Below, one piece after another: positions 1 through 64,000 of a DNA stretch of 64,000 nt (position 1 is its first letter; each line of letters opens with the position of its first letter). Where the stretch lies: the NCBI RefSeq assembly GCF_018873765.1, contig NC_057924.1, positions 10,069,001 through 10,133,000 of the forward strand. Reading direction: 5' to 3'. Source of the DNA: Telopea speciosissima (Eukaryota > Streptophyta > Magnoliopsida > Proteales > Proteaceae). Below the pieces are notes generated by a model. That model saw only the letters and a list, made by a program, of their open reading frames with translations, ran no database searches and was not told where the DNA came from. Position numbers and translations under genes: made by a program.

Positions 1-133
1 GAGACATCCAAAGGCTGAGTTATACTGCACACATCCCAATAACTAACTCGGCATGCACCGGCAAAGCCCAACCGTTGGATGCCTCATTTGCACTTATTGG
101 GTGACACACATCTCCAAGAAGAGGAGCCAATCC
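1..133. repeat. MITE-like repeat, truncated by window start
   Basis: Resembles, with gaps, the interior and right end of the inverted-repeat element at 19238-19406. Shared stretches include catccaa, ctg(t/c)gcacacat-like sequence, cccaac(c/g)(g/a)(t/c)tggat and the end gag(g/c)(a/t)(g/c)c(c/a)aatcc. It enters from outside the window, so its left end is unseen. It is assigned from similarity within the window only. Confidence 0.4.
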
Positions 134-928
134 TTCTTTCCCCCCCCCCCCCCCACCCCCATCGCACTTTCTTAAGTTGGGATGCAAACCCCTTGTTACC
201 TATGGGCCATCAATAAGATATTTTTCCTTCCCCGCCCAAAAACAAAACACACAAAAAACCCCGGTCAGAACAATACTCTGTCCACATTTTTATCCTGTCC
301 AATTCAAATCAGCCAATTCAACCAATAATGTCCATCCTTAGCCCGCCCGCCTTTAATCTGTGCGCATGTGAGGTTAGTGCTGAAACTTCTTAATCCTTCC
401 ACCTGCTCTTCTTCCCTAACACTAGAAAACTGACAAAAAAAAAAAAACCAACCAAAATCAAAAGAAACAAAAAGAGAAGCATTGCAAACCGTTGGATCAT
501 TATCTGCCTTGACAGCACCACGAGCCAACACTTGGCACAATTTCAATGATACAGCCACAAGATAGAAAAGAGATAAAACCCAGCTGAAAAATTCGAAATC
601 CTTCCATAACCTGCAAATTTTAGTCCAACCAAATACATCCGCAGCTCCACAGTTCCCTCTAACTCTCCACAAGCATCTGCCACCGCGTGCACTATGTCGG
701 CCCCCCACGAGTCATTCCAATCTTACTGGAACCATTCAGACAAGCTCCGTGCCCTCAGCTGATGACCAGAATCCTCGATATAATCCCCCACCGCAACCCA
801 GTCACCACCAACACATCCCAGTAAGCTCACACAGTAGTAGCATTTATACTCTTCTTCTCCAACTTGTGTAAACCACCACGTCTTTCTTCTTCCAAGCACT
901 TTGTGCAGTCCCCTGTGACGCCCTCGCC
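134..928. other. 5' flank of the LC8 gene
   Basis: No gene recognised. It contains a long C tract (about 141-159), short A tracts near 433 and 245, and the presumed promoter and 5' UTR of the LC8-type gene that starts at 929. No clear TATA box was identified. Confidence 0.4.
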
Positions 929-1362
929 ATGTTGGAAGGAAAGGCAGTCATTAGCAACACTGACATGCTTCAAACCATGCAGGATGAAGCACTCCGCCTC
1001 GCCGCCAAAGCCCTTGATGTCTTTGATGTCACTGATTCCACCCAGATTGCTTGTTTCATTAAGAAGGTATGTGACATACCCAATTATGCAGATATTGTAT
1101 TCATTTGTCGTGTGTTAACCTGAAGACCTTCCGGTGCGTTTCGTTGATGGGGGCTTTGTGTTTCATGCAGGAATTTGACAAGCTTCATGGACCAGGGTGG
1201 CAATGCATCGTGGGAACAGATTTTGGTTCTTTTGTTACTCACTTCTGTGGCTGTTTCATCCACTTCTGCATTGGCAGCCTTGCAATCTTGCTTTTCAAGG
1301 GTGCTGCAGGGCCCGAAGCTGAGGAAAATCGGGTCACAGCTTTGGAGCCAGTGAAGGCGTGA
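929..1362 (+). CDS. Dynein light chain, LC8 type (two exons)
   Basis: Exons join(929..1066,1171..1362), giving 109 aa. LC8/DYNLL proteins are small dimeric hubs that bind short linear motifs. Higher plants lack dynein heavy chains, so plant members probably act as dimerisation hubs for other partners. Exon 1 encodes KAVISNTDMLQTMQDEAL and ends AAGAAG before gtatgt. Exon 2 starts after tttcatgcag with EFDKLHGPGWQCIVG, followed by DFGSFVTH and the hydrophobic strand SLAILLFKG. Those blocks match the LC8 core (KKEFDKxYxPxWHCIVGxxFGS, VAILLFKSG). The C-terminal tail after LLFKG is about 18 residues longer than animal LC8. The start is the first ATG that fits the family N-terminus. The gene converges on the TIR1-like gene at 2512-6996. 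Confidence 0.9.
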
Positions 1363-2511
1363 AACTGTTTTTTTGTTGTTCTTGACGAGTTTAATATGTA
1401 AAGAAGGAAAATTGCAAGTTTAATAGATTTCATGTTTCGCAGTCTCGTTAAATTTCTCCATTCCAATAATTATGCATCCCATACCAATGGTATTGGCATG
1501 CACCATTAGTTTATCTGCGAAACCTGCCAGACTAGAAAAAGAAAAAGAGTAAAGACAGAGAACTACAAGATAATAAGAGCAAAAACTTCTTGTTCCAATA
1601 TCTGTAATTCATATCATAATAACAACATATCTAATTATCTGTTTATATTCCATAATATAAAAGCTGTGTGTGTATGTGTGTGTTCTAGGGTGAATCCCAA
1701 AAAATAAAAAGGAAAGAGATGGAAAGCAGAGGAGCACTGTAACTTATGTCAGCAAACAATTAACCAAAAAATCCAAACAAAAACAGGAAGCTCGTATGTA
1801 ACACACGATTAAATCAAAGGGATATATTACCATAAAAGGAAATAAACGGTATTTAAGTAAACTGTGAAATATCACATTCAAATGGCTATGCAATAGACAC
1901 AGGGTTATTGCAAGGATATAGAATCAACCACCGCCATCAGACACATCACATGAAAATTACAAAACAATGAATCAATTCATCCTCACCATCCTAGAAGACA
2001 TACTCCTTATGTGCCTCTCAGCTGGATTGTTTTTACAAATGATGGTTACCTTCACACTGGCCAAGTGTAAGTCAATTTAAGGTTTCAAAGTTACTATGGA
2101 AACTGTTGTCACAGTCCAATAACATATAACATACCAGGAAAAATCATATTTACTTTTTACTTCCGACTATTTTTTTGGGGTTTACAATGCCCAGAACCAA
2201 TGTGACATGCTGTACCTTTTGTGCAACATATCAGAGGGAATGAATAATATATGTAATAGTATCTCCGACCACATGACTTGCTAGAGAACTACAGGATTAT
2301 ATATTCCATCTCTCAGAAATGTCATATGGCCCCCTATTCATCACTTGTTAATGAGCGTATATAATTGAAACCAAATGAAATATTTAAGTATTGGATGCCG
2401 TAATTCATCCACTCGCCACAAATTCTAATTGGCATTAACTATTGAGAGAGAGTTTACCCAAAAAAAAAACTATTGAGAGAGAGAATTGGGATACCATGCT
2501 TATGCTTATTC
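1363..2511. other. Intergenic stretch between convergent genes
   Basis: Holds the 3' UTR of the LC8 gene and, on the other strand, that of the TIR1-like gene. I see no further gene. A small palindrome around 1475-1505 (ataccaatggtat core) and a short repeat of ctattgagagagag at about 2439 and 2470 are the only structures noted. Confidence 0.4.
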
Positions 2512-5500
2512 TCAGAGGGTGAGAACGAAAGGAGGGGCATCCCTTCTTGGCCCTGCAACAGAGCGATAAACATAGACCTTCTCAGCCTGAGTGTCATCAC
2601 TCTCATCCTCTTTGATCACCTCCACATTCAACCTTGGCATCTCCTTAGCCAGCAGCCTACATGCATTCATCGTCACATTGCAGGCCGACATCCACAGGGA
2701 CCTCATTGACTCATACCTCTCCAGCCCTGACAACAGAGCGGCATTCCCAAAGGGGGAATCACGTATCTCAAGTTTCCGTAGCTTTGGACATCCTTCTAGC
2801 ACACACTGCATCCCCCTGTCACTGCTGCCTGCGAATGCCACAGATAATGTCTCCAAGTTCTTAGCATATCTTCCAATGTACTCAAAAGTCAGGTCAGTCA
2901 GTAGACCAGAGACTGCAAGCCTCTGAAGTTTGCTGCATGTCTTAACCACGGTACCAAAAGCTTCATCCATAGGTTCATTAGTCAAATAATCTGGCTGGCC
3001 AGGGTTCATGATGCAGAGACGGAAGTGGGTGAAGTCAGGGCAGTTTTGCACTACTGTAGCCACAGCAGCATTGGTCATCTGTCGGCAGAAGTAGAGAGTA
3101 TAGTGTAGTTTACGGCAGCCGCGGGAGACTGCTACAAAGCCAGATTCTGTCACCCCTCCACCACCCCCCACCACAGGTTCTGCAGGAAAGACACGAAGCT
3201 CCTCGAGTAAAGGGCAGCTGGACCCAACAGCCTCAAGCCCTTTGTCTTCTACAGTGTCCAGGACCTGTACAAACAAAGTAGGTTTAAGCTTTCTACGACA
3301 AAAACTAAAGGAATAATCCAAAGTTTTCCAATGCTCTTTTCTATTTTTGGAGATAAATAAAGACTTACCAATTAGCATATCTGGTTTTATGTTTCATACA
3401 AGAGCAGCATTCCAAATAGAACTGCAAAAACATAATTGGCTTACAGGTTCACTTGATGTTGATGCTATCCATTGGTTTTAGCATCCATGGTTTGTTTGTT
3501 TGCTCTTTCCGCATGAGAAGAATATAATGGTATGGATCAGACATAAAATTATCTTGTCAGTAGAGACGAATGAGGAGAGATTTTTGTGAAATGGCTCCTG
3601 AGACGGCTACCTCAGGAGTAGACACATTTATGTAACAGGGACCAAGGAAAACAGGAATCACACTGATGGACAGTTCATCATGAAAAATTGGGCAAAGTAA
3701 ATTCTGAGCACAAAGCTGGTTTCAAACAGTGATCAACAGTCCCACCACTAAGATATTGGATGCTTAACCAAAAAGAATCACACTTCATGGGGAAGAGTAA
3801 ATACTGGTTTTCAATAGTCAAAGGTCACTACAAACGGATATTAGCAACCTATACGATTTGAGCGTGAGAAAGACAATCTGACAAGTATACAGAAAAGATT
3901 GCCACATGTCACTATTGTACGAGAAAATTGCGGAAAGGTTAAAAATCAGTAGTTCTCATGGTTATCATAAGTTATCTTCAACTGATTTATCTTCTAAAAA
4001 GAGCAAACTCAGAATCATTTGTCCTTTGACGTTTGAACAAAGATAACAATCACATTACATTTTTTGTTGAGGCACGGCAAACTCACAAGCTTTTTGGTTG
4101 ATAACTTGAAAAATACACAAAAGCTGCAATATGTGCATTAGAAAAATCCACACCAGTGGGTATATTCATTTCAGAAAAAGCTTATGGTTATACAATTGGG
4201 CTAGTACAATACAATATCATAGGTGTGCTCCCAATTTTTCTGCCACGACATAAATAATTCAGCAGAAGGAAATAAAGATTAAATGCTGTAGAGATCACCA
4301 ATTAATTTTTCTGCCACGACATAGATAATTCAATAGAAGGAAATAAAGATTAAATGCTATAGAGATCACCATTTAATGGATTTTGAGTATGCTACTTACC
4401 CAGAGACGCTGAAGAAGTGGGCAACTGGGGAGGAGCTTAGCAAGTTCAGCACTTTGTAAGGCAGCATAGCTCAAATTCAAGAACGTCAGATTGGCACATG
4501 CAGGATACAGGGCTGGGAGATAAAGGGAAGTGGCTTCCCATAAACCTGAGAGTGTGTGCAAGTTTCGGCAGTTTTTGAATGCTTTTTTGAGTTCTTCATA
4601 CTGCTGAAAACTGAGATCTTGCGAGAATGAGCCAGTTCCCAGTTCCATTAATTGAGGAGCTCGCGACAGCAGCCTTTGTAATTGTTCCATAGTCACATTC
4701 TTATTTGCTTTCAAAACCTTCAATGATTTGCATCTAGCAACAAGCCTCTCCAGGGAATCAAAACTGACTTCACTGTTCAAATTTGCAAAGTTCAGTATTT
4801 CTAATGATGTGAAGTTTTCAGGAAAGCAACTTAACCAACCACCCCCGAGATCCTCAATGCCATTCTCCAGTATGTCCAGCTCAGTCAAGTTCCTGAAACC
4901 CAAATTAGGTATAAAAAATTATGCATTATCAAAAAAGACTGAACATGAACAAGCAAAAAGACTGACACGCCTTTATTAAAAAAGAATGATATTGAGTTAC
5001 TTTTGAACATCTGTTATCCTACTGAATTGTTAACAATGCACAGATGCATAAAAAAGAATGACAACCAAATCAGAAACCAATGGCATCTCAACCAAATTCA
5101 ATTAATTTTTCAGTACTACTTTATATTGGTAGCTACACTACATTTCTGGGTGCAGGCGTGCAGCAGCTTTTGCTCCATACTATTAGAGGCATTTGGATCT
5201 AAAACACGTCATGTAAGCAGAGCATATCAAAACAAAGTCTACATAGCAATCAATTATCAAAATTTGATTACAAAAGCTTCATAGTCAATGAATTCTTAAC
5301 TGGGGGCCTCTTTAAGTGGCTGATCCACTGCATTTATTGCATCATGTAGACAGGTATGTAGTCATAAGATTGGTGTACCTTCTCCAAGACATATCAATCA
5401 TTTTTGGATTAAAAATCAGGAAGCCCAGGCAAACCTACATTCAAGGGCCACCCATCAAGTTTAGTTTCCATGATGGAGCAGTTACCTCTGGTAAGGCCCA

Positions 5501-6996
5501 ATTGTTTCTAGGTTATTGGTATCATGACAGGTGGCAGCAATTTGGAGACTGTAGAGAAAAGATTCCACTGGTTTCCACTCACTTGATTCTAGAGCTGAAT
5601 ACTTCAGCAAAGAATGAAATAAATTCCATAAAGACTGACCAGTGATGAAAAAGCTCCAACGTTTAAGAATAAGGATAAACAAAAATGCTATTCCTCGTAA
5701 AGAAATAGAACCTACACAAGCAACAACGATCCTGTTATACAATTATTAAGAAAGCTACAGGTCGATAAAGTTCCATTACTAGGCATAATTTAACAAAACC
5801 AAGTGCGGGTCTGCCTTTCCTCTTATTCTTTGCTTTTCAACGGAGGAAAGAAGCATCTCATGGACGGGCCCCAAACTTTCAAGGGTGGCTTTCAGAAAGG
5901 GAAGCCAGGATCCTTCCAAAATAGAAATGATACATCAAGAGTGGGATTAATGTCATTATCAGACTTCTGGCAGTCCAAAAAACAAGCGAGTCTACCACAT
6001 TAACCAATCAACAGCTTAATTCCTAATCAAACCTCTAACTGTCATTCTCGTCCACTCAAACTGGTCCAATTAACATGTCAAAACCTCCAAAAATCATAAA
6101 TAAGGCGATCCGATGCGCTTCAGACGGAAGGAACTTTCATACAATTTTTTTCCCTTTAAATTATTATAATATTATCAGATCACTTATTAAGGAGGACATT
6201 TCAAAGGTAATTTCTGAGCAAGTGACACCTAGAAGTATGAATATTTCTACAGGGAAGAAGCATCCATTACATAAATGAAAAAGGGTAATACATCTTTATA
6301 AAAAATGAAAATTCACTAAGGGATAAAAAAAGATATTATTATTGGGGGGTGAGGGGAACTTTCATAGAAACTCCTGCAAGTTACCCTAAGGAATACCAAA
6401 AACATCTATTCAAAAGCTTGATAAAATTAGAAGAAAAACCCTAACATGAAAGGGTGGTATCTAGGATTAGCAAAAATAGGCAAGAACGAAGCTTACTTGC
6501 AATATGTGGCAATGGTGGCAAGGCCATCAGTGCTGAACCCATCACAGCTCACAAGGGAGAGAGCTTTAAAGTTTGGAAATGAGTGGGCAAGAAACTCCAA
6601 GCTTTCATCCATGATAGTCATCCTCTTAAGACGCAGCTCCTCAAGATGAGGATACGCAGAGGCGAAGACATCAAGCCATGATTGGATATCGGCCCCCCAG
6701 TTGGGAGGGACGAGGTTGAAATCTGAGAATCGAGGCTTCCCTTTCAAGGTTACGCTTCGAATGTTGGGAAATCTCCGAACAAGAATCTCAGGTGAAACAG
6801 AGTAGCAGTTGCCAATGAACACGTGAGTTCGGCTCCATCTCTCCGCACTGTACCAGTCCTTGCAAACTAGAGAAACAGAGCTCCTATTCTTGTGAGATTT
6901 CACGAAACCCAGAACACGTTCCAAGACTTCATCAGGGAACGGAGAAACACGTCTTTCCTTCTCCTCCGGCGAATCTCTTCTCCTTTTAGAAGCCAT
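2512..6996 (-). CDS. TIR1/AFB-family auxin receptor F-box protein (three exons)
   Basis: Exons complement(join(2512..3264,4400..4892,6497..6996)), giving 581 aa (Arabidopsis TIR1 is 594). TIR1/AFB proteins are SCF substrate receptors that bind auxin and recruit Aux/IAA repressors for ubiquitination in the nucleus. The F-box lies at about residues 18-58 ([21 protein letters not shown]) and is followed by leucine-rich repeats to the C terminus ([13 protein letters not shown]). Both introns sit at the usual family positions, after ..TYCK and ..QRLW. The F-box acidic residues E23 and E26 match TIR1 E12 and E15. Pocket residues are F90, F93, R413, C415 and R446, but R89, A448 and V449 replace TIR1 H78, S438 and L439, as in AFB4/5. 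The N-terminus is short, unlike AFB4/5. This mix may mark the AFB6-type clade that grasses and crucifers lack (inference). The frame is intact. Confidence 0.92.
4233..4374. repeat. Tandem duplication, 2 x 71 bp
   Basis: Two adjacent 71-bp units (4233-4303 and 4304-4374) start with aatttttctgccacgacata and differ at a handful of positions. They lie in intron 2 of the TIR1-like gene, ending about 26 bp from the exon 2 donor. Confidence 0.9.
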
Positions 6997-8200
6997 ACCA
7001 ACTCAACCCTCAATATCTAAACGTCAAAATGCCATACCTATCCTCAAACAAAACAAAGAAGCTCAACAGTTCTCTCAATAAAACTTTGAGATCAGAATCA
7101 AATACTGGATTCACACAAATCCATCGTGAAACAAGAGAAGGGAGGTGGGAACGAACTTTCTTAACGAGGATCAAGAACTCAGAAAAATATTTACAGAAAC
7201 CGCCATTAATGCATAAAATTGAACATCGAGACAAAAAACTGTTTCAAAACAAAGAAAAACCTTCCTCACTGTTTCAAAGCAACTCTATATGTACACTACC
7301 AAAGGGTGGGAAAAAGGGATTTTTATTTTCTCTTTTAGAAAGGAGTAACAAAACGGCGGCGATCAATCTGCCAACCGCCATGAAAAAAGGCTCCACTGTG
7401 TGCAAACAAACTGCGTCAACACGGAAAAGACAGACGCATTTGCAGATGAAATACCAAAAACATATAGTTCAAAAATTTCAACCCTCAAGATGTCTGGGAA
7501 GGGAATAAGTAAGAAGAATATAAAAACCCTAAAACTAGAAAAGAAGATCCGCCATGGAGTGATCCTCAATTTCTCACCATAAGAGTCCTCTCAAACTAAA
7601 GAGAGAGATGAACAGAAACTGGGAATAAATGGCTAGATCTTTAACAACGATCTGCCAAAATCTAATCACTCCGAAAACAGATAATTAATACCAAGCACCG
7701 GAGAATAGGATTTGCCTCTAAAGACAATCAAAGCAAAGGGACAGAGGAGATTGAGAGAGAGAGACAGAGAGAGAACGCATTGCGGATCATGGCAAAAGTG
7801 GAAAATAGTAAAGGCGAAAGCTTTATTATCCTCCTCAACTCTCTCTCTCACCTTGATAGACATGGCAGGAAAGAGTAAAAGGCCTGAAGTTGGAGCCCAC
7901 AACTACTATAATCCACCATAGTGCACTTTGCGCACACCCTCCTATCTACTGCCACGTATCCACTCTGCCTACGTGGGTATATCTGATGAGTGTATATGAC
8001 CGAGCATTGCGCACTACGCCTCGAGCGCATGTTAAGGACTGGATGGGTTAAAAATGGTAAAAAAGAAACCGCAGAAGAGATCCTGCAAGTTGTAATAATA
8101 TAATTACAGAACACTAATCACAGTTACCCGATAACGACGCGTCAGTTTCCCTCAATAATTTTACCCAGCCATGAACGGGGAATGACCGTACAAACTTCAC
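6997..8200. promoter_or_regulatory. 5' flank and UTR of the TIR1-like gene
   Basis: Divergent from the gene on the minus strand. Contains purine-rich GA microsatellite-like sequence at about 7750-7775 (CT-rich in the sense of transcription), common in plant 5' UTRs. Several open frames here have no recognisable protein similarity. The transcription start is not determined. Confidence 0.4.
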
Positions 8201-9358
8201 TCATGATTTCAGATCTTACCTTTCTACCTGAATTTATTTGCCTCTACTATTACTTCAAAATAAATTTTTTGGCCATTTTATCATCATATGACATCAGATT
8301 TGACTTAGAGTGGAAATTCCATTATTTTTTAAATCATTGAAGAATGAATTTTGCTCATTAATAAGTTTAATTACATGATTTTTATTAGCTTTTCAGATCG
8401 CGAATCATTTTAATTTTTCAATTGTTATCGAAAAAATGGAAAGAAATAAAGATTTTTCCGTGTTGGAAAAACATCGTTTAAAATTTCTCATTGTAATGTT
8501 TGAACGAAAACAGTAAAAAAAAATACACACATACACACACAAAACAAGAGATTTATGTAACTCAATAATACTGTTTAAATTCATGGAATGATTCGAGCTT
8601 CCACTAAGAATAAAAGAAGAAAAAATTATACAATCTTTACGATTTGATACCCAAACCCAAGTTCATTGTATGCCTTTTTCTCATTTGGATACTCTCTCTT
8701 CCTGTTTCTTTCTTTCTCCCTTAGTGTCTCTACATCTCTCTTTCTCATTTGATTCTTTTTTTTTAGAGAAAACTTACTAACCATTTCTATTCTATCTTGT
8801 TGGATAAGATTTGATTTTTTTTCTCCTTGGAGAATATCCATTCACCCTTCTTTGAAAGAGTCTCTTGGCAGACTCCATCTTACATAGTATCTTCAACTAC
8901 CAAACCACTTTCACTTACTAGAAGTTCCAACATTGTTGAAGACTAACTTCTTCACTTGAAGACTATTCATCTCCAATTCAAAAGGACAACTCAAACTATA
9001 CTATTGAACTAACCCATCAACCGATCTAAATAGAAATCACCGAAAAATCAACACCAAGTATCAACTATTGCGAGAAATCAATGGATGTCTCTCTCCTCAT
9101 TTCTTTTTGATGATTTGACGGAGCAAATTTGTAGGTACTAATGAGAACTAAAATCTTAGACTCTGTTGGACTTAAGAGCATTTTGAGCTTGAAATATCTT
9201 CTGCAACTATCTCTAATCTCTTAGAAGGTTTTGATCTCCAACAGAAAATACAATATACAGACATCAGAGAAATGCTAAATTATCATATCTTTGATCTATC
9301 TAAACTCATTCAAATGGGAAAAATCGTATTTAAATTTGGGGTGCACGTTATTTGTTAG
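8201..9358. other. AT-rich stretch without recognised gene
   Basis: AT-rich sequence with a CT-rich patch (8690-8760) and A tracts. No protein family, RNA gene or terminal repeats recognised. Confidence 0.35.
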
Positions 9359-9480
9359 GGATCGCATCTGGGTGCAGACAGTGCTCAGACACATGGGACA
9401 GGACAAGGATGGGGTTTGGGTCATTCAGAAGAGACGGCTGGTCATTTAATCCATCCCATGTGTGTGGGCGCAACCTATAC
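9359..9480. repeat. Diverged MITE-like repeat (gacacatggg family)
   Basis: Shows inverted similarity between gggtgcagacagtgctcagacacatggga and the reverse of tcccatgtgtgtgggcgcaacc. This matches the arms of the MITE split by the copia element at 33825/39145. Boundaries are approximate. Confidence 0.45.
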
Positions 9481-9789
9481 CCTTGTTTGATGGAATTGAT
9501 GGGAGAATCTCTCGTGTAGTAATACCTTCCCCAACTTAATAAAAAAAAAAAAAAAAAAACCTTCCCCTACTTAATAATTATAAAAAATATTTCATCTTTC
9601 ATCCGTTGTCTACTTTGTAGTTAGAGAGTTTTTTTTTTTTATTTATGAAAAAATAAAATATATTACAACTAGGTAGGTAAAAGATACATAGATAGAGGTC
9701 CTTGCTTGAGCATTTTTAGCTATGAACAACCGCAACGCAAGGGCCAGTAATTATATGTTTCTCCCCAAAAACCCCTAAAACTGGAATGA

Positions 9790-10270
9790 TTTACGGATGT
9801 GCCACTTTTGCGTCATCTTAGAGATTTTCTTGCTGAGCGTAGCGCGGTCAGACTCAGGAAAGAGGCTCATACTGAAAAAGGCCACGTGAGTCTCTCAGCT
9901 TTTGTCAGGAAAGGAATCTTGGCTTCAGCGGAGAAATCGTGTCTAGAATCGTGGCATTTCTGTAATATTTTACCAAGCGAAGGTTATTTGACTTAATTCT
10001 TCTTGGCCGGGCCGGCGAGATAATCGCCGTCATGTGACACAAAGCCACGATTCATGTGAGGCGCACGTGCTGCTCTCCTACTTGACCGCTCGACCGACGT
10101 CATGTCGTTGCAGTACAGAAGCCCATAATTATCCCGAATTTCCATAATTAATTAATATTTTGAAAATTAATTAATTGGGTGATAAGTATTTATAATTATT
10201 AAAATATTGAACCAACCTCTTCGGGAAATGAGTTGAGTTGCTTAAGAACAGCTGGCCACACGTGTCTCTT
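9790..10270. promoter_or_regulatory. G-box-rich, GC-richer stretch, no gene
   Basis: Contains three CACGTG G-boxes (9883-9888, 10064-10069, 10259-10264) and a gacgtcat motif near 10098. These are binding sites typical of plant bZIP and bHLH factors. It is GC-richer than its surroundings. No coding similarity was seen in the short open frame at 9799-9996. It could be a promoter whose gene has been lost or displaced, since the Pack-MULE-like element begins 150 bp to the right. Function is inference. Confidence 0.3.
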
Positions 10271-10747
10271 TTATTTTTTCTTATTTATTTATTTAATTTT
10301 TTAATTTTTTGATAACTTCTTCTTTATTTTTTTATTCTAGTTGTTCAGGTAATGTAGCTAAACTGCGCCGGAATCGTTGACGAAAGGATGGTGCACAGCT
10401 TAATCATAAAAAAAAAAGGGGTTAATTCCAAATGCCTCCTTGAAAATGGCCAAATGTACGGTTGTTTCCCTGAATTTTCACTAATGCAACATGTCTTCTT
10501 GTTTCTTAAACTAAGTACCACTATAGTCCCTGCCGCTAGACAGAGACGTTATAACATAACAGATCCCAATTTTTGAACTTCAATGGACCATTATGCCCTT
10601 GAATAAGATAAAATGATAAAAATGACTTTATCTTTAAAAAAAAAAAAACCCTGCAACTCATAAATCATTTAGGGTTTGGGGAAGATGAATTTTTGAATCA
10701 AAAATCAAGAAGAAATTCAATTTCCCAAGAGGGATTATAAGACACAA

Positions 10748-10969
10748 ACAACAGTATATGAAATGCTTGAAAAATTCAATTTCCCAAGAGGGATTCTCCC
10801 AGAAGTTGCCACTGGATTTGTGCTTTATGATGATAACAGATTTGAGGTCTATCTGAATCTAGACTGCAAGTTTAATGTTGATGGAGGGTATACTCTGCAT
10901 TACAGCAGGATGATCACAGGACGAAATTGGAGGGCCCGAAAGGAACGGTCTAGATTTTGCTCTCCATGA
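10748..10969 (+). pseudogene. DUF538-family fragment inside the Pack-MULE
   Basis: The frame reads through YEMLEKFNFPRGILPE, then FEVYLNLDCKF and VDGGYTLHYSRMITG. These match the N-terminal half of plant DUF538 proteins (LxKxxFPxGLLP, FEVxLxxxCxF, VxYxxxITGxL). The similarity stops after the ITG motif and the rest of the domain is absent, so this is a captured fragment. A 24-bp block (attcaatttcccaagaggga) also occurs about 60 bp earlier (near 10714), a small internal duplication. It shares orientation with the FLZ gene that follows and could be transcribed with it. The function of DUF538 is poorly defined. Confidence 0.7.
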
Positions 10970-11143
10970 GTCCATCTTCTAGCCTTTTGTTTATCTTCCC
11001 CTCTCCCTCTTCCTCTCCTTCTCCACTCTTCACCCTTTCCCGTCACTCTCTATTCTCTCTTCTGTTCTTTGTTTCTTGGTTTTAGGTTTTAAGGGTTTAA
11101 ATCTCTTAATGGGTTTGATTTGATTTTATACTAAAATACAAAT

Positions 11144-11842
11144 ATGTTGTTGAGGAAGAGGCCTGGTCCTCAGATGAGGAGAACGACAAGCTTGATGTAA
11201 TTCAATATGGATCTAAGCAACCCAGAAGAAGCTCCGGCAACCTTTGATTCTATAGTTCAGAACGCCATGAAAGAGCGACAGAAAGTTGTAGGCCATGAAG
11301 GTTCTTCTAGAAGGAACCAACAGGGTAGTGGTGGTACTGGATTTGGGTCAGATGGGTTCGATTACCGGCTTATGGCCGCTACTATTTCTCCCAGAACAAC
11401 CCATAAGAGGAATTTCAGCAATTTCATTGAAACACCTCAGTTCTTATGTAACCTCTGCAAGCGCTGCCTTGGCCCTGTCCGTGACATCTACATGTACAGG
11501 TCTGTATCTTAATATCTTTCCACCTTCTGGTGAAATCCCAACAGAGAGATCTGGAATTTTTTTTGGGGGTCTTCTCTTTATGGGTTTTAAAGCTTTAATC
11601 CCAAACCAGTTTCGTTTCTCAGAGTTATTATATTTAGTTCTAATGAGAAACCAATTTCAAAAGTTGGGTTTTGTAAATTTTGCAGAGGAGATAGCGCGTT
11701 TTGCAGTTTAGAACATCGACAGCAGCAGATTAACCTAGAGGAACGCAAGGAGAAGTGTGCGTTGGCTTCGAAGAAAGATGCATCGACTACCGCTGGATCA
11801 AAATCCTCCCCTTCTAAAGGAGAGACAGTCGCTGCTGCATAG
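11144..11842 (+). pseudogene. FCS-like zinc finger (FLZ, DUF581) gene captured by a MULE
   Basis: Exons join(11144..11499,11686..11842). FLZ proteins are small plant adaptors that bind SnRK1 kinase subunits. The first ATG gives MLLRKRPGPQMRRTTSLM, a typical FLZ start, but TAA at 11198-11200 stops it at codon 19. The same frame reopens at ATG 11207 and would give 149 aa. The FLZ finger spans the intron: FLCNLCKRCLGPVRDIYMYR, then GDSAFCSLEHRQQQI. The usual fourth zinc ligand in CSxECR is His here (CSLEHR), while the other three Cys remain. The C-terminal tail (LEERKEKC, Ser/Ala/Lys-rich) is normal for the family. Splice sites are intact (acag/gtctgt, tttgcag/agg). Either a pseudogene or an N-terminally shortened protein from ATG 11207. 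Confidence 0.75.
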
Positions 11843-12494
11843 CCTTGCAGAGAGAAAGAGAGAGAGAGATTAAACTCATCTTCCCCAAGCCCTAAACGAT
11901 TTGGGGAAGATCAGTTGCAGGGATTTTTTTTTTAGGGAAGGTCATTTTGGTCATTTTGGTCATTTTACCATATTCAGGGGACAGAATGGTCCATCGAAGT
12001 TTAAAAACTGGGATCCGTTATGTTATAACGTCTCTGTCTAACGGCAGGGACTATAGCGGTACTTAGTTTGAAAAGCAGGGGCACGTTGTATTATTGAAAG
12101 TTCAAGGGAACAACCATACGTTTGGCCATTTTCAGAGGGGCATTTGGAATTAACCCAAAAAAAAACCAACAATTCTATAAAACACATATTTGGGGAGAAG
12201 AGTTCTTCAAGTAAAAGCCTAAAACCCTGTTGGAATGAGTTTTTTAATTTTAATAAGTATTGAATGGTAAATTCACATGACCCTGTTGTTGAGGAATCAT
12301 GCGATCGATTAGTATTCTTTTTTCCAAAAATATTAGGGAACATGATCTTTGTTAGGGTCTCTATGGGCCAATAAGAATGTGCATGAAAGCATCAATAAGG
12401 ACGGGGATTTTGCCTTTCATAGGGGTAGATAGTCACTTCACCCAAAATTGTGTTTGTACACATATGTGGTCGATGTAAATAATATATTCTTGGT

Positions 12495-13033
12495 TAGGGC
12501 TGCAACAGGGTAGGGTTGGGCCGCGTTTTATAGAATCCTAGCCCAATCTTAAGTCCCCTTAGCTGGGCCCAACCCCGGTCCGACCCTGACTCAGGCCCAG
12601 AAAAATCCAACCTTGATCCGCCCTCAGGGTCGGATCGGGCCGACCCTAATTGGCCCTGATCATGGGGAGGGGGAAAGAAATGCATTGGTTGGAATGGGCT
12701 GGGAAGAACTTATTAATTTTACATAAATTATATTATAACACTTATTGTCTTCATATATAGTATATTATATAAAAAAATGTGGGTGAAATTTAAAGTTCAT
12801 AATGTATAATTTATATCAATACATATTTTATAGTATAACTTAAATCAGGGTCGGGCCGGGCCAGGTCAAGCTTAGCTCGAGGCCTCAACCCTAACCCAAC
12901 CCGACCCTAACTCAGGGCCAGAAGTTTCCAGCCCTGATCCGCCCTCAGGGCCAAATATCTCAGCCAAGACCCTGTTCGGGCTCAGGGCAGGCCAGGGCGG
13001 GTTCGGGCCGACAGAGCCAAACTTGCACCCCTA
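12495..13033. mobile_element. hAT-like MITE, copy 1
   Basis: A 539-bp non-coding element with ends tagggctgcaac and ttgcacccctac, GGG/CCC-rich arms and an AT-rich centre. Flanking 8-mers ttcttggt and ctcctggt match at six of eight positions, fitting an old hAT-type target duplication. A second copy lies in opposite orientation at 44732-45281. Confidence 0.75.
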
Positions 13034-13209
13034 CTCCTGGTGTCATATTTTTGGAATTTTATGAGTAATGTTTACCCTTATGCAAAGATGTGTTTAAACA
13101 ATAATGAATTATTGAGTGCAAGTGTAAATTGTTATGACTTTTATGGAACAAGTCTATTTCTTTCAAATGAATATATGTTGATCATGGATCATATGGGGTC
13201 CTAAACTTC

Positions 13210-13380
13210 TTAGGTTATCCTGGTATTTTTTCGGTTTTGGTTTCGAGTTCAAAACTTGCAACAGCCTCTTCTACGAAGCAGGGGGTAAGGCTATCGCTTC
13301 GCACTTTTGCATGCCCCTCCCTGACCCTATAGTAGTAGGAGTCTCATGCACTATAGGACGCTCTTTGTAGTTGAAATTTT
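13210..13380 (+). mobile_element. SINE, Au-like, diverged
   Basis: A box B-like segment (ggtttcgagttcaaaac) is followed by aacagcctcttctacgaagcagggggtaaggct and the family 3' region (tccctgaccctatagtag, ggagtctcatgcacta, gacgctctttg). The order matches the plant Au-type tRNA-derived SINE. Box A is not clear. It has no protein. Confidence 0.55.
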
Positions 13381-14079
13381 GCTATGTCTGGCGCAAGAGC
13401 AACACTTCGGGACAGAGTTCTTTTTTCCAAAATATAATTAGAATATAAAGATTCTTATATTTTTATTGGTTGAATAGTATTACTTTTTATGTAGGTAATA
13501 AGTTTTCAAGAGTCAAGATATTTAAAAAAAAAAACAAAGCATTTTTTCATTTAAAAACCTAAAATGTGTCCGTTTAAAACCCGTTTAAATATTTTTGGAC
13601 ATTTTTCTGTATCTTTTTGATTAAATTCAAAAAAAAAAAAAAAAGGAGTTAAAAAATTGGAATGATAAAAAAACCTATTTAAAACGCATTTTAGTTAACC
13701 ACTTAACCATGTCTTATTGCTCCGTAAGCTAATACTTATTTTAACCAATCAATGCATCTCTTCGTGGGCACCTCTATATTTTAGTATTATTCACAATATT
13801 TTAGTCTTACTACTCGTGGACACCAAATATGATAATATTTTCAATACAATTATAATATTTCGTTTTGTTTTTAATGAGAAATAGTTCTTGAGCCGCCTAT
13901 GAAGGGCATGCTAGCAGACACTCACTATTTCAATTTCATAACGGATTCAACTAGGCCTGATTTGGTATGATTTCTATTTTAATTTCAGATTGATTTCATG
14001 AAATAGTCAATAAATAGATTTTTAATAAAATTAGTTAAAATTGTTTTGATTGTATCAATATGAAATATTTCAATAATAT
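13381..14079. other. AT-rich stretch without recognised gene
   Basis: A-tracts (about 13523 and 13627) and AT-rich sequence. Nothing recognised. Confidence 0.35.
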
Positions 14080-15625
14080 GTAAACATCATGTACACCCCC
14101 TGAGATTTGTTGATCTGTCTTGTAGTTCCCTTGGTTTTTTAAATTTTACTTACATACCCATAAACCTCACGGTGTTAACTAGGTGTTAGTTTAACAATAA
14201 GACTAAAATAGCCTTTCCATCTAGATCCTCAAAATTTTTTTTTTTAACCCACAATTTGATGGCCCACTAATGGTCATCATATTCGTCTTCTCCTTCTGCT
14301 AACACCAACCAAGCGAACCAACCCTAAAGAGTAATTAGGGTTTCAACAACTCCACTGCCGCATCTTGCAGCGGCTAAACCAGAGGGCCAACGACCCATCT
14401 TAACAAACGGAGTGACACCACAGAAGCCACATATGCCGTGAAACTCCCCTTAATCCCTCCCTCTGTGCTGGCCTGCACCTGAACGAAAGAACAATACTCT
14501 GTTTCGATTCTGTTTTTTTTTTTTCCTTTTCTTCTCGTATTCTCCTTGCAAATAATTTTGGTTAGTTTGTTTCTGTTTTTTGTTTTGTTTGTCTTGTTTC
14601 TTTTCTTTTCACTGGTTTTGACTTGTTATGAATCTCCAAATATGTATGGAAAGATGACATTACAAGGAGCGCCCATTTCTGCGCTGTTGCTATTACTAGG
14701 CGTGAATCACCTTTCAACAGTTCTCCCTATAATGATCTCAAAATTCCACATCTGCTCCTACTACACCTATTGGGAACGAAATGAGGTGATCTTGAGCATC
14801 CAATTGGGAGATAGAAGTGGGTAAAGCTTTCTGTTCATAATCAAAGTGCCACTGCCTTCTCTGTTTCCCTTGAGCCTCAATAAGGAATGCCCCCATTTAT
14901 AACCATGTGAGTGGTTTTATTAGCTTCCGCCTCTAGGATCTTTTATTTCAATTGGCCCAACACCCGGGGTATGGAACTGTTGTAGAGACTGCATCTCAGC
15001 ACAAAGACAAATGATTGGAGACCTCATAGAGGCGAGAGAGGTCTAGTGAGAGGAAAGTGAAGAGAGAGAGAGAGAGAGAGAGGATATTGGAGTAGAGACA
15101 CGCTAGGTGCGTTGGAGGAGCAACGATTGTTTGTCTCCAAGAAATCTCATCACCGCTGTAGATTTTCGTTGAAGAGACCACCACTGCAGCCATCAAAGAA
15201 GATCACCGCCGTTGCAGATTTTCGGTGACAGGGCAAGGTGGGCGATAGACTAGAATTGCAGGTTAAGGTTTAGATTGGTAGATTAGGGGTTTTTTGGGAC
15301 ATGGGGCAAGGGTGTCTGCTGGAGAAAGACGAAGACGAAGAAGATGAAGTTGAGAATAAAAAATTGAAAAAAAAAAATGTAAAATGTTCATTTTTCTAAG
15401 CATTAGTGGGTCCCACTTTATTATGGTTTAAAAAGAAAAAAAAAAAAGGAGATAAGGGTATTTTGGCCCTTTATAGATTTATGATCTGCTGACATCAGCA
15501 CATAACCCGTTCACTCTAACGGAATGGGTATTCCGTCAGTCCCAGGGGTCTGTAAGTAAGGTTTTAAAAACCAAGGGGGTTACATGACAGGTCAACAAAC
15601 CTCAAGAGGTGTACAAGATGTTTAC
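14080..15625. mobile_element. MULE-like element with about 90-bp inverted ends
   Basis: The left end gtaaacatcatgtacaccccc (first 20 bases meant) and the right end are inverted copies. Shared blocks include tttgttga(t/c)ctgtc(t/a)tgta, cccttggtttttt and ttacttaca(t/g)accc. The element is about 1.55 kb. No transposase was seen. The interior carries UTR-like and intron-like DNA, a T tract, and a GA microsatellite at about 15062-15082. No clear target duplication was found, so the superfamily is uncertain. Confidence 0.65.
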
Positions 15626-16058
15626 TAAACAAAAAAATCCGTTTAGTAGTTCAATTTTTTAGAATAGATTCTCTATATTTCTTTGGGAATGATAGTGGTG
15701 ATGAGATCATTAGGAGAACAAGAAGAAGAATTGTGTTTTATTTTAACACGAAATTACTACTCTACCCATCAAATTAACCATGTGCTCATTAAAAAGAAAG
15801 AGTGAAATCAAATGAAATCTAAATTCTAAAACAGTTCCTCAATCTATTTCGCTTAATTCCTGGAGTCCTATCAGTAGTTCATTATTTCCATTGCACATTC
15901 AAAAGTTCGTCAATGTTTAAAATGTTTGTATTTTTTCACGGCACTGAAATTCCCTTGACCCATGATGCATGATGCATGAAGGAAGAATCCCTTGTAGCCA
16001 ATTATTGTCTTTTGAGGCGATCTTTTTATTATGAAGTTCAAGAATTTTTATCACCTGC
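15626..16058. other. Spacer, nothing recognised
   Basis: AT-rich with a short catgatgcatgatgcatga direct repeat near 15960-15978. No gene. Confidence 0.35.
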
Positions 16059-16204
16059 GTTTCCCCTGCCCGGTACGGTTCTCTAGTGCCTCTAATAAAA
16101 GGGGGGTAGACCCCACCCGGACAGTTTGTTCGATCAGAGGGTGAAATGGTCATTTCAGCCCCTCTATGAGAGGAACCGTACAATCGTACCGTTCAACGAA
16201 CCTC
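16059..16204. mobile_element. MITE, ccggtacggtt family, copy 1
   Basis: A miniature element with inverted arms: left cccctgcccggtacggttct, right reading outward as a related sequence ending accgttcaacgaacct. It aligns along its length with 47671-47810 (same orientation), including tgcctctaataa(a/g)aggg and tatgagaggaacc. Non-coding. Confidence 0.75.
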
Positions 16205-17940
16205 AGGGGATAAAGGTCCGAAGTTCATGCAATAGATGATATCTTATCTACCCTTGTGTTATACACAACAACTTTGCTCCTACTTTCCAATTTCTTTCAA
16301 GTTTTATGTACATAATCATTGATATTTCAAAATGTGTAAACTATATAGTATAGACTTTTGTAACCTATGTGGTTTGAAAATGTGTGTTTAATGCACATTT
16401 TTAACTTTTTTTCTTACAAATGTTTCTCTAACTAAAAAATCAGCACATTTTCCATCATGGAACATCCTATCCACATTTCGCTATCCCAAATTTCTAATTA
16501 ACGAAGGAAGTTTGTTACAATTTCAATAATACTTTTGAATTCACAAGATAAATATAATATCATATTATGTCTTCAAGGTCAGATATATATCCTTTGTGGG
16601 AAAATTTAAATTTCAAATCAAGGTTGCACACATCTACAAAGGTAGTGATCGAAGGTGTTGGAGGATATATATATATATATTTGGTGAATCATGTTACAAT
16701 CCATCCAAAGCTTTCTAACCTACCTTCATCCATCATTCTGTCACTCTCCCTTTGACTATATCTCCATATTGGCCTCTAAGTCTCTCCCTCACTCTCTTTC
16801 TCATTGATAAACTGTTTTCTCCTAACCCTACCATGTAGCTTAAAAATGTATCAATATTGACTTCGAGAACATATTTCTTCTACGACAACAATTTCCCTCT
16901 CCAACAACAAGCTCAATCTCCTTTCTAGGGTTCCCCTAATTTTCAATACAACCCTGCTCAAATACGATTTGTATAAGTATTTAATAGATTTGAATTCATA
17001 AATTGGGTTGTATTGTATGTTTACATAAAGGTATAATAAAAATAAATCTTGTCTAATATTAATCTTGTAAGTATATTTACAAGATAACACGTGTTATATA
17101 TATTTGATCAGTATACTTCATGATTTTACACATAGGCTCTTATTTGAATGACATAGATTTAATGATTTTGATCTAACCCTAAAAAATGGCTGAAGGAATC
17201 CTTCCTCCCCTATGGACGAAGAAAACTTTTGGTTTTGTCAATTTTTTTTAACAGGGACCAGTCAAGGGAGGAGAAAGAAACTAAAGGGGCGTGTATCGCA
17301 CAAGATCACATACCCGCTTTTTCCCTTAAAATTATTTCCCAAGTGTTTGGGCTATGAAGATCACCATGGTGAATTGTGTTGTGTGTTGCTTTAGGATACT
17401 CTGTACCATTCAAATTAATATTTTCCAAGGAATCATTGAGGATAAATTTAAGGACTCAATTTTTTTCAGTCATGTTGAGGAGAAAATCTCATCATCATGG
17501 AGATCTAACCCTTTGATTAGCATGGGAATGTGTATTTTGAATTTGTACAATATGGAGTGGGAGTCAATAATGACACTGGATTCCAATCACAAGGTCACAT
17601 CATTAATAGTGAAGGATTTATTCTTTAACCACCGGTTAAAAAGAGTTTAATCCATAAACTAACTTCACACCTCATCCTTTCTTTATTTGTTATTCCACTT
17701 GTCCAAACTCAAAACTAATAATTTTCATGGTTAAAAAATTCTTTCATAGTTTCATATGCATTGGTATCTAAATCCAAATTCTACCCAAAAAAAATAGAAA
17801 AAAAAAAAGAAGAAGAAAAGTATCTAAATCCAAATAAATTTATGAAAGAAGTGTTGAAATTTACATGTGGCTAGTTATGCACTGTAATTCACACACACTG
17901 ACACACATTGCTATTTATGTCTTTGATTTATTAAATGAAA
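16205..17940. other. AT-rich stretch without recognised gene
   Basis: Contains a (TA)n run near 16664-16681 and several short open frames without family similarity. No transposon ends recognised. Confidence 0.35.
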
Positions 17941-17943
17941 TAT

Positions 17944-18012
17944 TATGACCCTCCCCAGACTCCATAGACCGTAGTGGCGGGAGCCTCGTGCGTTGAGAAC
18001 GTCCTTCTTTTT
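17944..18012 (+). mobile_element. SINE 3' fragment, Au-like
   Basis: Reads atgaccctccccagactcc, gtggcgggagcctcgtgcg and ends acgtccttcttttt, the 3' portion of the Au-type SINE. The 5' tRNA-derived part is missing. Confidence 0.55.
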
Positions 18013-19237
18013 GTTTATTAAATAAAATCCATATAAAGGAATTCTCCATCTTTGAGCACTAAGAAATATTGTGTGTATATTTTTTTAAAGGCAATACGCA
18101 AGTATTTGGGTCAATGAGAGAGCACACCTGAGTATCTACTCAGGGGGCAGAGGCATCATTTTATGTTGCCCTGTGAGAGGGCGTAGGAAAGACCACACAA
18201 TAGAGATCTTTTTCACATTTTTTAAAGATTCCAATTGATTCTTCCTTGGCAACATCCTTATAAATACATAGGCCTCATCACTCTTGCACTATGGGTTGGA
18301 TAGGGAAGAAATGTCAGATTCGTTATTATGTTTTGAATTGTCGACAATTGTCTTAATGACTTTAGGTGCACAACACTTTTGTTTATATCTTCCAATCGTG
18401 TTTTTGAATCTTGTTATAATCCTATGGTTCAAGTCTCAGAGAGAGAGCATTTCTATTTTCATCTTACACACTAAGCCAATAATGAACAACGAAACGTTAT
18501 ATTTAATTAGAAAAAAGAAAGGATATCCACATGTTAATGAGGAGAAGAGCGAGAGAGAATTGTGAGAGGGAAATACACACTGACAATATGTACTTCTTTT
18601 TCTCTAAATTAATAAAGAGGAAGTGTTTTTTATCTGGGAGCGTGACTCCTACACCTATGTGAGACCCAGTCAGCACCCCCCTTGTGGTTCTCCAGACATG
18701 AAACTTTCTTCCATTAATATATCTACTAAGACCAAGCTTTCTTCACCCATGGTTAAAGGATGGAAATCTAAACCCTCTATTGAATCAGGAGAGGTATTTG
18801 TGACCATGAACAGTAGGTTACGGAAGTTAATGATGAACCCAAAATTCAATTATAGGGACACATTACCAATCAAGGAGGAGTTAATAATGTCTTTCAGACA
18901 TTAATGAGAGCCTCTCAATATTAAGAAATCTCGGACCAACAAGCTAATCAGAAGATGATCTTTCTTCATATATTTTTGATTGGACTAAACTCCTATGGCT
19001 TGTCTTCTATCTTTAGGAAACCCCATGTTCTTCAATCCCCTTTTTGCTCCATGACCTATCATTATCCAATCTTTATGTATTATTAGTCTCTCTCTCTCTC
19101 TCTCTCCTCTTAATGAATTGATAGGTTCTATATGGAACCACTAATTATCTTGTTTGAGATACTTAATTAAATAAAATTCCAAAGGTTTCAACTAAAATGA
19201 ATTTGAAAAATCCTTAAAATGTTTTGGTCTCAAAATT
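18013..19237. other. Spacer, repeats only
   Basis: No gene recognised. Holds a possible diverged MITE at 18105-18200 (gagagagcacacctgag and a ccctgtgagagggcg arm) and a (TC)n run at about 19089-19108. Confidence 0.35.
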
Positions 19238-19406
19238 GGATCCAGCTCCTCTCCAGGGAGCTCAACGCCCAGGGAGTGCTCAGGGGGCATCCAAGGGTTA
19301 GGCTGTGCAGAACACATCTTGACGCATGTCTAGGGATGTGTGCGACACAACCCAACGACTGGATACCCCCTGGGCATGCTGAGCTCCTTAGAGAAGAGCT
19401 CAATCC
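19238..19406. mobile_element. MITE with inverted ggat(c/t)(c/g)agctc ends
   Basis: The left arm ggatccagctcctctccagg and the right arm (outward reading ggattgagctcttctctaag) are inverted copies extending about 45 bp, with cccaggg in both. The element is about 169 bp and non-coding. A partial relative opens the window (1-133). Confidence 0.7.
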
Positions 19407-20053
19407 TTCAAACTTGATCAGAATTAAGATGAAATAACTTGTATAATTTATTTTTAGTGAATGGAAAATTATATTAGAGAAAATAATATAAAAACATCAC
19501 ATCAGCCACGAAGGTTAGAGAGGAGAAGTTTCAAATGAAAGAAACAAAACAATCTTTCAAATGATGATACATCAAAACCGAACAAATTTAGTTAAACTGA
19601 TACATCAATATTCAAGTCCTTATCCAATTAGTATATCCTCTAGGACCTCTATCTAACTTTGATTTAGTTTCTCAGGGCTATTTCACTTAGATATCCACGC
19701 AACAATGGAAGACGATGTTTCGAAAATCACAAGACAAATATGAACTATTTATTTTTAGGGTCATGATGCGTGCGTTAGTCAATGAGAGCACACACGATGG
19801 CACAAAAGGGGGCAGAATTTCCGTCATACATCGGGGGATGGCGGTCATTCCGGCCCCTGTTGTGCGTGGCCATGGACCCTACATCCCATACAGAAAACAT
19901 TATCCCTTATTTTTATGTCTTTTTAATCTAAACCGTTTGTTCCCACTTAGAATTAGGTGAATGCACAATAATGTCTAGTGTATTGGTACACATGCATAAA
20001 CATATACGGGATGTGTGCCAATACAGAAGGGGGTATTTGATTGAAGGAGAAAA
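19407..20053. other. Spacer, nothing recognised beyond repeat traces
   Basis: A diverged repeat of the aaatgacc/ggtcat type is possible at 19755-19880 (gagagcacacacgatgg, ggcggtcattccggcccc). No gene. Confidence 0.3.
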
Positions 20054-20222
20054 GTTCTCTGTTGGGGGGGAGTGTATTTCCCACTCTCAAACACAGAGTT
20101 GGGCGAAATAACTGCCCCACCCCCATGAAAGGTGGAAATCTTGCCCCTATAATGCCAACGCGTACGCTCTCATTGGCTCCTCACATGCATGTAGAGGCCA
20201 CACTCCCCTCCAAAGAGAATGT
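20054..20222. mobile_element. MITE, gttctctg family
   Basis: Begins gttctctgttgggggggagt and ends in ccaaagagaat, an inverted match, with gggcgaaataactgcccca in the body. Related to 25919-26026, 48166-48330 and the copy split by the copia element. Confidence 0.55.
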
Positions 20223-22591
20223 CGACCCTTGATTGAATTGGACTCTAAATTTTGACACGTGGCTAATCTAGACCATGTCCTTTCTATCCAATGGTTGGAA
20301 TAGACAGATTATTTGTCCATGTGGCAGAAAGATGTCTTTTGATAGTTGGAAAAAATAACTAACCTTTGTGATAATAATAAATCGTCTTTTTAATAACATA
20401 CAAGTATTAATAAAATCTTTAAAGGGTTAAATTTTCTTAGACGGTCTACTTAGGAAGCTTTATCTAAATGGTTTGTCAATACACAGGAAGGCATTTAATT
20501 GGATTATATAGGAAATTTAACTAGTGACTAATTCAAACATGTGCCAAAATCAAACTGTTTAAATCGAAACCATAAAATAATTTAATAACAGTTCGATTAT
20601 GATTTCAAAATAGAAACCGTTTACTAAAATCGAATCGAACCGTTTATGTAAATACATTTCTGTGGATGAGAAATAATTACTAAAATAATCTAAGTGCTAT
20701 TGGTTGGCTAAATCACCCTGCAGTCATCCCTAGTTGATGCGATCATCTACCTTTTTAACTTGTTTCGGGCCCTACAAAGTACAAACTATAATGCTGTTGT
20801 TAACTATACATCTTCTTTAAATTGAATGGCCCTCCACAGTCCCTAGTGAACTATATCTTCATTCAATTAAATGGGCCTCCAAAGTCCCTTTCAAAGCCTT
20901 TGTTTGACCTGGATTTTTAAAAAAGAGATTTCTTAAGGGATGTTAAATAATTTGTACTTTTTTTTTTTTTGGTCTTTTTGGTATAATATATATATTTTTT
21001 CGATGAGGGTAATATTGTTATTTCATATATATTAAAAAAATATTCATGGCACTACCATCTTTCAATAATAACATATTGGTACATAACTTTCAAATTATTT
21101 TGAAGACCCTTTTATACTCCTATCTTAAAGAACTTTTAAGAAAAAGACTAGAGAGAATTAAAAGAAGGTGTCAAGTTCTAAATACAACTATAAAGGAGAC
21201 AAGGGGGTCGAAATGTTCAAACCCCCCCCCTCCTCAACCTTTTTGGACGAATTGTCAATGGACGAATCTCACGTACATCGACCTTTTCTTCTTTATTTTT
21301 TTGTCCCACCAAAAGAAAACACAAAATCTTTTCCTTTGCAATGGAATGGATGTCATAGAAACTTGAAAGATATTTCGAACCTTCAACTAGTAGGAGAAAT
21401 AATAATAATAATGATAACTTAGATTTGTTGGTGAACCCTTCAAGGCATAGTAAATCACTTGCCTGTGACCATCAGGACCCAATTCTTCATTCTCTTGTTT
21501 TCTACAAAATTAAACCACTATGGGTCTGAAACTAAGGAAGTAAGTTTCATTCAAATAACTAAAAGGCCAGTTTTGCATTTTAGCAAATTTCAAGATTTTC
21601 TTTTGGCCAGGATTGAGGAACCAAAGTATAGATTGTTCAATATTATGCCCAAGATGGGCTTTGGCCCATCTTAAAGCCCATCTTAGCCCAACTCCTCAAC
21701 CAAAGACAACATTCCCAACCACTTGAGTAATTATCTAGACAGATCTAATTATAATGTTGGATGAATTAAGGCAAAAAGGTTCCTTGTGTAATGATTTTTA
21801 TGATCACTTCAATATCCATAAAAAAAGGCTCCTTTCCTTGTGTTCCCTCCTTCCCTGTCTATCAAAAACCAGGGAATAACCACTTCAATAGTTTCTTTGA
21901 ATTGCTTCTTTTTTATAGATGATGTCATTGCATGCAAGAAAACCTAGCCTGTGTCCCATCTCAAGAACATGCCTAAACCAATGAGTAAATAAGTATGAGG
22001 GAAGATCAACTTCCATGGCCAGGAGTGAATTAAGCAACTATGTTAAGCACCCACCCTCTTTCCTTTAGTGTTTTGATGTTCTTGCAGGTTTCCAAGTTTG
22101 CAGTCATGGTTGGCGTCAAGTACATCACACCCACTTGTTAGGTTGATGATGATGTTGAAGACAATTTCCAACTATTCAGTTGTGCTTTCCAGTTTTCCAA
22201 ATGTAGTGATTCCTGCGGAGAAATTGAAGAAGTTAAATCCACTTGAGATCAAGATCATGGTCCAATTACTCAAATCAATCAATCAATCAATCCTGATGTA
22301 CCAATTTCATTTATTATTGAAAGGGAAAAAGAACGCTGCTCCGTCGTGTGCCCTTGTACCAGTGCGGGGATCAACTAGGGGATACGCAAGGGCATCGATC
22401 ATGTAAGATTTTTCATTTTGCAAAGGGTGAGACGGTCATTTTAGGGGGACTGTGTTTGGTACAGAGACAATGCGACCGAGCATCATTCTTTCTCCCTTAT
22501 TAATAATACTTTTATACTACAAAATAAACAAACATCAAAAGTTGATGGGAATTGGAGGGAGTTGATGTGCTCAAGACAAATGCAATTTGAT
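20223..22591. other. AT-rich stretch, no gene recognised
   Basis: Contains a diverged aaaccg/cggttt repeat (20550-20660), T and C tracts (20959-20971, 21221-21231) and short open frames with no family match. A further gttctctg-family trace is possible at 22330-22490 (gggtgagacggtcatttta). Confidence 0.35.
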
Positions 22592-22715
22592 CTTAGTTGC
22601 CACGGGTCTAGGTGACCTAAGGCGATTGTAGGGGCCTGATGCAATGCGACACCAATAAGATGCCCGCCTAGGGGCTTAAGCCACTTGGATGCCTAGGCAA
22701 TGCCTTGACAACTAT
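22592..22715. mobile_element. MITE, tagttgtcaaggc family, copy 1
   Basis: The right end gcctaggcaatgccttgacaactatg and the left end tagttgccacgggtctagg are inverted relatives, with the element about 124 bp. The longer copy 2 lies in eS6 intron 2 at 41231-41567. Non-coding. Confidence 0.6.
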
Positions 22716-22834
22716 GAATTTGATAGTTGATGATGTTTGTTTAAAATTTGAGAATGAGTTGTTTTAGTAGAATGTTTTATTCTGATTGCACAAATTAATG
22801 ACCAACACTCTGTTCTCTTGTTTAATTCTGTAGG

Positions 22835-23174
22835 CGTTCTCCAATGACACAGAGTTTCGTGATGCAGCGATAGAAGCAGGTGAAGTGGTGTGGAAGAGTG
22901 GGTTGGTGAGAAAGGTTGGGCTGGCAGATGGAGTGAGTGGGAATGCATATGCATTCCTCTCACTCTATCGTTTAACAGGAGAGCATTTACGAAGAGAGAG
23001 CCAAGGCATTTGAGAGTTTCTTGCACTACAATGCAAGGAAACTCGTAACAGCCAGTCATGTCTGTGGAGCTGACAATGCCTATTCCCTTTTTGGAAGGGC
23101 TTGCTGGAACAGCTTGCCTTTGGTTTGATATGGTCTCACCAGAGAACTCCAAGTTCCCTGGGTTTGAGCTTTAA
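22835..23174 (+). pseudogene. LanC-like protein (GCR2/LANCL) C-terminal fragment, broken
   Basis: After the acceptor ttctgtag, the frame reads AFSNDTEFRDAAIEAGEVVW, then KSGLVRKVGLADGVSGNAY and AFLSLYRLTGE. The next frame reads IYEERAKAFESFL, and a third reads EGLAGTACLWFDMVSPENSK then FPGFEL before TAA. Together these match the last third of plant LanC-like proteins (GEVVWKRGLLKRVGICHGIS, NAYVFLSLYRLTG, AKAFA, HGGD, YSLFEG, FPGYEL). Two frameshifts are visible, near 22980 and 23088. The zinc ligands of the GICHG motif (Cys-His) are Ala-Asp (GLADG), and HGGD is CGAD. Upstream exons were not found. Intron-flanked, so derived from genomic DNA. LanC-like proteins bind zinc and glutathione. Confidence 0.8.
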
Positions 23175-25918
23175 TGAGGGGAAAATGGTAACTTTCCAGC
23201 TTAAAAAGTCTTGTAAAACTTTAGATGTATATATTCATATATCCTAATCTAACCTGGATTTCAACTTTAAATTCCAACTATTCAGTAGATTCAGAAAGGA
23301 ATGTGAGCAACAGCAGTTACAGTTGGTGCACTAACAAATTGATCCGTTTTGGAACTTTGCCCGTGTTTATGTGCTGGTAGTCCTAAGCCGGGATGAAGGA
23401 GGGCTGGCACATCTGGTTGCCAGCCAGCATTGACTCTCTCTCAATGTGTTGTTTTCTATTGCTATTACAAAGGTTCCCCGATGGCAACTATGGAGGGGGA
23501 GAGTAACAAACTGGAACTAACAAATCAAAGGAGATCTTAAACGAATGTTCACTTCAAAACAATTTCTTGGAGTTGGAACGACGCATTAGTCGGCTATGTG
23601 AAGGTCAGAGTCGCGTTGCAATCATTGGTTCTCCGGTGATTTCACCTCCACTTGTCTTCTTCCTGACTTCTATGATGATCCACATCCCTGTTTAGGACTA
23701 GATGTGCTGTGGTTGTCATACTCCAACAAGTTGGGGAAGCCATCAATTTACTGTTCCATTCCATGTCGCCATGGTATGTTACATTGTTACATTTAGAATC
23801 TATTTTTGGTCTAGAAGGCATTTTGAAGCAAAAAAATAGGGGGGAAATCGGGTTTCAGAATGCGTTCTAGGCCTAGAAACATTTTACTAGATTTAGGGGT
23901 GTTAAAACCTAAACTGAACCTGTCAAATTGACCAAACCGATTCTCTATCACGACCGGTTTTGGTAGAAGAATTATGACACCAGTAAAAACCGGACTAAAC
24001 CCCCCCTCCCCCAAAAAAAAAGAGGTGTTTTCCTCTAAGTTCTAAAATATATACATAGTAAACAAAACTGAACCAGACCAAGCTTGATATCAAACCGATA
24101 ACAGATTGATAAGAAGAAACCAAAATAAACCAAACAGGATTCGAACCTAAATTAGACTTTCCCTTGTGGATGTCTTGATCATTTGAGGATACGAAAGTAG
24201 CAAATTCGGATTCCATTATTGCTTAGATAAGAAAAAGTTCACAGAAGAAAAATAAAAGGGCATAACTCCAAACAATGCCTAATCAACTTGGAGTGTCCCA
24301 CGAGAGATCTATCCAAGAAATACTCCGAATCAAAACAATCACAGGCTGAAACAGATCATGATAGGGAATCCATTTTCCATTATCATCTTGGTTGAGCTCA
24401 TAATATCTACAGATGACGATGATGATGTGAGTCCAAAGCTATTCCTTTATCATTATTGAGGATCTCTTTATGAGGCATGTGAAATGTTTGGTTATTTTTA
24501 TAGGATAATCTCTTTAAAGTGAAAGTGGAATTTATCTTTTGTTTCCATTCACTTGGGATTTCATTCATGTCATCTATTTTGTTCGGATCCTTTTTTTTAT
24601 TCCGAACAAATGAGGAAGGTTAAGGTCTTTTTCGATGGATCGATCACCTCTTGTTCCTATTTAATCCCTTCGAAAGAAAATAATCGAAATCTCTAAATAA
24701 AGCTGGGCCAGGTTGAGACCGGTTCCTTGAACACCCAGGCCCAGCCCGGGGTACCTCAACCTTTGACTAGACTTGGCCCAGCCCGACATTGGACTTGAAT
24801 GGTCTCAACTCAAGCCCAATTCACTGGACTTCGGGCTAGACCTAAGCGGCTGAGCCTAATTCGGATTTTAAATAAAGCTGGAAGTGTATATAATTTTAGT
24901 AGGTTTAAAAATAAATTCAAGATTCATATGCAGCGTTTGGTGTGCATTCTTGGAATGCATTCAAAGAAATCATACCAATAGCATCCTTAGTAACAAAGAA
25001 AGTTTTAAAATTGTGATGACTGAATAAATTAAGGAAAAAAAGCTGAGCACACCGTGGCCACCATCTACATACTGCAAGTTAATGCCCGTTGTGTCTCTCT
25101 CTTTCCTTCTATGAAACTATCTCATACCCCTCCTGTATGATGCCTCGTCTCATGCCCCAGTGGCCATTGGCCACACTGGGGGTATGCCTATCCCTCTCCC
25201 ATTAATCAATCTTGTATGATTGAACATAAAATGTGCATCTCACTCAATCATTGGGGTTCCCAAAGGAAATAGTAGATGAAATTTTGATGATAAGCATAGG
25301 ACCATTTGTGTTTGTCCACTGTAGAGGAGGTATGGGAGGTCAACACCTCACATGTTTGCTACAGTGACACATTAGCTCATTATTTTAGATTTGGTGTGCA
25401 CCCTATGATTGTTGGGCACGCGTCTAACTCTAACTGCAATGCATCCTAGATTTCTAGAGACTTCACTTGGTAATGCATGTTATTGCTAGTAATATGAGGG
25501 GGCAACTCGTACATTTCATGTATGGCCCATAATTAAAAGGTTGTAAGAATAGTGATGGAATTAAAACATTAGGTCATTAGGGGTCCAACACCTCACAATA
25601 AAAAAGTCCAAGCAACATAGAGGAGTGTAACAATGTGATGCAATTGAACAGATTCATACATAAGAGGATATTAAGGTCATTTCATGTGAATAGTAAAGAG
25701 ATAGAGAAAAAGTATTAGGTACCACCGCTCAAAGAACATTTTCCCATTATTGGAGAAGAGTTTTTTTGATCTACCAATCATTTAAGAGTTACCGAAGAAT
25801 GACCAGAACTACCCTCCCTTTTTGTTTTCTCTCACTCCCATGTTTCCAAATAGTATACGCATGATCTATCCAACAAAGGAATCTTTTATTACTATTGTTA
25901 TTATTATTTTGGAGAAAA
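23175..25918. other. Repeat-rich spacer without recognised gene
   Basis: Nothing coding recognised. Repeat traces: an aaccg/cggtt element at about 23890-24140, a ggcccagcccg-rich segment at 24700-24860 resembling the arms of the hAT-like MITE, and a ttggtgtgcattcttggaatgcat motif at about 24938 that recurs at 47178 and 49085. Confidence 0.35.
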
Positions 25919-26026
25919 GTTCTCTGTGGGACTCAGGGGCCACGCTCAGACACAGTGGAAGGCAAAATGACCACCCCACCCCTGAGATGCCATCGTACGA
26001 AACCCTTCACTCCCCCATAGAGAATA
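25919..26026. mobile_element. MITE, gttctctg family
   Basis: Left gttctctgtgggactcaggg and right catagagaat are short inverted ends. The body has cagacacagtgg and gcaaaatgaccaccccaccc, shared with other family members in the window. About 108 bp, lying about 0.8 kb upstream of the SnRK2 start. Confidence 0.55.
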
Positions 26027-26148
26027 TTCCCCTATTATTTGTTTTTCTATGATAGAAACAGAGCCCCACTAATATTGGCTATAGGGACTTAGTTTTGTTT
26101 CATCAACTGAAAAGTAAGAGATTCCAATCCAATGGCTCTTGGAATGGG

Positions 26149-26258
26149 CACGTGGGTAGGTACACTGGTACATTCCACTGAATCTGTAAAAGTAAATGTG
26201 ATTCTATACAGACTAATACATGGCCTGTACTTCTCCTGACAAAGTGTAGTTACGTGGC
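26149..26258 (+). promoter_or_regulatory. ABRE/G-box pair upstream of the SnRK2 gene
   Basis: CACGTGGG at 26149-26156 and ACGTGGC at 26252-26258 are ABA-responsive-element type motifs, about 560-665 bp before the ATG. A third ACGT core lies at about 26360 (ccacgtag). ABREs are bound by AREB/ABF bZIP factors, themselves SnRK2 substrates, so feedback control is possible. Role inferred from motif only. Confidence 0.45.
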
Positions 26259-26814
26259 TTAGTGACACTGCTTTACAGAGAGAGAAAGAGAGAGGGGGAA
26301 GAAAAAAAAAAGGAAAAAGGAAAGCTTTTCTAGGGCCGACCATGCCCGCACGGACCGTCCACGTAGTTCGGTTCTTGGGCCGCTTTCATCCCCTGCTCAC
26401 CTCGAATGGAAGAATTTTCTGTAGCTTTCGCACATCCACACCGAACCAAAAATGACAGTTCCTCATGAACCAATAATGGCCCCTCGCAAGCAACTTGGTT
26501 TTGTGCGTCCAGTGAGCTCAGATTTCTAGCCCACTTCTCGTCTGCCACCTGTCATCTCTCTTCCCCCCCCCCCTCCTATCTAGTCCTTCTCCTTCAAATT
26601 TTTAAGTATTTTACTGCTGTGGAACTCTCTGATTTCGTTGCTTGTTTGCAGTGATTTACAATTTGATTTCATTCTAAAATTCTGCCAGAGCCCAGAATCG
26701 AATTGGGTCTTCAGCTTTCCTTCTTTCCTTCCTTTTGCGAATTCATCTTTGTCCCATATAAGCTGCAGAGAAGAGAACAGAAGAGCACTGTTTCATGTTT
26801 TCTGTTTTGAAGTT

Positions 26815-29181
26815 ATGGAGCGCTATGAGATACTGAAAGATATTGGGTCTGGGAACTTTGGGGTTGCCAAACTTGTTGTAGATAAGTGGACTAAGGAACT
26901 CTATGCTGTGAAGTATATTGAGAGAGGGCAGAAGGTTTGTTTCTTATTCTATCTGTCAATTGGGTTCTTGGTTTATGATTTGATTTTTAGCCTATTTGTT
27001 TATGGCTTCTATTTGCTATTTCATTTCTTTTTCTTTTGAGCTCTGTCTATAGGTTTTTTGTTTTTTCTACTAATTCACTGGCTACCTCTTTGTGGCATAG
27101 ATTGATGAAAATGTGCGAAGGGAGATTATGAACCATAGATCCTTGACGCACCCCAATATAGTTAGATTCAAGGAGGTGGGTATTTTTATCTACTTTTGTT
27201 ACTCATGGTTCTGTATTTGTTTGATTGAAACTAAAACCCAATGGGAGGAGCAGAGAACTCAATCCTGTAATTGCTTCCATTTCATTCTCTGTTTCTTCTT
27301 CCTATTCGTCTCTTCCAGTCTGTACTGAACTTTGCTCACTCTTGAGATAGATATTCCCTTTCATCTGGCCTTCAAGAAGGCCTTAGCTGTTGATAAGGAA
27401 AAGGAATTTCTGTTTTCAAGGACACAATTTTTCTATGTCGGACTCCCAATCAATTACCTCTTTGAAGATACACTGCTCCTATTCTGATTCTTTTATTGTG
27501 GTTCATCTATTTGAAGAAAGTACTGTTCCAAATCTGCTTGTTTTTATGTGGTTCATCTACTATCTTTGCTGAATTGTATGGCAAGATCTCAAAACATGTC
27601 GCTTATTATCTCCAAAAGGTTCACATGTATTTAAATGCTTAACTATGTGTAGGAGTGCTCTTTATTACTCTTGAATAGATGCACCAATCCTTGCAGGTTG
27701 TGCTGACTCCTACTCATCTAGCCATAGTCATGGAATATGCTTCTGGTGGGGAACTCTTTGAAAGGATCTGCAATGCTGGTAGATTCAGTGAGGACGAGGT
27801 AAAATAAATTACTGAAGGTTATGAATCATGATGAGAATCTTATCTTATTTAGAAAAGGCTATAGTCCATGGGATTATACCAATTTCTAATTTGTACAAGA
27901 CACCTGATTCCTCCTAAAAGCTAAAAAATACCCAATTCTCCATTGATATATGTCAATATAAGGTGTTAAATTGACTTTCTTTTGCTCTCTCTTTTTGTTT
28001 GAATTCAGGCAAGGTTCTTCTTTCAGCAATTGATATCAGGAGTCAGTTACTGCCACTCTATGGTATTGTCTATCAAACATGTTGAAATAGATAATAATTC
28101 TCCTTAAAAGCTGTGATAACTCAGGTTGGATCGTTTTAATTTGATCATTGGATGCAGCAAATCTGCCACAGAGATCTTAAGTTGGAAAACACACTCTTAG
28201 ATGGGAGCTCTGCACCACGACTAAAAATATGTGACTTTGGGTATTCCAAGGTTATTATTACTGTTTCTATAGATAGAACTGAATTCATTTTGATTCTTTG
28301 ATCACTTATCGTTCTGCCTTGTTTTGCAGTCATCTGTCTTGCATTCTCAACCAAAATCTACTGTAGGAACACCAGCCTATATTGCACCGGAGGTATTATC
28401 TAGAAAGGAATATGATGGCAAGGTGATATTGTTTATCTTCTTTATAGTTCATTTTGTAACTTGGTTTGGTCCTTAAAACCAATTCTTAACACGCTGTCCT
28501 TCGGAACTATAGATTGCAGATGTTTGGTCTTGTGGAGTCACTTTATATGTAATGTTGGTTGGAGCTTACCCCTTTGAAGATCCTGATGATCCAAGGAACT
28601 TCCGAAAGACAATTGGGGTGAGTGATGCACAATTTTTAAGTTATCTGGCAGTTTGTTAGCTCTGTTATGAGTTCTAATTGCAGATGTATGGCTTATGGTA
28701 GCGGATACTTAATGTCCACTACTCAATTCCAGATTATGTTCGAGTATCCATGGATTGTAAGCATCTCCTTTCTCGAATTTTTGTGGCTAACCCTGAAAAG
28801 GTAATTTTTTTATGCCAAAGTATGTCATCACTGTTGCAATCTTTCGAGTTATGTTTATTGGCTTTTCCTGATTGGCCTCCATTGGTTTCTCTTTAGAGAA
28901 TAACCATTCCAGAAATTAAAAACCATCCATGGTTCTTGAAGAACTTGCCAATAGAACTCATGGAAAGAGAAGAAGGAAGCTTTCTGAATAATGATATAAA
29001 GGATACATCCCAAAGCATTGAAGAGGTACTGTCTATAATACAAGAAGCAAGGAAACCTACTGATCAGGGATTCAAAATTGGTGGCCATTTTATTGGGGGC
29101 AGTATGGATCTTGATGACATTGATGCAGATACAGACATAGATGAGATTGAAACAAGTGGTGATTTTGTTTGTGCATTATGA
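26815..29181 (+). CDS. SnRK2 protein kinase, ABA-activated (subclass III) type
   Basis: Nine exons: join(26815..26934,27101..27175,27697..27798,28009..28062,28158..28250,28330..28422,28513..28617,28702..28800,28897..29181), giving 341 aa, near the family length (about 340-362). SnRK2 Ser/Thr kinases act in osmotic-stress and abscisic-acid signalling; subclass III members are held off by PP2C phosphatases. Seen: glycine loop [14 protein letters not shown] lysine K33 (YAVKYIERG), catalytic HRDLKLEN (D123), DFG (D143), and activation loop [17 protein letters not shown] with Ser154 and Ser158 matching OST1 Ser171 and Ser175. The SnRK2 box follows at about residues 280-305. The acidic ABA-box tail ([23 protein letters not shown]) is Asp-rich, which points to subclass III (SnRK2.2/2.3/2.6) rather than the Glu-rich subclass. 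Exons follow the conserved SnRK2 pattern and all splice sites are GT-AG. Confidence 0.95.
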
Positions 29182-30221
29182 GGATGGGTTGCATCCAAAC
29201 TGATCTGGTTGTTGATCCCTTGAGGATGAACTATTCTGTCCCATATGTGATGTAGTAACCGTATATGGGTAGAGAAGAAACATTACTTTTGGTTTTGTTG
29301 TTGCTGTAGATTAAGGAACCTATGTGGGTTCATATGCATTACTGTTTCTTACTTTTACTTCTGTACTCTTGTACTCATCATTTTGCTTGATGTTGTAATT
29401 AAGTTTGGCAAATAATAACATCATATGGGAAGTTACATGACAATGTGAGAGATCATACTTAAGTAAACCTTTGGTGTCTTCTGAAGAATGCTAGAGAGAT
29501 TAAGAAGAAGATGTAAAGGGAATTAAGAAGTGGAAGAGAAGAAACATATACCATAGAAATACTAAAGTAGCTATTTTGTTTAACTCAAGACACCATGGAA
29601 TCCATGTGTTCAATGCACTTCCCCCTGTAATGTAGCTGATAAAGTTCTTTCCAATTTTAAATCTGTACAGCTTGCCATGTGGCAGGAGAGTATTGGCTTG
29701 ACACGTTGCCACAAGATGCAAGAGAACAAGTGGAGTCCTTATAGGTTGCCATCTTTCATTGGGTAAATAAGCTTGTCTCCTTCTCCAATAAACTTTGTTG
29801 AGGTTTCAGAATCACTTGTCCTCTTTCTCCATTTTCCTTTTTCTCTTTGGCCATGGCATCTTGTCCTTCTCAATGGATGACGATGTTTTGTAGTTATTTG
29901 GTATTGGATGTAAAGTCAGGATCGAGTTTTTGCCATTAGTTTTGTCCACACAACATTCTTGACAAGGGAGGACAGCCATGTTTCAGGGGCTCTAATTTAT
30001 ATTATTATCCTCGTTGTATATTCTAATAAGACATCAGTATTCGCGAATCAATAGATTATGTCCTAGGATTAACCCTTGGTATCGATGGAAGTGACAGATT
30101 AACTACGATAAAGTTTGCTCTTGTTGATGTTTTGTTTTATGTCTACTAAACAAAGCATAAGCTTTAAATGTTGTGCCAATTGCCATGGCAATGTTTAAGG
30201 CCATGAATCGAATAACAGAAA
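29182..30221. other. SnRK2 3' UTR and spacer
   Basis: The first few hundred bases are the likely 3' UTR. The rest has no recognised gene. Short open frames lack family similarity. Confidence 0.4.
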
Positions 30222-30575
30222 TGTTGGGTTATAGAATTATACTTTCATAATGGTTTGTTTAGGTTCTTGGTGCATTCATATACTTGAGGAGTCATCTCCA
30301 CCTACTGATTTAGGTTTTGGTTGGATCCTCCTACATGGTATCAGATCCCATGGTTCCTTTGCTCTTTCCCTTGGGTTATCTTTTCACCTACGGCAACGTT
30401 TCATTTTGCTTACACATAAAGGAGAGTGTTGGGAGTTATAGTCTTATAGGGTTATATTCCCACATTGGTTTGTTTAGGCCATTGCCTTCATATATTTTAG
30501 GAGATCTTTCCATCTAATGCCTTAAGGTATTGGATTGGACCCTCCAATGTGGTATCAGAGCGCATGGTTCCCTCA
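30222..30575 (+). mobile_element. TRIM-like miniature LTR element (fossil)
   Basis: Two short related LTRs, 30222-30335 and 30427-30549, both start tgttggg. They share ttggtttgttaggcc-like and ggattgga(t/c)cctcc(t/a)a(c/t) segments. Each is followed by a primer-binding site of the initiator-Met tRNA type (tggtatcaga). The 90-bp interior codes for nothing and ends in a purine tract (aaaggagag) just before the second LTR. A second primer-site-plus-interior segment after LTR 2 suggests an original tandem array. This matches terminal-repeat retrotransposons in miniature. The LTRs have diverged clearly, so it is old. Confidence 0.7.
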
Positions 30576-31724
30576 TCTTACACTTGAAGAGACAATTCAT
30601 ATATGGGTATGGATCAGTGTGAAGACTCCTTAATTTACATTTAAAATGAATTGATTTTTGTTTATACTAACCAACAATTTTAGTTCAATTTTAAGGGAGA
30701 GGGATCATTACGGCATCAAAGTGTAGTTTCCCACCAATGAAGGAAATTGTCCATGATTGTCTAAGAGGGGAGGGAGGTTAATGATGAAAGAGAGAGAGAG
30801 AGAGAGAGAGTGTGTGTGTGTGTCTGTGTAGGGTCCACACTGGTATGTGAGAGGGCATGCACAAGAATTTGCACATTGGCATCGTGGCAATCTGCTTCCC
30901 TAATTTTAATTTAAAATCAAATAAATGAAGAGAAAGGTTATTAATATGCCTCCGATAAATTGTGTATGTGATTTCTTACAGTGGCTGATCCCCGACTAAC
31001 TCTTGATTGATAGCAGGATGATTCAAGTTATAATCAATGGAGATTAATCTCATGCCGATTTTAACTTATTAAAATTTTTAATCCAATTGAAGAATGACAA
31101 AGAAGAGAGTTGGCTAATCCATAAAAGAGGATGGTACCAGGCACTTAATCTAGCAGATATTGGCTAAGAATTATTAAAAGTTCCAAAATTTTGATATTTG
31201 AAGCCAGTGCGTTCAGTAAACTTTGGATTATGATAATATTAAATATTGTTTATACCTATAAATTGGCTATACCCAAGGTAATGGAAAATATTTTAAAATA
31301 ACAGTGCATCACTATATAAAGATAGAGAGCGCACATCATGATGAAGTTGTTGTTTATCCCTGATAAGCCACAAATTGAAGGGCATTAGTGGAATGTTGTC
31401 ATGAAACTGTACGTAAAGAGTCGTTATATTCCACATAAGGAGAGCTGATCTCAACTCGTGGTTTTCACCCTATGACATTACTTGGTGGTTGAGTGCTGAC
31501 ATCTAATATTGCTTTAGGAGAGGAGTAGCATTATGGGCTAAAAAACTGATACTTATTCCATTCACCAATGTATGAGTTTATCAGCTTGTTCTGATGGTTA
31601 TTGCTAAAATACTTGTAATTTTGGGATAGGTACTAACTAAAGTACTAAACAAGAAATGATTTAGTTTTTGCTACTAGTTTAGCATTTGATTAAGATATCT
31701 AAATAATTTCCTAGTTTTTTTGGA
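30576..31724. other. Spacer, nothing recognised
   Basis: A (GA)n(GT)n microsatellite at about 30788-30823 is the only distinct structure. No gene. Confidence 0.4.
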
Positions 31725-32660
31725 GAGTAAGTGCCAAAGGCGTTGCTACTAGTGACAGACTCCTCGCACAACAAGTACCTATTGATCCATCATGTCGCCA
31801 TTGTGGTGCAAACAGAGAGACTCTAGATCACTTGCTCCTTGAGTGTCCATTTTGTCAATGTGGTTTGGTTTGGTAGTACTTTAACTTATAGCCCTCCAAC
31901 AAATCATGCCCAAGTTCTCAGATTGGTTAAATAGTTGTGACTTATTATATCACCAAAACAAGAAATCCGCACATGAATCTCTATCTCGTGCTTGTTTCTT
32001 GTGTTGGTATCTTTGGAGAGCGAGGAACGATTATGTATTCAACACTAAAATTGGACCCTGCAAGAGGTAATCACAGTGGCTGAGCGAGCCTTTCTTGAGT
32101 TCCATGTTGCATCTATTGGTGGCTATACATCAACATCTGCATCTTCTAGTGCTCGAGTATCTTCTGTGCCTAATGCACCTATTGTTGTTCTCAATTGGGC
32201 AGCTCCTCCGATTGGTTACCATAAAATTATTGTGATGCAATGCTAGAAAATAGAACTTGAAATGTGGTGTAGGTTTCATTTTCAGAGATCACAGGGCCTA
32301 TCAAGTGAAGGCGATCTCGTCTCCTCTTCACTTTAGACCGGTGATTCAAAAGTGAAGCTATTGCAATTCGAAGTGCTCTTGTAGAAGCTGTGATCAGTTA
32401 TATATATGATCAGAACCGAATTCCACCCTATGAAATTTATGTTGTATTTTTAGATATTATGAGACTATCCTCTTCTTTTTTCAATGTATTCCACGGGTTA
32501 TAAATGATGTTTCAGATGCCCAGGCCAGGAAAGTCCTGTCTATTATGTGTGTGACGTTTTGGCCAAATTTCACTCCATGGTTTCATGATCTTCGTGAATC
32601 TGAAGCTTTAGGCCATACTCATTCTATCCTTCAATGAATCTTCTTTTTACAAAAAAAAAT
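31725..32660 (+). mobile_element. LINE 3'-end remnant (zf-RVT and RNase H-like)
   Basis: The frame near 31735-31880 gives a reverse-transcriptase zinc-binding block: SDRLLAQQ, then CRHCGANRETLDHLLLECPF. Downstream, 31975-32100 reads RACFLCWYLWRARNDYVFN, typical of plant L1-type elements. 32190-32640 resembles the RNase H-like domain (NWAAPPIGY). Frames are interrupted by stops and shifts (for example a TAG right after the zinc block near 31876). The remnant ends near an A-run at about 32649. Upstream endonuclease and RT parts are missing, as expected from 5' truncation. An alternative is a domesticated RNase H-like gene, but the broken frames argue against that. Confidence 0.65.
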
Positions 32661-33824
32661 CATTGTCATGGAAGTTTTTTAATATAATGGATAAAAGCAT
32701 GCAATTCCTATAGAGGTTTTGAACTTTAACATTTCTTGATCTTCAAGTTTGATTTATATCTTTAAAAGGTTAAGAAATATTGGTTAGTTTGATTCTTGGG
32801 CTAGCCTTGTCAAATACTAACTAGATCATCAGCCAATTAATGATAAGATTATTGTCTGTTTTATTATCCCTTGTCTTATTTCAAATGTTCTTTAACTCAA
32901 GAGTAAAAAGAGATTTTTATCATTATGTAATTATTAAGAGCTGTCATTGTCTTGCATGTTTTTTAAGTTGACATATGAAATGACAGGATTTTACCCTCAT
33001 TGGAAAAAAAAAATCTGGTACATTAAAAGGGTAAAATAGTAATTTACAATTTCTTTTTCATCAAACTTATAGGTTCTATTTGTTCGAGTTGAGTTGAATG
33101 ACTTTAACAGCCCAAGGGTTTAAAATGGTTTGATTTTAGTTGAACGTCTCCATCAATTGCAAATTTTACAGAATAATGGACTAAACCATACAATAACAAA
33201 AATGTAGCAAATATGAAGAAGATGAATTGCCAGATGAAATCGTCGTGTACCAACATCTATTGGGAGCAACAAGCGTCTACCACAACCATTCCAAACTCCC
33301 TCCATACCTAAAACACACCACAACTCTACTATGTTGAACCTACTCAATGAGATTAATGTTTAACATGATATTTCCAAAGTTTATTTGTTAATTTTTTTGA
33401 TGAAATTTGACATATTCCATAAGTTTGCATCTACTCTTAATAGTTAAGATTTTTTCTCCCATTATTTACTAACGCATCCATTGCATGTCAATTTTAAAGT
33501 GTTTTGAAAAGGTAGAGAAGATGCTCACTTCATTACAATTGGTATACATAAATAAATAAAGGATTCATAAAATATAATCACGAAAGAGATTGAAGTATTC
33601 AAAATCAAAATTAAATAGTTATTTGATTGCAAGATATGCATAAGAACATATCTATACTTATGAGTCCTTATCAAAAAATATCATCCAAGAGAGTTGTTCT
33701 CCAAGGATTGGCTGCTATTAAAATCAAGTAACATTTTGTAGCCCATTCGTGGAAGGTGATTTGAGGTTAATCTCATTGTCAACATGAAAAAAGATACCCC
33801 AGACATAATAAATGATAAGCCAAA
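32661..33824. other. AT-rich spacer, nothing recognised
   Basis: No gene or clear repeat ends recognised. Confidence 0.35.
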
Positions 33825-36800
33825 TGTTCTCTGTGCTGGGGGTGCAGGCTGCGCCTAGACACATGGGGGTGGGCGAAATGACCATCTGTTGGCGAAATCA
33901 ATGGGATAGAGATTGAAGCAAATCAGTCTTATTTAGCAAGAAACGTTGGCAAAATCAATGGGATAGAGATTGAAGCAAATCAGTCTTATTTAGCAAGAAA
34001 TCAAGCCCATTCATACGGTGGTTGTAATTTCCTTAAAAGTAGTCATCCTCACTTGGCAGCCAAGTTGTACACTTCTTTATTTAAAGGAGATTCTTCTCCT
34101 CCCCATGTAACTAAGTAAAAATGGGGTTTTCTCTGTGGACGTAGGTTCTTCTATGAAGGCCGAACCACATTAAATCTTTGTTGTGCTCTTCCTTTTCCTC
34201 TTTCTCTTCTACCTTTCGCCTTGCAATCGTTATTTAAAGCATTTAGAACATGGTATCAGAGCGGATCAAGATCATGGGACGTGAATGATATGATTGGTTG
34301 CCATTGCCGATAATTACTTGTGTTCTTTGTGATCGTTTCTCTTGAGTGTTGTTAATGCGATTAGTCGTGATCGTTTCTCTTGAGCTGCTTGTTAATGCAA
34401 TCGTTGTGACCTTTTTTTGGATATTTTCTGCTGCTGCTCTTATTCACAGATAAGTTTTTTTTTCCTGATTTATTTATTGTCATCCGTTATTTACAATGAC
34501 TGGTTCTGCTGATAGTAGCAAGTCTAGTTCGCATGAAGTGAATAATAGACTTACCTCTATTTTACTTAATGGCCGAAACTACCTCCCTTGGTCTCGAGCT
34601 GTCTCCGTCGCTCTTGGAGGTCGTTCAAAATTGGGCCATATTAATGGTCAGACTAAAGCCCCAAGTTCTAATGATGATAAACTTGTTGAATGGCAAGCCA
34701 ATGACAATCTTGTCATGTCATGGCTATTTAATTCCATGGAACCTCAGATTTATGAGATTTTCGCTTATTCTGAAACATCTAGTGAACTTTGGAAATCTTT
34801 GAAAAATATGTATGGGCATCAAGACAATGCCTCTCGAGTCTTTGAACTACAACAAGAACTTTGTAAAACTGAGCAGGCCTCGGGTCAATCCTTCACTGAA
34901 CATCTTGGTAATTTAAAGAAAAAGTGGGATGAACTTCGACAATATCGACCCACTACTTCTACCATTGAGGAATATACTAAACGTCTTTGAGCAGGATAAA
35001 ATTTTTCGATTGTTAGCTGAGTCTTCGACACTGAGTATGAAGATTTGAGGAGGCAAATTCTCATGAGTTCTCCGCTTCCATCTTTTATTAATGTTTGTGC
35101 TACTATTCAGCGTGAAGAAACTCGAAAAAGAGCCATGAATCCCGATTCTAAGATAGGGGAGAAATTGTTGAAACCTCTGCGAATACCACCACCGCCAACT
35201 GAGTCAACAATCGGCGTGGAGGTCGAACCGTATCTGGTAAAGGCAAAGGGAAAGGGCGTGTTTCTAAGTATCACTTGTGAACACTGTAATAAAGATGGTC
35301 ATACCAAGGATCTTGTTGGAGTTTGTATCCTCATTTAAGGACCAACAAGGACAAGGCACGATGCCATGGTTGCTGCCCAAGCTCCTACACCCGATTTACA
35401 ATCCTCTCGAGTCGACTTTCTTCACGGCTCCAACAACTGTTGAAACAAAGTGGCACATCAAACCCTCCAACCTTGGAGTCTAGCAACATGGTTCAAACTT
35501 CTGGTAACATCTCTGCCTTCTCTGTTACATCTCAGAATTGTTTTATTATTGATTCAGGAGCTACTAACCATATGTGTTGCACATCTGATTGTCTGTCAAA
35601 TGTATGTGATGGGATCCAATCTTCCATCACTGTTGCTAATGGAGAAAAAGTCCCGATCAAAGGACTTGGGACATTAAATTTGTTCTCCACGTCCGCACAT
35701 ACTTTGTTTGTGCCATCTCTGTCATCTAATTTGTTATCTGTTGGAAAAATGACTAAAGAATTGAATTGCACTGTGATTTTTTCTTCCAACAAGGTCACAT
35801 TTCAGGACAGGCTCACAGGGAAGAAGATTGGTGAAGGGCGTTTTCAAGACGGGCTATATGTAATTGACATTCCTAGCAAGGCCTTAAGTGCTCGTCAAAA
35901 CAAAGATGAAGTGGCTCGGCTTTGGCATTTCCGAATGGGGCATCCATCTGATAGGGTGTTACATTATTTGAATTCAGATTTTTCTCTTAATTCTAGTGGT
36001 TGTGACATTTGTCGGTTTTCAAAACAGCATCGGTTACCATTTTCTACTAGTACTCATGTTTCTTTTGAAATATTTGATATTGTTCATTCTGACGTTTGGG
36101 GGAGTGCACCTGTTGACTCACGAGATGGATTTAAATATTTTGTCACGTTTATAGATGATAAAACTCGGGTCACCTGGCTGTATTTACTGTCCTCTAAAAT
36201 CGAAGTGTTGCAAATTTTTCAAGATTTCTACAATATGACTCGTACTCAGTATGGGCGAAGTGTTAAAATTTTACGCACTGACAATGGAACTGAGTACACC
36301 ACCAACTCCTTTCAGAGAGTTCTTAAGAGTCTTGGTATTGTTCACCAGACTTCTTGTGTGGGCACTCCACAACAAAATGGAGTCACCGAAAGGAAGAATC
36401 TTCACCTACTTGAGGTGACCCGATCCCTTCTGTTTCATGCAACTCTACCTAAACAATATTGGTCTGATGCAGTACTCACCAGCTGCTATTTAATTAATCG
36501 ACTTCCTAGTAAAGTCTTGAAATATAAATCACCTATGGAGGTTCTCCTTAGTCGGCCTGTGAATATTTCTCACCTGCGTGTCTTTGGCAGTATTTGCTTT
36601 GTTCATTCCCAGCTGGGGAATAAGCTTGAACCTCGTGCAAAAAAATGCATTTTTTTGGGGTATTCCTCTGTGAAAAAGGGGTATAAGTGTTATGACCCTT
36701 CCACAAAACGGGTTTATATTTCTCGTGATGTCATTTTTGATGAAAATCACTTGTTTTTCCCTCGCAGAGAACAACTTCAGGGGGAGAATACTCAGAACAA

Positions 36801-39145
36801 TTATGATTATAGTGATTTCGATGTTGAAGTTGCTCCTCTGCCTCTCACTAGTGGTATTGATGAAAGTAAGAATGGTGGTGACTCCATAGAACTGCCACCT
36901 CCAACTGGTGAGAACTGTGGTGAGAACTGTGTTGACACCACTACAATTCTGCCGAATGATGATGCACTATTGCCTACTGGTGAAGCCAATGCACCAGTGC
37001 CGATGCCACCTGCTCCTGTACGCAGGTCTACTCGTGTTCCACAACCTTCTACCAGACTCCGTGATTTTTCCACATATCACTCTGCAGCCGTGGCTTACCC
37101 TATACAGGCGCATATTTGCTATGATAATATTTCTTCAGATTATCTTGCCTTTCTGACTGCCATTAGCAACCACTCAGAACCGGCTACCTATTTTGAGGCA
37201 CAAGGGTTACTTGTATGGAAAGAAGCCATGAATGAGGAGCTCCTAGCTCTTGACAAAAATCATACTTGGGACATTGTGTCATTGCCACATGGGAAACGGT
37301 CTGTGGGTTGTCGATGGGTGTATAGGATCAAATACAAGAGTGATGGGTCCATTGAGAGACACAAAGCCAGGTTGGTGGCAAAGGGGTACACCCAAACATA
37401 TGGAGTGGATTATAAAGAAACATTCGCTCCGGTTGCTAAAATGAACACCGTTAGGGTCCTTATGTCTATTGCTGTTAATCAAAGTTGGTCTCTCTTTCAG
37501 ATGGACGTAAAAAATGCTTTTTTACATGGGGATCTTGAAGAGGAGGTTTACATGGACCTTCCTCCTGGACATCCCTTAGAAGGACAACCTGGAATTGTGT
37601 GTAAGCTAAATAAAGCTATTTATGGACTCAAGCAGTCACCTCGGGCTTGGTATGGTAAGCTAAGTTCTGCTCTCTTGTCCTTTGATTTCAAGAAAAGTGA
37701 GTCTGATCCCTCATTATTTGTTAAAAGAAGCTCAAAGTCTGTTGTGGTGGTGCTAATCTATGTCGATGACATAGTCATCACTGGTGATGATCTTTATGAA
37801 ATTGGAAAGCAATACTTGAGAGAGAAATTCGACATCAAGGATCTGGGAAGATTGCGTTACTTCCTTGGAATTGAGATAGCAAGTTCTAGCAAAGGGCTAT
37901 TTCTCTCGCAAAGAAAATATGTTTTGGATTTGTTGAAGAAAACTGGAAAGCTTGGGGCAAAGCCGGCTAATACTCCAATGGATTATAACAGCAAGTTTAT
38001 TGAAAAAAATAATCCATTACCGATCGTGGACGTTTCACGGTTGGTAGGAAAGTTAATCTACCTAACCATCACTAGACCGGATATTGCTTATCTTTGTCAG
38101 AAGTAAGCGTTTATGCATTCTCCCCCTGAAGGCCACATGGGGCTCGTTGACCATATATTGCGATACCTTAAGTTTTGTCCGGGCGTGGTATCTGGATGAA
38201 GAAGAATGGGCATACTGAGGTTGTTGGTTACACAGATGTAGATTGGGCCGGAAATCCTGAGGATAGAAGGTCAACAACTGGTTTTTTGTACATTCGTAGG
38301 AGGCAACCTGGTTACCTGGAAGAGTAAGAAGCAGGGTGTTGTTGCGCGCTCAAGTGCCGAGGCTGAGTATAGAGCCATGGCTGCCACCACAAGTGAACTT
38401 GTTTGGCTTCGTTTACTTGTTCGTGAGCTTCTGCATAAAGACTCTACAAGACCTATGAAGTTGTTTTGTGATAATCAAGCGGCAACTCATATAGCTGCGA
38501 ATCCAGTTTTTCATGAACGGACTAAACACATAGAGGTGGACTGTCATTTTGTCCGTGAAAAGGTCCAAGATAAGACTATTGAGACTCCCTACATCCGAAG
38601 TGAAGATCAGTTAGCGGACATGTTTACCAAGGCTCTTCCTAAGGGTGTGTTTCACAAGATGTTAGCCAAGTTGACCTCAATTGACATTTTCGCTCCAACT
38701 TGGAGGGGGAGTGTTGGCGAAATCAATGGGATAGAGATTGAAGCAAATCAGTCTTATTTAGCAAGAAACGTTGGCAAAATCAATGGGATAGAGATTGAAG
38801 CAAATCAGTCTTATTTAGCAAGAAATCAAGCCCATTCATACGGTGGTTGTAATTTCCTTAAAAGCAGTCATCCTCACTTGGCAGCCAAGTTGTACACTTC
38901 TTTATTTAAAGGAGATTCTTCTCCTCCCCATGTAACTAAGTAAAAATGGGGTTTTCTCTGTGGACGTAGGTTCTTCTATGAAGGCCGAACCACATTAAAT
39001 CTTTGTTGTGCTCTTCCTTTTCCTCTTTCTCTTCTACCTTTCGCCTTGCAATCGTTATTTAAAGCATTTAGAACAATGACCATCCTACCCCCCTGAATGG
39101 CAGACCCATGTGTTTGGGCGCAGGCCGCACTGCTGCACAGAGAAC
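33825..39145. mobile_element. MITE (gttctctgtgc ends) split by a copia insertion
   Basis: Left half 33825-33886 and right half 39076-39145 are inverted arms: gttctctgtgctgggggtgc against outward gttctctgtgcagcagtgcg, both reaching acacatggg. Joined across the insertion this is a MITE of about 125 bp of the gttctctg family. The LTR element between them is described separately. Confidence 0.75.
33887..39075 (+). mobile_element. Ty1/copia LTR retrotransposon, very young (fossil)
   Basis: LTRs of 364 bp each (33887-34250 and 38712-39075), starting TGTTGG and ending AACA, differ at about one position, so insertion is recent. The primer-binding site tggtatcagagc follows the 5' LTR and a purine tract (ggaggggga) precedes the 3' LTR. 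Order of parts: gag (about 34.5-35.3 kb), protease (IIDSGATNHMC), integrase (LWHFRMGHPS, GTPQQNGVTERKN), reverse transcriptase ([26 protein letters not shown]) and RNase H (about 38.2-38.7 kb), the copia order. It is broken, with roughly four breaks. Each LTR opens with a tandem pair of about 58-bp units. Flanking 9-mers atgaccatc are identical on both sides. Confidence 0.95.
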
Positions 39146-40293
39146 ATGAGCCCTAAATCAAACGTAAAATACCTTAAGGCTTATGTCAACATGGGGTACC
39201 TCAAGTTTATTCTTTTTTTTTTTCCGGTATTGAAATTCAAGTACCATACCATGATGTCATGATCTTTTTGTCATATTCCTAAAATTATTTTAAGTGATGG
39301 CTATAAAAGAATTTTCAAAATGGACCCTATTATCCTTCACTCACGGGTGAACGAGAATCCATTCATCGTGAATCATTATAGTGGGGTAGGCCTTATTATG
39401 ACGACAAAAGTATTCTCGACTTCATCCAGTAGAAACAAAGTGATAATGACCTTAGACATGTGTCCTTTCCTTCACCCATGGTGGAGGAAAGCTTTCTTCT
39501 TTCAAAATAAAATGGAAATGACTTACCAGTGTATCATTCTCAAAAACTTTCATCCTCCTGTGTCATTTTTTTGCACAAGAGAGCTTTGTTGTGGACGAAG
39601 AAACACCAGAAAACAAGGCTTTCTCTTCAATTGTTAGGACATGGAATGCAGTTTACTATTTTTCATATAGGGAAATGCTGCAAAGAAATTGAACTAAAAT
39701 CGAAGACTCTTAGTTCGAGCACTTGGCTGTTGAAGATACCCCACCCTCTAGATTTAGGATAACAACGAGGTGATCTAAAACAAGAAGCTGGTCTCCTCCC
39801 TCTCCAACTCGTCTCAATTCAATATCTTTAATCTACTCTTCTCAATTCGAGATCTTCAATCTATTTGTCTTAGTTTGATACCTTCAATCTCCCTAATTTT
39901 AGAGGAGGATTGCAACCGGTGTTAGAAATTTCTTTTTTCAAGGGAACAAAAAGGTTGTGTGGAGTTTGCACCCAAACACAGGAAGAGTAAAATGACCGCC
40001 CCGCCTCCTGTGAAATGAAAAATCTTAATCTTATTGGATTCCCCCCGCACTAGTGTAGGGATCCTTGGTATAAGGACCATGCAACCTCACAGCGATCCCA
40101 GCACAAGGGCCACCGGCCTAGCAGCGATCCCCCTCCCTTTTTTTAATCCCAAATTTCGAGATGGTTTCAATATATCAACGGTTGAGGGCTCGAGATAAAA
40201 AAAATTCCTTATTTAGCTCGAATCGTTTGCAACATTTCTCTTCCATATATATTGGGCACAACCCTTCAATTCATTTTATCTTACAAGATCCAT
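39146..40293. other. Spacer with MITE traces
   Basis: No gene recognised. A relative of the gttctctg/aaatgacc repeat lies at about 39955-40030 (gcacccaaacacaggaagag, aaaatgaccgccccgcc). Short open frames at 39320-39762 have no family match. Confidence 0.35.
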
Positions 40294-40484
40294 TGGGCGG
40301 CCACGGCCCAACATCTCTAAAAAGGACGGCTATCGATGCATTTGGAATAACCTATCAGATGCCTATCCAACCGTTTAGACAGCTAGCTGTATTATACTTA
40401 GTACTTACTACCTACACTAAAGTGTTTTAAACTCTAGACCCTCAGCCGCTTATGATATAAAATGTCTTAGTTTTAAAACCCTAG
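40294..40484 (+). promoter_or_regulatory. Site II and telo-box promoter motifs of the eS6 gene
   Basis: TGGGC at 40294-40298 and the inverted GGCCCA at 40305-40310 are a site II pair. AAACCCTAG at 40476-40484 is a telo box. This combination is well known in promoters of plant ribosomal-protein genes (TCP and Myb-like factors). They lie about 280 and 100 bp before the ATG. Confidence 0.65.
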
Positions 40485-40575
40485 TTCTTTACGGGAGCCC
40501 TAACCAGGAGAATTTCTCTATTCTCAACTTCTCTGCTCTTCTGTTGCACACAGCGGAAGCGAGACTCCATCAAGG

Positions 40576-43586
<3,011 letters not shown>

Positions 43587-44731
43587 ATAATGCTCTGCAA
43601 ATTTTGAGGGTTTCAGTCAAAGATGGATGTTATCGCTGAGATATTTATCAGTAGAGGGATCAGTATTACATGGGTTTGAGATAATTTTGACTGCTATTTT
43701 TTTTAAAGATATTTTGAGCCGTTTGGTTCTAGTGTGTTGGAAGAAAAAAAAATCATTTTGGATTTGGCTGGAGCTTAGTTTTGTTTCAAATCTAGACCTT
43801 TTTCAGCTGTCTATTTTCTGCATAGTAGATTTATGTTTGCAATAATTGTTCCTAAATCCTTATGGTTAAAATTATGGGATTACCTTTCTTCCTTGGTTAC
43901 TGATCTGGTTTTTACTTATCTTGGGTTATCGTTCTTCCTTTCTTTCTGTGGTATGCTCCTTCCCTTAACTTCTATGTGGATGTTAGAAGGGCTTATTTTC
44001 TGCTATTAGTCTACTTGAAAATGGATTTCCCCGTGAACAGATGTTCCATTAAGGAATCCTGGCTCACTTAAAACTTCCCAACACTACGAGCAGCTTTTTT
44101 ATGTAGCACAACTCTCCGGGGAATCATATTCTGCAACTGAATTTTTGGCACCCATGTGTTTGTTTATTTTTTGGCGGGCAGTTGATCCCTTGGAGAACTA
44201 GGCATTGTATTTCATTTTTTTATTTTGAGCCCATCTTTGATTCTTGCCCGTTACACTACAGTTGATTCTTAGGAAGCCATGATCCAGCTATGAAACCCTC
44301 AAGCCCCACAGTGGACATTTTTTTGGGTGGATTTTTGTATTATTGTTTACATAATCTTCTACTCACGGGTTAATTCTCATTTGGAAGGTTTTTAGTTGGA
44401 AATTAGTTGCAAAGTTCTTGCTGTGTTAGAATTGTTTATAAGGTTGAACTTTTTTGAAGTATGAGATAGGGGACTCTAGAAATCAAGAGGAAGATCTTCC
44501 AGACATGGAGGGCCATGGTCATGATGTTGGCGTTAGTCACTGAAATCGCTTGCCTAGGGATTTCCCGTGTATGTTGTGATCATGATGTTGACGTTAGTCC
44601 TACCCAATATAGCTTGCTCGTTCGGTTCTAGATCTACTGATAAGCTATTGGTCTCTCAAAGTTCTAGAATGAATGTATTAAGTAGGAACTGTTGGAGCTG
44701 GAATAAATTCAGAGTCTAAGCCTATATAGTA
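43587..44731. other. eS6 3' UTR and spacer
   Basis: The likely 3' UTR is followed by sequence without recognised gene. catgatgttg(g/a)cgttagtc occurs twice (about 44520 and 44583), a small direct repeat. Confidence 0.4.
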
Positions 44732-45281
44732 TAGGGTGCAAGTTTGGTCCTGTCGGCCCGAACCAATCCTGGCCTGCCCTGAGCCCGAACAAGGTCTGGG
44801 CTGAGATACTTGGCCCTGAGGACGGGTCAGGGCTGGAAATTTCTAATCCTGAGTTAGGGTCGGGTCGGGTTAGGGATAAGGCCTCGAGCTAAGCTTGGCC
44901 CGGCCTGGCTCGCCCCTGATTTAAGTTATACTATAAAATATATATTGATATAATTTATACATTATAAATTTTAAATTTCACCCATATTTTTTTATATAAT
45001 ATATTATATATGAAGACAATAAGTGTTATAATATAATTTATTATATTATTATTTTATGTAAAATTAATAATGTTCTTCTCAGCCCATGCATTTCTTTCTC
45101 CCACCCCATGATCAAGGACAATCAGGGTTGGCTCGGTCCGACCCTGAGGGAGGGTCAGGGTTGGATTTTTCTAGCCCTGAGTCAGGGTCGGGTTGGGTCG
45201 GGCCTGGGCCCAACTAAGGGGACTTAGGGTTGGGCTAGGGTTCTATAAAGCCCGGCCCAACCCGACCTTGTTGCAGCCCTA
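44732..45281. mobile_element. hAT-like MITE, copy 2 (inverted relative to copy 1)
   Basis: Aligns end to end with the reverse complement of 12495-13033, including ggcctcgagctaagcttggc and the AT-rich core (gaagacaataagtgttataa). Begins tagggtgcaagtttgg and ends ttgcagcccta. ctatatag and ctatatat lie at or near the two ends, a possible 8-bp target duplication. Confidence 0.75.
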
Positions 45282-45545
45282 CTATATATTATATAATTCG
45301 TAAGACTTGGGTTCATGAGAGTTAAGGTCAAATCCTTTATATTGTTTAGTCTTTCATTTTGATCAATACCACTTGTCTCATATGTTATTTTACCAAAGAT
45401 TTGGCCTTTAATTTAAAGGTCTGTTTAATTTAAAAACATATCTTATAACAATTAACTTTTGGGTGTTTTGGTGTCCCCAATTAATTGAATACAATACAAG
45501 AGAATTTATGGTCTTAGATCTCAGGTTTGGAATCAATTAACTTAT

Positions 45546-47090
45546 GGGTAAAGTACACGTACCCCCGTAGAATGCACCTAATATTCCTCGTACCCCCCCT
45601 CAATATTCCAGGTACCACCCCTGCTTTACACCCCAAATGCCACATAGGTCCAATCCGTTAAATACCATTGTTAGATGACAAGTTTTTGATCGTTTTACCC
45701 TTTGTTTCAATTTCTTAAATCTGAAAAGACTTAAATACCCTCACTTATTTGTTGCCCTAAACTAATTGAAAATGACCAATTTAACCTTTGTTTTATTTTC
45801 ATAAATGAAAAGACTTAATTGCCCTCACTTATATATTACCTTAACCTAATTTGAAAAGATTATTTTGCCCCTAAATAATTTGTTCCTAAAAATCCCAAAA
45901 TGCCCTCATCTTCTCCAAATCATCATCTTCTTTTACATACCCACCACCACCACCACCACCACTACCACCGCCACCACCACCATGCTTCGATTTTCCCAAC
46001 CGTAAAGCTTTGTACACTTCGGTGATGGAGAGGAAAATCTCCTCCACCTCCACCTCCACCACCACTAAGAAGTTTCTTCCTTCACCTTCTTCTTCTGTGA
46101 TCAAAACAAAAAATGCCTTCGAGGCTCTTCAATCCAAACCCTAGTCCAAATATGAAAATTTTGAAAACCGTCCATCTTCTAAAACCCTCTTACTCCTCTC
46201 TGGTACGACTTGAGAAGAAAACGCAAGAGAGAGAGGAGAACGATAACCCTTGACGCTGGGTAGACAATTCACGCCGAGCAGACAAATTGGCCGGATTTCT
46301 TGCATCCACAGTTACCATCAGGTATGGATTTCTCTCTCTCTCTCTCTCTCGCAGTTTGCTGTCTATGAGAATCGGTTTTATTGATTTTTTCTCACCAGTG
46401 TTCGCTTATTTCTTTGATTTCTGTATTCTATTTCTGCTAATCAACTTCACTATTCGCTTTGAAAAAGCAAAATCTATATACGTAGCAGGTTAAGCTTTCT
46501 TTCTTCCTAACGTTTTCATGTCCTTCTCATTTTCCCTCATGACACTACTTCTTGCTGAGATGGTTAGGGTTTGAATTTCTACCTTAAAAATCCCTACATT
46601 TGCAGACTTTCTTTAACTTTCTTACGTGGGTTAGAAAAGGGTTTTTTCCATGAAGAGAGCCGTCTCTAGGTGGAGGTGGAGGAGATTTTCCTCTCCATCA
46701 CCGAAGTGTACAAAGCTTTACAGTTGAGAAAATCGAAGCATGGTGGTGGTGGTGGTGGGTATGTAAAAGAAGATGATGATTTGGGGAAGATGGGGGCATT
46801 TTGGGGTTTTTAGGAATAAATTATTTAGGGGTAAAATAGTCTTTTCAAATTAGGTTAAGGTAATATATAAGTGAGGGCAATTAGGTATTTTCATTTATGA
46901 AAATAAAACAAAGGTTAAATTGGTCATTTTCAATTAGTTTAGGGCAACAAATAAGTGAGGGTATTTAAGTCTTTTCAAATTTAAGAAATTGAAGCAAAGG
47001 GTAAAATGATCAAAAAATTGTCATCTAACGGTGGTATTTAACGGATTGGACCTATGTGACATTTGGGGTGTAAAACAGGGGTGTGAGATA
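45546..47090. mobile_element. MULE-like element with inverted repeats of over 400 bp
   Basis: The left arm (about 45612-46062) and the right arm (about 46672-47090) are inverted copies at roughly 90 percent by eye. Shared blocks include tttgcccctaaataatttgt, aaaatgaccaatttaacc and gtacacttcggtgatggaga. The arms contain a gene-like fragment in which one strand reads EEIFLSITEVYKAL, a Gly run and YVKEDDDL. The outermost 65 bp of the left arm (gggtaaagtacacgtacccc) have no partner on the right, so the right end is truncated or replaced and no target duplication can be seen. The interior has a (TC)n tract at about 46330-46349. No transposase. Confidence 0.7.
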
Positions 47091-47670
47091 ATGATTATAA
47101 AAGTTTTTTTTAGATTTGAAAATTTTACTACCCTTCTTTTTAATTTCCTCTGCCATTAAATGGAGCTTTAGGTTTTTTTAAGTATGCATTCTTGGAATGC
47201 ATTGTTTATTTTTTCTGGTTAGAATGTAGAATTTTACGTTCCTAACATACACTGAGAATGTTTAGAATGGATTATTAATGTATAATGCATTCCTAATATA
47301 GAATGAGAATACGAGAATGCCGTCTGGGACGGGCTATAAACCCATGAACGGAAATGCCAAACATTTGTGTTTTTGCCTCACAATTTGTTCTCGATCTAGA
47401 TTGCGTACCAAACACACCCTCAAAATCCTCACTCTTAGGTTCAGAAGAAATAGCAATCATGGTCTTTGTAGCTGACGACAAGCTTCTACATAATAACTAG
47501 TTTTTATGGACATAATGTCCCTTACAAATGTACTTAGAGAGGTATTCCAGCTTGGCCTTCTTGGCCATTGTGAGTAATTTCAACTTTGTCTCTACTAATG
47601 TGCCTAACGTGCTTAAGAGTACTTTAAAACGTGCTTAAGAGTATTTTAACACCGAATTTGTTTCCTCTCA
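47091..47670. other. Spacer, repeat traces
   Basis: A gtatgcattcttggaatgcat motif at about 47178 and the related tataatgcattccta at about 47281 suggest an old palindromic MITE. The motif recurs at 24938 and 49085. No gene. Confidence 0.35.
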
Positions 47671-47810
47671 GTTCCCTGTCCGGTACGGTTGTCTGGTGCC
47701 TCTAATAAGAGGGAGGTGGACTTCATCTGGGCAGTGTGTTCGGGCAGGGGCATAGGTCGTCGTTTCTGCCCCTATGAGAGGAACCGGACAACTGTACCGG
47801 GCAGGGAACC
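47671..47810. mobile_element. MITE, ccggtacggtt family, copy 2
   Basis: 140 bp with near-perfect inverted ends: gttccctgtccggtacggtt at the left and outward ggttccctgcccggtacagt at the right. Same orientation as copy 1 at 16059-16204, and better preserved. Confidence 0.8.
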
Positions 47811-48165
47811 TAAAAAGATAATGAATCTCATACAAGTTCTTAAATAGAGATCAGTTCCATTCTGATAAATCATTACAATATAGATTATCCACAGCTTCTT
47901 TGTAATCTGGGAGCACCAGAGCTCCTTTGATGTTAATTCGGCTTCAAAGGATCTCGTAAATTTGCCGAACCTGACTCTTTCACTATTTTGTGAAGTATTT
48001 GGTACAAAAAGAAGAACAAACCATCTTGAATGGCCAGATTACATGTTAAAGCTTCCTTCAGTTTAATTTGAAGAAGATGCAATGCCAAACCCTAGTTTTG
48101 TTTGAAATCATAGTTTATTTGTGGTTCATGCTGGGGAGTTTTTGTAAAAATAGTCTAGGGATAAA
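47811..48165. other. Spacer, nothing recognised
   Basis: No gene or repeat ends recognised. Confidence 0.35.
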
Positions 48166-48330
48166 GGACTCTGTCCGGGAGTGTGGTGCCTGCGTCTAGA
48201 CACAAGATGGTGTGACATGATCGCCCCTCCGAAATGTAGAAATCCCACACCTGTTGATGCTTCCGCACATACTCCCATAGGCTCCTGAGCTGGTGCAAGG
48301 GTCATGCCCCCGGACAAAAAACTCTTCCCC
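48166..48330. mobile_element. MITE, gttctctg-related family
   Basis: Left ggactctgtccgggagtgtg and right (outward gaagagttttttgtccgggg) are inverted ends. The body has gcgtctagacacaag and catgatcgcccctcc, shared with the family. Diverged. Confidence 0.5.
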
Positions 48331-49706
48331 TATATTCTAATATGAGGATAATCCAACAAAAAAATTTCTCTCTTGCAAGGTTATTTTTCTTATTAACTTG
48401 TTCACTACTTCACCCGAGATCACATTAAGATTGTTCAAATAAATCCATTTAGTAGAGATTTCAAGGGAATTCTCCTTTTTGTTCTTGCAAGGTATTTTGG
48501 GTCTAAAAAACAAAGAATCAAAGAAAGGCAATTCATTCTAGAAGTGATTCAAGATGGTGAAAGCAACTCCACTTGGACTTAGTAGCTTGGACTTTGGAAT
48601 GGTAGAGTGGAACAGGTCATAAATTACTCCCATCGACCATGTGCAGTGAAGCAAAGTGGGCTCTTCCAATTTCAGAACAACATTGCCGTCTACAGTTACA
48701 AACACTGAAACACAAACGGACCAAGCGTGGTCCACCATGATCATCACTCTCATGAAATCTCAGTCTATATAATCTATATGTGCCATGGCTAGGTAAAAGA
48801 GAAATAACACAAGAAGAAAAATCCTGTTTGCTTTGGATTATCCTCTTCACAGTCTTCACTCCATTTAAGGCGCAAAATCAGGCTTTGCCACCATATGTTT
48901 TATGAAGATTTGAATCTTTTGATCATTTAAGCTGGTGGGTCCCATCTAAAAGGATAATTCTTCCATTTCATCACCCTTTGACAACTACAGAAATAAGACT
49001 CTGTTTAATTAAAGGTGTTAATCGGTTTTGTTTCAAGTGAAATGGTTCAATTCTATTCAGTTCAATATTGTAATTGGAAGAAACTAAGGAATGCATTCTA
49101 GGTTGATTTCGCATTCTCAAGCGATAAAAACAACTTGTTTTATTGTTTAATAATGCGAAATCGACTTGGAATGCATACCAAACACTGCCTAAAACTGAAC
49201 TAATTAGTTGGTGTCAATTAACAGTTTATTACCGATTTGGATTTGATTTGTTACACGGTTTGCAATCGTTTAATTGGTTCAGCCATTCGGTTTAATTGAT
49301 TTTATTCAGTCTCATAATTGGTTTAATCGTTTTATTCAGTTAATATTCAGTTTTTTATTGATTCTATACGGCTCTAAACGGTTTAGAACCAAGATTTATC
49401 GTTTTAAAGTTGAACACACAATTACTTTTTCTTATAAAACCTAAATTCAAATAATAATTGATTTATCCATTTCAGTTTAAACGGTTCGGTTCAGTTTGAT
49501 AAACAGTTTCAATTTAAAATTGAAAACTTTGACTGTGTTTGCTATATCTTTTGACTTTTGGGGGGAGGGTGTTTCCCCTTGTGGAAGCATTTTTCTCATT
49601 CTCACTAGCTTGAAAAGGCAAGACCACTGACCTAAATAGTTGAGAAAAATATATCAAATAATCACTCACGAGAATTGTCTATCAAAACCAATTATGATTT
49701 CCAACT
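48331..49706. other. Spacer with nested old MITEs
   Basis: 49010-49520 is a cggttt/aaaccg-rich repeat. Inside it, at about 49087-49182, lies a palindromic element (ggaatgcattctaggttgat against outward tatgcattccaagtcgattt). No gene recognised in the stretch. Confidence 0.4.
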
Positions 49707-49875
49707 AGAATCAAAAGGCATACCATGTGCACAAGGCTCCCGCCAGTAAGATTTTTGGGAAAAGTCATAATGTACGTAGTCTTATCCCCATTTTGTGGAG
49801 AGATCATTTCTTGATCTGAACCTGTGAGGCTATAATGAAGCAACCTTACCGTTGCACCGAGGTCCACCCGCAAAA
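49707..49875 (-). mobile_element. SINE, Au-like, nearly full length
   Basis: On the minus strand it reads ggacctcggtgcaacggtaa (box A region), then cacaggttcagatc (diverged box B), then ggggataagactacgtacat and tggcgggagccttgtgcaca. This is the complete order of an Au-type plant SINE. Box B has lost its consensus, so it is not expected to be transcribed. Confidence 0.7.
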
Positions 49876-50131
49876 TAAATGAATCTAGAGTATTAGCAAG
49901 TCAAGTTTCTAGTTGCTTATCCATTCTACAATGGGATTCCCACATATGGGCATCACTTTCTTATAATAAGGATGTTCTAGGAGCACTAACATCTAATCTT
50001 ATCTTTGATACATTCTATCAAATACTGCAGTGGTAGATTCATCCAAAAAAAAAAATACTACAGTGGTATCACTGCTCAGACAATTACATTGATAATGTTA
50101 ATCTTTTCTCTCACTCTTCTATCCATTCATC

Positions 50132-50662
50132 TCATGACTTCATCAAGATTTCCACAGGTGGGCTGTTAATGATTCTACAGTTCCTCCGGATTTCGCCCGG
50201 CCGACCAGATTGCAGGTCACCCATCTTCACCATTCCCTCCACAAAAGCTTTGAAGAACGCCTCTTGATCAGTGCTGAATTGTTGAACGTATTCTCGAGTC
50301 GTTCCATTGGATGAGTACAGCGTTTGATCTGAATTGAGAAATCCTCGCCCAGAAACTAAGTCCTTGAAGTACTGATTATCAAACACATGTGGAGTTGAAT
50401 CAAGGTCCCCTGTTACGTTCCCGTCTCCACCGATAGGGCAGAGCTTGTCAAGCTTCTCTCTGAACTTGGGTTCCATGACAGGGTCAGGCCTACCCGTTCC
50501 CGACTGGTTGTAGAGGCGGAAGACAATTGAGAAACAGCGTCCGTTGCCGATTGAGTGAGAACCAGAGAGGGCTACAAGATCCTTTACAGAGAGATTAAAT
50601 TCGCTGAAGAGATCAATTAGGGCACTTGCAGTGGCTCTTGGGCTCGGCATGATCTCTGATGA
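50132..50662 (-). pseudogene. Class III peroxidase, last exon only
   Basis: One open exon of 176 codons follows a plausible acceptor (acattacag). It reads SSEIMPSPRATASALIDLF, then ALSGSHSIGNGRCFS with the proximal haem histidine, RLYNQSGTGRPDP, DNQYFKDLVSGRGFLNSDQT and GDLQSGRPGEIRRNC, ending ILMKS. It closely resembles the C-terminal half of PER17-type secretory peroxidases. The upstream exons with the signal peptide and distal RxxFHDC motif are not found in the 0.8 kb before MRE11 or beyond. The exon itself is uninterrupted. Alone it cannot make a working enzyme, so this is a truncated gene copy. An unusually distant first half is possible but would have to lie across MRE11. Confidence 0.85.
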
Positions 50663-51498
50663 CTGTAATGTCATAATCTGGTTCTCTGATGACTGACACG
50701 TTTTACCTTAAGCCACTTTCAATTTGATTGAATACTGGGTATTCATCATCTATGGAGGATGAATATTTAGACTTTATTTTATTGTCATGTCTTTATATCA
50801 GTGAATATTCTGATGCTGTAATATTTCTATGATATTATACTTGTAATGCCATTGGATCTTTTCCATAACTGTAGCCTAAATTCTTCTTTTTCTGTACCAT
50901 TCATCGATAGGACCCACTTATGAGATCTTGTTGCATTGCTGTGTACTTTTGGACCTGTGGGCATTCAATTTTTGAAGTGCTGAAACTGTTTATTTATATT
51001 ATCATTTTGTAGGAGAACTTTCATGCTATGTTCCTCCCCCCTGCTTTGAGCTAATAACCACCAAAGGTGATTTCATGTAGCTAGGATAATTCCTTTTATT
51101 TTTCCCCTGTTTCACTACTTGCTACTTCAACTATTTTTTTATTTTTTTTTAAATCTGTTAATATGATAATTAGATGCTTACAGGCAGGACGCCGGCGGCA
51201 ATATACATTTTAAGTGCTTGTTGCCAGCTTATTGGCATTCTGGTTATCTGGGGCAGGATGGAATCATATAACCCTATGAGATCTTATATTTCACATAATA
51301 TCATCTGGATATCCTTTAGGAAATTAAAATGCAACTGATTAGGTCAATACAATTGTAGGATATGGCTAGTTTTGCAGGTGATATAATCTTATTGATGGGG
51401 TTCTCTGTTCTAATGGTTTATCCTTGTTGTGTTCCCTGTAAAATGGTAGATTTCAGTAACAGTTTATCACTTGTCTAATGGTTAAAAGAACTTTTCAG
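50663..51498. promoter_or_regulatory. Space between the peroxidase exon and MRE11
   Basis: Probably holds the MRE11 promoter and first short coding or UTR exon. A duplicate tctctgatgactg at about 50653 and 50681 sits at the peroxidase end. No further peroxidase exon seen. Confidence 0.4.
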
Positions 51499-54400
51499 GG
51501 AGGATATGAACAACACGCTCAGAGTGCTTGTTGCAACTGATTGCCATCTGGGTTACATGGAGAAGGATGAAATACGCCGGCATGATTCATTTCAGGCATT
51601 TGAGGAGATATGCTCAATGGCTGAGCAAAAACAGGTAATGATCAGCTGATTCTTCTTGTGTATTTACTCAGACACATTACCATCTATTATCTCTGAATTT
51701 GAACTTAAGGAGCACTATTCTTAAATGTTGATTGCAGGTAGATTTTTTACTTCTTGGAGGTGATCTTTTCCACGAGAATAAGCCTTCAAGGACAACTCTT
51801 GTTAAGACCATTGAGATCCTCCGTCGCTATTGTCTCAATGATCAACCAGTGCAGTTTCAAGTTGTCAGTGATCAGACAGTGAACTTTGCAAACATGTATC
51901 ATTTTCTGTTTACATAAGTTACTGATTCAATTTCTGTAGTTCATTTTCCATTCCTTCCATTTAGCAGCAAAAAAATCATTTACTTGAAACTAGGAGAGAG
52001 ATACAATTTAAGGGGAGATAGTGCTCCGAAAAGGAATAAGAAGGTGCAGTACAAAAATGAGCTCCTGCCCAACAAATCAATGAATAACCTGACTGAATCT
52101 CATTGATAAAACCCCCTTACGCTCCCAGAACCTGCCATGTTTCCCCAAACCACCACAACCCAACAGGGTAACCAAGAGTGCACCCAACAATAAATCACTC
52201 TATCCAAATGTTACAAGATTCCACACACTCGCCACAACCAGACAACATCAACCACAAGGAAAAATCTCAAAAATAGTAATGGCACAGTGAAGAAGAAATG
52301 GAGCAAGGTTGGGCCATGTGGGTGTTTTACCCGTGTTCCCTACTCCTACCTTGGGCCTCGTACCAAAAAGGTTTCTTGATTTTTCTCTCCTTTAGGTCCT
52401 GTCATGGCAGTACACTTGAATATTTAACTTCCACCAATGACAGTCCTAGGGCCAAGATTTTTCTCTCCTCCCTGCATATGGTGTGTTCCCTGTAAACTGG
52501 TAGATTTTACACCTCAGATGCTAAATTGGACGACATGTTGTTTATGTTGGGAGGAAGGGCGGTCATATAAAAAAGTGCAAAACAGAAGTTAACAGCAGAT
52601 TCCATGACTGAGGCTGAATACTTGGCTCCATGTGAGGCAGCCAAGGAAGGGGTGTGGTTGAGAAAATTCTTGACCGATCTGGAGTTTGTACCTGACCTTG
52701 TTAATCGCCCTATATGCCTGTTATGTGATAACAGAGGAGCCATTGCTTAAGCTAAGGAACCTAGAGCCCATTAGAAGTCCACTGAAGTCCAGTTTTTTGT
52801 AATGACATTTGGTTACCTAATTCTGGATTTCCTATTGAACTTGTTCCGAAGTATTACACTTTCTTATCGTTGTTTATTTTTGGTTCTGAATCTTAGAGCA
52901 AACACCAACCAAAAACACGAAAGAAAACAAAAACAGAGCAAGATGACACAGAGATTTAACATGGTTCACATACCAGTATGGTGTGCTACATCCACAGGCG
53001 AAGGCGAAGATGATTCACTATGCAAATCAGAGAAAAATTACAATGGAGATCTCTCAAGAACACCCAAAACGGCGCTGCTGCTCTCTCCCAGAAACCCTAA
53101 AACGAAAACCCAAATCTTACTCATCTTTACAATAAAGCGGGTAAAGAACATAAATACTCCTCCATCGGATCGGATCCGGGTCGGGTCGGCCCATGCCCTC
53201 CGCTACCATCACAGATCTCAGAAAAAAGTTCCATTCGGGTCGCCACCAAAAATGTCGGAGCGGGTCATTCTTCGAAACAGGTTCAAGAATTCGAGACATA
53301 CATAACACTGAATTTTCTAAACATGTTATGCTTGGTCTGCTGTTAATGTAGCCTGGGAAAGTCTACCCTGTGGGGTTTGGGGTTAACATGAACAAGGTCA
53401 CCAACTGTCTGTCTGGCTGGCTGGAGGGTCCTATATTAGATGCATTGTCTGGTTGGCCATCTCTTTTCCATGTGGCAGAATCTCCTGTCCTGACTGTAAA
53501 CCAATGCGATGGGGTTCCAATACATTAGTCTTCCCCTTTTGCTTGTTGTAGTTAAATCAGTAATCAACATGTTAAAGGCAACATCTGTGATTTGTAATAG
53601 CTTTGATTTGTCTTACAGATTTGTTCATGTAAATTATGAAGATCCTCACTTCAATATTGGCTTGCCAGTTTTCAGTATTCATGGAAATTACGATGATCCA
53701 GTTGGAGTGGTATGGTGTAAAGTTAAGAACTCAAACATCAGATTATTTAGTTTAAATATATAAATTTATTTATTTTTTCATGTGATTCAAACAAATGTTG
53801 CAATTCCCATTTTGAGTGACTTACTGTAATTCATTGCAACTGTTTGTAATTGCTTGTGGTTGTACTATTGTTTTTTATTAGTAATGAATAAAAAACCAAC
53901 AACTAATGGATCTTTATGATAATCAGATCACAGAATTTAAAAGAAAACTATAATTCAAGTCTGTATTGAACAGATCAGCTCCAAATAGGATCTTTCAAAA
54001 CAATCAATGAATAGGAAATTATCAAGCATGAAAACAGTTTGAAGGGCAGAGATCTGATCAGTAACCTTTGCGACAGTACTGCGACAAGAGATACTTTGAA
54101 AATCCTCCAATTACAGCAGAAGATCATGCTACAACAGTATTAATAGCTTGCGCAAAGAAAACACCCACAAATAGCAGTGGTAAGGGGCATGGCAGCATGT
54201 GTAGAACAGCAACAGCAGGGGCAGATCACCATATGCGGGGAGGAAAACTCCACTCCAACAACAGTGCCCCACTATAGCTAAAGGCCTCTATTCGAGTAAG
54301 GCACACACAACCTCTAAGCGTTCTCACGAGCAACGGTGCTCTACGATCAGTTTACTTTCCAGGCTAATCCCTTGCTTGGTTGAAGTGTTTTAGCGCAGTA

Positions 54401-57400
54401 GTTTGATTGCTGGGGTGCGCTATTGCACTTTGGCTTTCTTCGCATGTTGGGGCAAAGCAACCTGATGCGTTGTGGCACCCGGCATTGCTCCAGCAAGATA
54501 CGGCCAAACTTAGCACAAGAAACCCTAGTTTTTACTTATCCAATTACAATTTCACTAAGAACAATCCAGCAAAAGGGTAAATATTGAAGGAGAAACAGAA
54601 ACAACAGGAGATTTTTTTTTCCCTTCTCATCTTCTTCTTCATTGCTCTGATGTTACAAAATAAGAGTTGAATAACCAGGATCAAAGTAAAAGAAGAAGAA
54701 GATAAGAAGACAAGAAGTAGAAGGGAAGAAGGAGAGGAGAAGAGGAGAAGAGGAGAAGAGAAGAGAGAGAGAGAAGACATAAGAGAGAGAAAATAAGGGA
54801 AAGAAGCTCACGGTTTTGGTTAATTCACAAACCGTGAGACATGCCATCATATTTTTAAGAGTAAATTATACTGACCTCCCCTGACCGATGCCTCAAATAC
54901 ACGGACCTCCCTTGCCTTTCTGACAATTACTCTTGTACCCCTGATGCTAACAACATTAGAAAAAAAAGATGAGTTGATAATTTTACCTCTCAATTCTTAT
55001 TGCTTCAAACTCATTACCGGAAACCCTTTACTATGATTTTTATTTTTTTAATATAAAAAGGTGGGACCCACCACTACTCCTTCATTTCTTTCTTTCTGTT
55101 TCACTGCTGCAACCTCCGGCTACCCAGTAACAGCAACTCTAACTGAAGAAATGCAACCATGTTGCAGTGCACTCCCTTCAGCGTCCACCTCCATCTCCAT
55201 CTCCGGCTTCATCTCAGACCACCCATCCCTCTCCTTTGCTGCAACCCCGCCCCAGCTCCTTTCCAAATTAGAAAAAAACAGGGGAAGGAGCTAGAACCCT
55301 AAAATCTAACTCCAAATTAGATGGTTAATAGTCTTAGATTTCAGATTCCACTAATTGGTTCACACTTCAAATCCAGCATATTTGGAGTAAGATTTCGGAG
55401 GCTGCAACAAAGAACACACGAGCTTCTCTCTTTTTCTTCCCCCCCTCTACAAAATACCACAACAGAGCTCTAAAACCCTAAATACCAAAATGAAGATCTC
55501 TGACTGGAGTTCTGTTCTCTACCGTTTCACCTAGAAGCTCGAACTGTTAGGGAAAGGCAGCGTAAACTCTCCCTTGCACGTGCAGGCCAAAATCCCATGG
55601 TCCTTGCACATGGAGCTCACGCAGTACCAAGGGAGAAGAAATGTCGGGAAAACACTTCCGATGCACTTCCCAAGAGTCGAACACTTGACCTCGCTGCTCT
55701 GATACCATATTCGCTATCGTTTCACCTAAAAGCTCGAACTGTTAGGAAGGTAAGCGTAAATGTATACATCAACAATTTCATTATATAGACTTCTTGTGAA
55801 AGAGAAAGCAGAGCATTCATCCCAAAACCCTTAAAAGAACCACCTTGAATTTGTTTGATATTCTCTTTTTGTTATCTTGAGCTTTGGTTCTCTTCCACAA
55901 TTGTATTGTTATCCTGTATCAATATCAGTCGATGTGGGCTGCTAAGTTCTTATACGGTTTTTCTGCTTCCTTTCCTTCCCAATCTTGTAATCCCTCCAAA
56001 TTTCCAGTTTCTATTAGTACTCAGTAGCAGCAGCGGACCATCCATGCCCGACATTGACGGCTCACCTATAAGCACCTTGCCACTTTGGGGAAACTGGTTT
56101 AGCAGCAAGCCCCATGCAGAGTGGTGTCTTTTTTTTTTTCCGTTTTTTCCCCTTTCTTACTTTTCTCTTCAAACTAATTTGTGACTTGCGATCTTTGAGC
56201 TCTGCGGGGATGGGGTTGCAGAGGGGTGGGAGAGGATGAGGTTGCAGGAAGAAAGAAGAAAAATAAGAGGGATGGGGCCGGGTAGAGTTGCAGGAAGTAA
56301 TGGGCTAAACAGTACAAAAGATCAAGGTTCTTCAATTGAAGGACCAGACATAGCAAAGCAAGGTCATCCCTGTAGGTGTCTCTCACACCTCTTGCATAGA
56401 AACCACTAAATCTACTCTCAAATAAGAATTAAAACAAAAATTAATGAAACTACTAATTGACTCCAGTTGCAATTTTAGCATCTTTTCTAAGTGCTTGATT
56501 CCCTTATGAATAAAAACCAATACAAACTTTGAAAATAGAAACTCACTTGTAAGAAGGTTCAGCCCAGCCAGCCCAAATTTCATGGTCTTAATGGGCCAGG
56601 ATTAGGCTCAATAGTTAGTCCATACGTGGGAGGAGGTTTCTAGAAGGATCCAGCAAGATACCATGCTGGATCACTAACAGACTGGGGCTGTGTGTAATGA
56701 AGTTTGGAAAGTAGGGGTGGTTTGGGTATTTGTCAGAAACACAGGGGAGGTCTGTATATTTAAGGCAAAAGTCAGGGGTGGTCAGAGTAATTTACTCTAT
56801 TTCTAATAAACGAGTTAAGTACAATAAGAAAAGATTGTAGTCCATAATTACCTACGATAGACAAAACAACAAACTAAAGATAATAGACAATAACTAAGAA
56901 CCAGTAATTATAACTAAAAAACAAGAACCACAGTTAATAGATGTAAATAATAAAGAAGAAAAAGTGAAGAGGAGGGAGAAGAGAGACACGGTAGAGGCTG
57001 CTGCAACTCTGGGAGTCACAACTGTTGAGTTATAACTTCCCCAATCTATTCAATATATAGAGTCATAACCCAATTACATAACCACCACAATGAGGCTGAC
57101 CAAATAAAGGGTAAAAAAGGAAGAACCAAACCAAAAACAGAAAAGAGGGAAGAAGAGGAGTTGTGAGAGTCGTGATTAGTGCCACTTCTCTCCCCCTCAA
57201 CCCGATAACTCCTAACACTCCCCCTCAATCTGGAGGATAGATATCCTTGCCTATTGGAGGGCAAGGATACATGGACCAGACTCCATTTAGCTAATTCTCT
57301 TGACGTGTTGGGCTGTGCTTCTTCCCTGTTACTATCTATTTCCTTTTTTCATTTTGCGTTTTCCTTTTTCACTGCTCTTCTCTTCCCCCTAATGTAGTCC

Positions 57401-60400
57401 TAGATAGACAAAGGGTCTACTAGGAGCCAAGTAACCAGGACCTTTCAATACTGCTGGCCGATTGGGGCAGAATTGAGGATTTGGGTCAGAATTAGGGTTA
57501 GGTTTAAGGTAATGGATGTAAATTTTATATGGTAATGCTAGGCAGGTTTAGAGGAAGCTAATAGTGAAGGTTTGAATGATGTTTGAAGAAAAATTAAAAA
57601 TCAGAAAATTAGGTTTTGGGTTTTGAGAAAGAAGAATGTGATTAGTTTTAGGGTTTAGAGGTGGATTTTAGGGATGGGCTTTTGGCCGAGTGTTAGAGGC
57701 AGTATTAGGGCGGTTCTGCTGTAATTTGGAGGGGTTTGGATGGTTGGATCTAGACAGATTTTTGGGGTTTTGGGTTTTAACAGAGATGAGGGGGATTAGG
57801 GTTTTGATGGGAGGATGGACCTAGAGTTAAGATCGAGTGGAAAGGTTGCTAAGTAGGAGCTGTGGGTGAAATTTGATTGGATTTGGCTGGTGAAATTGGG
57901 CTGGGCAGAATCTAGATTACCTAGGGTTAGGTGGATCGATTGGGAATAGGTAGGCTTAGGTTGGAGGATTAGAAGAATAAGGATGAATGCTGTAACAGTA
58001 AACTACTTACTTGAAAACTGATCTTCAAAGGCAGCAGCAGCTTGAAGAAGATAGGGTCTCCCGATCTACAAGATGCAAGGAGAAGAAAAGAGGATCATCC
58101 CAGTCTACAAGACGCAAGGAGTCGATTGGAGATCCACCAATCCCTTCACCTTGATATTACTCACAAGGCACACTCTCAAAGGAGCAAAGCAACAGCAACA
58201 ATGGCAGCAAGCAAACACAAAGTTTATTTTCAAATCTAAACTGTGGGGGAGCCTCCCACGTTTTAAAAAAAAAAAAAGGCCATACCCAGTGCACAAGGCT
58301 CCCGTGTTTAGCAGGGTTTGGGGAAGGTCAAATGTACGCAGCCTCCTCCCACGATTTTATTAATAAATAATATGGCCTAAGGCCCAATTCCTATTACAAA
58401 TATGAATCACTCCCCTTCTAAAATCGTGGAGGGGGTGGGACACTTAAATTGAAAGCTAAAACTTAAAAGATTCCCTATCTACCAATAGGAAATAAGAATC
58501 AATTCGCATGTTACATATGCCATGGGCCCATGGCTCGATACTTTGACTCTGTACTGGATCTAGCCATTGTACTCTGTTTCTTGCTCTTCCACGACACAAG
58601 ATTCCCTCCAACAAAAGTGCAATAATCTATAGTCGATCTTCTATCAATAGGGGACCCAGCCCAATCGGCATTTGAGAAGCCCTCAATTCTTCCATGTCCA
58701 TGATCAAAGTATAGTAGACCACGCCTTGGAGCCTTATTGAGGTATCTCAGAATGTGAATAACAACATCTCAATGGATTTCTGAGGGGAAGACACAGAATA
58801 ACTCACAACGCTTACCGGAAAGGCAATATCGGGTCAAATCACAGTCAAGTAATTCAATTTTCCAACCAATGTTCAATGTTTCTTAGGATCATTTCGAGCA
58901 TCGGCACTATCAGCTGTAAGCTTTATGTTAGGATCCATCGGAGTATCCAGAGGTTTGGACCCTAACATCCATGCCTCTGTAAGCAAATCAAGAACATACT
59001 TCCATTGTGAAAGTGAAATGCCTTTCCCCGACTAAACCGCCTCAACACCCAAAAAGTATTTTTATTTTCCCAAATCTTTAGCTTGAAACTTTTGCTGTAA
59101 GTGAGTTTTCAAAATCTTAATGCCTTCAGAATCATCTTCGGTGATCACAATATCATCTACATATACTATGAGAAATATTCTCCCTGTACTGGATTGACGA
59201 TAAAATACAAAATGTCACTATTCCATCGTGGTAACCTAAACTCAAGTACACTCAGACCAGACTCCCCCTGAGCAACAAAACTAGGGGCTTGCTCCATATA
59301 TACTTACTCATGGAGATCACCATGAAGGAAAGCATTTTTAACATCCAATTGGTATAACGACCAATGATGAGAAGCTGTAAGAGATATCAGAACGCGAACA
59401 GATGCAAGTTTGGCAATAAGGGAAAAAGTATCTTATTTATCAACCCCATATACCTGAGCATACCCTTTAGCCACTAGTCTGGCCTTTAAATGAGCAAGAG
59501 AATCATCAGGATTCACCTTAACAACATAAACCTAATGGCAGCCAATGGCAGACTTACCTGCAGGTAAGGGCACAAGATCCCATGTTAAGGTGAACACTTC
59601 CTCCTCCATAGTTGTCTGCTAGCCAGGACTAGACAATGCCTTTGCAACATATTTAGGAATAGGATGACAAGCAACAATAGCAAGACATGAATGAAAAGAA
59701 GAAGATAAACCAGAGTAAGACACAAAATTGGAAAGAGGATGTTGAGTACAACTCCAAACACCCTTACACCGAGCAATAGGAAGATCAAGGTTGGATGAAG
59801 GTATAGTTAGCTCAGGATCAGCAAACAAATACGATGAGGCAGAGGCTATAGAGACCGGGAGTGCAGGAGCTGCTCGAGGATGACGAGTGTAAACATGCTG
59901 AATGGCTGGTGGATGACGCAGCTCTAGAGCAGAAGGAACCTATGATACATAAGGCTGAACAATATAGGTGGGAAGATCATCATCCAACTCAGAAACAACA
60001 AATGAGTCATCCTTATAAGATGTGGACTCAAAGAAAGAAACATCTGCCATGACAAAATATTTATTCAACTCATAAGAGTAACATCGATATCCTTTTTGAG
60101 TATGAGAGTAACCAAGAAATAGACATTTGAGAGCTTTCAGATCCAGTTTCGATAACCCAAGACGATAATCATGAATAAAAAAACACCCAAAACCTCGGGA
60201 GGTAGAACTTAGAGGAAAATAATAATGAATTAGTAATACCACTGCGTAATATGGAGGAAGGCCTGCGGTTAATGAGATAGCATGCAGTCAGAACATCATC
60301 AGCCCAAAACGACTTAGACACCTTCATCTCAAAAAGAAGAGACCGAGTAACTTCCATCAAATGTCTATTCTTCCATTCAACAACACCGTTTTGTTGAGGG

Positions 60401-63400
60401 GTGTCTGGACAGGAAGGCTGATGAATCATACTATGTTGGACCATGAAACGAGAAAATGGGTCCAAAAAAAAAAATATATCTTTGGCATTGTCACTTCGTG
60501 GGATACAAATAGATTAATTAAATAGAGTCTGAATTGCAACAACGAATGCATAAAAAATTGAAAATAATTCAGAACTACTTTTCATTAAATAAAACCAAGT
60601 GACTCTGGAATAGTCATCAACAAAAGAACAAAGTATTTAAATCCCAACCTAGAAACAATTAGATAAGGACCCCACACGTCGGAATGAACTAAAGTAAAAG
60701 GGTGCACAGACTGTTTATTGACACTAGGGGAATAACTCACACGATGGAGCTTCCTAAACTGACACAACTCATACTCTAAACTAGAAAGAGAACTGAAACG
60801 ATGATCAAGTCTTTTTAAACTCTTCAATGATGGATGACCAAGACGATGACACAACACTCGAGCAGGCAACGGAAGGAGAATCTTCAAGTAGAAGCAGCCG
60901 CACAATTCATGTCCTCTACCAATCATCTTCTTCGTCATAAGATCCTAAAAAACACACGAATCAAGGTAAAAGGTTATTGACCAATTGTATGCTTTAGTAA
61001 GTTTACTAACAAACAAGTGGTTAAAAGGAAATTCTGGTAGGTAAAGAACGGAAGACAAAAGACAAAGAAGAATTGAGATGAACAGTTCCAGTGCCATTGA
61101 ACTTTGCTAACGAACCATCAGCCAAAGTAACACTGGAGGAAGAATTGTGAAAGGAGGAAAATATCTCTGAAACACCGGACATGTGATCGGGTGCACTTGA
61201 ATCAATAATCCGGGGACGAGAAGAAGATGAGAGACATGCAGTGGCATTACCTGTTTGGACAAAAGTAGCAATGGGGGGTTGAGAGGGCTGAGAAATCTGA
61301 AACTGATTATACTATGCATATTCTTCATTTGTCATCATAACCATCTTACCCTCAGATAGTTGAGATTGTGTGGCAGACTCAATACTAGCAGCTGAATTGG
61401 CACACTGTTGCTGAGGTGGTTTGCCATGAAGTTTCCAACAAAAACGTTGAATATGCCTTGGTTGGCCACAATGATGACACATTCACACAGAGCTTGAACT
61501 GTCTGAAGGAGTTTGAGTACCAGAATTTTGTCCTCTGCCATAACCATGACCAGTCCCACAACTACGTGTGCCACCACGACCTCCTCCACAATTATTGTTC
61601 TGGGACACAAGATCTTAATTATCAACGGTTGTAGTATCACAGGAACCCTCTCGAGATACCCGTAGAACTCGGAAAAAGGTATCTGCGAGAGAGGCTACCT
61701 TTTCACCGCCAATAATCTGAGAATGAACAGAATCATATTCCTGTCCAAGACCACCCAAAAAGCCCATAACTGCCAGTTGTTCCCTCTGGCCCCGCATCTG
61801 TTTCGCATCAGCACTTATAGGAAGTAAAGAATTCAAGTCTTCATACATCTGTTTAAAACCAGGAAAGTATTGAGTCAGAGGACAACCCTTCTGATCAGCA
61901 CGATAAAATTCCTGTGACAACTCATACATATGGGAAAGATTATTCTATCCTGAATATAAAATATTCAAGTACTTCCACAACTCCTTCATAGTATCAATGT
62001 TAGTAACAAGATCAACGATATGATTTTCCATAGAATTCAACATCTGCTCAAAATTTGTGCATTAATGGTGTCCCATGATGTATCCGTTGCAGGCTTAGTC
62101 TCCTATCAGGTGATTCTGTTGGTCGCGGCCTGTAAAGACCAATTGAACAACCTTCTTCCATTGCTAGAAATTATTAATACCTTCTAGCTTCTTCTCAGTA
62201 ATCTGATTAGATGATGAAGAGTTGAAGACACAAACTCAGTCACCATATTCTTTGCGTATGCCATTGTCCTCACGTCACAGACAACTCAATAACCAAAATT
62301 CGCAACTCCAAACAATCGATCACCCCCAAAAATATCACGAACCAGCAACTATTGATAGTATCAGCACCCAAAAAGCATACCAGCCCCCAAAACTCGATCA
62401 ATCAACTCCAAACAAACAAATCAGTATACCATGGTGCTTGTAGGGGGGTGAAAACACCCCCTCTTAATGTAGTTGCAACCTCTGGTTTGAGTCAGTTACA
62501 ATTCAATCAAAGAAAAGAGAGAAAACGAAGTAGAACTCAATCTTGATTGGATGTGTAGCAGTACTTAAAGATCTTGCTCTGATACCATGTAAATAATAAA
62601 GGAGGAGGAGTGAGAAGAGAGAGATGGTAGAGGCTGCTGCAACTATGGGAGTCACAATTGTTGAGTTATGACTCCCCCAATCTATTCAATATATAGAGTC
62701 ATAAACCAATTACATAACCACCACAATGGGGCTGACCTAATAAAGGGTAAAAAGGGAAGAAGCAAACCAAAAACAGAAAAGAGGGAAGAAGTTCTCTCCC
62801 CCTCAACCCGATAATTCCTAACAATAGATGACCATAACTAACACCTAGCAACTTTAATCGTATATATTATACATGTTTGTAATGTTTCGTGAAACAACCG
62901 AAACTTTTCGGATATTTCTGCAGTTCGACTGAAATTTCGATTGAAACCTGGTATTCTTTCTGAATCGCATGTAGTTTCGTTTTGAGCCAACTCGAAACTG
63001 AAACATTTCTTCCAAATTTCGGTTTTTTGACTAAAATTTCAAACCTTGTTCTGCCATGACCAAGATCAGAAGGCCAATCAGAATTTTGATTACTTGGCTG
63101 GAAACCTGGAGCACTCATTTTAGTTTCAAAATATCAGTCAATGATTAATTTATCAATTATATTATTGAAATGTTCTGACTCATTAAATGTAGTTAAGCTA
63201 TTGATGGATTTATATTGATCATTAAAGTCTGCATTTAGTGGCCAGTTCTTATTGCCATAAATGTTATATTTTGTACTTTGGTGTCAGGGCAACCTTTCTG
63301 CAATTGATATTCTCTCTGCGTGCAATCTTGTGAACTATTTTGGGAAAATGAATCTTGGAGGATCTGGTGTTGGTCAGATCACCCTCTATCCTATTCTTAT

Positions 63401-63849
63401 CAGGAAGGTTTGTCACAATGAGCTTTTACTGATGGGAGTGTGCATTTACTTATCTAATAGCTTAAAGATCTTATAGATTTCTCTACTGGAAGTATTTCTT
63501 TAAATTCTTCAACCATTACAGAATGGTATAAATTATAAAATTCTTATGATTTAAAAATTTCTTCTTCTGTATGGGTTTTAGGGTTCAACAGCCATGGCTC
63601 CGTATGGCCTTGGTAACATCAGGGATGAAAGGCTCAATAGGATGTTCCAGGTACTTCCCGCTGTAAGACTTGATACAAATCTTTATCATCTCTGTGGAGA
63701 GACTTTTCCCAATGCTATTTCTAGCATATTTGATGGATTTATTAAATGATGCCTCAGACACCACATGCTGTGCAATGGATACGGCCTGAATCGAAAGAAG
63801 GGTTCCCAGTGTCAGATTGGTTCAACATTCTGGTACTCCATCAAAATAG
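51499..63849 (+). CDS. MRE11: MRE11 double-strand-break repair nuclease, 5' part
   Basis: Exons seen: 51499..51634, 51738..51895, 53619..53709, 63288..63407, 63582..63650, 63758..63849; the gene continues past the window. MRE11 is the Mn-dependent phosphoesterase of the MRN complex. About 219 N-terminal residues are present. Motif I TDCHLGY, motif [10 protein letters not shown] and the later VLHQNR are intact. Motif III reads HGNYDDP where the family has HGNHDDP (codon TAC at 53689-53691). Exon 4 starts GNLSAIDIL where DNLSAIDIL is usual. A usable ATG lies at 51506, but the acceptor tttcag just before 51499 and the residues RED (family MSREDF) suggest a short upstream exon not identified. Intron 3 is 9.6 kb, filled with transposons. 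The reading frame is kept across all six exons. Functional status uncertain. Confidence 0.9.
51896..53618. other. MRE11 intron 2 with insertions
   Basis: A 1.7-kb intron. Besides the copia fragment at 52505-52800 it has an LTR-like segment at about 52895-53310, with sequence such as gatttaacatggttcacata and gatctctcaagaacaccc that resembles LTR ends of plant elements. This second call is weak. Confidence 0.4.
52505..52800 (+). mobile_element. Ty1/copia RNase H fragment (fossil)
   Basis: Reads [20 protein letters not shown], then [12 protein letters not shown] and [10 protein letters not shown], the RNase H end of a copia polyprotein. Broken, without its own LTRs, lying in MRE11 intron 2 in the sense direction. 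Old. Confidence 0.75.
53710..54858. other. MRE11 intron 3, left part
   Basis: About 53.9-54.84 kb looks like inserted sequence, GC-richer in the middle and purine-rich at 54680-54800 (aga/gaa tract). No family recognised. Confidence 0.35.
54859..56797. mobile_element. MULE-like non-autonomous element in MRE11 intron 3
   Basis: Inverted ends of about 90-100 bp: the left gagtaaattatactgacctc mirrors the right end, with ga(c/t)a(a/t)(a/t)tac(a/c)c and cagacctcccctg-type blocks. The flanking 9-mers tatttttaa (54850-54858) and tatttctaa (56798-56806) differ at one base, a Mutator-type target duplication. The 1.94-kb interior has no transposase. It includes two related segments with accgtttcacctaa/gaagctcgaactgtta (about 55520 and 55716). 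Confidence 0.8.
56942..62823 (-). mobile_element. Ty1/copia element, old, reversed in MRE11 intron 3 (fossil)
   Basis: LTRs at 62588-62823 (5') and 56942-57217 (3') are flanked by the 5-bp duplication ataga. The primer-binding site complement gctctgatacca abuts the 5' LTR, and a polypurine tract complement (ctccccctcaa) abuts the 3' LTR. On the minus strand the order is gag with a zinc knuckle (about 62.1-61.4 kb), protease, integrase ([14 protein letters not shown], about 60.4 kb), reverse transcriptase and RNase H (about 59.6-58.5 kb). It is broken many times over. The LTRs differ by roughly 5-7 percent plus indels, so it is much older than the element at 33887. The stretch at about 57250-58440 does not fit the element and is probably a nested insertion. 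Confidence 0.9.
58262..58352 (-). mobile_element. SINE 3' fragment, Au-like, nested
   Basis: On the minus strand ggaggctgcgtacatttgac is followed by cgggagccttgtgcactggg and a T run, the Au-type SINE 3' end. It lies in the inserted segment inside the reversed copia element. Confidence 0.6.
62824..63287. other. MRE11 intron 3, right end
   Basis: 62860-63060 is rich in gaaatttc/gaaacttt inverted motifs (cgaaac, gtttcg) and may be another old MITE. The last part is ordinary intron leading to the acceptor ggtgtcag at 63281-63287. Confidence 0.35.
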
Positions 63850-64000
63850 GTACACATTGTTCTAGAGGTGGAAATGAAGAGCATTGTTTGGGAGCATATT
63901 TAAAATTACAGTACTTACTATGTTCACCCATCCACTTTTATGATCGGTAGAGTAAAGTCAAACCCTAAAAATGCAATAAATGAGCATTTCTTGCCACGGT

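Follow-up and report, generated by a model that had tools for sequence, protein, structure and literature searches.

Among the closest described counterparts of the gene presented here are yeast mre11-H125N and human MRE11 H129N, in which the same residue is altered. For yeast H125N, one study gives in vitro endonuclease activity as absent (PMC2625443). According to a report on Arabidopsis, mre11-4, presumed to encode 499 residues, is sterile and mre11-2, presumed to encode 529 residues, is fertile; neither protein was confirmed by the authors' Western blot (PMC3804616). Maize likewise has a pair of MRE11 genes (Mre11A and Mre11B), with reported dN/dS values of 0.014 and 0.370, one copy having the higher ratio (PMC5267385).

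The window analysed here, the whole stretch of 64,000 nucleotides at C9:10069001-10133000, carries the first part of a plant MRE11 gene with a tyrosine codon in motif III. This copy is very probably the decaying member of an MRE11 pair, in which motif III took one of the hits; its sister gene lies on contig C1. Decay has left several marks on this copy, and the best reading of the tyrosine is that it is one of them rather than an adaptation. The parts of the C9 gene inside the window are given below, with exon borders of both copies read from C1/C9 alignments rather than from transcripts and with residues in C1 numbering.

51478..51480, + strand: ATG homologous to the C1 start, out of frame (1-nt length difference), opening a short out-of-frame ORF that ends at a stop
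51506..51634, + strand: MRE11 exon 1, beginning at an in-frame ATG; motif I kept; Metallophos match
51738..51895, + strand: MRE11 exon 2; motif II kept
53619..53709, + strand: MRE11 exon 3, with ttacag/gtatgg borders; G107V, V118I, H129Y (GNYD) and A133V relative to C1
53710..63287, + strand: intron 3, 9578 nt (4038 nt in C1), with a copia-type remnant between 200-nt direct repeats
63288..63407, + strand: MRE11 exon 4; six differences from C1, D136G included
63582..63650, + strand: MRE11 exon 5; L182P at a residue common to human, Chaetomium and C1
63758..63849, + strand: MRE11 exon 6; LHQN motif kept
63951..64000, + strand: MRE11 exon 7, cut by the window end and continuing to C9:10133053; GHEH kept

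Translation of window positions 53680-53697 gives HGNYDD, which confirms the original prediction of GNYD at this site and places it inside an exon of a plant MRE11. The codon at which MRE11 motif III has histidine is TAC (Tyr), at 53689-53691 on the plus strand (C9:10122689-10122691); the C9 copy reads GNYD instead of GNHD and lacks the active-site histidine. When aligned with solved MRE11 chains, the tyrosine falls at human MRE11 H129, the residue that had been named as altered. PDB chain 8bah_A (human MRE11) has asparagine at the same aligned position, and we take it to be the nuclease-dead H129N protein. A whole MRE11 in which the tyrosine codon was translated would be expected to lack nuclease activity. 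A literature search for MRE11 and H129Y, both terms together, found no paper.

That only motif III was changed had also been claimed. For motif residues this is correct, as the four other phosphoesterase motifs checked (D-x-H, GGDLF, LHQN and GHEH) are all intact in C9; elsewhere in the window exons it is not, with G107V, A133V, D136G, L182P and other differences from C1. The proposed origin of the codon in one C-to-T change, from CAC to TAC, cannot be shown, since the C1 codon is CAT and differs from the TAC of C9 at two positions. Only a single base separates TAC from CAC, as would suit a base error in the assembly over a true His codon. Such an error is nevertheless very unlikely, because exon 3 contains three more amino-acid differences from C1 and the other lesions of C9 make an error unneeded. 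A base error at this codon would leave the conclusion on the C9 copy unchanged. RNA editing, another of the options first raised, found no support here.

A second MRE11 locus with GNHD, the presence of which had been suggested as a check, was found in the assembly on contig C1, with an open frame. This gene, modelled with 21 exons, lies on the minus strand between C1:55200338 and C1:55155494. Its frame is open for 729 residues, ending VTRNYGALRR-stop, and its motif III reads GNHD. The C1 exon borders are of the usual kind, with a GC donor at exon 16 in both copies and a less certain acceptor at exon 20. The C9 gene parallels the C1 gene exon by exon except for exon 20, which is scrambled in C9. 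We searched the genome (822,943,500 bases in 1287 contigs), with a tool that scores the best candidates only, using as queries the window MRE11 exons and 653 residues of the C1 protein. All 12 matches to the former (E up to 10) and all 36 matches to the latter (E up to 1) fell in the C9 or C1 gene. A genome scan with PF00149 gave 79 matches and was too general to do more than place the window. Exon 4 of C1 (C1:55190878-55190997) has VGHIALHPILV at a place where C9 reads differently, so that some of the differences between the copies may be derived in C1.

The C9 gene extends past the window to C9:10146814, and this part contains the following lesions.

C9:10138523-10138574: exon 12, with a frameshifting 11-nt deletion
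C9:10138674-10138676: TAG in C1's frame, in exon 13
C9:10144446-10144448: TGA in C1's frame, in exon 15
From about C9:10145991: exon 20 region, a duplicated stretch with stops

The frame-breaking lesions of C9 thus affect either the start codon or exon 12 and later exons, and exons 1-11 are open from 51506. Within the window, exons 1-6 and the start of exon 7 form an open frame from this ATG, so that the reading frame is kept there as originally predicted; beyond the window end it is not, given the exon 12 deletion and the later stops. C9 is a candidate unprocessed pseudogene, combining frame-breaking lesions, set against an intact sister gene, with retained introns (borders common to C9 and C1 in 20 of 21 exons).

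With all modelled exons included, the predicted C9 product has 402 residues, the longest obtained without exon skipping. Use of an exon 12 acceptor AG 4 nt downstream yields 381 residues; we rejected it as a rescue, since the frame, though regained past the deletion, then meets the TAG of exon 13. Skipping a single one of exons 9-19 gives at most 447 residues. Splicing around both exons 13 and 15 could in principle rescue a near full-length nuclease-dead protein, as this form, computed without the exon 20 region, runs for 593 residues to the last exon and is the longest of all forms lacking no more than two of exons 9-19 (the next longest two-skip product, among the forms listed, has 447 residues). 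We consider such a rescue extremely unlikely, because it requires two simultaneous skips, leaves the exon 12 stretch past the deletion in the wrong frame and omits the stop-containing exon 20 region.

In profile searches, the C9 copy scored 52.2 bits against the calcineurin-like phosphoesterase profile PF00149, above the cut-off of 21.5. Its match to PF04152 covers positions 4-85 of 178, short of a complete DNA-binding domain with the region downstream; the C1 match covers positions 4-178 of 178. Against TIGR00583 (mre11), the 402-residue C9 product reached 416.7 bits, below the cut-off of 434.6, and the first 528 residues of C1 reached 455.4 bits, above it. Over an identical 359-residue span C9 scored 405.8 and C1 418.6 bits; cut to this length both copies fall below the TIGR00583 cut-off, so the gap between them is one of degree only.

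Leaving out gapped codons and exon 20, 162 codons are unlike between the copies, 76 of which change meaning, two of those being stops. The missense changes also suggest C9 as the decaying copy, though with less force than the frame-breaking lesions. Differences were polarised with human and Chaetomium MRE11 (Arabidopsis MRE11 served only for orientation in exon placing and enters no count). Human and Chaetomium have an identical residue at 183 sites that carry letters in both copies. At four of these (H129Y, L182P, G300R and R368Q) only C9 has another residue and at none only C1, a contrast that is suggestive only (two-sided p 0.125), while both copies depart together at 48. Polarising the differences with these chains proved weak, since the single-outgroup counts of C9-derived versus C1-derived changes are even (8 versus 7 with human, 6 versus 5 with Chaetomium).

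The pair diverged under purifying selection on average, with an NG86 pairwise dN/dS of 0.11 (0.07-0.16) over exons 1-16. By region, the ratio is 0.13 (bootstrap 0.08-0.19) in exons 1-11, 0.07 (bootstrap 0.03-0.14) in exons 12-16 and 0.75 (bootstrap 0.42-1.44) in exons 17-21 without exon 20. The synonymous divergence dS is 0.34 over exons 1-16; taken over all, three methods put it at 0.25-0.29. Codon counts, nonsynonymous to synonymous, are 30:51 in exons 1-11 and 10:25 in exons 12-16 (Fisher p 0.40). Computing dN/dS along the gene, another check put forward with the original prediction, thus finds exons 12-16 no more relaxed than exons 1-11. Considering this and the overall ratio of exons 1-16, the loss looks recent. 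If the background dN/dS is assumed to be 0.02 to 0.10, a neutral phase of C9 would occupy about 19% to 2% of post-duplication time, a rough estimate that depends on the assumed ratio.

Another reading of these data is that C9 encodes a truncated MRE11 that is stable but has no nuclease activity, comprising the nuclease fold and a portion of the DNA-binding domain, and that it is retained to dimerise with the C1 protein as its regulator or scaffold. Exons 1-11 are open with the pairwise ratio given above, four of the five motifs are kept, and exons 7-8 show zero amino-acid differences between C9 and C1, which a maintained N-terminal part would also give. We still find this reading quite improbable, as L182P, G300R and R368Q affect residues common to human and Chaetomium, and dN/dS in exons 12-16 is not above that in exons 1-11, though a rise would be expected in time if only the truncated product were under selection (this comparison has little power). 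The C9 fragment is also shorter than the presumed 499-residue product of Arabidopsis mre11-4, which is reported to be sterile (PMC3804616). It is a similarly long shot that a dead fragment of ~380-400 residues pairs with full-length MRE11 and tunes end resection; if true, the C9 copy would be a natural separation-of-function duplicate in a plant lineage. A separation-of-function MRE11 keeping its scaffold role, one of the possibilities raised originally, does not fit a product that is over by residue 402 with all modelled exons. We rejected separation of function as the main account on the lesions in exons 12, 13, 15 and 20 and the lack of a selection contrast across the stops.

Homology between the C9 and C1 regions is interrupted by gaps and extends over about 50.7-78.1 kb (window-based coordinates), which corresponds to the gene and a short upstream stretch. 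Synteny of the two regions was assessed with two neighbouring genes, whose relatives lie elsewhere: neither the RPS6 neighbour (83-residue query, three genome matches) nor the TIR1/AFB-like neighbour (257-residue query, 24 genome matches) had a match near C1:55.2 Mb. A literature search for Proteaceae duplications found no paper matching four or more of its five terms.

The window further contains the TIR1/AFB-like F-box gene on the minus strand (2515-7002), a kinase first exon (26584-27036; its Pkinase match of 21.0 bits is below the cut-off of 31.7) and RPS6 (42844-43590). A plus-strand copia-type element at 34469-38940 has a long open pol frame (35293-38103) of 937 residues with integrase and reverse transcriptase. 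A large inverted repeat at 45616-47083 has arms of 343 nt (45616-45958 and 46741-47083) that are 95% complementary and encloses a further pair (91 nt, 97%); it looks like a palindromic mobile element. Directly upstream of the C9 MRE11 gene is a minus-strand peroxidase domain fragment (50135-50707), which matches PF00141 positions 115-236 of 237. The direct repeats in C9 intron 3 (56956-57155 and 62592-62791) are 92% identical over their 200 nt (K2P 0.09), and the copia-type remnant between them is on the minus strand, with a retroviral SH3-like match at 59943-60287.

Ordinary and apparently recent gene loss after duplication is the most likely account of the C9 copy. A decaying duplicate was among the explanations first offered for the tyrosine, and it agrees with the second GNHD locus with an open frame and with the frameshifting deletion and later stops of C9. 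Later exons full of stops had been named as the sign of plain pseudogene decay; stops do occur in exons 13 and 15 and in the exon 20 region, although the exons are not full of them. In the course of events that we propose, the MRE11 gene would have been duplicated together with its introns, and MRE11 is presumably supplied by C1, whose frame is open and whose motif III reads GNHD. Later, released from constraint, C9 would have picked up two nonsense codons, the 11-nt deletion and missense changes including H129Y, and its penultimate exon would have become scrambled. A C9 transcript, if made and spliced with every exon, would encode about 381-402 residues, comprising a nuclease domain with an altered motif III and a partial DNA-binding domain. 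As this product would be shorter than the presumed products of Arabidopsis mre11-4 and mre11-2, loss of function is likely. The analysis shows the two loci, the lesions, the open C1 frame and the selection ratios; we infer which copy lost constraint, when this happened, and that C9 lacks nuclease activity and function.

The locus would thus represent a DNA-repair gene pair returning to single copy, caught fairly early, as the sister gene is open and the decaying copy retains nearly all exons and borders. It also illustrates how a by-product of decay can show up in one exon as a striking active-site change, the clearer marks of decay here being outside the window.

Compared with the plant MRE11 on C1, the C9 copy has the same exon order and borders (20 of 21), motifs I, II, IV and V, the PF00149 domain and part of PF04152, but differs in the motif III tyrosine, the frameshift and stops from exon 12 onward and the TIGR00583 score below cut-off. 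Yeast mre11-H125N and human H129N are single Asn changes in whole proteins, whereas the C9 copy combines a Tyr with truncation. Maize Mre11B, unlike C9, is reported to be transcribed and under selection rather than broken (PMC5267385, PMC8568144).
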